Below, one piece after another: positions 1 to 43,315 of a DNA stretch of 43,315 bases. Source of the DNA: an uncultured Verrucomicrobiota bacterium (lineage in GTDB: Bacteria > Verrucomicrobiota > Kiritimatiellia > RFP12 > UBA1067); the NCBI GenBank assembly GCA_946610035.1, contig CAMOCC010000017.1:1-43315 (forward strand), written 5' to 3'. The stretch's first letter is position 1. Each line of letters starts with the position of its first letter. A model generated the notes under the pieces. The model was given only the letters and a program-made list of their open reading frames with translations. It had not been told where the DNA came from and did no database searches. The translations under genes were made by a program, and so were the position numbers.

Positions 1-1102
1 CGTCCGCGAACATCGACGCCTTGTTGGTGAGGAGCCACATGAGGAGCATGCAGATCCCGTTGAGCGAGTCGTTCTCCGTCGCGAGGATCTGCGGCATCTT
101 CTTTCCGTTCCAGTCGAACGACGTGTTGCACATCACCTCCGCGACGTCTCCGTTCGGCCAGTGGTCCGTCCACTGGCGCTGCCCCTGGAATCCGCCTGCG
201 ATCGCGTTCCTGCCGACCGCCTCTTCGCCGAAGCCAATCTCCTTGAGCTTGGGGTTGCCGGCCATCATGTCGCGGACGATGATCGCCATCTTCGCGATGA
301 ACTCCCAGTCCTTGTCCTTCGCCTCGCGCGACTTCTGGATCTTGGGCGGATTGTAGTCCTTCCCTTCCTTGAGGTTCTTCTTCATCCACGCAAGGGCCTT
401 CTTGTACTCATCCTTGTCGTAGATGCCCTCCTCGATGCGGCGGAGGATCTCGCACTCGTCCATGTTCTCCGGCGCGATGCCGAGGTAGTCCTGCATGAAG
501 TTGACGTCGACGAACGAACCCGCGATGCCCATCGCGGAAGTGCCGATGGAGAGATAGCTCTTGCCCTTCATCATCGCGACGGCGAGACCCGCCTTCGCGA
601 AGCGGAGGATCTTCTCGGCGACGTCGGCGGGGATCTTGTCGGACTCGTCGCGGTTCTGCACCTCGTGTCCGTAGATGCCGTACGCCGGCATCCCGCGCTG
701 CGCGTAGCCCGCGAGCATGCACGCGAGATAGACGGCTCCCGGGCGCTCCGTTCCGTTGAAGCCCCAGACCGCCTTGGGCATGACGGGGTCGAGGTCCATC
801 GTCTCCGTTCCGTAGCACCAGCACGGCGTCACGGAAAGCGAAACGCCGACGTTGTTCGCGGCGAACTTGTTCGCGCACTGCGCGGCCTCGAACCTGCCGC
901 CGATCGTCGTGTCGGCGATGACGCACTCGACCTTCGAGCCGTCGGGATACCTGAGGTTGTCGGAGATCAGCTTCGCGGCGGCCTTCGCCATCGCCATCGA
1001 CTGGTCCTCGAGCGATTCCCTGACGCCGCGCCTGCGACCATCGATGATCGGGCGAATGCCCACCTTGGGGAACGGGTTGTGGGTAAATACTGTCTGGTTC
1101 AT
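1..1102 (-). CDS. fucI: L-fucose isomerase, C-terminal part beyond window edge
   Basis: Cytoplasmic isomerase converting L-fucose to L-fuculose, the first step of fucose catabolism. The 367 residues visible match the N-terminal part of E. coli FucI (about 590 aa) nearly end to end: [20 protein letters not shown] near the start, then [68 protein letters not shown] and ATENDSLNG. The last two blocks carry the Glu and Asp that bind the catalytic manganese in the family; the metal-binding His lies outside the window. No stop codon is reached, so the gene runs off the left edge intact as far as visible. The ATG at 1102 follows GAAAGGACTCTGAA, a good ribosome binding site, and an extended -10 box lies about 40 bp upstream. 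Three fucosidase genes elsewhere in the window give it an obvious substrate source. Family assignment is firm. Confidence 0.97.
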
Positions 1103-1141
1103 TTCAGAGTCCTTTCGTTGCATGAGATTTCATCTGCGGCC

Positions 1142-1150
1142 ATTATACCA
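1142..1150 (-). promoter_or_regulatory. Extended -10 promoter box for fucI
   Basis: On the minus strand the sequence TGGTATAAT is a perfect TGn plus TATAAT extended -10 element. It lies 40 bp upstream of the fucI ATG, which predicts a leader of about 30 nt that contains the ribosome binding site. No good -35 hexamer stands at 16-18 bp, which is usual for extended -10 promoters. No operator is evident. Confidence 0.55.
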
Positions 1151-1215
1151 CAACGACAACGGCAATTTCTGCCTTTTCGTCCAGAAATTATCTGCTTTTT
1201 CGTCCTAACTTTTTT

Positions 1216-1257
1216 GGCGCGGCGAGACGCCCTCCCACTGTGGCGCGGCGAGACGCC
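1216..1257. repeat. Two direct copies of GGCGCGGCGAGACGCC
   Basis: The 16-mer is at 1216-1231 and again at 1242-1257, separated by CTCCCACTGT. The spacing and strong self-complementarity (GGCG against CGCC) are typical of REP-type intergenic repeats. Nothing nearby encodes a REP-associated transposase. Confidence 0.7.
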
Positions 1258-1541
1258 GCACCTCCTTGTGCTTCGCGACATACCCAAGCGTGTTGCCATG
1301 GGGTCCATAGTATTCTCCGGCGATCCAGCTCCTGCCGGGCTTTGCCGAGCTCTTCGACACCGACGACGGATAGCCGTTTCGGACGCGAAACGCCGAAAAC
1401 CACATCCCGAAACGCACTTTAGCCTTTATCCATGCGGACGCGGCGCATTTCCGCACTCAAAAAATGGGTAAACTCCAGTTCCGTGATTCCAGCGTCATGT
1501 TGATTATGCAATTGTGGAATTATGCAGTTAGCTATGAAAAC

Positions 1542-1613
1542 AAGTTGAAAGGTTGAAAAGTTGAAAGGACACTCCCCGCAAAGGGTTTTTTCAACTTTTC
1601 AACCTTTCAACTT
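1542..1613. repeat. Perfect 25-bp inverted repeat built of 8-mers
   Basis: Left arm 1542-1566 reads as the 8-mer-like words AAGTTGA, AAGGTTGA, AAAGTTGA; the right arm 1589-1613 is its exact reverse complement, with a 22-nt loop. An RNA from either strand would fold into a 25-bp stem. A T-run at 1586-1591 lies inside the loop/right arm rather than after the stem, so it is not a canonical terminator. Confidence 0.8.
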
Positions 1614-1776
1614 TTCAACTGGGATTCTTGTAGGGACACTCCCTGCAAGTACTCCCTGCAAGAGAAGTTTGGCCGTGGAGAAGTATAGAAATGCAGAAAA
1701 GATGGAGTTGAGAATGTTGTGGAATTATGGAATCAGCCATTATCCAATGAGGAATTGTTTCCGCCCGCCGATTCCG

Positions 1777-1829
1777 AATTGGAAATTGAAATTGGCAATG
1801 GCAATATTTTCACATTGGCAACATTTCAG
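1777..1829. repeat. TTGGCA/ACATT word repeat, signal-peptide-like
   Basis: A stretch made of AATTGGAAATTG, ATTGGCAATGGCAAT and CACATTGGCAACATTTC. It uses the same words, in nearly the same order, as the DNA that encodes the signal peptide of the fucosidase at 38577-40109. On the plus strand one frame reads NWKLKLAMAIF, against NWKLATLALAIMATF in that enzyme. It is intergenic here. Confidence 0.55.
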
Positions 1830-1887
1830 GGGGATGCGCTTCACTGACCAATTACTTCCATCGTCGCCTCCCAGCGGGCCGCGGAGG

Positions 1888-2901
1888 TCATTCACTCCGC
1901 TGTTTCATGCGAAGCACATACAGCCGCTCGTCGTCTGCGCCGCCGCCGTCTGAGACCATGATGAGAGTGCGGTCGCCGTTGTCCAACGTGAGCCCGGAGC
2001 ATATGCCCTCGTAGTTCGACGTGCCGGTATCCGCGCCGAACAGAAGCTTCTTGGCGATGGGGCGTTCCGCGTCGAATGTCGCGCCGAGTTCCGGCCGCAC
2101 GGCGTAGATACGAGACCGATACGCCGGATCGACCCCCTTCCTGCTGAGTTCGCGCTCAAGGACAAGAAGCGTCCCGTCCTCCAGCACGCACATGTCAGAC
2201 ACCCCCGAACGCATCCGCCGTGCATTCCCGCCGTCGATGGAATCCGTGAGATATGCCCATTCCCCGTCCGCAGCCCATGTCGCGCCGTCTCTGCGGCTCA
2301 GCCTCGTAAGGCGGACGACAGTGCCGTTCTTCGCATTTGAAGCGCTCCCGTCCCCGGAAAGAGCCTCTTCGTTCGCCGTCCAGAGGATTTCGCCGTCTGG
2401 CGACATGGCCAGCGCCTCAAGACCCCGGTTCCTGCGCCTTTTTCGCTGATGCTCGGGAATTCGTACCTCTCCAGTGCATTCGCCAGAAACGGGATTTATT
2501 TCGCGAATCGTCTGCGCGTTCTCGTCCGTCACGAACACGGATCTGCCCTTCGGGTTCCAGGCGATGCCTTCGTTGTCCCCGCCCACCCGTACATTCCCGC
2601 CGATGACGCAGTTCGTGATCGCGCCCGTCGCCCGGTCGATGCCGATTTGCATAGGCCAAACACCGCTGCCGTCGTCGCAGATGGCATAGTAGCTGTCGCC
2701 GTCCACGTATGTTATGCCGCTCAGCTCCTCTGGAACGCGGGGTCGGACGAACTCGCCTATCGGGGAAAGACTCGGCAATCCGCGCACGTCCATCGTCGCC
2801 TCCCACTGCGCAGCGGGCCAAAGCGCCCAGACCACAGCGGACACCACCACGACAGACACGACGCCAGCGACTGTGAATGTCAACTGTTTGGTTCGCTTCA
2901 T
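1888..2901 (-). CDS. Phytase-esterase-like beta-propeller protein, membrane anchored or secreted
   Basis: A 337-residue protein with an N-terminal hydrophobic segment (about residues 7-29, VAGVVSVVVVSAVVWAL) that acts as signal anchor or uncleaved signal peptide. The rest is a six-bladed-propeller-type fold recognisable from ELSGITYVDGDSYYAICDDG, DNEGIAWNPKGRSVFVTDE, NRGLEALAMSPDGEILWTAN and SNYEGICSGLTL. This is the pattern of the esterase-like activity of phytase family (PF13449). Substrates of that family are poorly known, so the reaction cannot be assigned. The start at 2901 was chosen because GGAAGGGAG lies about 7 nt upstream; an in-frame ATG 11 codons earlier lacks such a site. It stands alone, 667 bp downstream of the operon end, with its own probable promoter near 3100. 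Confidence 0.7.
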   Translation of the reverse strand: MKRTKQLTFTVAGVVSVVVVSAVVWALWPAAQWEATMDVRGLPSLSPIGEFVRPRVPEELSGITYVDGDSYYAICDDGSGVWPMQIGIDRATGAITNCVIGGNVRVGGDNEGIAWNPKGRSVFVTDENAQTIREINPVSGECTGEVRIPEHQRKRRRNRGLEALAMSPDGEILWTANEEALSGDGSASNAKNGTVVRLTRLSRRDGATWAADGEWAYLTDSIDGGNARRMRSGVSDMCVLEDGTLLVLERELSRKGVDPAYRSRIYAVRPELGATFDAERPIAKKLLFGADTGTSNYEGICSGLTLDNGDRTLIMVSDGGGADDERLYVLRMKQRSE

Positions 2902-3096
2902 CTTCAGTCTCCCTTCCACACTTGTCAACTTCACACTTTCTTACGGGCAGGCCAATGTCAAAAGCAGAAACGATCCCCTGGCGTTTCGAGAACGCCTTTT
3001 GCAGGCCGGACCTGCCTTCGATCTGCGATGTACGGTATCGCCTGTCATATCGTTTTGTTTTGCGGCCCTGGGATGTCCATTGCGGGATTTGTCTGC

Positions 3097-3126
3097 ATTA
3101 TACAACATTCCGCAATTGCGCATCAA
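3097..3126 (-). promoter_or_regulatory. Probable sigma70 promoter for the phytase-esterase-like gene
   Basis: Reading the minus strand, TTGATG (3121-3126) and TATAAT (3097-3102) are separated by 18 bp. The start codon at 2901 is about 190 nt downstream, so the leader would be long. I see no obvious riboswitch fold in it by eye. Confidence 0.45.
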
Positions 3127-3344
3127 TGGAATTTTTAGAATTTTTCTTTGGTGGCACCCTTATCCCGGCGCATTTGGACTTACGCGGGGCAGCGCGCATC
3201 TCTAACTGGACAGCCTTTTTGCGATGCAGCACAAAACACCCGATTTGACGCGCCTCGGAAGAAGATTTCACCCGCATCGCAGATTGCGGCGAGGCAGTTG
3301 GATCGCTCTTGCCTCCCGCATAGGCCTCGGGAAGGACCATGGGC

Positions 3345-3407
3345 GCGGAGCGACGGACCCCCTTGATAGCAACTGCTCAGTTACTCCAGGGGGTTGCGTC
3401 GCTCCGC
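3345..3407. repeat. 63-bp hairpin repeat, full copy
   Basis: Arms GCGGAGCGACGGACCCCC (from 3345) and its imperfect complement ending GCGTCGCTCCGC at 3407 flank a loop of about 21 nt. The first 34 nt (3345-3378) recur without mismatch at 42337-42370. This marks a dispersed family rather than a local hairpin. Confidence 0.75.
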
Positions 3408-3510
3408 CGACGCAACAAAAAGGGCGTGTCGCAGTCGACTTCCAAGTCACTCCCATTCGCTTCCTCGCGCGCTCCCGATTAATTGATTCAATGCGAGAGC
3501 TGCGAATGAA

Positions 3511-3523
3511 GGGGACTGTCCCC
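3511..3523. repeat. GGGGACTGTCCCC palindrome
   Basis: A 13-bp perfect palindrome around a central base, lying 46 bp beyond the last codon of the transporter gene. It is a common core of REP-like elements in many bacteria; only one copy is seen here. Confidence 0.4.
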
Positions 3524-3568
3524 GTGTGGCTACTGCCGTTGCTTTCATCGTCTCGTCTCCTTATTGTT

Positions 3569-4831
3569 TCAGCGCGAATACCCGTCGGCCCTGGCGGACC
3601 AGGCGCAGAGGAAAAGGGCCATGCCGACAATGGCGAAGAACGCGATGGCGCAGAGGGCCACGCCCCATCCGAACGTTTCCTTTATAAAAGCGATGCCGAT
3701 GCCGGAAACCGTAGTGGAAAGATAGCCCATGATTCCGGCAAACCCCGTAGCAAGCGCTGCAGCCTCCTTCGTCGCCTGGTTCGCGACAATGATTCCGGTC
3801 AACGCCTGCGGGCCGTAGATGCAGAATCCCGCCCCCATCAGGAGAAGCGTCGCCTGCCACGCCGGCGCACCTTCGGGAAGGAGCCAGAAGCCGAACGCGA
3901 ACACCGCCGCAAAGAGCATGAAAAACACCCCGGTACGGCACCCGCGCCCCTTGAACACCTTGTCCGTCACCCAGCCGGCGCATATCGTGCCGACGACAGC
4001 CGCGAGCTCGAACGCGATAATCATTAGACCTCCCTTGGCCACTGGAATGCCCTTCATCTGCTTGAGGAACGTCGGCCCCCAGTCGAGGAACCCGAACCGG
4101 ACGACATACACGAAGAAGTTGGCGAGAGCCACGAGCCATATCACCCTGTTGCCGAACACGAGGCGGCGGCGCTCCGCCGCGGAAAAGCTCCCCGAAACGC
4201 CCTTGGCGGCAGATTCCAGTTCCAACGGAGGCAGACCAGCCTCGACGGGCGTCTCTTTCACGCATAGGAAGGTGAAGACAGCCGCCACCACCGCGAGCGC
4301 GGCGGGAACCCAGAAGCACCAGCGCCAGCCAAAGCCGAGCGCGAACAGCGCGGAGCAAAGCCCGAGCGCCAGCACCGCGCCCACACTGTGCGATGCATTC
4401 CACACCGACATCTTCGTCGCGAGTTCCTTCGGGTGTATCCAGTGCGCGAGCATCTTCGCGCACGGCGGGAAGCCCATGCCCTGCGCCCAGCCGTTCAGTA
4501 TCCAGAAGATCGCGAAGAACAGCGTCAGGCTGGAACACCCGAAAAAGAAGTTTGTCGCGGCGGAAATCGCAAGGCCGATTGCCATGAAGATGCGTCCGTT
4601 GAGCCTGTCGGCCCAGAATCCGTTGATGAAACGGCTGAGTCCGTAGAGGACCCCGTGGACCGTCATGATGATTCCGAGCGCGTAGGTGGAAATGACGCCC
4701 TCCTCCAGCATGGCAGGCTGCGCCATCGACAGGTTCTTCCTCGCGATGTAGAAGAACGCATACGAGATCGCGCTGAACGCGATGAAACGCCACTGGGCCT
4801 TGGTGAACTTTTCCTTGATTTCCGCAGTCAT
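3569..4831 (-). CDS. OPA-family transporter (GlpT/UhpT type), probable glycerol-phosphate:phosphate antiporter
   Basis: A 420-residue, 12-helix major facilitator protein of the organophosphate:phosphate antiporter family. Family marks are the opening FTKAQWRFIAFSAISYAFFY with the arginine-bearing IARKNLS loop, GLSRFINGFWADRLNGR after the third helix, WILNGWAQGMGFPPCAKML, the charged central loop around residue 215, and WGPTFLKQMKGIPVAKGG in the second half. Family members swap inorganic phosphate for glycerol 3-phosphate, hexose phosphates or related esters. Its place at the end of an operon carrying glycerol-1-phosphate and glycerol-3-phosphate dehydrogenases makes glycerol phosphate the likeliest cargo; that is inferred from context. 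The ATG at 4831 follows AAGGAGAAAAGAAA. It starts 13 bp after the phosphatase gene. It is the only transporter in the window. Confidence 0.85.
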   Translation of the reverse strand: MTAEIKEKFTKAQWRFIAFSAISYAFFYIARKNLSMAQPAMLEEGVISTYALGIIMTVHGVLYGLSRFINGFWADRLNGRIFMAIGLAISAATNFFFGCSSLTLFFAIFWILNGWAQGMGFPPCAKMLAHWIHPKELATKMSVWNASHSVGAVLALGLCSALFALGFGWRWCFWVPAALAVVAAVFTFLCVKETPVEAGLPPLELESAAKGVSGSFSAAERRRLVFGNRVIWLVALANFFVYVVRFGFLDWGPTFLKQMKGIPVAKGGLMIIAFELAAVVGTICAGWVTDKVFKGRGCRTGVFFMLFAAVFAFGFWLLPEGAPAWQATLLLMGAGFCIYGPQALTGIIVANQATKEAAALATGFAGIMGYLSTTVSGIGIAFIKETFGWGVALCAIAFFAIVGMALFLCAWSARADGYSR

Positions 4832-4844
4832 TTTCTTTTCTCCT

Positions 4845-5696
4845 TCATTTGCCTGACGATTCCACCTTGTCGAAAGTCTCGACGACGATCGAAGGCGGCG
4901 AACCTGGATATCTTGCCAAATCTTCACGCGTTGTCTCGCCGGAAAGAACGCACACGAAATCGACATGCGCGTTGTCCGCGATTGCCTTGTCGGTGTAGAG
5001 CCTGTCCCCGACGACCGCAATCTCCTCCGGCGCGAATTCGGCGAGGACGGGCGAGAGGAGCGTGGGCGACGGCTTGCCGAAAACGTGGCTAGGCTTCATA
5101 CCGTTCGTCGTCTCGAGAAGCTTCAGCATGCCACCGACATCCGGTATCGGACCGCATTCCGACGGACAGCAGTTGTCGGGATGCGTCGCGACGAAATCGA
5201 CAGGCGTCCGGTTCTTAGTGCGGATCGGGCACATCGGGCCGGGCGGCTCGTTCCGCATGTTCCATAGCTCCGTCGCCCTGGCGAGCTTGTCGTACGTCAG
5301 TTCCTTGTCATAGGTGAGCGCGATAAGCTCGTTGCGCTCCGGGTCGTAGTCGAGCGTCACGCCCGCATCGGCGAGGCGTTCAGCCAGGTGCGCCTTCACC
5401 TTTTCGGTCGCGATCAGGTAGACGGACCTGTACCCCTTCTCGCGGATATACGACTCGAGCGTGATGAGCGGGGTCAGGATCTGCTCCGGCACGACAGGTA
5501 TGCTCGCACCGGCGATCTTCTTCATGTACTCGGACGGGCATTTCGAGGTGTTGTTCGTCAGGTAGAAGAACCTGAACCGTCCGCTGTTCGTGCTGTCGAT
5601 GACGAACTTCACGGCGGACGGTATCGGGTTCGGCCCCATGAAGAGCGTCCCGTCGAGGTCGCACACAAACCCCTTTTTCTTTTTTAAGTCAAACAT
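4845..5696 (-). CDS. HAD phosphatase, NagD/AraL subfamily
   Basis: A 283-residue cytoplasmic haloacid dehalogenase-type phosphatase. Motif I is DLDGTLFMG (nucleophile Asp13, acid/base Asp15), motif II FYLTNNTS, the motif III lysine lies in VFGKPSPTLL, and motif IV is VGDRLYTDKAIADNAHVD. The C2 cap of the NagD type fits the middle region. Relatives dephosphorylate sugar phosphates, glycerol phosphates, p-nitrophenyl phosphate or nucleotides; B. subtilis AraL belongs here and is encoded next to AraM, as in this operon. A role in removing excess phospho-sugar or glycerol phosphate is inferred. The start at 5696 (MFDLKK) was chosen because AAGGA is 7 nt upstream; the ATG two codons earlier is too close to it. 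It follows the DUF1667 gene by 10 bp. Confidence 0.85.
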   Translation of the reverse strand: MFDLKKKKGFVCDLDGTLFMGPNPIPSAVKFVIDSTNSGRFRFFYLTNNTSKCPSEYMKKIAGASIPVVPEQILTPLITLESYIREKGYRSVYLIATEKVKAHLAERLADAGVTLDYDPERNELIALTYDKELTYDKLARATELWNMRNEPPGPMCPIRTKNRTPVDFVATHPDNCCPSECGPIPDVGGMLKLLETTNGMKPSHVFGKPSPTLLSPVLAEFAPEEIAVVGDRLYTDKAIADNAHVDFVCVLSGETTREDLARYPGSPPSIVVETFDKVESSGK

Positions 5697-5706
5697 ATCC
5701 ATATCC

Positions 5707-6051
5707 TTACATATTCGCCGTCGCAACCACGTCAACGCCCGTCTCGGCGACATCCGGGATGATGACATCGCCGATTTTAACGGGCAGCTGCACCGTCGTC
5801 TGATGCAGGGCGAAGAGCACGGCGTCGATCCGGCCCTTCGGAATGGCCGTCCGGGTCTTGACCGGGAGGGGCTTGCGCATTCCGGCTACGCGCACGAGTC
5901 CAGTGACCATACGCGTCGGGTTCACGATTTCGCTCTTTGCATACGCCTCGCCGCGCGGGCAGGCGTTGCCGGAAACGGACACATCGCCATTATCGCGTTT
6001 CTCGACATCCATCTCGCATCCGCGCGGGCAATTTATGCAAATCATTTTCAT
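5707..6051 (-). CDS. DUF1667 iron-sulphur-type protein of the glycerol-3-phosphate dehydrogenase module
   Basis: A 114-residue protein with an N-terminal cysteine cluster, MICINCPRGCEM (Cys5, Cys8, Cys12) and GNACPRGEAYA (Cys31), followed by NPTRMVTGLVRV and a C-terminal part typical of PF07892. In many anaerobes this small protein is encoded immediately after a GlpA-like dehydrogenase and an FAD/NAD oxidoreductase, and is thought to carry an Fe-S centre for electron transfer. Here the same order holds, but the first two are fused (6048-8567). The ATG overlaps the stop of that gene (ATGA), so translation is probably coupled. The four cysteines are all present. Confidence 0.85.
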   Translation of the reverse strand: MKMICINCPRGCEMDVEKRDNGDVSVSGNACPRGEAYAKSEIVNPTRMVTGLVRVAGMRKPLPVKTRTAIPKGRIDAVLFALHQTTVQLPVKIGDVIIPDVAETGVDVVATANM

Positions 6052-8567
6052 AACCGAACCTCCTTTGCGTATTTCGCGGCGCTGCGGCCGGCGATTTCCG
6101 AATCGCGGCTAACCCAATCCACAAGATCGTAAACCCTCACGACATTGCCGCCGGCAAAGATTCCCGGAACGCTCGTCGCCATCGTCTTGGGATCGACCTT
6201 CGGCCCGCGCGTCTTCGGAACCATCTCCACGCCTGCTTTTTTCGTGAGCTCGTTCTCCGGGATGAGACCGCAGGAGAGGACGAGCGTATCGCAGTCGAAG
6301 TGCATTTCCGTGCCGGGGATGGGCTTGAGGTTGTCATCGACCTTCGCGACCTTGACGCCCGTGACATGCTCGCGCCCCTCGACATCCGTGACGGTGTGCG
6401 AGAGAAGGAGCGGGATGTCGTAGTCGTTGAGGCACTGGACAACGTTGCGCATGAGGCCAGACGACTTCTTCATTATCTCGACGCATGCGAGCACTTTCGC
6501 GCCGGAGAACGTGAGCCGGCGCGCCATGATAAGCCCGATGTCGCCCGAGCCGAGGATTACGACGCGCCGCCCAGGCATTATGCCGTCCATATTGACGAGC
6601 CGCTGCACGGTGCCGGCGGTATATACGCCCGCCGGTCGCGTCCCTGGAGTCATGAGTGCGCCGCGAGGCCTTTCGCGACAGCCCATCGCAAGCACCACCG
6701 AGCGCGTCTTGTATATCTTGAGCCCGCCGCGCGGCGACATCGCCGTTACTCTCGCGCCGCCATCGGGCTGCGGCTGGACATCCAGAACCATCGTGCCGCA
6801 CACGACTGGAATGCCGAGCGATGCCGCTTTGTCGACGAACCGCTGCGCGTATTCGGGGCCCGTGAGCTCTTCCTTGAAACGATGGAGGCCAAAGCCATTG
6901 TGGATGCACTGCTGGAGGATGCCGCCCGGCGCGTCGTCGCGCTCGATGACCAGCACATTCCCATCCGTTCCCCGTTCCCCGTTACCCGTTCCCCGCAACG
7001 TCTCCTTCGCGGCACATGCGGCGGCGAGTCCCGCCGGACCCGCGCCCACGACCAATACATCCAAGAACCCGTTCCCCGTTCCCTGTTCCCCGTTCCCTGC
7101 CGCCTGCGCCTTTAGCGCAAGCGGCGCTGTCTTGCGCGAAAGCAGGAACGCCTCAGGGGGCAGGCCGAGTTCGGATCCGAGGATTTCAATCAGGCGCGGC
7201 GTGCAGAAGCCGCCCTGGCAGCGTCCCATGCCGCTGCGGGTGCGGCGCTTGATGCCGTCGAGCGTCCTCGCGCCTACCCTGGCGCGGATGGACGCGCGTA
7301 TCTCGCCCTCCGTTATCTCCTCGCACCGGCATACGACGCGGCCGAACGAAGGATCGCGTTCCACCAGGGCGGCGAGTTCCTCGGGCGGCATTTCGCGCGT
7401 CTTCGGCCACCAAGACACATCCTTCGATATGAGGGAGGGATTCTTTCGCGAGACCTTCAGGAACGCCGCGACTTCCTCCGCGAGGGATACGCCTATCGCA
7501 GGTGCGCTCGTGAGCCCCGGCGACTCCACGCCGAGAGCATTGAAAAAGCCTGGCGCTCCCGACGCCTCGCCAATCACAAAATCCCCTTGCGTCGTTTCGT
7601 GCGCGCGCATGCCGGAAAACTCCGCAATCACCTTGCCGAGCGGCAGCCCCGGCCATGTGCGGCGCGCGCCGGCCTTGACCTTTTCAAGTCCCGCGTATGT
7701 AGTAGCCTTGTCCTCCTTGTCGGCGACATCCTCCGCCGTGGGGCCGACTATCACCGTGCCATCGACTGTGGGCGATACGAGGATGCCCTTGCCCATCTTG
7801 CCGGGGCACTGGAACATCGTCGAAGAAAACGCGCCGTCCTCGTCGCGGTCGAGCATCAGATATTCGCCGCGCCGCGCCGTTATCGAGTATTTCACCGGCG
7901 CGATGAGATTGTTTATCTCATCCGAGTGGCAGCCGGCGCAGTTCACGACTGCGCGGGCGATAAACTCGCGCCCGTCTTCACAGACTACGCAATACGGAAA
8001 CGGCGCGTCGCATGGCGCGTCGCCCCTCGGCACGGCGCGCGAAATAGAGACGACTTTCGCGTCGAAGAAAAACTCCGCACCGTTGGCGGCTGCATTCTCC
8101 GCATAGCGGAACGTGAGTTCGTACGGACAGCATATCCCGCCGGTCGGCGCCCACAATGCCGCCGTCGCCTCAGGCGAGACGTTCGGTTCGCGGCGGCGAA
8201 GCTCCTCCTGCGTGATGATTTCCGTCGGCACGCCATTTGCTTCGCCGCGGGATTTGAGTTCGGCTAGCGTCTTCTCGTCGTCCTCCCCAAACGCAAGCAC
8301 CAGCGAGCCGTTGCGCCGGAACGGCACTTTCAGTTCGCGGCAGACGTCCTCGAACATGCGGTTGCCTAGGACGTTGAACTTCGCCTTGTTCGTGCCCGGC
8401 TGCGCGTCGAATCCCGCATGCACGATGGCGCTGTTCGCCTTGGATGCGCCTTCCGCGACATCGCTCCCGGCTTCGAGAACGACGACATTCAGGTTCCAGC
8501 GCGTCAGCTCGCGCGCCACCGCGCACCCGACCACACCCGCGCCAATGACTGCGACGTCCGTTTTCAT
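6048..8567 (-). CDS. Fused GlpA-type FAD dehydrogenase and FAD/NAD(P) oxidoreductase
   Basis: An 839-residue fusion. Residues 1-370 are a DAO-type flavoprotein (GAGVVG at 9-14, then ASKANSAIVHAGFD) as in anaerobic glycerol-3-phosphate dehydrogenase GlpA, which oxidises glycerol 3-phosphate to dihydroxyacetone phosphate. Residues 410-465 form a BFD-like [2Fe-2S] domain (CRCEE, Cys413/415; GRCQGGFC, Cys450/455). Residues 502-839 are a pyridine nucleotide-disulphide-type oxidoreductase (GAGPAG at 508-513, second dinucleotide site GSGDIG, C-terminal FAGGNVVR). In anaerobes the two halves are normally separate genes beside DUF1667. The junction (AGNGEQGTGNGF, 490-501) and a loop after the first helix of the second half (GTGNGERGTDGN) are both encoded by 7-bp repeats. 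Start 8567 follows GGGAGGTGAA; its ATG overlaps the dehydrogenase stop upstream. Confidence 0.88.
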   Translation of the reverse strand: MKTDVAVIGAGVVGCAVARELTRWNLNVVVLEAGSDVAEGASKANSAIVHAGFDAQPGTNKAKFNVLGNRMFEDVCRELKVPFRRNGSLVLAFGEDDEKTLAELKSRGEANGVPTEIITQEELRRREPNVSPEATAALWAPTGGICCPYELTFRYAENAAANGAEFFFDAKVVSISRAVPRGDAPCDAPFPYCVVCEDGREFIARAVVNCAGCHSDEINNLIAPVKYSITARRGEYLMLDRDEDGAFSSTMFQCPGKMGKGILVSPTVDGTVIVGPTAEDVADKEDKATTYAGLEKVKAGARRTWPGLPLGKVIAEFSGMRAHETTQGDFVIGEASGAPGFFNALGVESPGLTSAPAIGVSLAEEVAAFLKVSRKNPSLISKDVSWWPKTREMPPEELAALVERDPSFGRVVCRCEEITEGEIRASIRARVGARTLDGIKRRTRSGMGRCQGGFCTPRLIEILGSELGLPPEAFLLSRKTAPLALKAQAAGNGEQGTGNGFLDVLVVGAGPAGLAAACAAKETLRGTGNGERGTDGNVLVIERDDAPGGILQQCIHNGFGLHRFKEELTGPEYAQRFVDKAASLGIPVVCGTMVLDVQPQPDGGARVTAMSPRGGLKIYKTRSVVLAMGCRERPRGALMTPGTRPAGVYTAGTVQRLVNMDGIMPGRRVVILGSGDIGLIMARRLTFSGAKVLACVEIMKKSSGLMRNVVQCLNDYDIPLLLSHTVTDVEGREHVTGVKVAKVDDNLKPIPGTEMHFDCDTLVLSCGLIPENELTKKAGVEMVPKTRGPKVDPKTMATSVPGIFAGGNVVRVYDLVDWVSRDSEIAGRSAAKYAKEVRL
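6965..6999. repeat. 7-bp tandem repeat inside the FAD oxidoreductase half
   Basis: Five heptads on the plus strand: CCGTTCC, CCGTTCC, CCGTTAC, CCGTTCC, CCGCAAC. On the coding strand it supplies a Gly/Thr/Asn/Glu/Arg loop between the first helix and second strand of the FAD-binding fold. Confidence 0.85.
7068..7100. repeat. 7-bp tandem repeat at the domain junction of the fusion
   Basis: Four full heptads plus a partial: CCCGTTC, CCCGTTC, CCTGTTC, CCCGTTC, CCTGC. It encodes the GNGEQGTGNG linker exactly between the Fe-S domain half and the second flavoprotein half. Confidence 0.85.
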
Positions 8568-9937
8568 TTCACCTCCCAGATTCCGCACGGCCCGAAGAGT
8601 TCGCGCAGAAGTTCGTCCATCAGACCCAGCCTTTCAACGAGGTCAAGCCCGAAATAGCGGTTGCGCATGTACGGAACGCCGCGGCACGTGTCGCGAAACC
8701 GTTTTCGCGTGACGCCGATCTGCTCCGGCTCGTACGGTGCTCCGGCAAGGCGCAGCTTTTCCCGCACCTCTTCAAACGGCACGATCTGCGCCCTGAGACG
8801 CTCTGAAAGTTCCGGCCAGACGCGTTTGAACGTCGAAAGCTCCTCCCGCAGCCTCTCCGGCGGGGAATACTTCTTGGCCATCTCGCCCTCGGCGCGGCGG
8901 ATGTGCGCTGGACGGTTGCCGTAGACGGCGGGGAACGTCGCCTTCAATCCGTCGAACGTCGCCGGCCACGACGCGACCGCTTTCTCCACGTCGAGTTGCG
9001 ACAGATCGCGGCGGAGAAGGAACTCCAGCGCCTTCGTCGAGAAGAGCGTCCCGATCCCGACCTTGAACCCGTGCGAGACCGGCTGGCCGCCGAAGGACAG
9101 GTCCTCCATGTCCCAGTAGTGCGAGACCTGGTGCTCCGTGCCGCTCGCCGGACGCGACGATCCCATTGCCTGCATCGCAAAGCCGCTCATGACAAGCCCT
9201 TCGCAGAGCTTTCTGACTTCGCGCTCGTCGCCGGACGCGCAGCCGGACGGATTGGCGATCGCCGCCCTCAGCGGCTCCTGCACGAGCCGCCACGCGAGCG
9301 GGTGGATCGCCTCGGAGCCGATCGCGTCCGCGAGCATCCAGTCCGCCCCCGCCGGAATCTTGGCGATGAGATCGGCATAGCCGCTCGCCGTCATCTCGCG
9401 CGGCGCGGCCGCGGCAACGGCGCTGTCGACGATGCAGCCGAGCGGAGCCTTGCAGGAAAGAGTCTGCTTCATGCCGTCTTTCGTGATCGCCGCGCCGTAG
9501 GCCGTGTAGCCGTCCATCGATGCCGCAGTGCCGACGACCATATAACGGAGCCCCAGTTCCTCGCTCGCGCGCTTCGTCAAGTCATTGAGCGTTCCCGACC
9601 CGACCGCCACCGGGACAATCCCCCGTTCCCCGTTCCCCATTCCCCGTTCCCCTCTTATCGCCTCGCGCACTTCCTCGACCTTCGCGTAGGTGGCGTGGAA
9701 GTCCGACCCGTCTGGATTTACCACGTATTCGGCGACCTCCACGCCCGCACCCCTGAGACGCGCGACAACGCTATTGCCCGCAACCTCCCTTGTGCGCGGA
9801 TCTTCCACCACGACAGCCTTCCCAGCCGCCGGGAACAGCCTGCGGAACATTGCCGCCGCGCCGTCCGCCGCACCGGGGCCGACCTCGCACTCTTTGGTGT
9901 CCGTCGCGTTACGCAACGCTTCTTCCATCATGGACAT
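8564..9937 (-). CDS. sn-glycerol-1-phosphate dehydrogenase (AraM/EgsA family)
   Basis: A 457-residue member of the iron/zinc alcohol dehydrogenase-like family that interconverts glycerol 1-phosphate and dihydroxyacetone phosphate with NAD(P). Visible marks are the nucleotide loop GSGTLNDLTK (113-122), GTAASMDGYTAYGAA, and the metal ligands Asp189 (SGYADLIAKIPAGADW), His269 (SGTEHQVSHYWDM) and His289 (PVSHGFKVGIGTLFS). B. subtilis AraM is shorter, at about 394 aa. Residues 95-106 (RGERGMGNGERG) are encoded by a 7-bp repeat and lie just before the nucleotide loop. In archaea and Firmicutes the enzyme makes glycerol 1-phosphate for lipids; in this operon with a GlpT-type transporter and GlpA, oxidation of imported glycerol 1-phosphate is plausible but inferred. 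Start 9937 follows AAGGAGCGAAAAAT. Confidence 0.9.
   Translation of the reverse strand: MSMMEEALRNATDTKECEVGPGAADGAAAMFRRLFPAAGKAVVVEDPRTREVAGNSVVARLRGAGVEVAEYVVNPDGSDFHATYAKVEEVREAIRGERGMGNGERGIVPVAVGSGTLNDLTKRASEELGLRYMVVGTAASMDGYTAYGAAITKDGMKQTLSCKAPLGCIVDSAVAAAAPREMTASGYADLIAKIPAGADWMLADAIGSEAIHPLAWRLVQEPLRAAIANPSGCASGDEREVRKLCEGLVMSGFAMQAMGSSRPASGTEHQVSHYWDMEDLSFGGQPVSHGFKVGIGTLFSTKALEFLLRRDLSQLDVEKAVASWPATFDGLKATFPAVYGNRPAHIRRAEGEMAKKYSPPERLREELSTFKRVWPELSERLRAQIVPFEEVREKLRLAGAPYEPEQIGVTRKRFRDTCRGVPYMRNRYFGLDLVERLGLMDELLRELFGPCGIWEVK
9622..9652. repeat. 7-bp tandem repeat inside the glycerol-1-phosphate dehydrogenase gene
   Basis: Four heptads and a partial: CCCGTTC, CCCGTTC, CCCATTC, CCCGTTC, CCC. 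It encodes GERGMGNGERG in a surface loop position of the Rossmann-like half. Confidence 0.85.
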
Positions 9938-9977
9938 ATTTTTCGCTCCTTGTCTTTTGCTATGTTTCTCGTGCAAT

Positions 9978-11342
9978 TCACAGGTATTTGTCAAGTACGA
10001 TGCATTTATTGAAAACATCGTGAACAACGATGCGTAGCTTACCGTTCTCGATAAAACCCTCCACAACCGTGGGAAACCTTCCAGCGTAGGGCTTTCCTTG
10101 GTCGACGCCAAGCTCCGGACCTCCGCCGACCACCTGCGCCCATCGACGCCCGGTCGTCGGCGGATCAAAGCGGAACTCGTGCCTGTGGCCGCAGACGGCA
10201 AGGCAGACGCCCGCCCTGTCCATTATCGGCCCCCAAAGTTCATTGCATTCGCGCGACCAGTAGGCGTAGTCGTGCGGATCTATCGCCACGCCGTCGTGCG
10301 GATAGTCGCCGGAAGCGGGATCCGCAAAGAGCGGTATGTGGCAGAACACGATCTTGTGTTTCGCCGCAGCGATGTCAGGACGCGCGAACTGCTCCTCCAG
10401 CCACTTTGCCTGCGCCCTTCTGTACGGCTCGAAATTCGCAAGTCCGAACCACTTCGGATGGGCGTCCGGCTTGTCCTCGCCGGTGTCGAGCCCGACAAGC
10501 GCCATGTCGCCCAGCCGCAGCGCGAAGTTCCACTTGAGGTCCCACTGGTCGCCGCGCCGCTCGGAAGGGTCGCGCGGCAGCACGACCTCCTCCTTCTTCG
10601 AAATCCAGCTGCCCCGGAAATCGTGGTTGCCGCTCTCGAAGAATACGGGTATGTCGGCGGACCAGTCGCGGTCTTCAACGGGCGGATTCAGGAACACCTC
10701 GACGGCGGTCTTTTTGTCCTGCGTCGTGTTGGTGGCGTCTCCGTTCCAGACAACGACGGACGGGGAAAGCTCCTTCACCTTGCGAACCGCCATCTGAAAC
10801 GGCTTCCACTGCGCATGCGTATCGTTTATCACGCAGAAGTGTGCCATCGCGCCAGCTCCCGGCGTAGTGAATGAATGCACACCGGAAACGACTGGTTCGC
10901 CAAGTTTGGCATCGTATATGTTGGAGTAGTCGGTGAAAGGCGTCGTGATGGTGCGGTAATAGTATTTCACGGCCGGTTTGAGACCCGTCAAACGGACTTG
11001 AATCGCATTCACATCGATCGGGACAAGTCCGTAGCCGCCGCTTTTCACAATCTTCGCGCCACGCATCTCAGGATTGTCCGCGTATTCGACGACACCCTTT
11101 GCGAGCCCCGAGACCGCCCAGCTCACGCCCATAGTCGTCTCGCCCGGTGCTTGCAGGCAGGGGCTGCCGACTTTCAGCGGCGCACCGCCGGTTCCGAGGA
11201 AAGGGTCTCGCTCGCGCGGCGCTTCCGCCGCAACAGTCTGCGGGGGTTCATCACCGCCGTAAAGCGCACCCGTCGCGAGCGCACCGCATGCTGTTATGAA
11301 CCCTCTTCTCGTCATACCGTCTTCATGTTCCCGTCCACTCAT
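9978..11342 (-). CDS. Purple acid phosphatase-like metallophosphoesterase, Tat-exported
   Basis: A 454-residue secreted phosphoesterase. The N-terminus carries a twin-arginine signal (MTRRGFITACGALATGAL, residues 10-27). A fibronectin-like N domain (about 55-160, ending KPAVKYYYRTIT) precedes a calcineurin-type metallophosphatase domain. Metal-binding blocks are VINDTHAQ (Asp174, His176), WNGDATN (Asp202), ESGNHDFRG (Asn239, His240), FCHIPLF and VCGHRHEFRF. The combination resembles purple acid phosphatases. It would remove phosphate monoesters or diesters outside the cytoplasmic membrane, and so may act on phosphate groups of the same polymer or on released glycerol phosphate; the substrate is inferred. 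Start 11342 follows GTAGGAGGAAAGAAT, an excellent ribosome binding site; an in-frame ATG 18 codons upstream has none. Gaps to its neighbours are 37 and 40 bp. Confidence 0.85.
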   Translation of the reverse strand: MSGREHEDGMTRRGFITACGALATGALYGGDEPPQTVAAEAPRERDPFLGTGGAPLKVGSPCLQAPGETTMGVSWAVSGLAKGVVEYADNPEMRGAKIVKSGGYGLVPIDVNAIQVRLTGLKPAVKYYYRTITTPFTDYSNIYDAKLGEPVVSGVHSFTTPGAGAMAHFCVINDTHAQWKPFQMAVRKVKELSPSVVVWNGDATNTTQDKKTAVEVFLNPPVEDRDWSADIPVFFESGNHDFRGSWISKKEEVVLPRDPSERRGDQWDLKWNFALRLGDMALVGLDTGEDKPDAHPKWFGLANFEPYRRAQAKWLEEQFARPDIAAAKHKIVFCHIPLFADPASGDYPHDGVAIDPHDYAYWSRECNELWGPIMDRAGVCLAVCGHRHEFRFDPPTTGRRWAQVVGGGPELGVDQGKPYAGRFPTVVEGFIENGKLRIVVHDVFNKCIVLDKYL

Positions 11343-11379
11343 ATTCTTTCCTCCTACCTTATATCCGAAAGACAGCGCC

Positions 11380-13230
11380 TTATTGGTCATTTTCACTCTC
11401 CTTTCCGCCCAAACGAAGAATCCCGTCCGGCGTTGGAATCTCAGCTTTCAAGTTCCCGCAACCCGGCAGGGGTCGATGCGACCATGTTCGCCAGCCGTCG
11501 GCGGTAGGCCGGATGCCCAGACCTTCCGAAACGAAGATGAATGCCGGCCATGCGCTCCAGACGTGACAAAGACTCTTCGCCCACGGCCGTCCGTAGAATG
11601 CGTATCGCCCATCACCAGTCTCGTTCGGGTCGTAGCTTTCCCAATACGTCGTCGCGCCATTGTCGAGCATGCCGCCGAATATCCGCTCGAGTCCCAAGAA
11701 AAATGCGTCTGCATGTCCCGTCCGCGCCAGCGCCACCAATTCCCAGCCGAAGACGTAGGGCGTCCCGACAGGCGGCAGACGACCCTGGGCAAGCTCGTCG
11801 CCGATCAGGGCCGACTGACGGTCGTCGGCAACGCCGAAGACCACCGCAAAGGCGTTCGCCTGCCGGCCGAAAACCGCCGCATCCGTAGGGTCGGCCCTGT
11901 AGAGACCGCGCGCCTCGTCCCACGCAAGATTGTTCAAGCTCTCGCGGACCTTTGCGGCCAAGGCGCGGTAGTCGTCCGCCTGCGGATCGCCTACGCGGTC
12001 CGCCAGTCGCGCCGCCGCCTGCAGCGATCCATACCATATCATCTGCAGCGCCGTATTTGACTTCGGCTTCGCCCAATCGATAAAGGCCCAATCGAGACCG
12101 CGCACGACAAAACCCGTCTCGTCCGTGCGGGACATAAGGTCGCCGATGCGCGCCTTGATCCGCCACCAGCGGTCCCGGAGAAACTGCGCATCCCCGAAAT
12201 AAAGCTGGTAGAGGTCGTGCGAGACAACCGTCCACATCGAATACGTTACGATTCCATTGACATCGCCTTCGTAGGCGTCCATGACAGATAAAGTCCGCCG
12301 CGCAATTTCCGCGTCGCCATAGACGTATGCATCCGCCATGAGAGACACGGTCAAATCGCCTCCCCACGGCAGGCGGTCGCGCTTGATGCCGTCCACCAAG
12401 AAGTCGTTCGAGCACAGCGCCAGCGTCCGTTCGCCGACTTCGGCCATCTTCCGCCATCGGGCGTTGTCCGTAACGATCCGGCCCTTCACGGGACGCCGCC
12501 GTCCGACAGGCACGACTTTGACGTTCGTCACGTCGGATGCAAAGCGCAGATACCGGAATGCGAGCGCATGACGCGTCCGCCAGCAGCCGTCCGACACTTC
12601 GTCCATCGTCGCGTCATACTCGAAATCCTCCGGCTTTTCCGCCAGCATCTCGGGGATGGACTCGCCGACGAAGAGCCTCGGCTCTGCATTGGCCCGACAC
12701 TCGACGTACGCTAATTGTTCCGCGAGCGCATCGTACCAGCCGTTCGTCGCCACAAGCCCGGAGAAGGAGCGGTCCACCGGCAGCCGCTCGCGGTGCGGAG
12801 GCACCGGCGCGTCTGGATACGCGGCGACCGGACGCCAGCTACCGTCAAAGACCCGCGCCTCCCAGTTCGTCTCCGCAGAACGGATCGCCCCGCCGCCCAT
12901 CAATCCGCCGTCGACCGTCACATAACGGCGTCCCTCGGCGGAATCGTAGTGCGTTCCGGAAATCCTGCGGAACGCCTCAGGCAGCGGGTCGTCTTCGGCG
13001 CACACGCGGCGGAACTCAGCCTTGTCGCGCAACGGCGGCAACACACCCGGATGATAGGCGTATAGACCCGCGCGCCGGACATCGTCCCGCATCTGATGGA
13101 CGCGGAAAAGCTCCATGTCCATCTGTGAATACAGCCATGCGGAAGAAAGGCCATGCGCGATCTCCTGCGGTTGCGCGAACACGCACGAGACCGGCAGCGC
13201 CAAGGCGATAAACATGCAATTCTTCTTCAT
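11380..13230 (-). CDS. GH78-like alpha-L-rhamnosidase
   Basis: A 616-residue secreted enzyme with a signal peptide ending near CVFAQ (residue 20). The core is an (alpha/alpha)6 barrel of the GH78 type. The family signature DGIKRDRLPWGGD (280-292) holds the acidic catalytic region. TTYWESYDP provides the second conserved Glu, and SLCHVWSAWPAFIFVSEGLGIRP matches the usual C-terminal block before the beta-sandwich. It is shorter than multi-domain GH78 enzymes (often 900 aa or more) because the N-terminal carbohydrate-binding modules are reduced. The likely reaction is release of terminal alpha-L-rhamnose. No clear Shine-Dalgarno sequence precedes the ATG (AACAAATGCGTTCACAATTG), unlike its neighbours, and the upstream gap holds a large hairpin repeat. 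Expression may therefore differ from the upstream genes. Confidence 0.75.
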   Translation of the reverse strand: MKKNCMFIALALPVSCVFAQPQEIAHGLSSAWLYSQMDMELFRVHQMRDDVRRAGLYAYHPGVLPPLRDKAEFRRVCAEDDPLPEAFRRISGTHYDSAEGRRYVTVDGGLMGGGAIRSAETNWEARVFDGSWRPVAAYPDAPVPPHRERLPVDRSFSGLVATNGWYDALAEQLAYVECRANAEPRLFVGESIPEMLAEKPEDFEYDATMDEVSDGCWRTRHALAFRYLRFASDVTNVKVVPVGRRRPVKGRIVTDNARWRKMAEVGERTLALCSNDFLVDGIKRDRLPWGGDLTVSLMADAYVYGDAEIARRTLSVMDAYEGDVNGIVTYSMWTVVSHDLYQLYFGDAQFLRDRWWRIKARIGDLMSRTDETGFVVRGLDWAFIDWAKPKSNTALQMIWYGSLQAAARLADRVGDPQADDYRALAAKVRESLNNLAWDEARGLYRADPTDAAVFGRQANAFAVVFGVADDRQSALIGDELAQGRLPPVGTPYVFGWELVALARTGHADAFFLGLERIFGGMLDNGATTYWESYDPNETGDGRYAFYGRPWAKSLCHVWSAWPAFIFVSEGLGIRPTADGWRTWSHRPLPGCGNLKAEIPTPDGILRLGGKESENDQ

Positions 13231-13253
13231 ATCAATTGTGAACGCATTTGTTT

Positions 13254-13367
13254 AATGTGGAAATGTGAAAATATCCAACAGCCAACAGCCAATATCCAAT
13301 TTGCCCCGCCATCATTGGATAATGGATACTGGATAATGGATACTGGATATTTGCACATTTCCATATT
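13254..13367. repeat. Inverted-repeat element with heptad arms between GH16 and GH78 genes
   Basis: Left arm 13254-13300 and right arm 13314-13367 face each other across a 13-nt loop. Each starts with a related 17-mer (AATGTGGAAATGTGAAA against AATATGGAAATGTGCAA, 15 of 17 identical). Each continues with 7-bp units of the form NNNNCCA (four units on the left, five on the right) and ends in AT. It fills nearly all of the 142-bp gap. Confidence 0.85.
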
Positions 13368-13372
13368 TCTTT

Positions 13373-14398
13373 CTATCGCACCAGATCGTAGACGCGTACG
13401 TAGTCCACGAGGAACTCGTCTCCTGCGGCGGCAGCTGCATCCAGCTCCGGAACCGGCATGCCTGTCATGCGGTCGTTGCGGTACCACTTGGCCTCGGTCG
13501 TGAGAAGGACAAATTCCTCCGTCTGCGAAACCGCCTCGCCTTCGCCCTGGCCGACCTTCGGCCCGTGCTGTCTGCCGTCGATGAAGAACGTGTAGCCGTC
13601 CGGCTCCCACAGCATGCCGAACACGTGGAACTGCGTTTCATCGAGCTTGACGGAATTCGGGCCGTTGAACGCCTCCGGCGTCACATCCTTCGGACGCCTC
13701 GGGACGCAGAACCCGAGATAGTCCGCACCGTAGCCGTTCGCGTGGAAGTAGTGCGGTATCACTTCTCCGACTTCAAACGATTCCATGATATCGTGTTCGA
13801 TGCCGGCCAAGCGCGGGTCGAGCGAACAACCCTGCATGGGAGTCTGCATCCAGAACGCCGACCACCATCCAGGCATCTGCTGGAGGCGGCAGCGGCATTC
13901 GTAATAGCCGTAGCGGTGCGCGAACTTCGCCTTCTCGCGCTTCGGAAGCGGCCAGAAGCCCTTGGGATTGTCCTCGTGGGGAACGTCCCACACGAGCTCA
14001 CCCGTCTGGAGCTGGGGCGAGACGAACTGTCCGTCCGCCTTCTTGACGAGCTTCAGGTGAAGAAGCCCGTCCTTCACTTCGACCGCGTTGTCCTCGGGCG
14101 TAGCGAACCAGTAGGCGCGCTGTCCCCAGAAATTCGTGCGGTACGACCATTTCGATTCATCCAGCCGGTCGCCGTCAAACTCGTCCGACCACGCCAGCTT
14201 GAACGTCTTGCCCTCCGGCAGAAGCGACGGCCGCGGCACGGGACGGCCAGGCGCCAAATCCCGAAGCGTCTTCAGCGCTTCGGCGGGGACCGGCGAAAAT
14301 CCTTCTCGTCCGGCCGCGTCCCCAGATGCGCCCAGCACCGATAAAGCGGCGAGAACCGCAAGTGCCAGGCTCGCCCTAATTTTGATCCGTTCCGTCAT
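13373..14398 (-). CDS. GH16 family endo-glycosidase (beta-glucanase/galactanase type)
   Basis: A 341-residue secreted beta-jelly-roll enzyme with a signal peptide (about residues 1-30, LALAVLAALSVLGASGDAAG). It opens the catalytic domain with LAWSDEFDGDRLDESKW and carries the family active site GIEHDIMESFE, with nucleophile Glu201, Asp203 and acid/base Glu206 in the E-x-D-x-x-E (beta-bulge) spacing. RYGYYECRCRLQQMPGWWSAFWM and WEPDGYTFFIDG are also typical. GH16 enzymes cut internal beta-1,3/1,4 linkages in glucans or galactans; agarases, porphyranases and laminarinases all share this motif, so the substrate is open. As the only clear endo-acting enzyme of the operon it may generate oligosaccharides for the exo-enzymes. 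Start 14398 follows AAGGAGACGAAAA and overlaps the stop of the upstream gene (ATGA). Confidence 0.88.
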   Translation of the reverse strand: MTERIKIRASLALAVLAALSVLGASGDAAGREGFSPVPAEALKTLRDLAPGRPVPRPSLLPEGKTFKLAWSDEFDGDRLDESKWSYRTNFWGQRAYWFATPEDNAVEVKDGLLHLKLVKKADGQFVSPQLQTGELVWDVPHEDNPKGFWPLPKREKAKFAHRYGYYECRCRLQQMPGWWSAFWMQTPMQGCSLDPRLAGIEHDIMESFEVGEVIPHYFHANGYGADYLGFCVPRRPKDVTPEAFNGPNSVKLDETQFHVFGMLWEPDGYTFFIDGRQHGPKVGQGEGEAVSQTEEFVLLTTEAKWYRNDRMTGMPVPELDAAAAAGDEFLVDYVRVYDLVR

Positions 14399-16578
14399 TT
14401 TTCGTCTCCTTGTCTTCTTTTTCTTCCCGCAGCAGAATAGTCCCACCGCCGGAAACCCAGTTTAAGCGCCGGTGATGTCGGCTTGAGGCGGAAATCGTTG
14501 TTGGCCGCATCGACAAACTGCGGATCGGCGAACGATCCATCCTTTTCGAACCCCAGCTGCGTCCATGCCGCCCAAGTCCCGCCGCCGATTGTCGCGGCGC
14601 TTTCGCCGCGCACGTCGAACCAGAGGTTGTTTGACCAGTCGCCCTTGACCTTTACCGCCTGTTCGTTCGCAAGGGCGCATGTCGAAACAAGAACTATGTT
14701 GTTCTTGAAATCAAGTGTCGGCTCGATTCCCTCTTTGTTCCGGACGACAAAGAGCGAACGGACGGCGTCGCCGATTCTGTTCCACGCGAAGATGTTGTTC
14801 CTGACCGTGCACCCGCGTCCGAAATGCTGCATAAAGCCGCCGTCTGTCGTATTCCAACAGAGATTGCGCTCCGCGACGATACCTTCCGATCCCTCGTCAA
14901 AGTAGATTCCCCAGCCGCCGTAGGAATAACTGCGGACATCATGGATGACATTGTCGTGAATCGTCGTCCCGAAACTTGTGCCGAGGGTATAGACGCCGCC
15001 CATGTCGCTCATCAATCCCTTGCCGATGTTCCAGATGCGATTGTATGCGATTTCGTTGCGCTGCGCGACGCTTCCGCCGTAGCCCCATGCCAGCCCGGCG
15101 GAAATGGCCGAGTAAGCGCAATCCGTCATATCGCAATGGACGATGCGGCAGTCGCTGGCATGCGTGAGCGTCACGGCGATGCCGGCCGGAACATAGCATC
15201 CAATTCCCTTGAAGAGACAGTTTTCAACCGTGTTGAATGCGACCGAGCGCGGCGCAAGCGTTGTGATTTCGCGACGTGAAAGCGTCTCACCCGGCGCGAC
15301 ATGCGGATTTTCAGATCCCATCTTGACACCTCCCGCGCCAATATCCGCGAATGTGCAGTTCTTGACGGTGTTGGAAATGCAACCGTCAATCAGGCGCATA
15401 GCAAACGCGCCGAGATGCTGAAATCTGCATCCGTCCCAGACGATGCGCCGCGCACCGGTGGCCGTAACGCATCCGACGGTCTCAGGCAACGTCTGTCGCG
15501 TGTAGAACTGCGCGGGGACCTTTTCTGCGGAAACGGCATTCTTCGCCCCTGGTTTCTCGGCGTAGTCCGTGAACGCAAACGACAGGTTCTTGAATTCGAT
15601 GTCATGCACCGGATCGCCGTCATGATCGCCACGCAGAACGACAAGCACGCCGCCGGACGCCGTCGGCGCGATCGCCGACAGGGAACCGATCGTCTCGCCC
15701 GGAAGCGGACGATAGAGGACACGCCCGGCCTTGGCGTCATAGAACCATTCCCCCGGCGCGTCGAATGCGCCGCGCACATTTTCAAACCAGACAATCGTCT
15801 CTTTGGCCGTCCACGCGCGATTGCCGCCGACGCTCTCCCTGCGGCTTGTCTCGACGGACATCGTTTCGGGATCGACACGAAGGATCCCCTGACGCGCCGC
15901 ATTCCATTTGTGGACGGCGCAGAGCGAAACGTACGGCAGATCTTCCGCCGCCGTCGCCACGACCTTGGACATCGCCGCGTTTGTCGAAGCGATGCGCTGT
16001 ACGTAGGAAACCGTTCCGTCAACCGCATTCGTCACGACTCGTTCTTCGGACAAACTCAGTTTCATGCAGCCGCGCGCCGGATCGTCCGGCACGGCATCCG
16101 GCGCACGGGCGCGTTCGGCGCGCCGTCCGTTCACCCAAAGCTGCTCGAACCAGACAGGCTTTCCGTCTGCGCCCTTCGGAATCGGTGCAGACCACACGCC
16201 GCCCCCTTCGTTCCGCCAGCCCTTCAGCCGCTCGCCGCCGGCAAAAACGGGGCCGCCTTCGCCAATCCAGCGGACGGGCGAAGAGCGCGTCCCGGAGTCG
16301 GCGGCCGTGAAAACAAGCGGTGCTTCAAGAAAATACGCGCCACGCCGTATATGCACCGTCCACGCAGACGCATCGCCCTTCGCCTTCGCCTCGCGGATGA
16401 CGAGAAGCGCCTCGCGCGGCGACATGCCGTCCGGAGCAACCGTCAGTTCACGCGTTTCGGCACGCGAGGCAGCGACGCACGGCCGCGCAAGCGCCAGGCA
16501 CGAAACCGCGATCGCGGCCCCGGCCGCACGAATCTTCAACGGCATCGCGCGCGTCGGCGCTCCTTTCATCCTGGACAT
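14395..16578 (-). CDS. Right-handed beta-helix glycosidase, GH141-like
   Basis: A 727-residue secreted protein. A signal peptide lies at about residues 12-37 (IRAAGAAIAVSCLALARPCVAAS). The body has an N-terminal DUF1565-like start (VAPDGMSPREALLVIREAKA, HIRRGAYFLEAPLVF) and a long parallel beta-helix with DMGGVYTLGTSFGTTIHDNV, SYGGWGIYFDEGSEGIVAERN and ADPQFVDAANNDFRLKPTSP. This overall plan and these blocks resemble GH141 enzymes, whose characterised members include an alpha-L-fucosidase acting on rhamnogalacturonan II and a xylanase. The exact activity cannot be read from sequence. A homologous helix is fused to GH29 at 27981-31028. Start 16578 follows AAAGGAGCGAGAAAT; MKGAP three codons later is an alternative, also preceded by a weaker site. 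Confidence 0.65.
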   Translation of the reverse strand: MSRMKGAPTRAMPLKIRAAGAAIAVSCLALARPCVAASRAETRELTVAPDGMSPREALLVIREAKAKGDASAWTVHIRRGAYFLEAPLVFTAADSGTRSSPVRWIGEGGPVFAGGERLKGWRNEGGGVWSAPIPKGADGKPVWFEQLWVNGRRAERARAPDAVPDDPARGCMKLSLSEERVVTNAVDGTVSYVQRIASTNAAMSKVVATAAEDLPYVSLCAVHKWNAARQGILRVDPETMSVETSRRESVGGNRAWTAKETIVWFENVRGAFDAPGEWFYDAKAGRVLYRPLPGETIGSLSAIAPTASGGVLVVLRGDHDGDPVHDIEFKNLSFAFTDYAEKPGAKNAVSAEKVPAQFYTRQTLPETVGCVTATGARRIVWDGCRFQHLGAFAMRLIDGCISNTVKNCTFADIGAGGVKMGSENPHVAPGETLSRREITTLAPRSVAFNTVENCLFKGIGCYVPAGIAVTLTHASDCRIVHCDMTDCAYSAISAGLAWGYGGSVAQRNEIAYNRIWNIGKGLMSDMGGVYTLGTSFGTTIHDNVIHDVRSYSYGGWGIYFDEGSEGIVAERNLCWNTTDGGFMQHFGRGCTVRNNIFAWNRIGDAVRSLFVVRNKEGIEPTLDFKNNIVLVSTCALANEQAVKVKGDWSNNLWFDVRGESAATIGGGTWAAWTQLGFEKDGSFADPQFVDAANNDFRLKPTSPALKLGFRRWDYSAAGRKRRQGDEK

Positions 16579-16592
16579 ATTTCTCGCTCCTT

Positions 16593-19500
16593 TCATTTGC
16601 CGCACCCGGCGAATTCCGGCAACAGTTCGAACAGCACAAGCGGATCGTCCGTGGCGAAATTGTCGAAACCGAGCGACCAAATGCGACGCAGGACGTCTTT
16701 GTTCGCGCCTTCCGTCCATGTGAACGCCTGTACGGTTATGCCCTTGGAGTGCAAAAGTTCGATGGACTTCTTCAGGCATTCCGTCGAAGGGCAAAACGGA
16801 TCGGGTTTCGTAAGATCCGTCCGGATATGCAGCTGTATCTGGCTGATGCCCTTCCAGTTCGCATCTTCCATCTCGCGGAACGTCCGTTCCAGGAACTCAT
16901 CGGCCCTCGCGACGGACTCGGCCGAGTTGTCCGTCGGCCACGTGCCGAGCCACACCATGCCGAGGCCGTCCGGCACAACCTCCTGCCACCGCGCCATCAG
17001 ACGGAAATCCGGCGAAGTATAGTAGATCTGCTTCTCCACGCCATGCTTCCGGGCCATCTGCGCCATCATCTCGGGCGGCGCCCCTTTTTCGTCCAGGTAG
17101 AGTATTCTATCGGGACGGCCAGCCATCGCGGCGAAGATCGAATCCATCGTCGCGATGCGCGTCGTTGCATACTCTTCGCCCATATACGAGCCGACATCGA
17201 CGTCCTTTATTTCGTCCCATGCCATGTCCTTGATTTCGCGGGTCTGGAGTTCGCCGGGAATGCCGCGCGCAATGCGCTGGAGCGTCGGATCGTGGAAAGC
17301 GATTGCGACGCCGTCCTTCGTCAGCCGCGCATCCGCCTCCGGCGCGACGCCGTGCCCCCAGCACCAGAGGAACGTCTCGAGCGAATTGTCGGGCCGCGTA
17401 TCGCGTCCGCCGCCGCGATGCACCTGGCAACGGCAAAGCCCCTGTGCGCGAGTCTCGGGAGCGCCGACAGAGGCTCGGCCCGTTTTCCTTCTGAGCCACG
17501 CGACGAACCCGCCTTTCGGTTTGATTTCAAGGTCGAGCGATCCGTCCCGTCCGACGAGGCGCCGCGAAATCGCATATCCGTCCGGCCGGTCGGTATCATC
17601 GGCAAACGCCGTCATGTCATATTCGCCTTCGCCGAAGAAACCGAAATCGATTCGCAGTTTTCTCGCTTCGGCGCCGTTTTCGACGGCGATGAACCAATCG
17701 GACCCTTTGCGCTTTGCTACCGCGACGCATTCGCCGATTTCCGAGCCGGGAAGGACAATCGTCTCATCATAGATCGGCTTCAGCGCCTTTATGATTTCAA
17801 CCGCAGGACTTTCGAGATAGTTCTGCGGATAGTCACCGAGACAGAGGAATGGAGCGGAAAAGATGATCCCCTGGGCAAGCTCCCTCGCCCGCGTATAGCC
17901 GGCAAGCTCTCTCTCCTCGAAGACGACGGGCGTGTAGTCGGCGTGTCCCTGAACGAGACGGTTGAACGGCAGGATGCAGTCGTGTTCCGGCGGAAGAACC
18001 CTGTTGTAGCGCGTGATGTGCCACTCGTGACCGCGGATCGCCTCGCGCGCGACCTCGTGCGGCCACGTCTTCTCGCGACCGCTCGGCTTTACGCAGCCGT
18101 GGTAGTCTGTCATGAGCCCGAATTCAAGCGTATCTGCAAGGGCCTCCTCATACCATGCCATCTGCTCGCAGGAAGGCGCGGGATGGAAATCAATCTTTAT
18201 GCCTACCGCACCCGACGCCTTCACCTTCGCAAGATACTCGCGACGCGTTTCGGGATTGCGCATTTCCTTGGAGTCGACCCACATGAAAGTCTCGACACCG
18301 ATCGACTTCCCGTAGTCAATCCACTTCTTGAGGCACGCCCACTGGTCCATGTCGCCATCGCGCCAGTCGCGCCAACCATCGTCGATGAGATAGTACTCGA
18401 AGCCCAGCGCCTTCGTCCTGTCGTACCACTCCTTCTGTTCCCCGTATTTCGGCGCGCCAGCGGGTAGCCACTGCCAGACGGCGCGGCCGGGGCGCACGAA
18501 CTTCGCCGCCTTCGCCGCAACCGCTGCGGACGGGGCGGGGCAAAGCCGCCGCACAATGTCGCTCGTCGCAAGCGTCTGCAAATCCTTCGCAACAAGCATC
18601 ACGCGCCAGGGCGTCGTATCCGCGCCCTTCTGGTCGAACCCGTCCGGGTCGTTCACGTAGAATACGCCAAAGCGTCCCTCGCCAAGATACTTCGCCGCAG
18701 AATCTGTGTAGCCGACTACATTCGCCTCGGTAATCAGGCGATACGTCCCGTCCACGAGCTTCGCCGTCACGGGGAAATTCATCACCGTGCCGGCGGGAAT
18801 GTCGCTCACGAGCGAGGAGCAATACGGCTTTTCATAGTCCATGCCGTATTCCTGATACCACACCTTCGCGTCGGCAGGAAGCGTCCAGACCGTTTCTTCG
18901 CGCTCGACGCGCCTCTCGCCCTCCGGCAGGACGTACCGCACCGCCCAGCCGTCGGCAAAAACGCGCCGCTCGGTCTCGCGGATGGTCGCGCCGTTGACGA
19001 CAACGCCCTTGGCGTCAAGCGTCGCCGTCTGGAATTCCGGCGGGGATGAGAGGATCAGCCCGTCTTCGGTGATGGCGTTCTCGAAGCGTATCGTCCAATT
19101 CTGCGGTGCTTCTGCGGAAACCTCGAAAGGTCTGTCCTTCCATACCGAATTGGCGGATTCGGTATACAGCCACTCGCGGCGCGCGATCTTGCGGTCTGCG
19201 AGTTTGCGGCCGCCCTTCACGATTGAATCGGCAAAAGCCGCAATTTCCGGCGGATCGCCCTCCGGCGGATGCCCGTGCTTCATGCGGAGTTTGATGGAGA
19301 AAAGAGGATTCCCTGCGGCGAACGCAGTTTCCTCGAACGAATCGAGCGGGAAGAAATAATCGTTCGTCCCGGTGCACCAAAGCGTCGGTATCCGGCAGTT
19401 CTTCACGTATTCGACTGGATTCCAGAGCGTCTCCCACAGCTCGCCGATTTCCGGCGCGAAGACGGAATGCCGCCGCAGGTTCCCGCATCCGTAAACCGGT

Positions 19501-20108
19501 ACGGCGAATGCGAAACGCGGATCCGCCCCGCAGACAATGGACGTGAGAAAACCGCCCCACGATATTCCGGTCACGCCGATCCTCGATGCATCGACTTCGG
19601 GGAGATTCCTCAGGAACGTATGCGAGCGGATGACGCATTCGATCGCGTGATATACCCACTGCTCCTCCGGCGGCAGAGTCTCCTCCTCATAGCGTCCCCA
19701 GCCGTTTGGCCCGGACCACTCGTGCCGCGGATGTTCAGCCGTATGGTTCTTCTCTCCGGGGATGCCGCCGCAATTGTCCATCGCGATCGCGGCATATCCG
19801 CGGTCGTTCCACAGCTTCACCCATGTGTGGTAGGCCGTTCCGTATCCGCCGTGCACGAGCACGATGCCCGGCACCTTCTTCTCCGCCGTCGCGCCTTCGG
19901 GCAGAGAATAGTAGGCGAAGAAACGCGTGGGCTTGCCGTGCCACGGCACATTCTCGATCCACACGGCCTTAACGCCGTTCGTGGCCCGTTCCGGGATATC
20001 CCAGCTCCGGACAGCGTCCGGAATCGGGAAGTCCACCGTCTTTGCGACCGCCGCAAGCGCGACCACCGCCGCGAACGCGCAAGCCGCCACAGTGATTTTC
20101 CTTCTCAT
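16593..20108 (-). CDS. Three-module fusion: alpha/beta hydrolase - GH97 - glycerophosphodiester phosphodiesterase
   Basis: A single 1171-residue open frame with a signal peptide (residues 1-22). Residues 40-300 form an alpha/beta hydrolase of the acetyl-xylan-esterase/peptidase S9 type: IVLVHGGYG, nucleophile Ser183 in GISWGG, Asp250 in TGTNDYF, and a His in KHGHPPEGDP. Residues 320-875 are GH97: WYQEYGMDYEKPYC, YYLIDDGWRDW, GIKIDF (Asp640, the nucleophile position in retaining members), TDYHGCVKPSGREKTWPHE and LVGRDGSLDL in the C domain. Residues 893-1165 are a complete GDPD: HRGGGRDTRPDNSLETF (His897, Glu911), EADARLTKDGVAIAFHD (Glu924, Asp926, His939) and YLDEKG. Together they would deacylate, remove alpha-galactose or alpha-glucose, and cut a glycerophosphodiester. 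Start 20108 follows AAAGGTGCAGCGA; the ATG overlaps the GH2 stop. I know of no described enzyme with this architecture. Confidence 0.85.
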   Translation of the reverse strand: MRRKITVAACAFAAVVALAAVAKTVDFPIPDAVRSWDIPERATNGVKAVWIENVPWHGKPTRFFAYYSLPEGATAEKKVPGIVLVHGGYGTAYHTWVKLWNDRGYAAIAMDNCGGIPGEKNHTAEHPRHEWSGPNGWGRYEEETLPPEEQWVYHAIECVIRSHTFLRNLPEVDASRIGVTGISWGGFLTSIVCGADPRFAFAVPVYGCGNLRRHSVFAPEIGELWETLWNPVEYVKNCRIPTLWCTGTNDYFFPLDSFEETAFAAGNPLFSIKLRMKHGHPPEGDPPEIAAFADSIVKGGRKLADRKIARREWLYTESANSVWKDRPFEVSAEAPQNWTIRFENAITEDGLILSSPPEFQTATLDAKGVVVNGATIRETERRVFADGWAVRYVLPEGERRVEREETVWTLPADAKVWYQEYGMDYEKPYCSSLVSDIPAGTVMNFPVTAKLVDGTYRLITEANVVGYTDSAAKYLGEGRFGVFYVNDPDGFDQKGADTTPWRVMLVAKDLQTLATSDIVRRLCPAPSAAVAAKAAKFVRPGRAVWQWLPAGAPKYGEQKEWYDRTKALGFEYYLIDDGWRDWRDGDMDQWACLKKWIDYGKSIGVETFMWVDSKEMRNPETRREYLAKVKASGAVGIKIDFHPAPSCEQMAWYEEALADTLEFGLMTDYHGCVKPSGREKTWPHEVAREAIRGHEWHITRYNRVLPPEHDCILPFNRLVQGHADYTPVVFEERELAGYTRARELAQGIIFSAPFLCLGDYPQNYLESPAVEIIKALKPIYDETIVLPGSEIGECVAVAKRKGSDWFIAVENGAEARKLRIDFGFFGEGEYDMTAFADDTDRPDGYAISRRLVGRDGSLDLEIKPKGGFVAWLRRKTGRASVGAPETRAQGLCRCQVHRGGGRDTRPDNSLETFLWCWGHGVAPEADARLTKDGVAIAFHDPTLQRIARGIPGELQTREIKDMAWDEIKDVDVGSYMGEEYATTRIATMDSIFAAMAGRPDRILYLDEKGAPPEMMAQMARKHGVEKQIYYTSPDFRLMARWQEVVPDGLGMVWLGTWPTDNSAESVARADEFLERTFREMEDANWKGISQIQLHIRTDLTKPDPFCPSTECLKKSIELLHSKGITVQAFTWTEGANKDVLRRIWSLGFDNFATDDPLVLFELLPEFAGCGK

Positions 20109-23100
20109 TTCGCTGCACCTTTCACTTTCGCCTCAAGACGCTTTTCCTCGTCCCAAAGGTCTGGCTGGTTGTAGTCCGCTTCGAGCGACCGCCGGCATGT
20201 CGCAAGCGCCGCTTCCGCATCCCCCGCCTCCTCGTAGAGCGCAGCGATGGAGCGATAGATGCCGAGATCGACGGGCTTTGCGCGGATTGCCTTTTCGTAA
20301 AGCGCAATCGCCTTGGCGCGCTCGCCCGCCTCCTTCGCAGCCATAGCCTCGGCGACGAACCGCTCGTGGAGTTTGCCGCGTTCCTCCTGTGACAGGGCGG
20401 AATACGCCGTCTCGCGCGCACCGAGCGTCAACGCAAACACCCCGACTACGGCGCAGTTCTTCTCGCCGCGCAGGAACTCGACCGTCTTGACGACCTTCTT
20501 CGGATCAGGATTGACCCAGCTTGTCGAATAGATGTTCATCTTCGCGAACAACCCCGACTTCGCAGTCAAGGTTCGCAGCGCGGTGACAGTATCCGTCTCG
20601 CCGGAGAAATCAGGCATCTCAGAAACCCAGTCGAACAAGTTCACGCCGCCGGACACTTCAATCTGCCGCGTACTTCCGTCCGCATAATTGACGCGCACGG
20701 TATAGTCGCGCTTGCCCTTCCCGACCCACGCGCCGGTCGAGAGCCAGTTGAGCGTGTCGAACTTGCGTCCGATTTCAACCGTTACATTGTCCTTGCCCGC
20801 CTTGCAGAACTCGCTCTTCAGCGTGAACGCGCAGGGACCCGCCATCTTCACATCATACGGCACCTGCCCTACCCAGCCGCGTTCTCCCGCAAAAATCAGC
20901 GGCAGGCACTGCTCGGGTCCCTGGTCGTTCCACGACCCCTTGCCGTCACTCCCCTTTTCGTCCGCGAGAGTGCGGTCTAGATACGGCGATAGATCTACTG
21001 AATCGTAAAAAAGGTTCTTCGGGATGAACGGACGCGAAAAGCCCTTCACCCTAACGCCGGCGTTCCCGAGAATCGTCGCCCAGAGGCGCGCCGCCTGCTT
21101 CGAAGCATCTTTCGCGTTGACCGACGGATCGAGCGTCGTAAACACAAAATTGCCGCGTCGGACGACATACGCAGGATACGTAAGCACGCCCTTCTCCACG
21201 ACGAACTCCTCCGCAGCCAGTTCCGCAAAAGCGGTCTTCTCGTCGGAGAACTTTTTTCGCCACATCATGTCCTGGTTGGTGAGTCCGTCGAGGATCGGGT
21301 CGCTCGATATGCGCACCGCGCGTCCGCTCCACGACTTCGCGCCGACTGAACGCGTCGCCATTCCCGCCGCTTCGCACGGTCCAAATACTAAGACATTCTT
21401 GCCGGACGATGCAAGGGCCTTGAGGTCGTCCTTGGAAAGTGGCGCCTTGCCGTCCACGAATATGGCGCTGTATTTGCCGATGTCTGCAATGCCGCCGAAA
21501 TCCAGTTCCACGCCGCAGTTCTTCACCAGCGCATCGGCGACAGGAGGGCGCGTGTCCCCACGCGCCGTCAGGAACAACGCCCGGCCAGATGAGTTTGTGC
21601 TCTTGTAGGCGGCCATGTTCTCCAGAAGTTTCGCGGCGACTGGGTTGACGTCCGGCTCCAACACGAGCCGCGAGTAGAGGAAGCATCCCTTCCCGTATGG
21701 AACTTCGACAAGCGCGGAATAGACTAGCCCCGACGCGCCGCCGAACTCGAGGATCGTCTTGGCGTTTCCGCCCGACGGCTTGGCAAATGCACCGTCGCAG
21801 GCGATGGACTTCGGAAAGAAATACCGCAAATCCTCCTTCCTGAAACCCTTGAGAATCTGATGGCGGGGACGGAACGTGCGCAGGATTGCGCCGGACTGGT
21901 CGGATACGGACGGCAGTTCCGGCAGCCACTCGGGATAGTCATTCCGCGCGAGGACGACAATCGTCTCCCCCGCCGCCGCGCGGTCAAGCAGCCGCTCGGA
22001 AAGGACGTCGCGCGCTCCGAATACGTTAGCGTAGCGGCGTCCGCCAGAAGCGGACTTTGCGGCGACCGCGATGTCGAGCGTCTTTTCGCAGAGGCCCTTA
22101 AGTCCGAAGACAAGCTTGTATTCACCGGGACGCGGCGTCTTGAAGGAAATCTGCTTTCTGAGGAATGCAGACGTATCCACGTCGATCCGCTCATCATTGG
22201 ACGAAGCGACAGCCTTGCCGTCCGCGTCCTCAAGCCGCCAGAACCATGTCACCGCAGCGGGACGCCACCTGTCGTAGAATACGTTGACGTCGTACTTCAC
22301 TTCCGTCCCTTCGTAGAAACGCGAATAGCGCTGGATGTTCACTACGTCAATCTCCGGCGAAACGCGCCATTCCGGGTCGATGTGATACCAGCGCCATGGC
22401 GTCCAAAGCGTCACGTCTGCATCGCGATGCCCGCGCACAGCCTCGACTTCCGTCTCGATGTGCCACTTGTCGCAGTATCTTGGATCGTTGAAAACCTCGT
22501 CGCCCGCAAGGCGCGTCCATCCGAACGGCGGATTGAAGAAGAAGTCCCAGCACGTCTCGTTGATGAAAATCGGCTTCTCGCCCCATTTGGCAGGCGAATC
22601 GGCGTAGATGTTGCAGACCTTCAGGATCTGCCCGGAGGGAATCGCCTGACCTTGCACGAAAGGCTTTTCGATATCGCGCCAGTAGAACGAATACGGCATG
22701 TAGCACCCGGCCTTGCGCAAGGAGAGCAGCTCGACGGGATAGTGCGTCGAGATTATGTTGTTCTCGCCGCGCAGATCGAGGTCGCAGCCCGTTTCGGCGA
22801 AGTGGAACGGATCGAACGCGCGGATGTTCCTCAGCGCGGACTGGACTGGCCCCAGATTGCGGTCTTCGCTCTCGGCGTAGTATTCGTTCGTGATATACCA
22901 CGTCATGACGGACGGATGGTTGCGCAGGGTCGCGGCGAGGCAGCGGTCGTTGTACTCCTTCCACGCCCAGAACTCCTTGTTCGCGCTCTTTTCGGGAGAT
23001 GGATTCGCAATCGTCGCGAAACCTACGGCGCAGGGGATGCCCGCCTCATCGCAGAAGTCCAGAAACTCAGACGAATTGTAGACGTGCCTGAAGAACTTGA

Positions 23101-24595
23101 CCCCGCGCAGCTTGTTCTCCCAGATGATGTCGCTATTGAACTGCCGCTTGCAGCGCTGGTCGAAGTTCCACCCCCATGTACTGATGAATGCCCGCGCATC
23201 GCCCTTCACGCGGTGGCCGTTCCACATGAGCGCCATCCCGTCCGCCCAGAACTCGCGGAACGCAAAACGCGTCAGTTTTTCGTCCACGACATTCCCCTTC
23301 GCATCGACAAGTTCCGTCACCAGTTTGAGGAGCGGGAAATTGAACGGACCCCACAGCGGAGGATCCTCCCACTTGGCTTCGTCCACAAATGAAAGAAGTT
23401 TCTCGTTGCCGCGCCAGACGGAGTTGCGGACGGTAAAGCCGTCTGGATACGCCGCCTTTACGCGGATCGACTTCTCGCGGAACGACGTCACCACCGAAAC
23501 TCGGCCGATCGCGTTTTCGCCGCGCGATTCCAGCGCAAGCTCCGAAACCGCCGCGATGCGTCCCGGCATTCCGCTTGGATACTTCTTTTCGTCCGCTCGC
23601 TTCGCGTCAATGGCAAATTCGTTGACCTCTCCGGGACGAATGAACTTCGTTATGTCCGCTTCGACATCGCCCGCGAAGTTGCCGTCCTCGCCGAACGTCG
23701 CCGCCTCTTCGCCGTTTACGTAAAGCGTCGCCACACACGAGACGCGAAGCGCCTTGAAATAGACGCGCTTTCCGGCGAACGATGCAGGAACCGCGAACTT
23801 GCCGACGAACTTTTCCGCGCCGTCTTTCACCTCGGCGGGCATCACGGCCTTCTTGCCCGAGACGCGCGTCCACCCCTCGTTCATCCTCAGAAGCTCGCGA
23901 TGCGGCGACTTTGCATCCGCAAGCCGCGCGAAGACGCGATAGACCTTGCGGCCCGAACCGTCCGTGAAGCCGACCGCCGCGCGGAACTGCCCCGAGCCGT
24001 TGTCCTCGTAGGGGACATCGAGTTTAAGCGTCCTTCCCAGTTCGACGTCCCTGCGATCCACTTCTGCGAGCGTCTTGCCGTAGTAGTCCGTCACCTTCAC
24101 GCGGAGCCGACCTTTGACGGGAGAGCCAAGGTAGCTGTTGAGCGTCACGGCCACGTTCGACGCGCCGAAATCTGCCTCCGCTGCGAAAGCGACTTCCGGG
24201 TCGAGCGCCATGTTCGTGAATACACGCTGCGGCGTGTAGTCGAGCGGCTTTTCGGCAAGGGTTATCCTCGTCCACGGAGTCTGTTTGTCGACACGGAACG
24301 CCTCGCCCAGTTTGACTTCCACCGGACGCGACTCGAGCGTCATCCGCTCTTTGCCATTGTCGTCCAACCACGGTCCTCCGCGCACGAACTCGATGCGCCG
24401 GCCCTCGTGCCAGACCTTGACGCGGGTGGTCGCGTCGTCACCCGAAAACCCTTCAAGGCGAACATAGTACGCCCCCGGCTTGACGCCGTCTGTCATCAAA
24501 AGCCCGTCCTTAGCCGCGCTACGCTCGAGCGTCCAATCCGCCCGCGCCGTGCACACGGCGGCGATGCAGACGAGAGATGCGATTACTTTGTGCAT
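20105..24595 (-). CDS. Large GH2-like beta-glycosidase with amidotransferase-like and TPR regions
   Basis: A 1496-residue secreted protein (signal peptide MHKVIASLVCIAAVCTARA). Residues 260-350 look like the GH2 sugar-binding jelly roll (KALRVSCVATLYVNGEEAATF). A TIM barrel spans about 455-760. It carries acid/base Glu571 in HPSVMTWYITNEYY and probable nucleophile Glu680 in KPIFINETCWD. Beyond it are an immunoglobulin-like part (about 780-850) and a glutamine-amidotransferase-like region (about 870-1010, LVEVPYGKGCFLYSRL). A further beta-rich section follows, and TPR-like helices lie near 1415-1475 (AKAIALYEKAIRAKP, AEAALATCRRSLEADY). Typical GH2 enzymes are 600-1100 aa, and TPR units are unusual on them. 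Likely exo-acting beta-galactosidase or beta-glucuronidase type; which one is not decided. Start 24595 follows GGGAGGAGACAAGCC and overlaps the GH127 gene by 13 bp. Confidence 0.75.
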   Translation of the reverse strand: MHKVIASLVCIAAVCTARADWTLERSAAKDGLLMTDGVKPGAYYVRLEGFSGDDATTRVKVWHEGRRIEFVRGGPWLDDNGKERMTLESRPVEVKLGEAFRVDKQTPWTRITLAEKPLDYTPQRVFTNMALDPEVAFAAEADFGASNVAVTLNSYLGSPVKGRLRVKVTDYYGKTLAEVDRRDVELGRTLKLDVPYEDNGSGQFRAAVGFTDGSGRKVYRVFARLADAKSPHRELLRMNEGWTRVSGKKAVMPAEVKDGAEKFVGKFAVPASFAGKRVYFKALRVSCVATLYVNGEEAATFGEDGNFAGDVEADITKFIRPGEVNEFAIDAKRADEKKYPSGMPGRIAAVSELALESRGENAIGRVSVVTSFREKSIRVKAAYPDGFTVRNSVWRGNEKLLSFVDEAKWEDPPLWGPFNFPLLKLVTELVDAKGNVVDEKLTRFAFREFWADGMALMWNGHRVKGDARAFISTWGWNFDQRCKRQFNSDIIWENKLRGVKFFRHVYNSSEFLDFCDEAGIPCAVGFATIANPSPEKSANKEFWAWKEYNDRCLAATLRNHPSVMTWYITNEYYAESEDRNLGPVQSALRNIRAFDPFHFAETGCDLDLRGENNIISTHYPVELLSLRKAGCYMPYSFYWRDIEKPFVQGQAIPSGQILKVCNIYADSPAKWGEKPIFINETCWDFFFNPPFGWTRLAGDEVFNDPRYCDKWHIETEVEAVRGHRDADVTLWTPWRWYHIDPEWRVSPEIDVVNIQRYSRFYEGTEVKYDVNVFYDRWRPAAVTWFWRLEDADGKAVASSNDERIDVDTSAFLRKQISFKTPRPGEYKLVFGLKGLCEKTLDIAVAAKSASGGRRYANVFGARDVLSERLLDRAAAGETIVVLARNDYPEWLPELPSVSDQSGAILRTFRPRHQILKGFRKEDLRYFFPKSIACDGAFAKPSGGNAKTILEFGGASGLVYSALVEVPYGKGCFLYSRLVLEPDVNPVAAKLLENMAAYKSTNSSGRALFLTARGDTRPPVADALVKNCGVELDFGGIADIGKYSAIFVDGKAPLSKDDLKALASSGKNVLVFGPCEAAGMATRSVGAKSWSGRAVRISSDPILDGLTNQDMMWRKKFSDEKTAFAELAAEEFVVEKGVLTYPAYVVRRGNFVFTTLDPSVNAKDASKQAARLWATILGNAGVRVKGFSRPFIPKNLFYDSVDLSPYLDRTLADEKGSDGKGSWNDQGPEQCLPLIFAGERGWVGQVPYDVKMAGPCAFTLKSEFCKAGKDNVTVEIGRKFDTLNWLSTGAWVGKGKRDYTVRVNYADGSTRQIEVSGGVNLFDWVSEMPDFSGETDTVTALRTLTAKSGLFAKMNIYSTSWVNPDPKKVVKTVEFLRGEKNCAVVGVFALTLGARETAYSALSQEERGKLHERFVAEAMAAKEAGERAKAIALYEKAIRAKPVDLGIYRSIAALYEEAGDAEAALATCRRSLEADYNQPDLWDEEKRLEAKVKGAAK

Positions 24596-26517
24596 GGCTT
24601 GTCTCCTCCCTTGCGATTTTCGCCTGTAAACAATTTATCGGACTTTGCCAGCGAGGGGTCGAGCAGGCGGAAGTACGTCGCAACCGCCTCGCAGTCCGGA
24701 AATTCGGTAAGAAGAATCGTGCTGCCGTTGCCGACCGTCACCCCCACGGCGTGGCCGGTCGTGGATGCGCGGACTTCAAGCGCAGTGCCGCCGGGACGGA
24801 CGGAATCGTCGCGCACCACCTTTGCGGAGGTTGCGTCCACGACCATCTCGCCGCAGATGTCGGCAGGATCCTTCGAGAAAAACGCGCGCAAGTCAGCCGC
24901 CTTCTGCTCCTCCGCCGTAAGCACGTGGCTTGCGCCGTCGACGGCAGGCAACGGTTCGCCGCCGCCGTTCCGCACGGTATTCAGCGCATAGAGTACAGGC
25001 CCGCGCATAAATGCGGCGCGCCCCGTTTGCCGCTGCCGTCCGGCGATAGCCTCGACTTTCATCGGAAGGTCGAGGACGACCTTCGCGCCGCGCTTCCATT
25101 CGCGGCGGATCGTGGCGATCATTCCGGGCGCGACATCTACCTTCTCCCCGTCCACCGTGAGCGAAGGGCGTTCGCACCAGCCGGGAATGCGCAGAAGAAA
25201 AGCGAACTCGCCGGGCTTCTCGGGATTCAGCGTGAACTCGATCCTGCCGCCCGTGGGATAGTCCGTACGTTCCTCAACGCGCACCTTCAATCCTTCCAGC
25301 TTCGTCACCAGGTCGCATTCCGAATAAAGATTGGCGAACAGCCTGTCGCCGGACTTGTAGAAAAGGTACTCGGGGAGTTCCGCCATGATGCGGCGGAAGT
25401 TGTTCGGACAGCAGTAGGTGTCGCTCGGGTAGTAGACGCGCTCGCCTTCGAGCGGAATGTAGTAGCGCACCTTGCGCCCGTCCTTGGACTGCGCCCCGAA
25501 AAGCGAATTGTACATCGTGCGCTCGAGCGCGTCGCCCCAGCGGGCGGACGGCTCATCCGAGCACTGCACCAGCAGATCCCAAAGACGCATCTGGAACGCC
25601 GTGGAGCACGTCTCGCCTATTCCCGTGCGCGCGGACTGGTCGTCCGTCCAGCATTCCCAGAGGCCGCACGCGCCCGAGACGAGTGTGCCGTCGCCATCAA
25701 GCATGAACGCGGCGGCTTCGTCGGCTACTCGGCGCAAGGCCGGCGTAGGACGGCTCTGGAACTCGAGCTGGACGATCGCCTGATAGAGATGTGTGGCGCT
25801 GTGTCCGTAAAGGCCGTGGGCGCGGCCGATTGTCACAGGCGCGTACCACTTGTCAAGCCCGCGCTCGCGCGTGCAGAAGTCAAGATAGCGGCGGTTGCCC
25901 GTCTCGCGGTACAGCATCTCCATTCCCCAGCAAAGTCCCACTGCGGCAGCCGTTCCTGATATGTAGGCGTCTTCCCACCCCTCCGGCATGGTGTGCCAGT
26001 TGCGGATGATGTAGTCCGCCGCGCGCTCCGCGGCGGCGAGGGAGCGCTTTTCGCCGAAGTAATGGTGGTCGACCGCGAGACCGAGGATGATGAATCCCGT
26101 CTCGGCAAGATCCCAATAGCCCCACAGCCGCGAATCTTCCCTAAGGCATCCGATGTACCCGTCGGCGTCTTGCGTCTTCAGGAGCTCGTCGACGACATAA
26201 TTCTTGAGTCTCAGCACTTCCGGGTCCCCCGTATAGGCTGCGAACCGCGCGGCGTATTCGATCAACTTGCCCGTGCCGACGGAATCGCCGCCCAGCTTTT
26301 TCGCGCGGAAATGGTTGAGGAACTGGTTCTCAAGCTCTATCTTGAGAAGATTGCCGTAAATGGTCAGGTCAATCCTGCGGCCGATTTCGCCGCGCACCTT
26401 GATTTCGCGCAGATCGATCTTCCGCCAATTGTGCGCGCAATCCGGAGCCTGCGCGCCTGCCGCGTACGCTACCGCCGCCGACATCGCACAGACAAATGCA
26501 AGCAGTTTCCAGTTCAT
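24583..26517 (-). CDS. GH127 family beta-L-arabinofuranosidase-like enzyme
   Basis: A 644-residue secreted protein (signal peptide to about residue 22, AVAYAAGAQA) of the former DUF1680 family. The (alpha/alpha)6 barrel carries the zinc/thiolate active site: Glu302 and Cys304 in GETCSTAFQMR, and Cys369-Cys370 in DTYCCPNNFRR. The E-x-C and C-C spacing equals that of the Bifidobacterium enzyme HypBA1, where the cysteine is the nucleophile. C-terminal sandwich domains follow (FAFLLRIPGWCERPSLTVDG, RAAFMRGPVLYAL). Related families GH142 and GH146 share the fold, so the exact family number is probable, not certain. It would release beta-L-arabinofuranose. Its 5' end is 30 bp after the GH43 gene and its 3' end overlaps the GH2 gene. 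Confidence 0.88.
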   Translation of the reverse strand: MNWKLLAFVCAMSAAVAYAAGAQAPDCAHNWRKIDLREIKVRGEIGRRIDLTIYGNLLKIELENQFLNHFRAKKLGGDSVGTGKLIEYAARFAAYTGDPEVLRLKNYVVDELLKTQDADGYIGCLREDSRLWGYWDLAETGFIILGLAVDHHYFGEKRSLAAAERAADYIIRNWHTMPEGWEDAYISGTAAAVGLCWGMEMLYRETGNRRYLDFCTRERGLDKWYAPVTIGRAHGLYGHSATHLYQAIVQLEFQSRPTPALRRVADEAAAFMLDGDGTLVSGACGLWECWTDDQSARTGIGETCSTAFQMRLWDLLVQCSDEPSARWGDALERTMYNSLFGAQSKDGRKVRYYIPLEGERVYYPSDTYCCPNNFRRIMAELPEYLFYKSGDRLFANLYSECDLVTKLEGLKVRVEERTDYPTGGRIEFTLNPEKPGEFAFLLRIPGWCERPSLTVDGEKVDVAPGMIATIRREWKRGAKVVLDLPMKVEAIAGRQRQTGRAAFMRGPVLYALNTVRNGGGEPLPAVDGASHVLTAEEQKAADLRAFFSKDPADICGEMVVDATSAKVVRDDSVRPGGTALEVRASTTGHAVGVTVGNGSTILLTEFPDCEAVATYFRLLDPSLAKSDKLFTGENRKGGDKPCTK

Positions 26518-26547
26518 GTTATTTGCTCCTTTCAGTTCTATTTTTCG

Positions 26548-27984
26548 TCACTCGCCAAAGACCGTGAACTCCACGAGCCCTGGAGTGATGCCGGGCGGAG
26601 CGGAAAGAACGACAAGTCTCACGGCGTCGGCCTTGGCCTCCGGCGCTTCGCGGTAGTCCACCATGAGATCTACGTCGTTCTTGGAGGCGTCGAGCCAAGT
26701 CCACCAGACGCCGTTCGAGCGATAGTCAACGCGGTAGCGGTAGGGGCCTGGAAGGACGCCGCGGTTCGTGTCCAGGCCGAGGTCGCGCCAAATGACGCGG
26801 AAGGAACGGATGGTACGTTCTCCCGGGAACTCGAATACGGTCTTCGACGGCAGTCCTTCAACCGCCGACCACGTCTTGAGACTGCCGTCCGTCGCCTCAG
26901 GCCTCGCGGACTTGAGCGGTATCGCCTTCCATCCCGTATCGCCCTTCCTGCCGCTGGACGGAAGCCACTGCGGCGTTTCGGTAGCCTTGCCGACGGCAAT
27001 ATCCCCGTCCGGCTCGAAGAAGAGCCTGTCCTGCGCGAGAAGCCGCTCGAAACCGTGGTACGCGCACACGACAACGCAGCTGTTGATCCACCAGTCTCCG
27101 TTTTTATCGCACCAGATCGAGCCGTGGCCTGTTCCTGTGACAAGACCCTTCTCCGTCATGAAGAACGGATTCTTCTTCTGCGGCACGAACGGCCCGAGCG
27201 GACCCGGTCCCTTCATCGCGCACCACGAATAGCGCGGATCCGACGTCCCGTATGTGGCAAAGGCAAGATAATATGTATCGTTGCGCTTGAACACCCACGC
27301 GCCCTCGATCAACCTGTCGAGCCACGGGTATTTTTCCGTGTCGAACTCGACAAGGCAGACTGCCGAGCCGGGCGTCTTTGCGTGAAGCGGATTCTCCGGA
27401 TCGAGCTCCACGCACCAGACGGCCTTCGGCTTTGCGAAGCATCCCCAGTAAAGATAGAGATGATCGCCATCGACAAAAAGCGCCGGATCCAGGGTGTGCG
27501 GCATCTGCGGATCGGACGAGAACGACTTCTTGTCGAACGCGCCAAGAGTCCGGAACGGACCCGTGGGCGAATCGGCCACGCTCAGCGGTCCGCCTGATGT
27601 GCAAAGGTAGTACTTGCCGCGGAACTTGGCGACGGCTGGCGCATAGTCTGCTTCGGCCTGGACGTTCACGTGATTCCACGTGCCGCCGAAGTCGTCGCTT
27701 GTCCACATAAGCCCTGCGCTTGAATAGAGATACCACGTGTCGCCCTCGGCGAGAACGACCGGGTCGGCAAGCTCGCGGAACTGGCGAACCTCCTTCAAGC
27801 CGCAGGCGGCATTTGTCCAGCAATCTTTCTGCCATGCGATTTCGGGAATCGCGTCGCCGTTCAAGCTGTCGCGGCAGAGTATGCCGACGGGCGTATCCGG
27901 AATCGGCATCGGATTGCAGAATGTCTCCGCCGCGAAATCGGCGAATGTTGCCAGTGTTGCCAGTGTTGCCAATACCAATTTCAT
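26548..27984 (-). CDS. GH43-like five-bladed propeller glycosidase
   Basis: A 478-residue secreted enzyme. The three acidic residues of the GH43/clan F active site are visible: base Asp74 in FRELADPVVL, the pKa-modulating Asp166 in PHTLDPALFVDGDHLYLYWG, and acid Glu227 in RLIEGAWVFKRNDTYYLAFA. The propeller covers about residues 25-330 and a C-terminal beta-sandwich (residues 350-478, FEFPGERTIRSFRVIWRDLG) may bind carbohydrate. Known activities of the family are beta-xylosidase, alpha-L-arabinofuranosidase and beta-galactosidase. The signal peptide is peculiar: MKLVLATLATLATFADFAAE, with LAT three times in a row, encoded by a 9-bp DNA repeat at 27946-27972. The ATG overlaps the stop of the GH29 fusion gene upstream. 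Confidence 0.78.
   Translation of the reverse strand: MKLVLATLATLATFADFAAETFCNPMPIPDTPVGILCRDSLNGDAIPEIAWQKDCWTNAACGLKEVRQFRELADPVVLAEGDTWYLYSSAGLMWTSDDFGGTWNHVNVQAEADYAPAVAKFRGKYYLCTSGGPLSVADSPTGPFRTLGAFDKKSFSSDPQMPHTLDPALFVDGDHLYLYWGCFAKPKAVWCVELDPENPLHAKTPGSAVCLVEFDTEKYPWLDRLIEGAWVFKRNDTYYLAFATYGTSDPRYSWCAMKGPGPLGPFVPQKKNPFFMTEKGLVTGTGHGSIWCDKNGDWWINSCVVVCAYHGFERLLAQDRLFFEPDGDIAVGKATETPQWLPSSGRKGDTGWKAIPLKSARPEATDGSLKTWSAVEGLPSKTVFEFPGERTIRSFRVIWRDLGLDTNRGVLPGPYRYRVDYRSNGVWWTWLDASKNDVDLMVDYREAPEAKADAVRLVVLSAPPGITPGLVEFTVFGE
27946..27972. repeat. 9-bp tandem repeat encoding a signal-peptide core
   Basis: Three units on the plus strand, TGTTGCCAG, TGTTGCCAG, TGTTGCCAA, followed by TACCAATTT. 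On the coding strand this is LAT-LAT-LAT, the hydrophobic core of the GH43 signal peptide. Confidence 0.8.
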
Positions 27985-30900
27985 AGCTTCATTTCTCTCT
28001 TCGGCGTTGAATATTCAGGCGACGGCTGAGGAAAGTCCTCACCCGAGACAAGACCGGTGCCGAGGCGTTCGGCGCCTACTGGTTTGAAGTCAACTCGCGG
28101 CAATGATGGCGGCGGACTGATGCCGACATCGCCTGTTGCCGCATCGATCAGCCAGTATTCGCGCGGGACGAAGAAGTTGTCTTCACACCTGCACGGATTG
28201 CTCGCGAGATCGGAGAAATGCGGTTCTTCCGGAAGGATGTTGTTGATGAATGCGAGGTTCGCGGGCATTGGGTCAGCGTAGAGTTCCTTGATGCGCGTCG
28301 AGTGCGGATGAAAGACAGGTGTCTTCCGATAGCCCAGACTCGCGTCGTCATCGCACGCGAGCGAGCCGAAGATGCGGTTGCCGACAAGCGCGATGTTGTT
28401 GGAGCCCTTGAAGTGGATGGCCTTCTCGGAGAGGAAATCGTTTCCTTCGAGGAGGTTCGGCCCGTGGACGACTTCGAGGTAGAGGTCGTGCTGGTCGTTG
28501 TTCCAGAAAACGTTTCCGGAAAGCCGCGTCCCCTGCGCCATCCAGTCGAGCCAGACGCCGAAACAGCCGTTGTCGTGGATGCGGTTGCGGCGGATCGTCA
28601 TGCCGACGGCCGCGTGGATCTTGATGCCGGCCATTTCGTAGCCGAAGAATTTCTTGTCGCGGAAGCAGTCGGAGATGTCGCAGTCCTCGATTGTCGACCA
28701 GACCGCGCCGAAACCGCCGCAGATGCCGGCCTGTCCGCAGTCGGAGATGCGGCAGCGACGGACGAGGTGACGTCCGACTTCCGCGAGGTCGCGCTCCGAG
28801 AGGCGCTTGCCCCAGAGAGAAAAGCTCTGCTTCGGATCGTTCCAGAAGGAGTCGAAATCGTTGGCGCACTTGCCGAGCGTAAGCCCCGCGCAGCACGAGC
28901 CGGAGATTTCGCAATCCTCGATAGTCCAGCCGCGGCTCCAGTTCGTGCCGACGACGCCGGGCTGCTCGCCGCGCGGATGCGCCCATGTCGGCGCGGCGTC
29001 GCGGAAAACAATGCCCTTTAGCGTGATGTAGTCGCGACGGAGCGCGAGCGGATAGAAGCAGCATGGCCGCACGGCGAGTTCTGGCACGGCGACGTTCGGG
29101 TCGTGCTCGAATGCGGCGACTATCAAGCCCGAGACACGGCCGGGGATCAGCGCGGCAGTTCCCTTTTCAAGATGCGGAACGCCGTGGTCCGGCGGCGCAA
29201 GGATCTCCTCGCCGACAAGGTTCAGCGGCTTGCCATCTTGGATAAGGCGTGTGCGGAAATGTTTGGCACCATTGTCAATGAACCAAGCACCCGCGATGAA
29301 GTCCGTAAAGGGATTGACGCCGCCGAAGGAATCATAGGAAACGTGCGCCTCCCATAGTCCGTCGGGACGCTTCGTCCAGCCGCGCACTTCGTCCGCACCT
29401 GTCACGACGACGCGCTCGCCCTTTGCGGCACGGTAGGTGATCGGCGCACCTTCGCGACCGGCATTTGCGGGCTTCACCCACTCGCGGTAAACGCCTGCGT
29501 GGATTGTCACTGTATCGCCCGATTCTGCGACCGCCGCAGCATGGCTGATTGTGCGCCACGGATGCGCGGCCGAGCCGTCCGATGCGTCGTTTCCGACGGG
29601 AGACACGAAAAACTCGCGCTTGGCGGAAACGCCCTTCGTCATCCACTTGGCGGTATCGGTTTCGCCATCGTCGCCCTTCGCGTCGAGTATCGCGTCGATG
29701 ACAGACTGGTCGGCGCGGTAGAGCGCGCAGGAAACCTTAGGCGTTCCGACGCCGCGAACAACCCGGACATTGCAGTTTTTCGCTAAGACAGGCTCCCTGA
29801 GAAGCCGTATGCGCTTGATGCCTATCGACTTGCCATGCAAAATCGTATTCCCGTCCGCGGCGAATTCCCATTCGTCCACCAGCTCGCCGTTGGACACGTC
29901 TTCACGCAGGACAACGACGTTGAAATTCTCGCCGCCCTTCGCTTCATGCGCGAAAAGCGCCCTGCGCAGTTCGCCGAAGTCCCTGAGCGCCTGGACGTCG
30001 TCCGCGTCGAGAACGCCGTCCTTGTTCGGCGCGACGCCGATGTCCATCGTGCCGCCGTTTCCGGCAGTGCCGACGTAGAGCTTCGCGAGATACGCGCCGC
30101 TCTTCGTCGTGCCGCGCTCTTTCTCGTGGTAGAACCAACCCTTGCGAAGCGGAAAATCCCCCTCGCACACGCGGAAGAATTCGCCCTCCGGCGAGCCTTC
30201 GTTGCGCGTCGGGACGTAGTCGGGATTGCCGAATTTACCGTCGCAGAAGCCGCCCGTGCGGACAACCGTTGCACGCGAGTCTTCGGAAATGAAACCACGT
30301 TCGTTGCCGCACCAGCGAAGGTCCGAATCGTCGTCTGCGCCGGAGAAGATCGTGACGTTGGGCTGGAGTTCCCTGACGAACTTGAACACCTCGCCGAAGC
30401 GGTAGTAGTCTGCGCCGATCCTGCGCTTTTCCCTTGCGCCGCCGTAGTATCCGTCGCCGCCGTTCGCACCGTCGAACCACATCTCGAATATGTCGCCATA
30501 CGCGCCGCCGAGAAGTTCCTTTAGCTGCGCGTGGTATATCTCTACGTACTTCTCCGTCGCGTAGTGCGCGCTGTTGCGGTCCCACGGCGAGCAATAGACG
30601 CCGAACTTGAGCCCCGCCCTTCTGCACGCCTGCTCCATCTCCTTGACATAGTCTCTTCCTGTTCCCCATTCCCCATTCCCCGTTCCCCGCCAAAACGGAG
30701 TTTTGGTTATATTGTGCTCCGTGGTCTTCGTCGGCCAAAGGCAGAATCCGTCGTGGTGCTTGGCTACGACGATAAGTCCGCACATCCCCGCGTCCCGGCA
30801 CGCGCCCACTATCTGGTCGGCGTCGAACTTCGCAGGATTCAGCATCGCCGGGTCTTCGTCGCCATAGCCCCACTCGCGGTCGGTGTAGGTGTTGAGGCCC

Positions 30901-31028
30901 CAGTGGACGATGCCGTACACATCCTCTTCCGCGGCAATCCGCGCCGCCATCGCCGGCCGCGGCACAGGTCTGGCTGCGGCCAAGAGCGCAAACATCGCCG
31001 CGAGTATTGATCCGCACAAATTTCTCAT
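27981..31028 (-). CDS. GH29 alpha-L-fucosidase fused to a right-handed beta-helix domain
   Basis: A 1015-residue secreted protein with a signal peptide at 1-20. Residues 36-400 are a GH29 barrel: VYGIVHWGLNTYTDREWG, VAKHHDGFCLWPT, LKFGVYCSPWDRN, and the nucleophile Asp186 in IFEMWFDGANG. A loop GTGNGEWGTG (115-124), encoded by a 7-bp repeat, sits between TPFWR and RDYVKE. From residue 473 a second enzyme-like module begins with FFVSPVGNDASDGSAAHPW and continues as a parallel beta-helix (GDTVTIHAGVYREWV, TIEDCEISGSCCAGLTLG, MTIRRNRIHDNGCFGVWLDW). It resembles the helix protein at 14395-16578 in plan. Two activities on one fucosylated polymer are likely. Start 31028 follows AGGAGAATAAA; it overlaps the upstream stop (ATGA). 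Confidence 0.85.
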   Translation of the reverse strand: MRNLCGSILAAMFALLAAARPVPRPAMAARIAAEEDVYGIVHWGLNTYTDREWGYGDEDPAMLNPAKFDADQIVGACRDAGMCGLIVVAKHHDGFCLWPTKTTEHNITKTPFWRGTGNGEWGTGRDYVKEMEQACRRAGLKFGVYCSPWDRNSAHYATEKYVEIYHAQLKELLGGAYGDIFEMWFDGANGGDGYYGGAREKRRIGADYYRFGEVFKFVRELQPNVTIFSGADDDSDLRWCGNERGFISEDSRATVVRTGGFCDGKFGNPDYVPTRNEGSPEGEFFRVCEGDFPLRKGWFYHEKERGTTKSGAYLAKLYVGTAGNGGTMDIGVAPNKDGVLDADDVQALRDFGELRRALFAHEAKGGENFNVVVLREDVSNGELVDEWEFAADGNTILHGKSIGIKRIRLLREPVLAKNCNVRVVRGVGTPKVSCALYRADQSVIDAILDAKGDDGETDTAKWMTKGVSAKREFFVSPVGNDASDGSAAHPWRTISHAAAVAESGDTVTIHAGVYREWVKPANAGREGAPITYRAAKGERVVVTGADEVRGWTKRPDGLWEAHVSYDSFGGVNPFTDFIAGAWFIDNGAKHFRTRLIQDGKPLNLVGEEILAPPDHGVPHLEKGTAALIPGRVSGLIVAAFEHDPNVAVPELAVRPCCFYPLALRRDYITLKGIVFRDAAPTWAHPRGEQPGVVGTNWSRGWTIEDCEISGSCCAGLTLGKCANDFDSFWNDPKQSFSLWGKRLSERDLAEVGRHLVRRCRISDCGQAGICGGFGAVWSTIEDCDISDCFRDKKFFGYEMAGIKIHAAVGMTIRRNRIHDNGCFGVWLDWMAQGTRLSGNVFWNNDQHDLYLEVVHGPNLLEGNDFLSEKAIHFKGSNNIALVGNRIFGSLACDDDASLGYRKTPVFHPHSTRIKELYADPMPANLAFINNILPEEPHFSDLASNPCRCEDNFFVPREYWLIDAATGDVGISPPPSLPRVDFKPVGAERLGTGLVSGEDFPQPSPEYSTPKREMKL
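30661..30690. repeat. 7-bp tandem repeat inside the GH29-beta-helix gene
   Basis: Four heptads, GTTCCCC, ATTCCCC, ATTCCCC, GTTCCCC, on the plus strand. The coding strand supplies GTGNGEWGTG in a loop of the GH29 barrel, at the position homologous to the repeat at 39613-39640. Confidence 0.85.
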
Positions 31029-32404
31029 TTTATTCTCCTCTCGTTGATATTTGCCAGCTTGAAGACGAGCGCGTGCTCGCAGGGTGCAGCGCCCTGGCGA
31101 AAGAGCGGCATTTCGATTTCTATGCCGTCGCCGTTCCGCGTCCAGGCAATCTTGCGGTCGCTTCCAAGGAGCGTGACAGTATCGACCTCTCTGACGCCAG
31201 GCACGGACACCTTTTCGGCGGAACCGAACACGATGGCGTAGAGAGCATCGTCCTTTCTGGTGAAATAGACCCTGGTTTTCTTCATGTCCTTGGGACGCTT
31301 TTCCCAAGCGACCGTTCCGTATATCGCCTCTCCGTTGACATCAAGCCACTTGCCGATTGCGAGAAGGCGCTCTTCCATGATGACGGGGATGAGCCCTTCA
31401 GCCGTGGGCCCGACGTTCAGCAAAAGGTTCCCGCCACGCGAAACCTTGTCGCACAGCGTCTCTATGCAGGCTTCGTCCGAAAGATACTGCTGCGTAGTCT
31501 CGTAGCGGTTGTAGCCGAACGAAAGCCCGATGCCGCGGCACTCCTCCCACGGATGCGAGTCGCTCGCCTCTCCGTCGTGCGCAATGTCCTCGTACTCGGT
31601 CGTGTAGTGGTCTCCGCACTTGCCGCGAAATCCGGCGCCCCAGCGGTCGTTGGCGACGACCGTGTCCTTGACCGGCGACTCGTTGTAGAGCCACGAAAGG
31701 AATTCCGGACCTCGCCAGACCTCCCACGGATAGTCCCACTCGCCGTCCGTCCAGACTATTTCCGGCCTGTAGCGCGTGACAAGTTCCTTGAGCTGAGGAA
31801 GGTTGACATGCTCGACGAATTTGCCGATGTCGTTCTTGTTGCAGAGCGGATGCCGCCATTCGAGAAGAGAATAGTAGAAGCCCATGTGGAGCCCCGCCGC
31901 GCGCACGGCCTCCGTCAAGTCGCCGCAGAGGTCCCGCTTCGGACCGGTCATCCCCGCGTTGAAGTACGGCGAATACGTGGACGGCCAGAGGGCGAATCCG
32001 TCATGGTGCTTCGACGTGAGCACCACGTACTTAGCGCCAGAGCGGCGGAAGAGAGCGGCCCATGCGGCGGGGTCGAAGTCCACCGCCGTGAAGTCCGCCA
32101 CGAAATCTCCGTAAGACTTGCCGGGATGGTGCTTTGCATGGTACGCGGGGAACGCGGAGTCCTCTTTTTCCCAACGCTTTGGGTTGGCGTAGTGTTCGGC
32201 GTAGCACTCATAGACGCTGTTCGTGTCGTGCGGCGCGAACGCCGGAACGGAATACACGCCCCAGTGGACGAATATGCCGAACTTGGCGTCCTTCCACCAC
32301 TGCGGGCACGGCCGCGTATTGAGCGAATTCCAATTCGCCTCGTACTTGGCGTCCGCGAAGACGAGCAACGGCATAATTGTCAAAGCCAATAGAAGCAGCT
32401 TCAT
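31025..32404 (-). CDS. GH29 alpha-L-fucosidase
   Basis: A 459-residue secreted alpha-L-fucosidase (signal peptide MKLLLLALTIMPLLVFADA). Family blocks are WWKDAKFGIFVHWGVYSVPA, YVVLTSKHHDGFALWPS, GLHMGFYYSLLEWRHP, the nucleophile Asp220 in EIVWTDGEWDYPW, and GGNLLLNVGPTAEGLIP near the end of the barrel. A C-terminal beta-sandwich follows. Length and domain layout are those of an ordinary GH29 enzyme, and it lacks the repeat-encoded loop of the other two GH29 proteins. It releases terminal alpha-L-fucose outside the cytoplasm. It is the first gene of the 15-gene operon; its ribosome binding site is AAAGGAAC. The upstream 291 bp separate it from a divergent ATPase gene and contain a REP-like element and three direct repeats. 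Confidence 0.92.
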   Translation of the reverse strand: MKLLLLALTIMPLLVFADAKYEANWNSLNTRPCPQWWKDAKFGIFVHWGVYSVPAFAPHDTNSVYECYAEHYANPKRWEKEDSAFPAYHAKHHPGKSYGDFVADFTAVDFDPAAWAALFRRSGAKYVVLTSKHHDGFALWPSTYSPYFNAGMTGPKRDLCGDLTEAVRAAGLHMGFYYSLLEWRHPLCNKNDIGKFVEHVNLPQLKELVTRYRPEIVWTDGEWDYPWEVWRGPEFLSWLYNESPVKDTVVANDRWGAGFRGKCGDHYTTEYEDIAHDGEASDSHPWEECRGIGLSFGYNRYETTQQYLSDEACIETLCDKVSRGGNLLLNVGPTAEGLIPVIMEERLLAIGKWLDVNGEAIYGTVAWEKRPKDMKKTRVYFTRKDDALYAIVFGSAEKVSVPGVREVDTVTLLGSDRKIAWTRNGDGIEIEMPLFRQGAAPCEHALVFKLANINERRIK

Positions 32405-32439
32405 TGCATTGTTCCTTTATTGTCGTTTTTTTGTCTCAC

Positions 32440-32539
32440 GAGGCAATTTCAAAATCTCCGCGCATTTGGTAGGGTCACGCGTCCCGCGTGACCGCGGACG
32501 CGCGGGACGCGCGTCCCTACTGGGTTTTGAAATTGCCTC
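32440..32539. repeat. 100-bp REPIN-like element
   Basis: Outer 15-bp perfect inverted repeats GAGGCAATTTCAAAA (32440-32454) and its complement (32525-32539) enclose GTAGGG/CCCTAC (32469 and 32515). Inside these lie two GC-rich hairpins, GTCACGCGTCCCGCGTGAC (32474-32492) and GGACGCGC against GCGCGTCC (32496-32516). It sits just upstream of the first operon gene. Confidence 0.85.
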
Positions 32540-32558
32540 AGATAGATAATTCGTTGCC

Positions 32559-32643
32559 GATTCGCTACGAAAAGTGTGATATGACATACCAGATTCGCCA
32601 CGAAAAGTGTCACCCACCTTGACGTATTCGCTACGAAAAGTGT
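32559..32643. repeat. Three 19-bp direct repeats at exact 33-bp period upstream of the ATPase gene
   Basis: GATTCGCTACGAAAAGTGT at 32559-32577, with one change at 32592-32610 and one or two at 32625-32643. Spacers are 14 bp and unrelated. The last copy ends 52 bp before the ATPase start codon. The array looks like repeated protein-binding sites; three copies with short spacers and no cas genes argue against CRISPR. Confidence 0.8.
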
Positions 32644-32695
32644 TGACGAGTCGTAGGTTTTTATGATAAACTACGCGGCAAAAATTGGAGAAACA

Positions 32696-34030
32696 ATGTA
32701 TATAACGAGAAAAATCGACTCTTTTCTTGAAAAATGGAAGCAACAAAAGAGCAGAAAGCCGCTCATAATCAAGGGTGCGCGGCAGATCGGCAAGACTGAA
32801 TCGATCCGGCACTTCGCCGCGAAACACTATTCCAGCATCGTTGAAATCAACTTTGTGGATACGCCGGCTTTCAAGACAATCACCGCAGACGGATACAACC
32901 CAGATGCCGTCATTGCCGCCATTTCCCGCATCGACAACTCGTTCCGTTTCATCCCAGGCGAAACGCTTGTCTTCTTCGACGAAGTCCAGGCTCATCCCGA
33001 CATCACGACGTCCCTCAAGTTCTTCTGCATCGACGGACGGTTTGACGTGATATGCTCCGGATCTCTCCTTGGACTCCACTACCGGCAGATATCCAGCAAC
33101 AGCGTCGGTTACCGGGAAGAATACGAAATGCACTCTCTCGACTTCTGCGAATTTCTCGCCGCCAAAGGCTATTCTGCGGCGATTGCGGACGAGATGCTTG
33201 CGCACCTTGCCGACACATCGCCGTTCAGCACGGCGGAGATGGCGGTATTTCCGAAACTTTTCCTCGACTTCTGCATAACCGGCGGAATGCCCGAGGTGGT
33301 GCGAAGCCACATCGAAAGCGGGACGTTCGAGGGAATTCTCGATCTTCAGCAACAGCTCGTGTCCGCCTACCGCGACGATGTCCGCAAATACGCCAAAGGC
33401 ATTGAGCAGACGCGCATCATAAACGTGCTCGAGCACATTCCGGCGCAGCTCGCCAGGAAAAACAAGAAATTCATGTACTCGAAGATAGAGCGCGGCGCAA
33501 GATCCAAGGACTACTGGGGATGCGTCGAATGGCTTCGCGACGCGGGAATCGTCAACATCTGCCATTGCCTGAACTTCCCGGAGGTTCCGCTCAAAGGCAA
33601 CTACGATGCATCGCGCTACAAGCTCTACCTTGCCGATTCCGGGCTGCTCGTCGCCCAGCTCGACGAGGGAGCGCAGGAAGATTTGAGATCCAGAAGAAAC
33701 TTCCACACCTACAACGGCGGTCTTTTCGAGAACATCGTTGCGGAGGCGATAAGGAAATCCGGCGGAGACCTCTACTACTACCGGCGTGAAGACTCCAAAC
33801 TCGAGGAGGATTTCTTTCTGCGCTCCAGATCCGGCATCGTCCCGATAGAGGTCAAGGCAACCGGCGGACGTTCCAAATCCCTCAGGACGCTGGTGGATTC
33901 CGCCCATTACCCCGATATTTCCTTCGGCGTGAAAGTCGCCAACGCAAATGTCGGGCTTGAAAACGGCATCTACACCGTGCCGCATTTCTGCGCCTTTTTG
34001 CTCAAAGACTGGCTCGCGCGACACAACTGA
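32696..34030 (+). CDS. AAA ATPase with C-terminal DUF4143 domain
   Basis: A 444-residue cytoplasmic P-loop ATPase of the AAA_14/DUF4143 type. Walker A is GARQIGKT (27-34) and Walker B LVFFDEVQAHPD; an arginine-bearing SGSLLG sensor region and FLDFCITGGMPEVV follow. The C-terminal DUF4143 part contains the PD-(D/E)XK-like stretch EEDFFLRSRSGIVPIEVKA. Proteins of this type are widespread accessory genes whose cellular role is not established; links to defence or to mobile DNA have been suggested only by analogy. Start 32696 was chosen because GGAG lies 5 nt upstream; an ATG 11 codons earlier has no such site. The gene is on the opposite strand to all enzyme genes around it, and three 33-bp-spaced repeats precede it, so it is likely an independent insertion. 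Confidence 0.9.
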   Translation: MYITRKIDSFLEKWKQQKSRKPLIIKGARQIGKTESIRHFAAKHYSSIVEINFVDTPAFKTITADGYNPDAVIAAISRIDNSFRFIPGETLVFFDEVQAHPDITTSLKFFCIDGRFDVICSGSLLGLHYRQISSNSVGYREEYEMHSLDFCEFLAAKGYSAAIADEMLAHLADTSPFSTAEMAVFPKLFLDFCITGGMPEVVRSHIESGTFEGILDLQQQLVSAYRDDVRKYAKGIEQTRIINVLEHIPAQLARKNKKFMYSKIERGARSKDYWGCVEWLRDAGIVNICHCLNFPEVPLKGNYDASRYKLYLADSGLLVAQLDEGAQEDLRSRRNFHTYNGGLFENIVAEAIRKSGGDLYYYRREDSKLEEDFFLRSRSGIVPIEVKATGGRSKSLRTLVDSAHYPDISFGVKVANANVGLENGIYTVPHFCAFLLKDWLARHN

Positions 34031-34062
34031 CGCGAACGGAGCGGCGCGCATCGAGGTGGAAG

Positions 34063-34752
34063 CTACTTCGCCCATGCCGCCGAAACCATTTCCGCCACCT
34101 GCGACGCGAGGAGCTCGTAGCCGGCGTCGGTATAGTGGTGCGTATCGACCCAATATGACTTGCGTTCAAGGGGATTGACGAGAGAATAAAGGTCATTCTC
34201 GGCAACATCCCCTACGGACTCAGCGGCGCGGCGGGCAGCTGCGTTGAGGGCGGCTACCTTGTCCGCTCGCGCGTCCTTCGTATTGATCGGCGTCGAAGAC
34301 GCCCAGACGATCTTGGCCTTAGGCTGTTTCTTCTTGATGAGCCGAAGCGCGGCGCGGTAGGACTTCTCGTAGTCTGCAACGGGCGTTTCGCACGAGTGGA
34401 GTCCGTTGTTGAAATGGATGACGTCGTACTTCGCCTCATCGAGGTAGAACGCGAGAAGCCGCAGATAGCCTGGACTCGTCACGCAGTAGGACGACGCCCA
34501 GTAGGTCACGTTCGCCTTCCCGTCAAGCTTGGCCGCGACCTTGCCTTGGTAGCCTTGGCAGATTGAGTCGCCGACCAGAAGGACGCGAGGAAGATTCTTC
34601 TTCGCGTCCGTGAGGTGGTAGGCGTAGCTGATGGACCACTCCGTATTCTCGTGCCCACGCACATTTTCGGCGACGGGATAGTTGTCGGCTATCGCGTCCG
34701 CGAACGCAATTGTCGGAACTATCGCCAAAGCTGCAAGATAAGCTTTCTTCAT
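34063..34752 (-). CDS. Secreted SGNH/GDSL-type hydrolase, probable carbohydrate esterase
   Basis: A 229-residue secreted esterase with signal peptide MKKAYLAALAIVPTIAFADA. The SGNH residues are all visible: Ser63 in LLVGDSICQGYQ, Gly in the SPGYLRLL region, Asn116 in VIHFNNGLHS, and Asp203 with His206 in WVDTHHYTDAGY. Enzymes of this kind remove acetyl or other acyl groups from glycans. Start 34752 follows GAAGGAATCCTA. It converges with the ATPase gene (32 bp apart) and lies downstream of the LamG gene across a 165-bp gap holding an inverted repeat, so it could be the second gene of a small LamG-esterase unit. Confidence 0.85.
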   Translation of the reverse strand: MKKAYLAALAIVPTIAFADAIADNYPVAENVRGHENTEWSISYAYHLTDAKKNLPRVLLVGDSICQGYQGKVAAKLDGKANVTYWASSYCVTSPGYLRLLAFYLDEAKYDVIHFNNGLHSCETPVADYEKSYRAALRLIKKKQPKAKIVWASSTPINTKDARADKVAALNAAARRAAESVGDVAENDLYSLVNPLERKSYWVDTHHYTDAGYELLASQVAEMVSAAWAK

Positions 34753-34797
34753 TAGGATTCCTTCAGACAGGTTTTAACGGTTGCCAATTTCTTTTTT

Positions 34798-34886
34798 AGA
34801 CAGGATTTACATGATTAACAAGATTTCAGAGCCATTGCTCTTCACGCACAGGACTCATAATCCCGTCAATCCTGTAAACCCTGCCT
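34798..34886. repeat. Inverted repeat of CAGGATTTA-type 9-mers
   Basis: Two 28-nt arms (34798-34825 and 34859-34886) are imperfect complements, about 22 of 28 positions, across a 33-nt loop. The left arm is itself built of 9-mers like CAGGATTTA and CATGATTAA. It lies between the LamG gene and the esterase gene; no T-run follows, so a terminator role is unproven. Confidence 0.6.
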
Positions 34887-34917
34887 ATAACAAGCGCAGC
34901 ATTGTCTCCCTGAAGTT

Positions 34918-37302
34918 TTACCGGAAGATAATGGTCAATCCCGGCTGCTTCTCCGCGCGCAGGAACTGTGCAGGCGTCAGGACACAGTCCGAAATACGCA
35001 GTTCGTCAATCTGCCCTGTGAAGCTCGAACCGCCTTCGCCGATGGCGAAACGGAGAGTGTCGTCGTAAGCCACCCGGCCTGGCAGGGTCTGCACGGTGCC
35101 CAGCTGATCATGATCAAGATAGAACGCGATATCGCTCTTTGTCGAATCAGATGCGTTTGGCTGGAAGGTGAACGCCCAGTGATGCCACTTGCCGTCGGTG
35201 ACCTCCTTGTCGAATGTTAGACGCTGATTGTCGCGCGTGCCATCAGTCTTGAGGTAACGGAAAAGAACACTTGGCTTGCCGCCGTTGCTTGCGTCGTAAC
35301 CAAGTCTCCATATATGCAGATTGTCGTTGTACGCGCCGTTCGCGGTCATTTTCGCGTCAAGAATGGCAGCGAAAGTTTTCTTCACGCTCCCTTTCACCCA
35401 CAGCTCCACCGTGCCGGATGTCCGCTCGACGCCGTTTGTATCCTTGCGCAGATAATACTGATCGTCCCAGTTGGACCAGACGACGTTGGCGCTTGTACTC
35501 GGTATGGACAGCGAGGCGACATCAGGCTTGGAAAGGACCGTTCCGCCCTCGCCGTCGGTTATCTTGTAGCCAGGCACGTTGTCGCTGAGTGTCGCACTGT
35601 TTATCACACCATTGAAGAGCGCACCGCCGCCATCGGCGGCGTTTGCCGAGCCGTCGTCGAACTTGAGATGGGCGATCGTACTGCTTTCAGGATAGTGCTG
35701 TGACGTCAGGAACTCTTCCGGCCCAAGCGCCCGGCGCGTCACGCGAACGGAATCGAGCCAGCCGTTGAAATCGTTGTTGCCGCCGTTCGGCCCGCCGATG
35801 AAATGCCATTGGTTGCCGATAGCCTTCAGCGAGCTGGAAGTGAGCGTTGTACTCGCCGCCACCTTTTTGTCGCGGTACAAGGTCAAGGCCGTCCCTTCGC
35901 GAACGAGCGCTATATGGTGCCACTTGCCATCGTTTGCGCTCGTGGTGTCGATGACAGTCTTTTGGGTGGTGCCGTCATCCAGAGTCACTCTGCCCATGAA
36001 CTTGTTGCCGTCTTCGCCCCCGCCGATCCAAACCTGATCGTTGTTGTCCCTGAAAACCGATGTCCACCAGTTTACGCTGCCGTCGGTCTTGCAGAACATC
36101 TCGACCGTGAAGTTCGTGTCCGCAAGCGACATGGACGACGGCAAGTCGCAGTAAAGGTAGTTGTTGTAGCGCTGATCGCCCTCATAGTTGTTGTAGAGGC
36201 TTGAAGCGTTGTCCGACCAGTCGAGGTCCGACATGGCCTGGCGGAGGCGCGAGTCCGGTGCGGCATCACCATCGACTTTCGGCAGAGTTCCCTTTGTATC
36301 AAAAGTCCTGGTCTGGAGGCGGCCTGGCAGAATCGGCGACGCCTTGTTGGCAAGGGCGTCCGTTGCGCTGAAGGCTCCCTCGTAGGCATTGTCTTCCTCG
36401 AAATCGTAGTAGAGAACGACGTCTTTGTCTATCGCCTTGTTGTGCGGGCGCAGGAACTCGCCAAGATCCAGTTCTTTGTTCGAAAACCTGAACTCGCCGA
36501 TTTCACCCGCAAAGTGTTGTCCCTGCGCTGTCGTGCCGCCGATTTGCACAGGGCAGCCAGCAGAATCGGGAAGGACGATGCCGTAAGGTGCATCATAATT
36601 GTAAACCCTCACGTAGTCTATAAAGAACTTGATGTTGATCTTGGACGGATCGCCCGATTGGGGTTTTACGGTGAGCGCAAGATGGTGCCACTTGTTGTCG
36701 AGCAAGGTACTGCCGGCGATGCCATGTTGGTGGTTGACTCCCGCAGTGTCGACAAAATTCAACTGGAAGTTCAAGTAAGAGTTGTCGGTCGCCTTGTAAA
36801 AGTTGATCCCCCATCCGAAAAGTCCGGCCGTAGTGGACGGCTGACAGGCAAGCATCTCCCAATTGGTGTGGTCAGGATCGACGCGGACGAACATTTCGAC
36901 AGTGAACGACGACGGACGCAGCGCAGGGTCGTTCGGAATTTCCAGCATCGCACCATTGCCTGCGCCATGGGTGCGCCAGAAACGCAATGCCTTGTCGGCG
37001 GCGGAGGCAATCGTATTGCCCACAGGATCCAGGACCCGAAGCGACTCCGGAACGCCATTGGTGACGTACGGCATCCTCACGGACGAAGAGGATTTGTCCG
37101 TACCGACCATCCCGTACACAGTCGCATCGAGCGTTCCTGGGTTCGCCTTGTTTACGACCGTGGTAGCATCGGCGACAGTGTCCCCGACGTCGCCGAGGTC
37201 GTCGAACGTGTACCACACGACCGTATCGGCAGTTGCCGCGAACGCAGTCGCAACAACTGCGGCCGCTATCAGCCGCTTGCATCCGAGTTGCATCGTTTTC
37301 AT
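34918..37302 (-). CDS. Secreted protein with three LamG/concanavalin-like domains
   Basis: A 794-residue secreted protein (signal peptide ending AFAATADT, residue 26). Three LamG-type beta-sandwich units are recognised by their repeated core: DNKWHHLALTVKPQSGD (first, near residue 205), DGKWHHIALVREGTALTLYRD (second, near 475) and DGKWHHWAFTFQPNASD (third, near 725). Each is followed by a GEIGEFRFS, GWLDSVRVT or GQIDELRIS block. No catalytic motif was found. Such domains bind carbohydrate or protein, so it could be a surface glycan-binding or adhesion protein; the function is inferred from domain type only. Start 37302 follows AGGGAGAAAGAAA. A short 9-bp repeat lies just upstream. Confidence 0.82.
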   Translation of the reverse strand: MKTMQLGCKRLIAAAVVATAFAATADTVVWYTFDDLGDVGDTVADATTVVNKANPGTLDATVYGMVGTDKSSSSVRMPYVTNGVPESLRVLDPVGNTIASAADKALRFWRTHGAGNGAMLEIPNDPALRPSSFTVEMFVRVDPDHTNWEMLACQPSTTAGLFGWGINFYKATDNSYLNFQLNFVDTAGVNHQHGIAGSTLLDNKWHHLALTVKPQSGDPSKINIKFFIDYVRVYNYDAPYGIVLPDSAGCPVQIGGTTAQGQHFAGEIGEFRFSNKELDLGEFLRPHNKAIDKDVVLYYDFEEDNAYEGAFSATDALANKASPILPGRLQTRTFDTKGTLPKVDGDAAPDSRLRQAMSDLDWSDNASSLYNNYEGDQRYNNYLYCDLPSSMSLADTNFTVEMFCKTDGSVNWWTSVFRDNNDQVWIGGGEDGNKFMGRVTLDDGTTQKTVIDTTSANDGKWHHIALVREGTALTLYRDKKVAASTTLTSSSLKAIGNQWHFIGGPNGGNNDFNGWLDSVRVTRRALGPEEFLTSQHYPESSTIAHLKFDDGSANAADGGGALFNGVINSATLSDNVPGYKITDGEGGTVLSKPDVASLSIPSTSANVVWSNWDDQYYLRKDTNGVERTSGTVELWVKGSVKKTFAAILDAKMTANGAYNDNLHIWRLGYDASNGGKPSVLFRYLKTDGTRDNQRLTFDKEVTDGKWHHWAFTFQPNASDSTKSDIAFYLDHDQLGTVQTLPGRVAYDDTLRFAIGEGGSSFTGQIDELRISDCVLTPAQFLRAEKQPGLTIIFR

Positions 37303-37330
37303 TTTCTTTCTCCCTGTTTGTTGTTTTTGA

Positions 37331-37357
37331 CGTATAGAACGTGTAGATCGTGTAGTT
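37331..37357. repeat. Three 9-bp tandem units upstream of the LamG gene
   Basis: CGTATAGAA, CGTGTAGAT, CGTGTAGTT in direct succession, 29 bp upstream of the LamG start codon. It falls in the probable leader, next to the ribosome binding site. Confidence 0.6.
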
Positions 37358-37658
37358 GCGTCATCATGCCGCACTCCTTACTTTAACTTTCGCGGCACTT
37401 CTACTTGCATTTTCGCGGCAATTGTAGTATGGAGACGACGCATCTTGCATCGTGAAAAAACGCTTTCTTGCGATGCTGGAAGCGTCGTCCCCATAGAACA
37501 TCGCCAAAATTTGCAGCTGCCACATTCTCCTCTCCACCCCCTTGCCGACAACGGAACGATATTCCGTTATGTAAAAAAGTGTTATACAAAACAGTATAAT
37601 ACAAAACTGCATAATAAAAAATGCCGTAATCATGCCGCACTCCTTAACGAATCACATT

Positions 37659-37697
37659 TTTCGGCTATTTTAAAGTTGCACTTTAAATCAGCCGAAA
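37659..37697. repeat. Stem-loop with 18-bp arms
   Basis: TTTCGGCTATTTTAAAGT (37659-37676) pairs with the arm at 37680-37697 across TGC, with two mismatches. It lies 55 bp upstream of the toxin-antitoxin -35 box. Neither side carries a T-run, so it is not a typical terminator. Confidence 0.6.
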
Positions 37698-37751
37698 CCA
37701 ATACTGACCTTTGTGACTTTTGTGTTTGTGTTTGTTGTGCCGAATCCCCCC

Positions 37752-37780
37752 TTGAAATACACATCTTGATGTGATATAAT
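37752..37780 (+). promoter_or_regulatory. Sigma70 promoter of the toxin-antitoxin pair with palindromic operator in the spacer
   Basis: TTGAAA (37752-37757) and TATAAT (37775-37780) are 17 bp apart. A perfect palindrome CACATC-TT-GATGTG (37760-37773) fills the spacer, where a bound antitoxin would block RNA polymerase. The antitoxin start codon is 40 bp downstream. Confidence 0.75.
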
Positions 37781-37819
37781 ACTTGCCGTTGACACCAAAC
37801 AGACTTCAAGGAGACATAC

Positions 37820-38152
37820 ATGACAACTACACTTCGCATCGATGACAACCTTAAGCGCCAGTGCGACGAGGTTCTCGCCGAACTTGGCCTTACTATGACA
37901 AACGCTCTTACTGTGTTCTTGAAGCAAGTAGTCAGGACGCGCACGATACCATTTGTCATAGGAGAGTGCAAATTACCTTTCACTCCGCCAAACCGCATAC
38001 GTGATGGACGTCGTGCATGGGAGATTCTTGAACGCAGCAGAAACGAACGTATCTCCAACGGCGAACGTGAATGGTCGTTGGATGAAATCAACGCCGAGAT
38101 CAATGCTGCTCGCAATGAACGCGAAAGAGTCCACCAAAAGGTCCTCGCATGA
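37820..38152 (+). CDS. RelB/DinJ family antitoxin
   Basis: A 110-residue protein with an N-terminal ribbon-helix-helix DNA-binding domain of the RelB/DinJ type: TTTLRIDDNLKRQCDEVLAE, GLTMTNALTVFLKQVVRTRT, then IPFVIG. The C-terminal half is charged (RNERISNGEREWSLDEINAE), as expected for a toxin-wrapping tail. It would neutralise the toxin encoded immediately downstream and repress its own promoter through the palindrome at 37760-37773. The ATG follows TTCAAGGAGACATAC, and the stop overlaps the toxin start (ATGA), a usual coupling. DinJ antitoxins normally pair with YafQ/RelE-type toxins; here the partner is a PIN nuclease. Confidence 0.9.
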   Translation: MTTTLRIDDNLKRQCDEVLAELGLTMTNALTVFLKQVVRTRTIPFVIGECKLPFTPPNRIRDGRRAWEILERSRNERISNGEREWSLDEINAEINAARNERERVHQKVLA

Positions 38153-38562
38153 AATACGCGGTCATTGATACAAACGTACTTGTATCCTCCCAGATAACAC
38201 ACCATGACGACGCATCTACAAGGCAGGTCGTCAAGGCGGTCTTTGACGGCTACGTGACACCTATCGTCACACAGGCTATTCTTGCTGAATATCAAGATGT
38301 ATTGCTTCGTCCTAAACTTCATTTGCTCGAGGACGTAGCCACCACAATAGTCTCCCATTTCAGCAGGTACGGTTTGTTTGTAGAGCCTACGCCATATTCC
38401 GACGATCTTCCCGACGAGAAAGACAGAATCTTCCTTGAGGCCGCACTTGCGGCGCAAGACGCCGAAGCGGTTCTCATAACAGGGAACAAGCGCCATTTCC
38501 CGGATGTGGACTTCGTCCTCTCGCCATCCGAATTTATTGCGCTTCACGCGCCTCTGATATAG
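38149..38562 (+). CDS. PIN-domain toxin (putative ribonuclease)
   Basis: A 137-residue PIN nuclease. Acidic active-site residues are visible: Asp8 in YAVIDTNVLVSS, Glu46 in QAILAEYQDVL, and the Asp/Glu cluster in DLPDEKDRIFLEAALAAQD, with the usual late block AVLITGNKRHFPDV. It fits the putative toxin component PIN family (COG1569 type). It would cleave RNA when freed from the antitoxin. The gene begins inside the antitoxin stop codon and ends 14 bp from the convergent fucosidase gene. The pair sits between two glycan-related units and may be a passenger that stabilises the locus. Confidence 0.88.
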   Translation: MKYAVIDTNVLVSSQITHHDDASTRQVVKAVFDGYVTPIVTQAILAEYQDVLLRPKLHLLEDVATTIVSHFSRYGLFVEPTPYSDDLPDEKDRIFLEAALAAQDAEAVLITGNKRHFPDVDFVLSPSEFIALHAPLI

Positions 38563-38576
38563 CCTCTCCCCGCACA

Positions 38577-40109
38577 TCATTTCAACACCACCTCGATTAC
38601 GGGGATGAGGACGTCGGGCTTGACGGCGGGGAGGAGGAAGTAGGAAATTCCTTCGTTGCCGCTCTTGTAGAATTCCTGCGTCTGCTCCGCAGCCGTACCG
38701 TGACGCTCCAGCGTGATTTCGGATGCGTCGTGGAGGAACTGCGCGTAGGCGACGTCTTCGGCAAACGGACAGGTGAGGCGACCGCCGGGATAGGAAATGA
38801 GATGGATGTAGAGCCGGCGTGTCGCCGGATTGAATGTAAGAACCGTATTCTCCGGCGCCTTGAATTGTTCGGGCGCTTCCGTGCAGCCGTAGATCGCGCG
38901 GGAATTCAGTTTCATCCACTCCCCGATCTCCCCGAGGTGGCTTGTCGCACGGGAGTCGAAGCGTCCGCGCCCCGTGGGGCCGACGTTCAGTATCATGTTC
39001 CCGCCCTTCGAGACGGAATGGATCAATGTGGCAAGGACATTCTCCGTCGTCTTCCACGTCATTTCGTCGCGGGCATATCCCCAGCTGCCCGACAGCGTCT
39101 GGCACGTCTCCCAGGGTACCCGCTCGCCGTTCACAGTCGGCCACGCCTCCACCTTGAATTGCTCGGGCGTGACGAAGTCCCACCCGTCCGCCGTATCGGT
39201 GAGTCCAAGACGGTTATCGACGATGATCCACGGCTGGAGACTGCGGGCGTATTTGAGAAGCCCTTCCGAATCCCAATCCTCGGCGGTCTTGCCGTGTCCG
39301 CCATCTTTCGGGTATGTGAAATCGAACCATACGATGTTGATGCGCCCATAGTTTGTCAGCAGTTCTCCGACCTGGTCTTTCATATACTGGCGGTAGCGCG
39401 CCATGTCCTTGCCGGCGTTTATGCGCTTCCACGTCTCCTCGCCGCCGACAGTGCCGGAAGGATCGGCCGGGCGGCATCCCGGCGGCATGCGCGGATGGCG
39501 CGCGTCGATCGTAAAATCGGGATGGTGCCAATCGATGAGCGAGTAGTAGAGCCCGACGCGAATCCCCTCGGCGCGGAACGCCTCGCAGAACTCCTTGACG
39601 ATGTCTCTTCCGGTTTCCCGTTCCCCATTCCCCGTTCCCCTCCGGAACGGAGTATTGGTGATCTTGTAGTCCGTGAACTTCGAGTCCCAGAGGCAGAAGC
39701 CCTCGTGGTGTTTCGCCGTAAGAACGGCGTATTTCATTCCGGACGCCTTCGCCGTCTTCGCCCACTCCTTGGCGTCGAAAAGGTCGGGATTGAAATTCTT
39801 GAAATACTCGTCGTATTTCTCCTCGCTGACGCGGTGCGTCATCTTCTCCCACTCGCCTTTGGCAGGGAGCGAATAGAGCCCGAAGTGGATGAACATCCCG
39901 AAGCGGTCATGCGTCCACCACGAAAGACGCTCGTTTTTCTCGGCAGGAGTTTCGTCAAAGATGTGGCGCACAGGCTCGGCGGCTTCGCCGCAATGTGCAA
40001 ATGTTGCCATTATTGCCAATGCCAATGTTGCCAATTTCCAATTGGTATTGGATACTGGCACTGGCAACATTTCCACATTTGCAACATTTTCACAATTGCA
40101 CATTTTCAT
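38577..40109 (-). CDS. GH29 alpha-L-fucosidase with repeat-derived signal peptide
   Basis: A 510-residue secreted alpha-L-fucosidase. The barrel shows WWTHDRFGMFIHFGLYSLPA, YAVLTAKHHEGFCLWDS, IRVGLYYSLIDWHHPDF, nucleophile Asp263 in NIVWFDFTYP, and GGNMILNVGPTGRGRFD. A C-terminal sandwich follows. Two parts come from repeat DNA. The N-terminal export signal (core KLATLALAIMATFAHC) is encoded within the inverted repeat at 39992-40079. The loop GTGNGERETG (158-167) is encoded by the 7-bp repeat at 39613-39640. Start 40109 follows GAAAGGAAAACT, and its ATG overlaps the stop of the regulator gene (ATGA), so regulator and enzyme form a two-gene unit. It converges with the toxin gene 14 bp away. 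Confidence 0.92.
   Translation of the reverse strand: MKMCNCENVANVEMLPVPVSNTNWKLATLALAIMATFAHCGEAAEPVRHIFDETPAEKNERLSWWTHDRFGMFIHFGLYSLPAKGEWEKMTHRVSEEKYDEYFKNFNPDLFDAKEWAKTAKASGMKYAVLTAKHHEGFCLWDSKFTDYKITNTPFRRGTGNGERETGRDIVKEFCEAFRAEGIRVGLYYSLIDWHHPDFTIDARHPRMPPGCRPADPSGTVGGEETWKRINAGKDMARYRQYMKDQVGELLTNYGRINIVWFDFTYPKDGGHGKTAEDWDSEGLLKYARSLQPWIIVDNRLGLTDTADGWDFVTPEQFKVEAWPTVNGERVPWETCQTLSGSWGYARDEMTWKTTENVLATLIHSVSKGGNMILNVGPTGRGRFDSRATSHLGEIGEWMKLNSRAIYGCTEAPEQFKAPENTVLTFNPATRRLYIHLISYPGGRLTCPFAEDVAYAQFLHDASEITLERHGTAAEQTQEFYKSGNEGISYFLLPAVKPDVLIPVIEVVLK
39613..39640. repeat. 7-bp tandem repeat inside the regulator-linked GH29 gene
   Basis: GTTTCCC, GTTCCCC, ATTCCCC, GTTCCCC on the plus strand. 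It encodes GTGNGERETG between TPFRR and RDIVKE, the same structural position as in the GH29-beta-helix gene. Confidence 0.85.
39992..40079. repeat. Inverted repeat of TTGCCA/TCCA words that encodes a signal peptide
   Basis: The left arm begins AATGTGCAAATGTTGCCA (39992). The right arm, read on the minus strand from 40079, begins AATGTGGAAATGTTGCCA. Both continue with NNNCCA-type words and meet near 40041. The outline matches the intergenic element at 13254-13367. Here it is in frame at the 5' end of a fucosidase gene. Confidence 0.75.
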
Positions 40110-41185
40110 AGTTTTCCTTTCGTCGATTCGCGGACTACAAGCTGCGACGGGAACAGAATCTCCTGCGGGGGAAGATTTGGATTTCTGATGCGCTCGGCAA
40201 GGCGCATGAACGCCGCGACGCCCATCTTGTCGCGGCTCTGTCGTATCGTCGTGAGCGTCGGCGTCATGAGCGATGCGATGGAGAGGTCGGCAAATCCCGT
40301 CAGCATGATGTCGCGCGGAACGGATAGTCCAGCCTTCTCGAGCGTCTTGCAAAAGATTGCTGCGCTCAAATCGTTGCCGCAGACGAAGGCGTCGGGCATG
40401 CCGCGACGCTTGATGTGGCGCTTCAGCGCCGCCAGATCGTCCGGCTCTGCGCGCAGAACCGCGTCCTTCTCGAAAAGACCGGCACGGGTCAACTCCGCCT
40501 CCACGCCGTAGAGACGGTTGAGAAACGTCGTGGGGCAAAGGCTGCTGATAAGAAAATGTATCTTCTTCGCGCCGGCGTCGATCAGATGCCGGGCGATCTT
40601 CGCGCCCGCCTCTACGTCGTTCACGCCGACGACGTCATATTCGCTTCTCTCGGGGAAAGGCACGGTGTCGCAATCGAGAAGCACCACGGGAATCTTCGCC
40701 TTGCGGAATGCGCGCAGGATGTGCTCGTTTGCTTCGTTCCCGTTCGGCTCGGCGAGCGGCTCGTAGATTACGCCGGCGACGCGCTTCTTTATGAAGTCGG
40801 CGGCAAGGTCGCGGACCTGACGGAAGCGTTCCTTGCGATCCAGCGAAAACACCTCCGCGAAGAGAAGCGTGCTCCCTGCCGCCCGCGCGAGGCGGGTGAT
40901 TTCGCTCATTATCGGCTGGAAGAAATCCGTCACGGCCAAGCCCGGAACGATCATCCCTATCATGCCCGCGCCGCGTCGCCTCACATACGTCCCCGACCCG
41001 CTGCTGGATCTCACCAGTCCCATCCGGGAAAGCTCCTGCAGCGCACGGTTCGCAGTAGAGCGCGCAACCCCGTGCTGGCGCATGATCGCCCTCACGCTCG
41101 GAAGCGCTTCTCCCACGCCGTATCCACCATCCTCGATCTTCTTCCTGAGGACTTCGGCAATCGCTATGGCTTTGTTCTGCGGCAT
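40106..41185 (-). CDS. GntR-HTH transcription regulator with LacI-type sugar-binding domain (AraR-like)
   Basis: A 359-residue repressor-type protein. Residues 5-72 are a GntR winged helix (AIAIAEVLRKKIEDGGYGVG, LPSVRAIMRQHGVARSTANR, GLVRSSSGSGTYV). Residues 78-345 are a periplasmic-binding-protein-like effector domain of the LacI/GalR type (GMIGMIVPGLAVTDFFQPIM, VAGVIYEPLAE, DVVGVNDVEAGAKIARHLID, PDAFVCGNDLSAAIF, LTGFADLSIASLMTPTLTTI). This plan is that of B. subtilis AraR. The effector is probably a sugar such as fucose; that is inferred from the co-transcribed fucosidase. I chose ATG 41185 because the upstream ATG at 41209 overlaps a perfect extended -10 box; no strong ribosome binding site is seen for either. 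The stop overlaps the fucosidase start. Confidence 0.9.
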   Translation of the reverse strand: MPQNKAIAIAEVLRKKIEDGGYGVGEALPSVRAIMRQHGVARSTANRALQELSRMGLVRSSSGSGTYVRRRGAGMIGMIVPGLAVTDFFQPIMSEITRLARAAGSTLLFAEVFSLDRKERFRQVRDLAADFIKKRVAGVIYEPLAEPNGNEANEHILRAFRKAKIPVVLLDCDTVPFPERSEYDVVGVNDVEAGAKIARHLIDAGAKKIHFLISSLCPTTFLNRLYGVEAELTRAGLFEKDAVLRAEPDDLAALKRHIKRRGMPDAFVCGNDLSAAIFCKTLEKAGLSVPRDIMLTGFADLSIASLMTPTLTTIRQSRDKMGVAAFMRLAERIRNPNLPPQEILFPSQLVVRESTKGKL

Positions 41186-41188
41186 CGC

Positions 41189-41237
41189 TGTTTCAATTTT
41201 CACTGACATTATAGCATATATCATAATCATTGAAACA
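41189..41237 (-). promoter_or_regulatory. Regulator promoter flanked by inverted 9-bp half-sites
   Basis: On the minus strand TGCTATAAT (41208-41216) is an extended -10 box. The half-sites TGTTTCAAT (41189-41197, plus strand) and ATTGAAACA (41229-41237) face each other across it with a 31-bp spacer. Binding there would suit autoregulation by the GntR/LacI-type protein, or looping between half-sites. Confidence 0.5.
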
Positions 41238-41336
41238 CTGTCCTATGACACTTTTTGCATCGGCCCGCATACGAGCACTTCTGCGCAATTGGCGATTCCT
41301 TGGCTAAAACAAAGACATCCGGGATTCATGACAAAC

Positions 41337-41365
41337 AAAAACGCCCGTATATCGGGCGTTTTTTT
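41337..41365. terminator. Bidirectional rho-independent terminator
   Basis: ACGCCCG-TATAT-CGGGCGT forms a 7-bp GC-rich stem with a 5-nt loop. Seven T follow on the plus strand and five A precede it, so it works on either strand. It lies upstream of the regulator promoter and would shield it from transcription coming from the repeat region to the right. Confidence 0.85.
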
Positions 41366-41504
41366 GCTACCTGCGTCTGCAATCGCGGACGGTCAGTGTT
41401 TTTGCGACATTCGGAATCGGCAAGGACTGGCGGCTAACTCAAGCCGGAAGCTTGTAATACCGCACGAGCCAGAAAACCATCCATTGGAAACAGTGAAAGG
41501 CAGA

Positions 41505-41720
41505 TCAACATGCCCAAGCTCGGTGAAATGCTCCTTGCAATTCTTCCAGCATTGTCGCCACAACGGAATATCCGCCTGCATGCTGTTCGTACTGAATCAA
41601 ATCAAGTGCCATCAGCTCGGCATTTGAATAGGCAACGGGGCCCGCTTCGCCGTTCTTCGTACACAGGAACTCGCTTGGAATTTCTTTTCTGGTGCCAACA
41701 GGGTCTGACTTGATTGCCAC
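41505..41720 (-). pseudogene. Unrecognised 71-codon frame abutting the MITE, probable gene remnant
   Basis: A minus-strand frame starting with GTG inside the MITE-like repeat and reading IPSEFLCTKNGEAG, AYSNAELMALDLIQYEQHAG and YSVVATMLEELQ. The composition looks protein-like (Ala/Leu/Glu-rich, helical), but I recognise no family. The start of the frame lies within the repeat, so the original 5' end may have been displaced by the insertion. A stop-free stretch in another frame continues to 41393, near the terminator, which could indicate a frameshift. Function unknown; it may be chance. Confidence 0.25.
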
Positions 41721-41930
41721 AGTAGATTGCCACAGTAAGTATTCCCTGTCGTAGCGGCGCGCCCCTCTCGATCCATCGATTGCTTACCATCAAACGCGCG
41801 ATAGGCAATGCGGTCGATCTGGCGACAGCATCGGTTAGGAAGATTTGCCCGGCTACGTCTCATGTCTAATATCACATCCCTATCTCTTGTTAGTGTGGCA
41901 TTTTACTGTGGTAACCATGTCTGACCCTGT
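41698..41930. mobile_element. MITE-like element, copy 1 (233 bp, about 41-bp terminal inverted repeats)
   Basis: The left end ACAGGGTCTGACTTGATTGC is matched at the right end by the complement of ACAGGGTCAGACATGGTTAC. The similarity continues through two TGCCACAGTA-type words on each side, for about 41 bp. The inner 215 bp (41707-41921) recur without a mismatch at 42393-42607. No complete gene is inside. No clear target-site duplication was found. Confidence 0.8.
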
Positions 41931-42392
41931 AGCCCCCCAGTCAATGTATATCAGTATGATGTCGATCTCTGCATCATAATTTCAATCGTCAAGTGTAGGT
42001 TAGGCTGCACCTTTGGAGACGCGGCTTCCAGCCGCGTTACATCGGCGACTGAGAAGCCGCGTCTCCAATTTAACCCCCACTTCCCTCTTGCCTGCGTGTA
42101 AGGGCTTGGCTTCGTTCGTGGCAACGGTCCTCGCCTTTTGATACGGCCGCATTGCGCGCTGCCGTGCGTAGTCCTCCCCGGTCCATAACCGGCTTCTCGC
42201 CAGTGAGTCCAGCCTTTGCGGTCGAACAGCAAAAAGGACGTGGAGCAGTCGACTTCTCGGCGTCTGAGCAGCGACAGAAAATGGAGACGCGGCTTCCAGC
42301 CGCGTCATATATTATATTTGCTTCACATAGTCCGTCGCGGAGCGACGGACCCCCTTGATAGCAACTGCTCTGTTGCATCATGGTGGGCAAAA
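41931..42392. other. Unique spacer between MITE copies, carrying other repeat fragments
   Basis: Holds the GGAGACGCGGCTTC element (42015-42066), a second partial copy (42283-42305), the 27-bp motif at 42230-42256 and the 34-bp half-hairpin at 42337-42370, both shared with 3345-3442. No gene recognised. Confidence 0.6.
42015..42066. repeat. 52-bp element with 14-bp terminal inverted repeats
   Basis: GGAGACGCGGCTTC (42015-42028) is complemented exactly at 42053-42066. The left end also folds on itself, as CGCGGCT-TCC-AGCCGCG. The first 23 bp recur exactly at 42283-42305. REP/REPIN-like. Confidence 0.75.
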
Positions 42393-42607
42393 GACTTGAT
42401 TGCCACAGTAGATTGCCACAGTAAGTATTCCCTGTCGTAGCGGCGCGCCCCTCTCGATCCATCGATTGCTTACCATCAAACGCGCGATAGGCAATGCGGT
42501 CGATCTGGCGACAGCATCGGTTAGGAAGATTTGCCCGGCTACGTCTCATGTCTAATATCACATCCCTATCTCTTGTTAGTGTGGCATTTTACTGTGGTAA
42601 CCATGTC
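42393..42607. mobile_element. MITE-like element, copy 2 (215 bp identical to copy 1)
   Basis: Identical over 215 bp to 41707-41921 at an offset of 686 bp. The outer ACAGGGTCT end is missing on the left; on the right the terminal sequence lacks TGAC (ATGTC followed directly by CCTGTA). The right end lies in the 3' part of a transposase gene and cuts its reading frame. Confidence 0.85.
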
Positions 42608-43310
42608 CCTGTACGCGCGCGTGCATCCCTCCCCACGACAGGACGCTGCGTCCTTTCAGCCGCACGATGAAATCACGGTTTTCCTCGATGAAATAGTCGT
42701 AGAATGCGGGTCTGTCGCCCCCTCTGTCGTACACGACTGAGCCCTTGCCTCCCGTCGCGGCATACACCGCTTTGACAATCTTCAGCACCTCGTCGTTCTC
42801 GCCTTTGAAACCGGGAGAGCGAGACGACCAGAGCTTCAGCGCGAGCGGCACGGTCTTGCGTCCGCCCGGGCGGCAGGCCGCGACCATGCAGCCGTGGTAT
42901 CCGTTCACGAGGACGTCCCGGCCCTCCTTCGACGAACGGCTCGCGTCCCGGACGCGGGTGACGAACTCCATCTTGTACGAGAACTCCTTGCGGATCTCCG
43001 TCGGATCGACGAGAAGGAGGGTGTCGCTTCTCACCGACCGTGCGCCGTCCCTCAGGACGGCCTCGGCCACGGACGCCTCCAGCGTCTCGTCGTCCAGATT
43101 CCGGCTCAGACGCTTCTCCGTGTATATCGGCCTTATGTCGTCGTCGATCGCACGGACTATAGATGAAAGTTTCGTGTCGCCGGACGCCTGTATTCCGTAG
43201 ATACACTCCTCTATGAACTTCTTCGACGGTTTCGAGAAATGGGTAAACACTTTGCCCATAAAATGGGCGAGCTGGGCTTTCGCTTTCGACGCGATTTTGG
43301 TATCATTCAC
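42576..43310 (-). pseudogene. DDE transposase (IS4-like), 3'-truncated
   Basis: About 235 residues of a transposase read from a GTG at 43310, five bases from the window edge, so the true start may lie outside. The two first acidic residues of a DDE site are in LLLVDPTEIRKEF and GSVVYDRGGDRPAFYDYF, followed by RDFIVRLKGRSVLSW. The IS4-type motif with the third acidic residue is absent. The frame runs into the MITE-like copy at 42607 and stops at 42576 within it. The upstream N-terminal helices (HFSKPSKKFIEECIYGIQAS) are typical of IS4-group proteins. It is probably inactive. Confidence 0.75.
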
Positions 43311-43315
43311 GGCGC

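Follow-up and report, generated by a model that had tools for sequence, protein, structure and literature searches.

One gene in the 43,315-nucleotide stretch of DNA analysed here (hereafter, the window) seems to join an esterase, a GH97 glycosidase and a glycerophosphodiesterase (GDPD), raising the question of whether these three modules truly form a single polypeptide and, if so, what material such an enzyme would act on.

Architecture of the fusion gene

The original prediction placed the three modules on one uninterrupted frame of 1171 codons, and this was confirmed by Pfam scores: the minus-strand ATG-to-stop frame at 16593..20108 (1171 aa) leads without interruption from a signal-peptide-like start through an AXE1/DLH-type esterase and a GH97 module to a GDPD, and in a profile search of its translation all three predicted modules were matched above their Pfam cut-offs. 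The original prediction had given no strand. A chance open reading frame was ruled out by these profile scores together with the homologues. The ATGA at the start of the gene overlaps with the stop codon of the upstream gene, while 14 bp past its own stop lies the ATG of the next gene, preceded by GGAG. GC3 ranged from 0.62 to 0.83 across the computed 100-codon windows, with a coding-like codon-position GC being maintained, and was lowest (0.62–0.66) over codons 751–900, ahead of and at the GH97–GDPD joint.

The N terminus (aa 1–22; 20043..20108, minus strand) resembles a signal peptide in its hydropathy, with MRRK followed by a hydrophobic stretch and AVA, which we take to follow the usual cleavage rule. 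The 15-residue windows beginning at residues 4–9 mark the peak hydropathy of the whole protein.

Pfam, alignment and PDB matches place an alpha/beta-hydrolase esterase module at aa 62–263 (19320..19925, minus strand). AXE1 (PF05448; aa 62–206; 29.2 bits, cut-off 21), DLH (aa 72–263; 29.0 bits, cut-off 21) and Peptidase_S9 (aa 163–256; 30.1 bits, cut-off 22.6) gave similar scores, all above cut-off, and the module matched acetyl xylan esterase 6agq in the PDB (2.5e-09). Residue conservation was counted in alignments of 13 esterase, 15 GH97 and 25 GDPD rows, the query being counted in each. The candidate triad of Ser183, Asp250 and His278 was kept in 13/13 esterase rows, and His280 in 12/13.

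The GH97 module (aa 380–872; 17493..18971, minus strand), supported by Pfam, PDB and alignment, comprises an N-terminal match at aa 380–523 (79.3 bits, cut-off 25.3, covering only positions 92–227 of the 229-position profile), a catalytic match at aa 536–775 (140.4 bits, cut-off 32.5) and a C-terminal match at aa 780–872 (72.7 bits, cut-off 25). Its best PDB matches were 3a24/5e1q (E 5.2e-37) and 5xfm (E 5.6e-35), the latter deposited as an alpha-glucosidase and presumably a beta-L-arabinopyranosidase/alpha-galactosidase. Unlike the fusion, neither the Bacteroides GH97 alpha-galactosidase (3a24/5e1q) nor 5xfm has an attached esterase or GDPD. The cut-off of the NCBIfam retaining alpha-galactosidase equivalog NF053844 was missed by the fusion (164.9 of 800 bits). 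Asp640 (kept in 15/15 rows) and Glu695 (14/15) align with the nucleophile Asp and the acid/base Glu of 3a24, making Glu695 the predicted GH97 acid/base; it is aligned with Glu470 of the B. thetaiotaomicron GH97 alpha-galactosidase, which we take to be the acid/base of that enzyme.

The GDPD module (PF03009; aa 897–1156; 16641..17420, minus strand) was recognised by Pfam (45 bits, cut-off 23.6, profile positions 1–242 of 244) and by alignment, with His897, Glu924, Asp926, His939 and Asp1006 kept in 25/25 rows. The His pair and the Glu-x-Asp are shared with bacterial GDPDs of the GlpQ/UgpQ type (3mz2, 2pz0). In all 25 clade rows, however, PDN replaces the PEN of that type and Asp replaces its third Glu ligand, although 3mz2 has Asp at the latter position too. 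Asp1006 aligns with Glu119 of 2pz0, which we assume to be a metal ligand (as we do for the ligand roles of GDPDs in general), and is probably the third metal ligand. The active-site residues predicted for the three modules were thus present, but Glu911, listed among them, is Glu in 20/25 rows and is not a catalytic position, and both Glu695 and Asp1006 had been missed.

Glycerol-phosphate-type genes around fused and stand-alone GDPDs

The original prediction of a substrate carrying glycerol phosphate gained support from the genes on the same strand as the fusion, 6.4–11.6 kb away, although several of these missed their equivalog cut-offs. A glycerol-1-phosphate-dehydrogenase-like (G1PDH-like) protein at 8564..9925 (minus strand; the open frame extends to 10201), 6.4–6.7 kb from the GDPD, scored above the Fe-ADH_2 cut-off (99.5 of 28 bits) and had G1P dehydrogenase 9h4x as its best PDB match (6.2e-39); it missed the NCBIfam equivalog cut-off of model PRK00843 (149.4 of 413 bits). 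At 6048..8588 (minus strand), one frame combines a glycerol-3-phosphate-oxidase-like DAO domain with a BFD-type [2Fe-2S] domain and a pyridine nucleotide oxidoreductase. Its best PDB match was L-alpha-glycerophosphate oxidase 4x9m (6.9e-48), and it missed the NCBIfam type 2 glycerol-3-phosphate oxidase equivalog cut-off (299.9 of 460 bits). These are followed by a HAD-IIA phosphatase-like protein (4845..5768, minus strand) and an OPA-type organophosphate carrier (3569..5020, minus strand), for which TIGR00881 (named PgtP) was the best NCBIfam model, below the cut-off of this OPA subfamily (320.9 of 407.75 bits), and GlpT the next, its equivalog cut-off being missed as well (281.7 of 632.55 bits). 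The locus further includes a metallophosphoesterase-like protein (9978..11396, minus strand) and GH29, GH127, GH43 and GH78-like genes. The gene upstream of the fusion (20105..24595, minus strand) encodes a large protein for which the profile search gave weak matches to GH2 and TPR, below Pfam cut-offs, and is also the upstream neighbour in relatives G053, G042, G019 and G014.

We also considered a role of the G1PDH-like enzyme in archaeal-type lipids. Because PcrB/GGGPS was not found in 58/58 genus genomes (many of them incomplete, yet this number is hard to explain by incompleteness), the enzyme probably does not serve such lipids, and we rejected this role; among the controls 7/14 were matched, 5 above cut-off.

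The same link recurs in relatives. In G045, G027 and G002, an orthologous GDPD (71–74% identical; split into two frames in G045) is a separate protein with a signal-peptide-like start, located 39–47 bp ahead of a G1PDH-like gene, and this pair is also present in G310, G312, G267 and G317. A G1PDH- or GlpT-like gene lay within 5 kb of 16/34 genus matches of the GDPD clade versus 14/103 other GDPDs (Fisher p = 1.7e-4, not corrected for relatedness), as counted over 32 G1PDH-like and 76 GlpT-like places, the GlpT-like list taking in distant carriers of 25–29% identity. Split matches were merged for this count (GDPD of G045; G1PDH of G027 and G029; GlpT of G002) and a 36-residue GDPD fragment (G004:C67) was left out, while the 16 do not include the window, whose dehydrogenase lies beyond the 5-kb limit. 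For 17 of the 34 clade matches, neither neighbour was present within 12 kb, in some cases owing to a contig end. Because 14/103 other GDPDs have such a neighbour too, the link with glycerol-phosphate genes is not special to the clade of the fusion. The genome of relative G053 (65% complete) contains the glycerol-phosphate block but yielded no member of this GDPD clade. In a draw of 288 genomes from the class, with at most eight candidates scored in each, GDPD matches at E ≤ 1e-40 occurred in at least 38 genomes.

In a tree of 49 GDPD domains, those of the window and G019 were sisters (100/98) within a clade of 10 rows, of which the other 8 are stand-alone; long branches (G303, G007) make the deep joins unsure. 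These 49 are a selection of the clade matches, with split, truncated and unfetched ones left out and those in long frames chosen deliberately.

Proposed function

Read from its modules and surroundings, the fusion is best regarded as an exported enzyme that would free glycerol phosphate from material that is acylated and carries alpha-galactosyl or beta-L-arabinopyranosyl residues. The glycerol phosphate may sit on a teichoic acid, a capsule or a lipid headgroup, the three options of the original prediction. A single signal peptide would export three working hydrolases. Acyl groups would be taken off by the esterase and terminal alpha-galactosyl (or beta-L-arabinopyranosyl) residues by the GH97, a retaining enzyme in this reading, and glycerol phosphate would be released by the GDPD from glycerophosphodiesters in that material or in material associated with it. 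Uptake might then proceed via the GlpT/OPA-like carrier, with the G1PDH-like enzyme converting sn-glycerol-1-phosphate, and the GlpO-like enzyme sn-glycerol-3-phosphate, to dihydroxyacetone phosphate in the direction we presume. The fusion GDPD itself would descend from a separate, exported enzyme encoded at the head of a GDPD–G1PDH–(GlpO, HAD, GlpT) group, and would have lost its own signal peptide on its in-frame joining to the GH97 C terminus. We give this explanation a probability of roughly 0.55.

The same-strand run of the fusion and genes resembling those for import and oxidation of glycerol phosphate points to a novel route for feeding on material decorated with glycerol phosphate. According to PMC7086022, GlpQ of B. 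subtilis is a GDPD-type enzyme specific for sn-glycerol-3-phosphate that acts in teichoic acid turnover, degrading a glycerophosphate polymer in a way similar to the role proposed for the fusion GDPD. Unlike GDPDs of the GlpQ/UgpQ type, the latter is joined to glycosidases and linked to a G1P-dehydrogenase-like gene. The lipoteichoic acid monomer is, in the same paper, sn-glycerol-1-phosphate, the enantiomer other than that of GlpQ, and it is to this other enantiomer that the window's dehydrogenase hints. Bacterial use of glycerol-1-phosphate, as proposed here, is also described in PMC12718374 for the GpxB/UgpB uptake systems of marine bacteria (transporter families PhnT and CUT1), whereas in the window, from gut-type Kiritimatiellae, glycosidases and a GDPD occur together with an OPA-like carrier. 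In structurally coloured bacteria, GH97 and GDPD genes share one sugar locus as separate genes (PMC9131120), in contrast with the single polypeptide of the window. No description of an esterase–GH97–GDPD fusion was found in the literature on GH97, GDPD, Kiritimatiellae and glycerol-1-phosphate, consisting mostly of papers available without subscription.

A more specific and rather doubtful version of this proposal would have rumen-type Kiritimatiellae dedicated to harvesting sn-glycerol-1-phosphate, using exported glycosidase/esterase–GDPD fusions, an OPA-type carrier and a catabolic G1P dehydrogenase leading into glycolysis. The targets might be glycosylated and acylated poly(glycerol-1-phosphate), i.e. 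lipoteichoic acid of gut Firmicutes, or the phospholipid headgroups of methanogenic archaea, and the GDPD would be the stereochemical counterpart of GlpQ.

If these proposals are true, they would name enzymes that consume glycans or polymers decorated with glycerol phosphate in the gut, and give bacterial G1P dehydrogenases a testable catabolic role where archaeal-type lipid synthesis was not found. They would also reveal a lineage whose carbohydrate-active enzymes swap C-terminal catalytic modules among close relatives, so that finding substrates by comparing module sets would become directly testable.

Exchange of modules among relatives

The exact order esterase–GH97–GDPD was not seen outside the window among the matches listed. 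Across 387 genomes of the phylum, with at most four candidates scored per genome and G019 not among the matches listed, a joint-spanning match (GH97_C–GDPD; E ≤ 1e-30) was limited to the window's own genome. Among the matches listed, esterase–GH97 parts that are 87–96% identical to that of the window continue into GH16 (G053) or GH127 (G029, G042, G019), the relatives' frames being taken from stop to stop with start codons not fixed. The GH16-like gene is separate in the window (13373..14446, minus strand), whereas in G053 it lies within one frame with the esterase–GH97. The GH97–GDPD joint is evolutionarily fluid. Since the C-terminal module following the esterase–GH97 part is exchangeable, a substrate common to all three activities is not required, which weakens the predicted joining of activities for one substrate.

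This exchange is what would be expected if recombination in a tightly packed run of secreted enzymes had repeatedly welded neighbours together in frame. The GDPD would then keep its previous role of scavenging glycerophosphodiesters that stem from deacylated phospholipids, phosphatidylglycerol among them, gaining only a shared signal peptide and having no common substrate with the GH97. Further observations point the same way: G042 lacks the esterase between its retained signal peptide and GH97, G019 carries the scar of a GH29–GH120-like protein between GH127 and GDPD, and other multi-enzyme frames are present in the relatives' genomes. In addition, the stand-alone orthologue is accompanied by genes of the glycerol-phosphate type, and in G002 it adjoins a glycosidase-like gene (melibiase/GH31-like); none was found beside it in G027 and G045, where the upstream frames match PATR repeats only. 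The partners chosen by the GDPD clade argue against such chance welding and for a joining around one substrate. Carbohydrate enzymes made up 14/14 recognisable frame partners among the 49 domains, namely GH2 (7), GH29 (2) and, once each, SASA, an AXE1-type esterase, a glucuronyl-esterase type and GH97–GH127, plus the window; as the sample is biased to long frames, 14/49 overstates the fusion rate. No N-terminal domain was recognised in frames of 491–621 aa in G018, G281, G315 and G302, which entered the count as stand-alone, and N-terminal stretches lacking a recognised domain in G009 (C151) and G094 (C54) were kept out of the 14. Moreover, the AXE1-type esterase has been joined to a GDPD this second time in reversed order. 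We regard an opportunistic joint as less likely than the exported glycerol-phosphate-releasing enzyme proposed above, but as the most serious alternative to it.

It is improbable that the GDPD fold cuts another phosphodiester, such as an agrocinopine-like sugar-phosphate diester or the GPI-type anchor of plant arabinogalactan proteins. The module does have a PDB match to GDPD 1zcc, which we take to be from Agrobacterium, its third metal ligand is Asp rather than Glu, and the set of GH29, GH127, GH43 and GH78-like genes nearby points to plant-type glycans, but the recurrent linkage to G1PDH-, GlpO- and GlpT-like genes speaks against this.

Contiguity of the GH97–GDPD joint

Homology to the relatives breaks at both ends of a 210-bp stretch (17457..17666, minus strand) that encodes the GH97_C tail and the start of the linker and is unlike the tail common to G053, G029, G042 and G019. 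No close match to it was present among the relatives' loci compared, the best protein match being 49% (G010). The adjoining block of the GDPD and a GH141-like gene (14207..17456, minus strand) is 98.3% identical to a G019 contig, which ends at the far side of the block.

That the GH97 homology of the four closest relatives stops at 17666–17668, next to a stretch without close match, might hint that the contig falsely joins two genes near 17450–17670, and the original prediction had cautioned against a join near 17450; such an artefact is very improbable, since the open frame continues through both boundaries, the longest exact word shared with eight loci tested at the 17666–17668 boundary is 13 bp, so that no repeat that could mislead an assembler was found there, and G019 has the same GDPD/GH141-like block in one frame with GH97–GH127. 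Should the first boundary be wrong after all, a GH97_C tail would still lead directly into the GDPD.

Three enzyme modules in one reading frame

Nucleotides 16593-20108 (minus strand) formed a single ATG-initiated frame of 1171 codons. Pfam profiles placed an alpha/beta-hydrolase esterase (AXE1, DLH and S9 profiles all above cut-off), all three domains of GH97 and one GDPD on its product, and PDB matches concurred, with GH97 alpha-galactosidases at the top followed by GDPDs and an acetyl xylan esterase, so that the originally predicted union of these enzymes in one polypeptide was borne out. In alignments of homologues, the candidate residues were kept in 13/13 rows for the esterase (Ser183, Asp250, His278), in 15/15 (Asp640) and 14/15 (Glu695) for GH97, and in 25/25 for the GDPD (His897, Glu924, Asp926, His939, Asp1006). 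Glu911, also proposed as catalytic, was a Glu in only 20 of the 25 rows and did not hold up. Hydropathy along the fusion peaked at the N terminus and revealed no hydrophobic stretch at the GH97-GDPD joint, suggesting that a single signal peptide would serve all three modules.

The contig (C17) belongs to an incomplete 3.03-Mb genome (88% complete). Its close relatives are metagenome-derived genomes labelled Kiritimatiellae or Verrucomicrobia, including one from yak reticulum. The fusion lies within a long series of carbohydrate-active genes that all read in the same direction: three GH29 genes, then GH120-like, GH43, GH127, GH2-like, the fusion, GH141-like, GH16 and GH78-like, the GH2 and GH120 labels being matches under Pfam cut-offs. 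The run ends with genes for a metallophosphoesterase, a G1P-dehydrogenase-like (G1PDH-like) protein, a G3P-oxidase-like (GlpO-like) protein, a phosphatase of the HAD type and a carrier of the OPA type; dehydrogenase, oxidase and carrier are named by best match, all three short of NCBI equivalog cut-offs, and the carrier scored highest with the OPA subfamily model that bears the name PgtP and second highest with GlpT. The oxidase-like domain shares a single 846-aa frame (6048-8588, minus strand) with extra redox domains, namely a BFD-type [2Fe-2S] domain and a pyridine nucleotide oxidoreductase. In another multi-enzyme frame (27981-31307, minus strand; 1108 aa), a GH120-like beta-helix stretch comes after a fucosidase domain of family GH29. 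Two long coding-strand frames, 37630-39183 and 32417-34153 (both minus), had no Pfam match, and the former overlaps the GH29 gene at 38577-40538.

A fluid joint behind GH97

The near-identical esterase-GH97 part continues as GH16 in relative G053 and as GH127 in G029 and G019, and in G042 GH97 continues as GH127 with the esterase missing. G035 carries a more distant esterase (72-77%), then a GH141-like beta-helix stretch until the contig end. In G019, GH127 is followed by a short GH29-GH120-like protein remnant and then the GDPD; the esterase half (96% identical) stops at the edge of another contig, so we infer the full order. This G019 scar is a remnant of a protein like that at 27981-31307. 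The 210-bp GH97 tail of the window (17457-17666) is unlike those of all four relatives. Judged from these sequences, the fusion joint is evolutionarily fluid.

A 3,250-bp block comprising the GDPD and the GH141-like gene was 98.3% identical between the window and G019, versus 92.7% for the adjoining GH97 sequence, which suggests that the block was recently exchanged. Purifying selection would fit both the GDPD compared with G019 (dN 0.003, dS 0.026, from very few changes: 4 synonymous and 2 non-synonymous codons) and residues 1-813 compared with G053 (dN 0.026, dS 0.27).

Origin of the GDPD module

G027, G002 and G045 encode a GDPD of 71-74% identity on its own, beginning with what resembles a signal peptide (broken into two frames in G045) and located 39-47 bp upstream of a G1PDH-like gene; HAD, GlpO-like or GlpT-like genes follow this pair, which also occurs in G310, G312, G267 and G317. 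In a tree of 49 GDPD domains, the window and G019 grouped together (support 100/98) within a ten-member clade whose remaining eight members stand alone. This nesting indicates, most simply, that the fused GDPD is derived and would have lost its own signal peptide. A truncated separate GDPD at locus L067 (8439-8897, minus strand), 87% identical to the window's over 93 residues, adjoins GH43, GH120-like and melibiase-like genes.

Repeated fusion within the GDPD clade

A recognised carbohydrate enzyme shared the open frame with 14 of the 49 GDPD domains, a count that is not a rate, long frames having been picked for fetching. The partners were GH2 (seven), GH29 (two), SASA (one), an AXE1-type esterase (one, GDPD first), a domain of the glucuronyl-esterase type (one), GH97-GH127 (one) and, in the window, esterase-GH97. 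According to the well-supported branches of the tree, domains of this clade switched between standing alone and not doing so five times or more. The original prediction knew of no described protein with this domain order; when more genomes of the phylum were drawn, the window's own GH97_C-GDPD joint was recovered and a second was not (1/387 phylum genomes, with up to four candidates scored in each). The architecture is a new variation on the known theme of multimodular carbohydrate enzymes.

In L112 (4100-7600, plus strand), the GDPD precedes an AXE1-type esterase that shares homology with the one in the window, and some 390 further residues have no Pfam match; in L117 (4013-6058, plus strand) it precedes a glucuronyl-esterase-type domain, presumably CE15. 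A SASA-type gene lies directly upstream of a GH2-GDPD gene in three relatives (L070, L071, L114), and G039 holds SASA and GDPD within one frame. Other frames combine an FAD-dependent oxidoreductase with GH97 (L044 of G044, 4700-7732, minus strand; 1011 aa) or two GH97 domains with one GH29 (L045 of G032, 4712-9472, plus strand; 1587 aa).

Linkage to glycerol-phosphate genes and possible substrate

Across 58 genus genomes, a G1PDH- or GlpT-like gene lay within 5 kb of 16/34 GDPD-clade matches, compared with 14/103 other GDPD matches (Fisher p 1.7e-4, relatedness among genomes uncorrected). The window's fused gene, 6.7 and 11.6 kb from such genes, is outside the 16; at a 12-kb limit the clade count was 17/34. 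The carrier-to-metallophosphoesterase block is 82% identical across 7.9 kb between the window and G053, a 65% complete genome in which no GDPD of the clade was found though the whole block is present, and which counts against a strict requirement of the block for the GDPD.

PcrB/GGGPS was not found in any of the 58 genus genomes but was matched in half of the 14 controls (7, of which 5 above cut-off), making it unlikely that the G1PDH-like enzyme serves archaeal-type lipids; we infer a catabolic role. The greatest surprise lies beyond the fusion itself: in bacteria for which no archaeal-type lipid synthesis was found, a GDPD clade has time and again been fused with glycan enzymes and, just as recurrently, sits beside a G1P-dehydrogenase-like gene.

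As a proposed mechanism, an exported multi-enzyme would deacylate and deglycosylate a glycerophosphate-bearing substrate, from which the GDPD module would free glycerol phosphate for use by the neighbouring carrier and dehydrogenases. As both G1PDH-like and GlpO-like genes are present, both enantiomers may be taken. A published comparison assigns sn-glycerol-3-phosphate, for which it describes GlpQ as specific, to wall teichoic acid and sn-glycerol-1-phosphate to lipoteichoic acid (PMC7086022); a 2025 report describes bacterial glycerol-1-phosphate uptake in marine species (PMC12718374). The glycerol phosphate could come from lipoteichoic acid, from the headgroups of phosphatidylglycerol or from archaeal lipids; the glycosidase set of the locus looks, in our judgement, more plant-like. 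The interpretation proposed earlier thus finds partial support and is taken further: its glycerol phosphate part gains from the clade's pairing with glycerol-phosphate-type genes, and teichoic acid, capsule and lipid headgroup are all candidate sources. In L085 (6055-7677, plus strand), a different GDPD is fused with a HAD-type hydrolase in one frame, adjoining a G1PDH-like gene.
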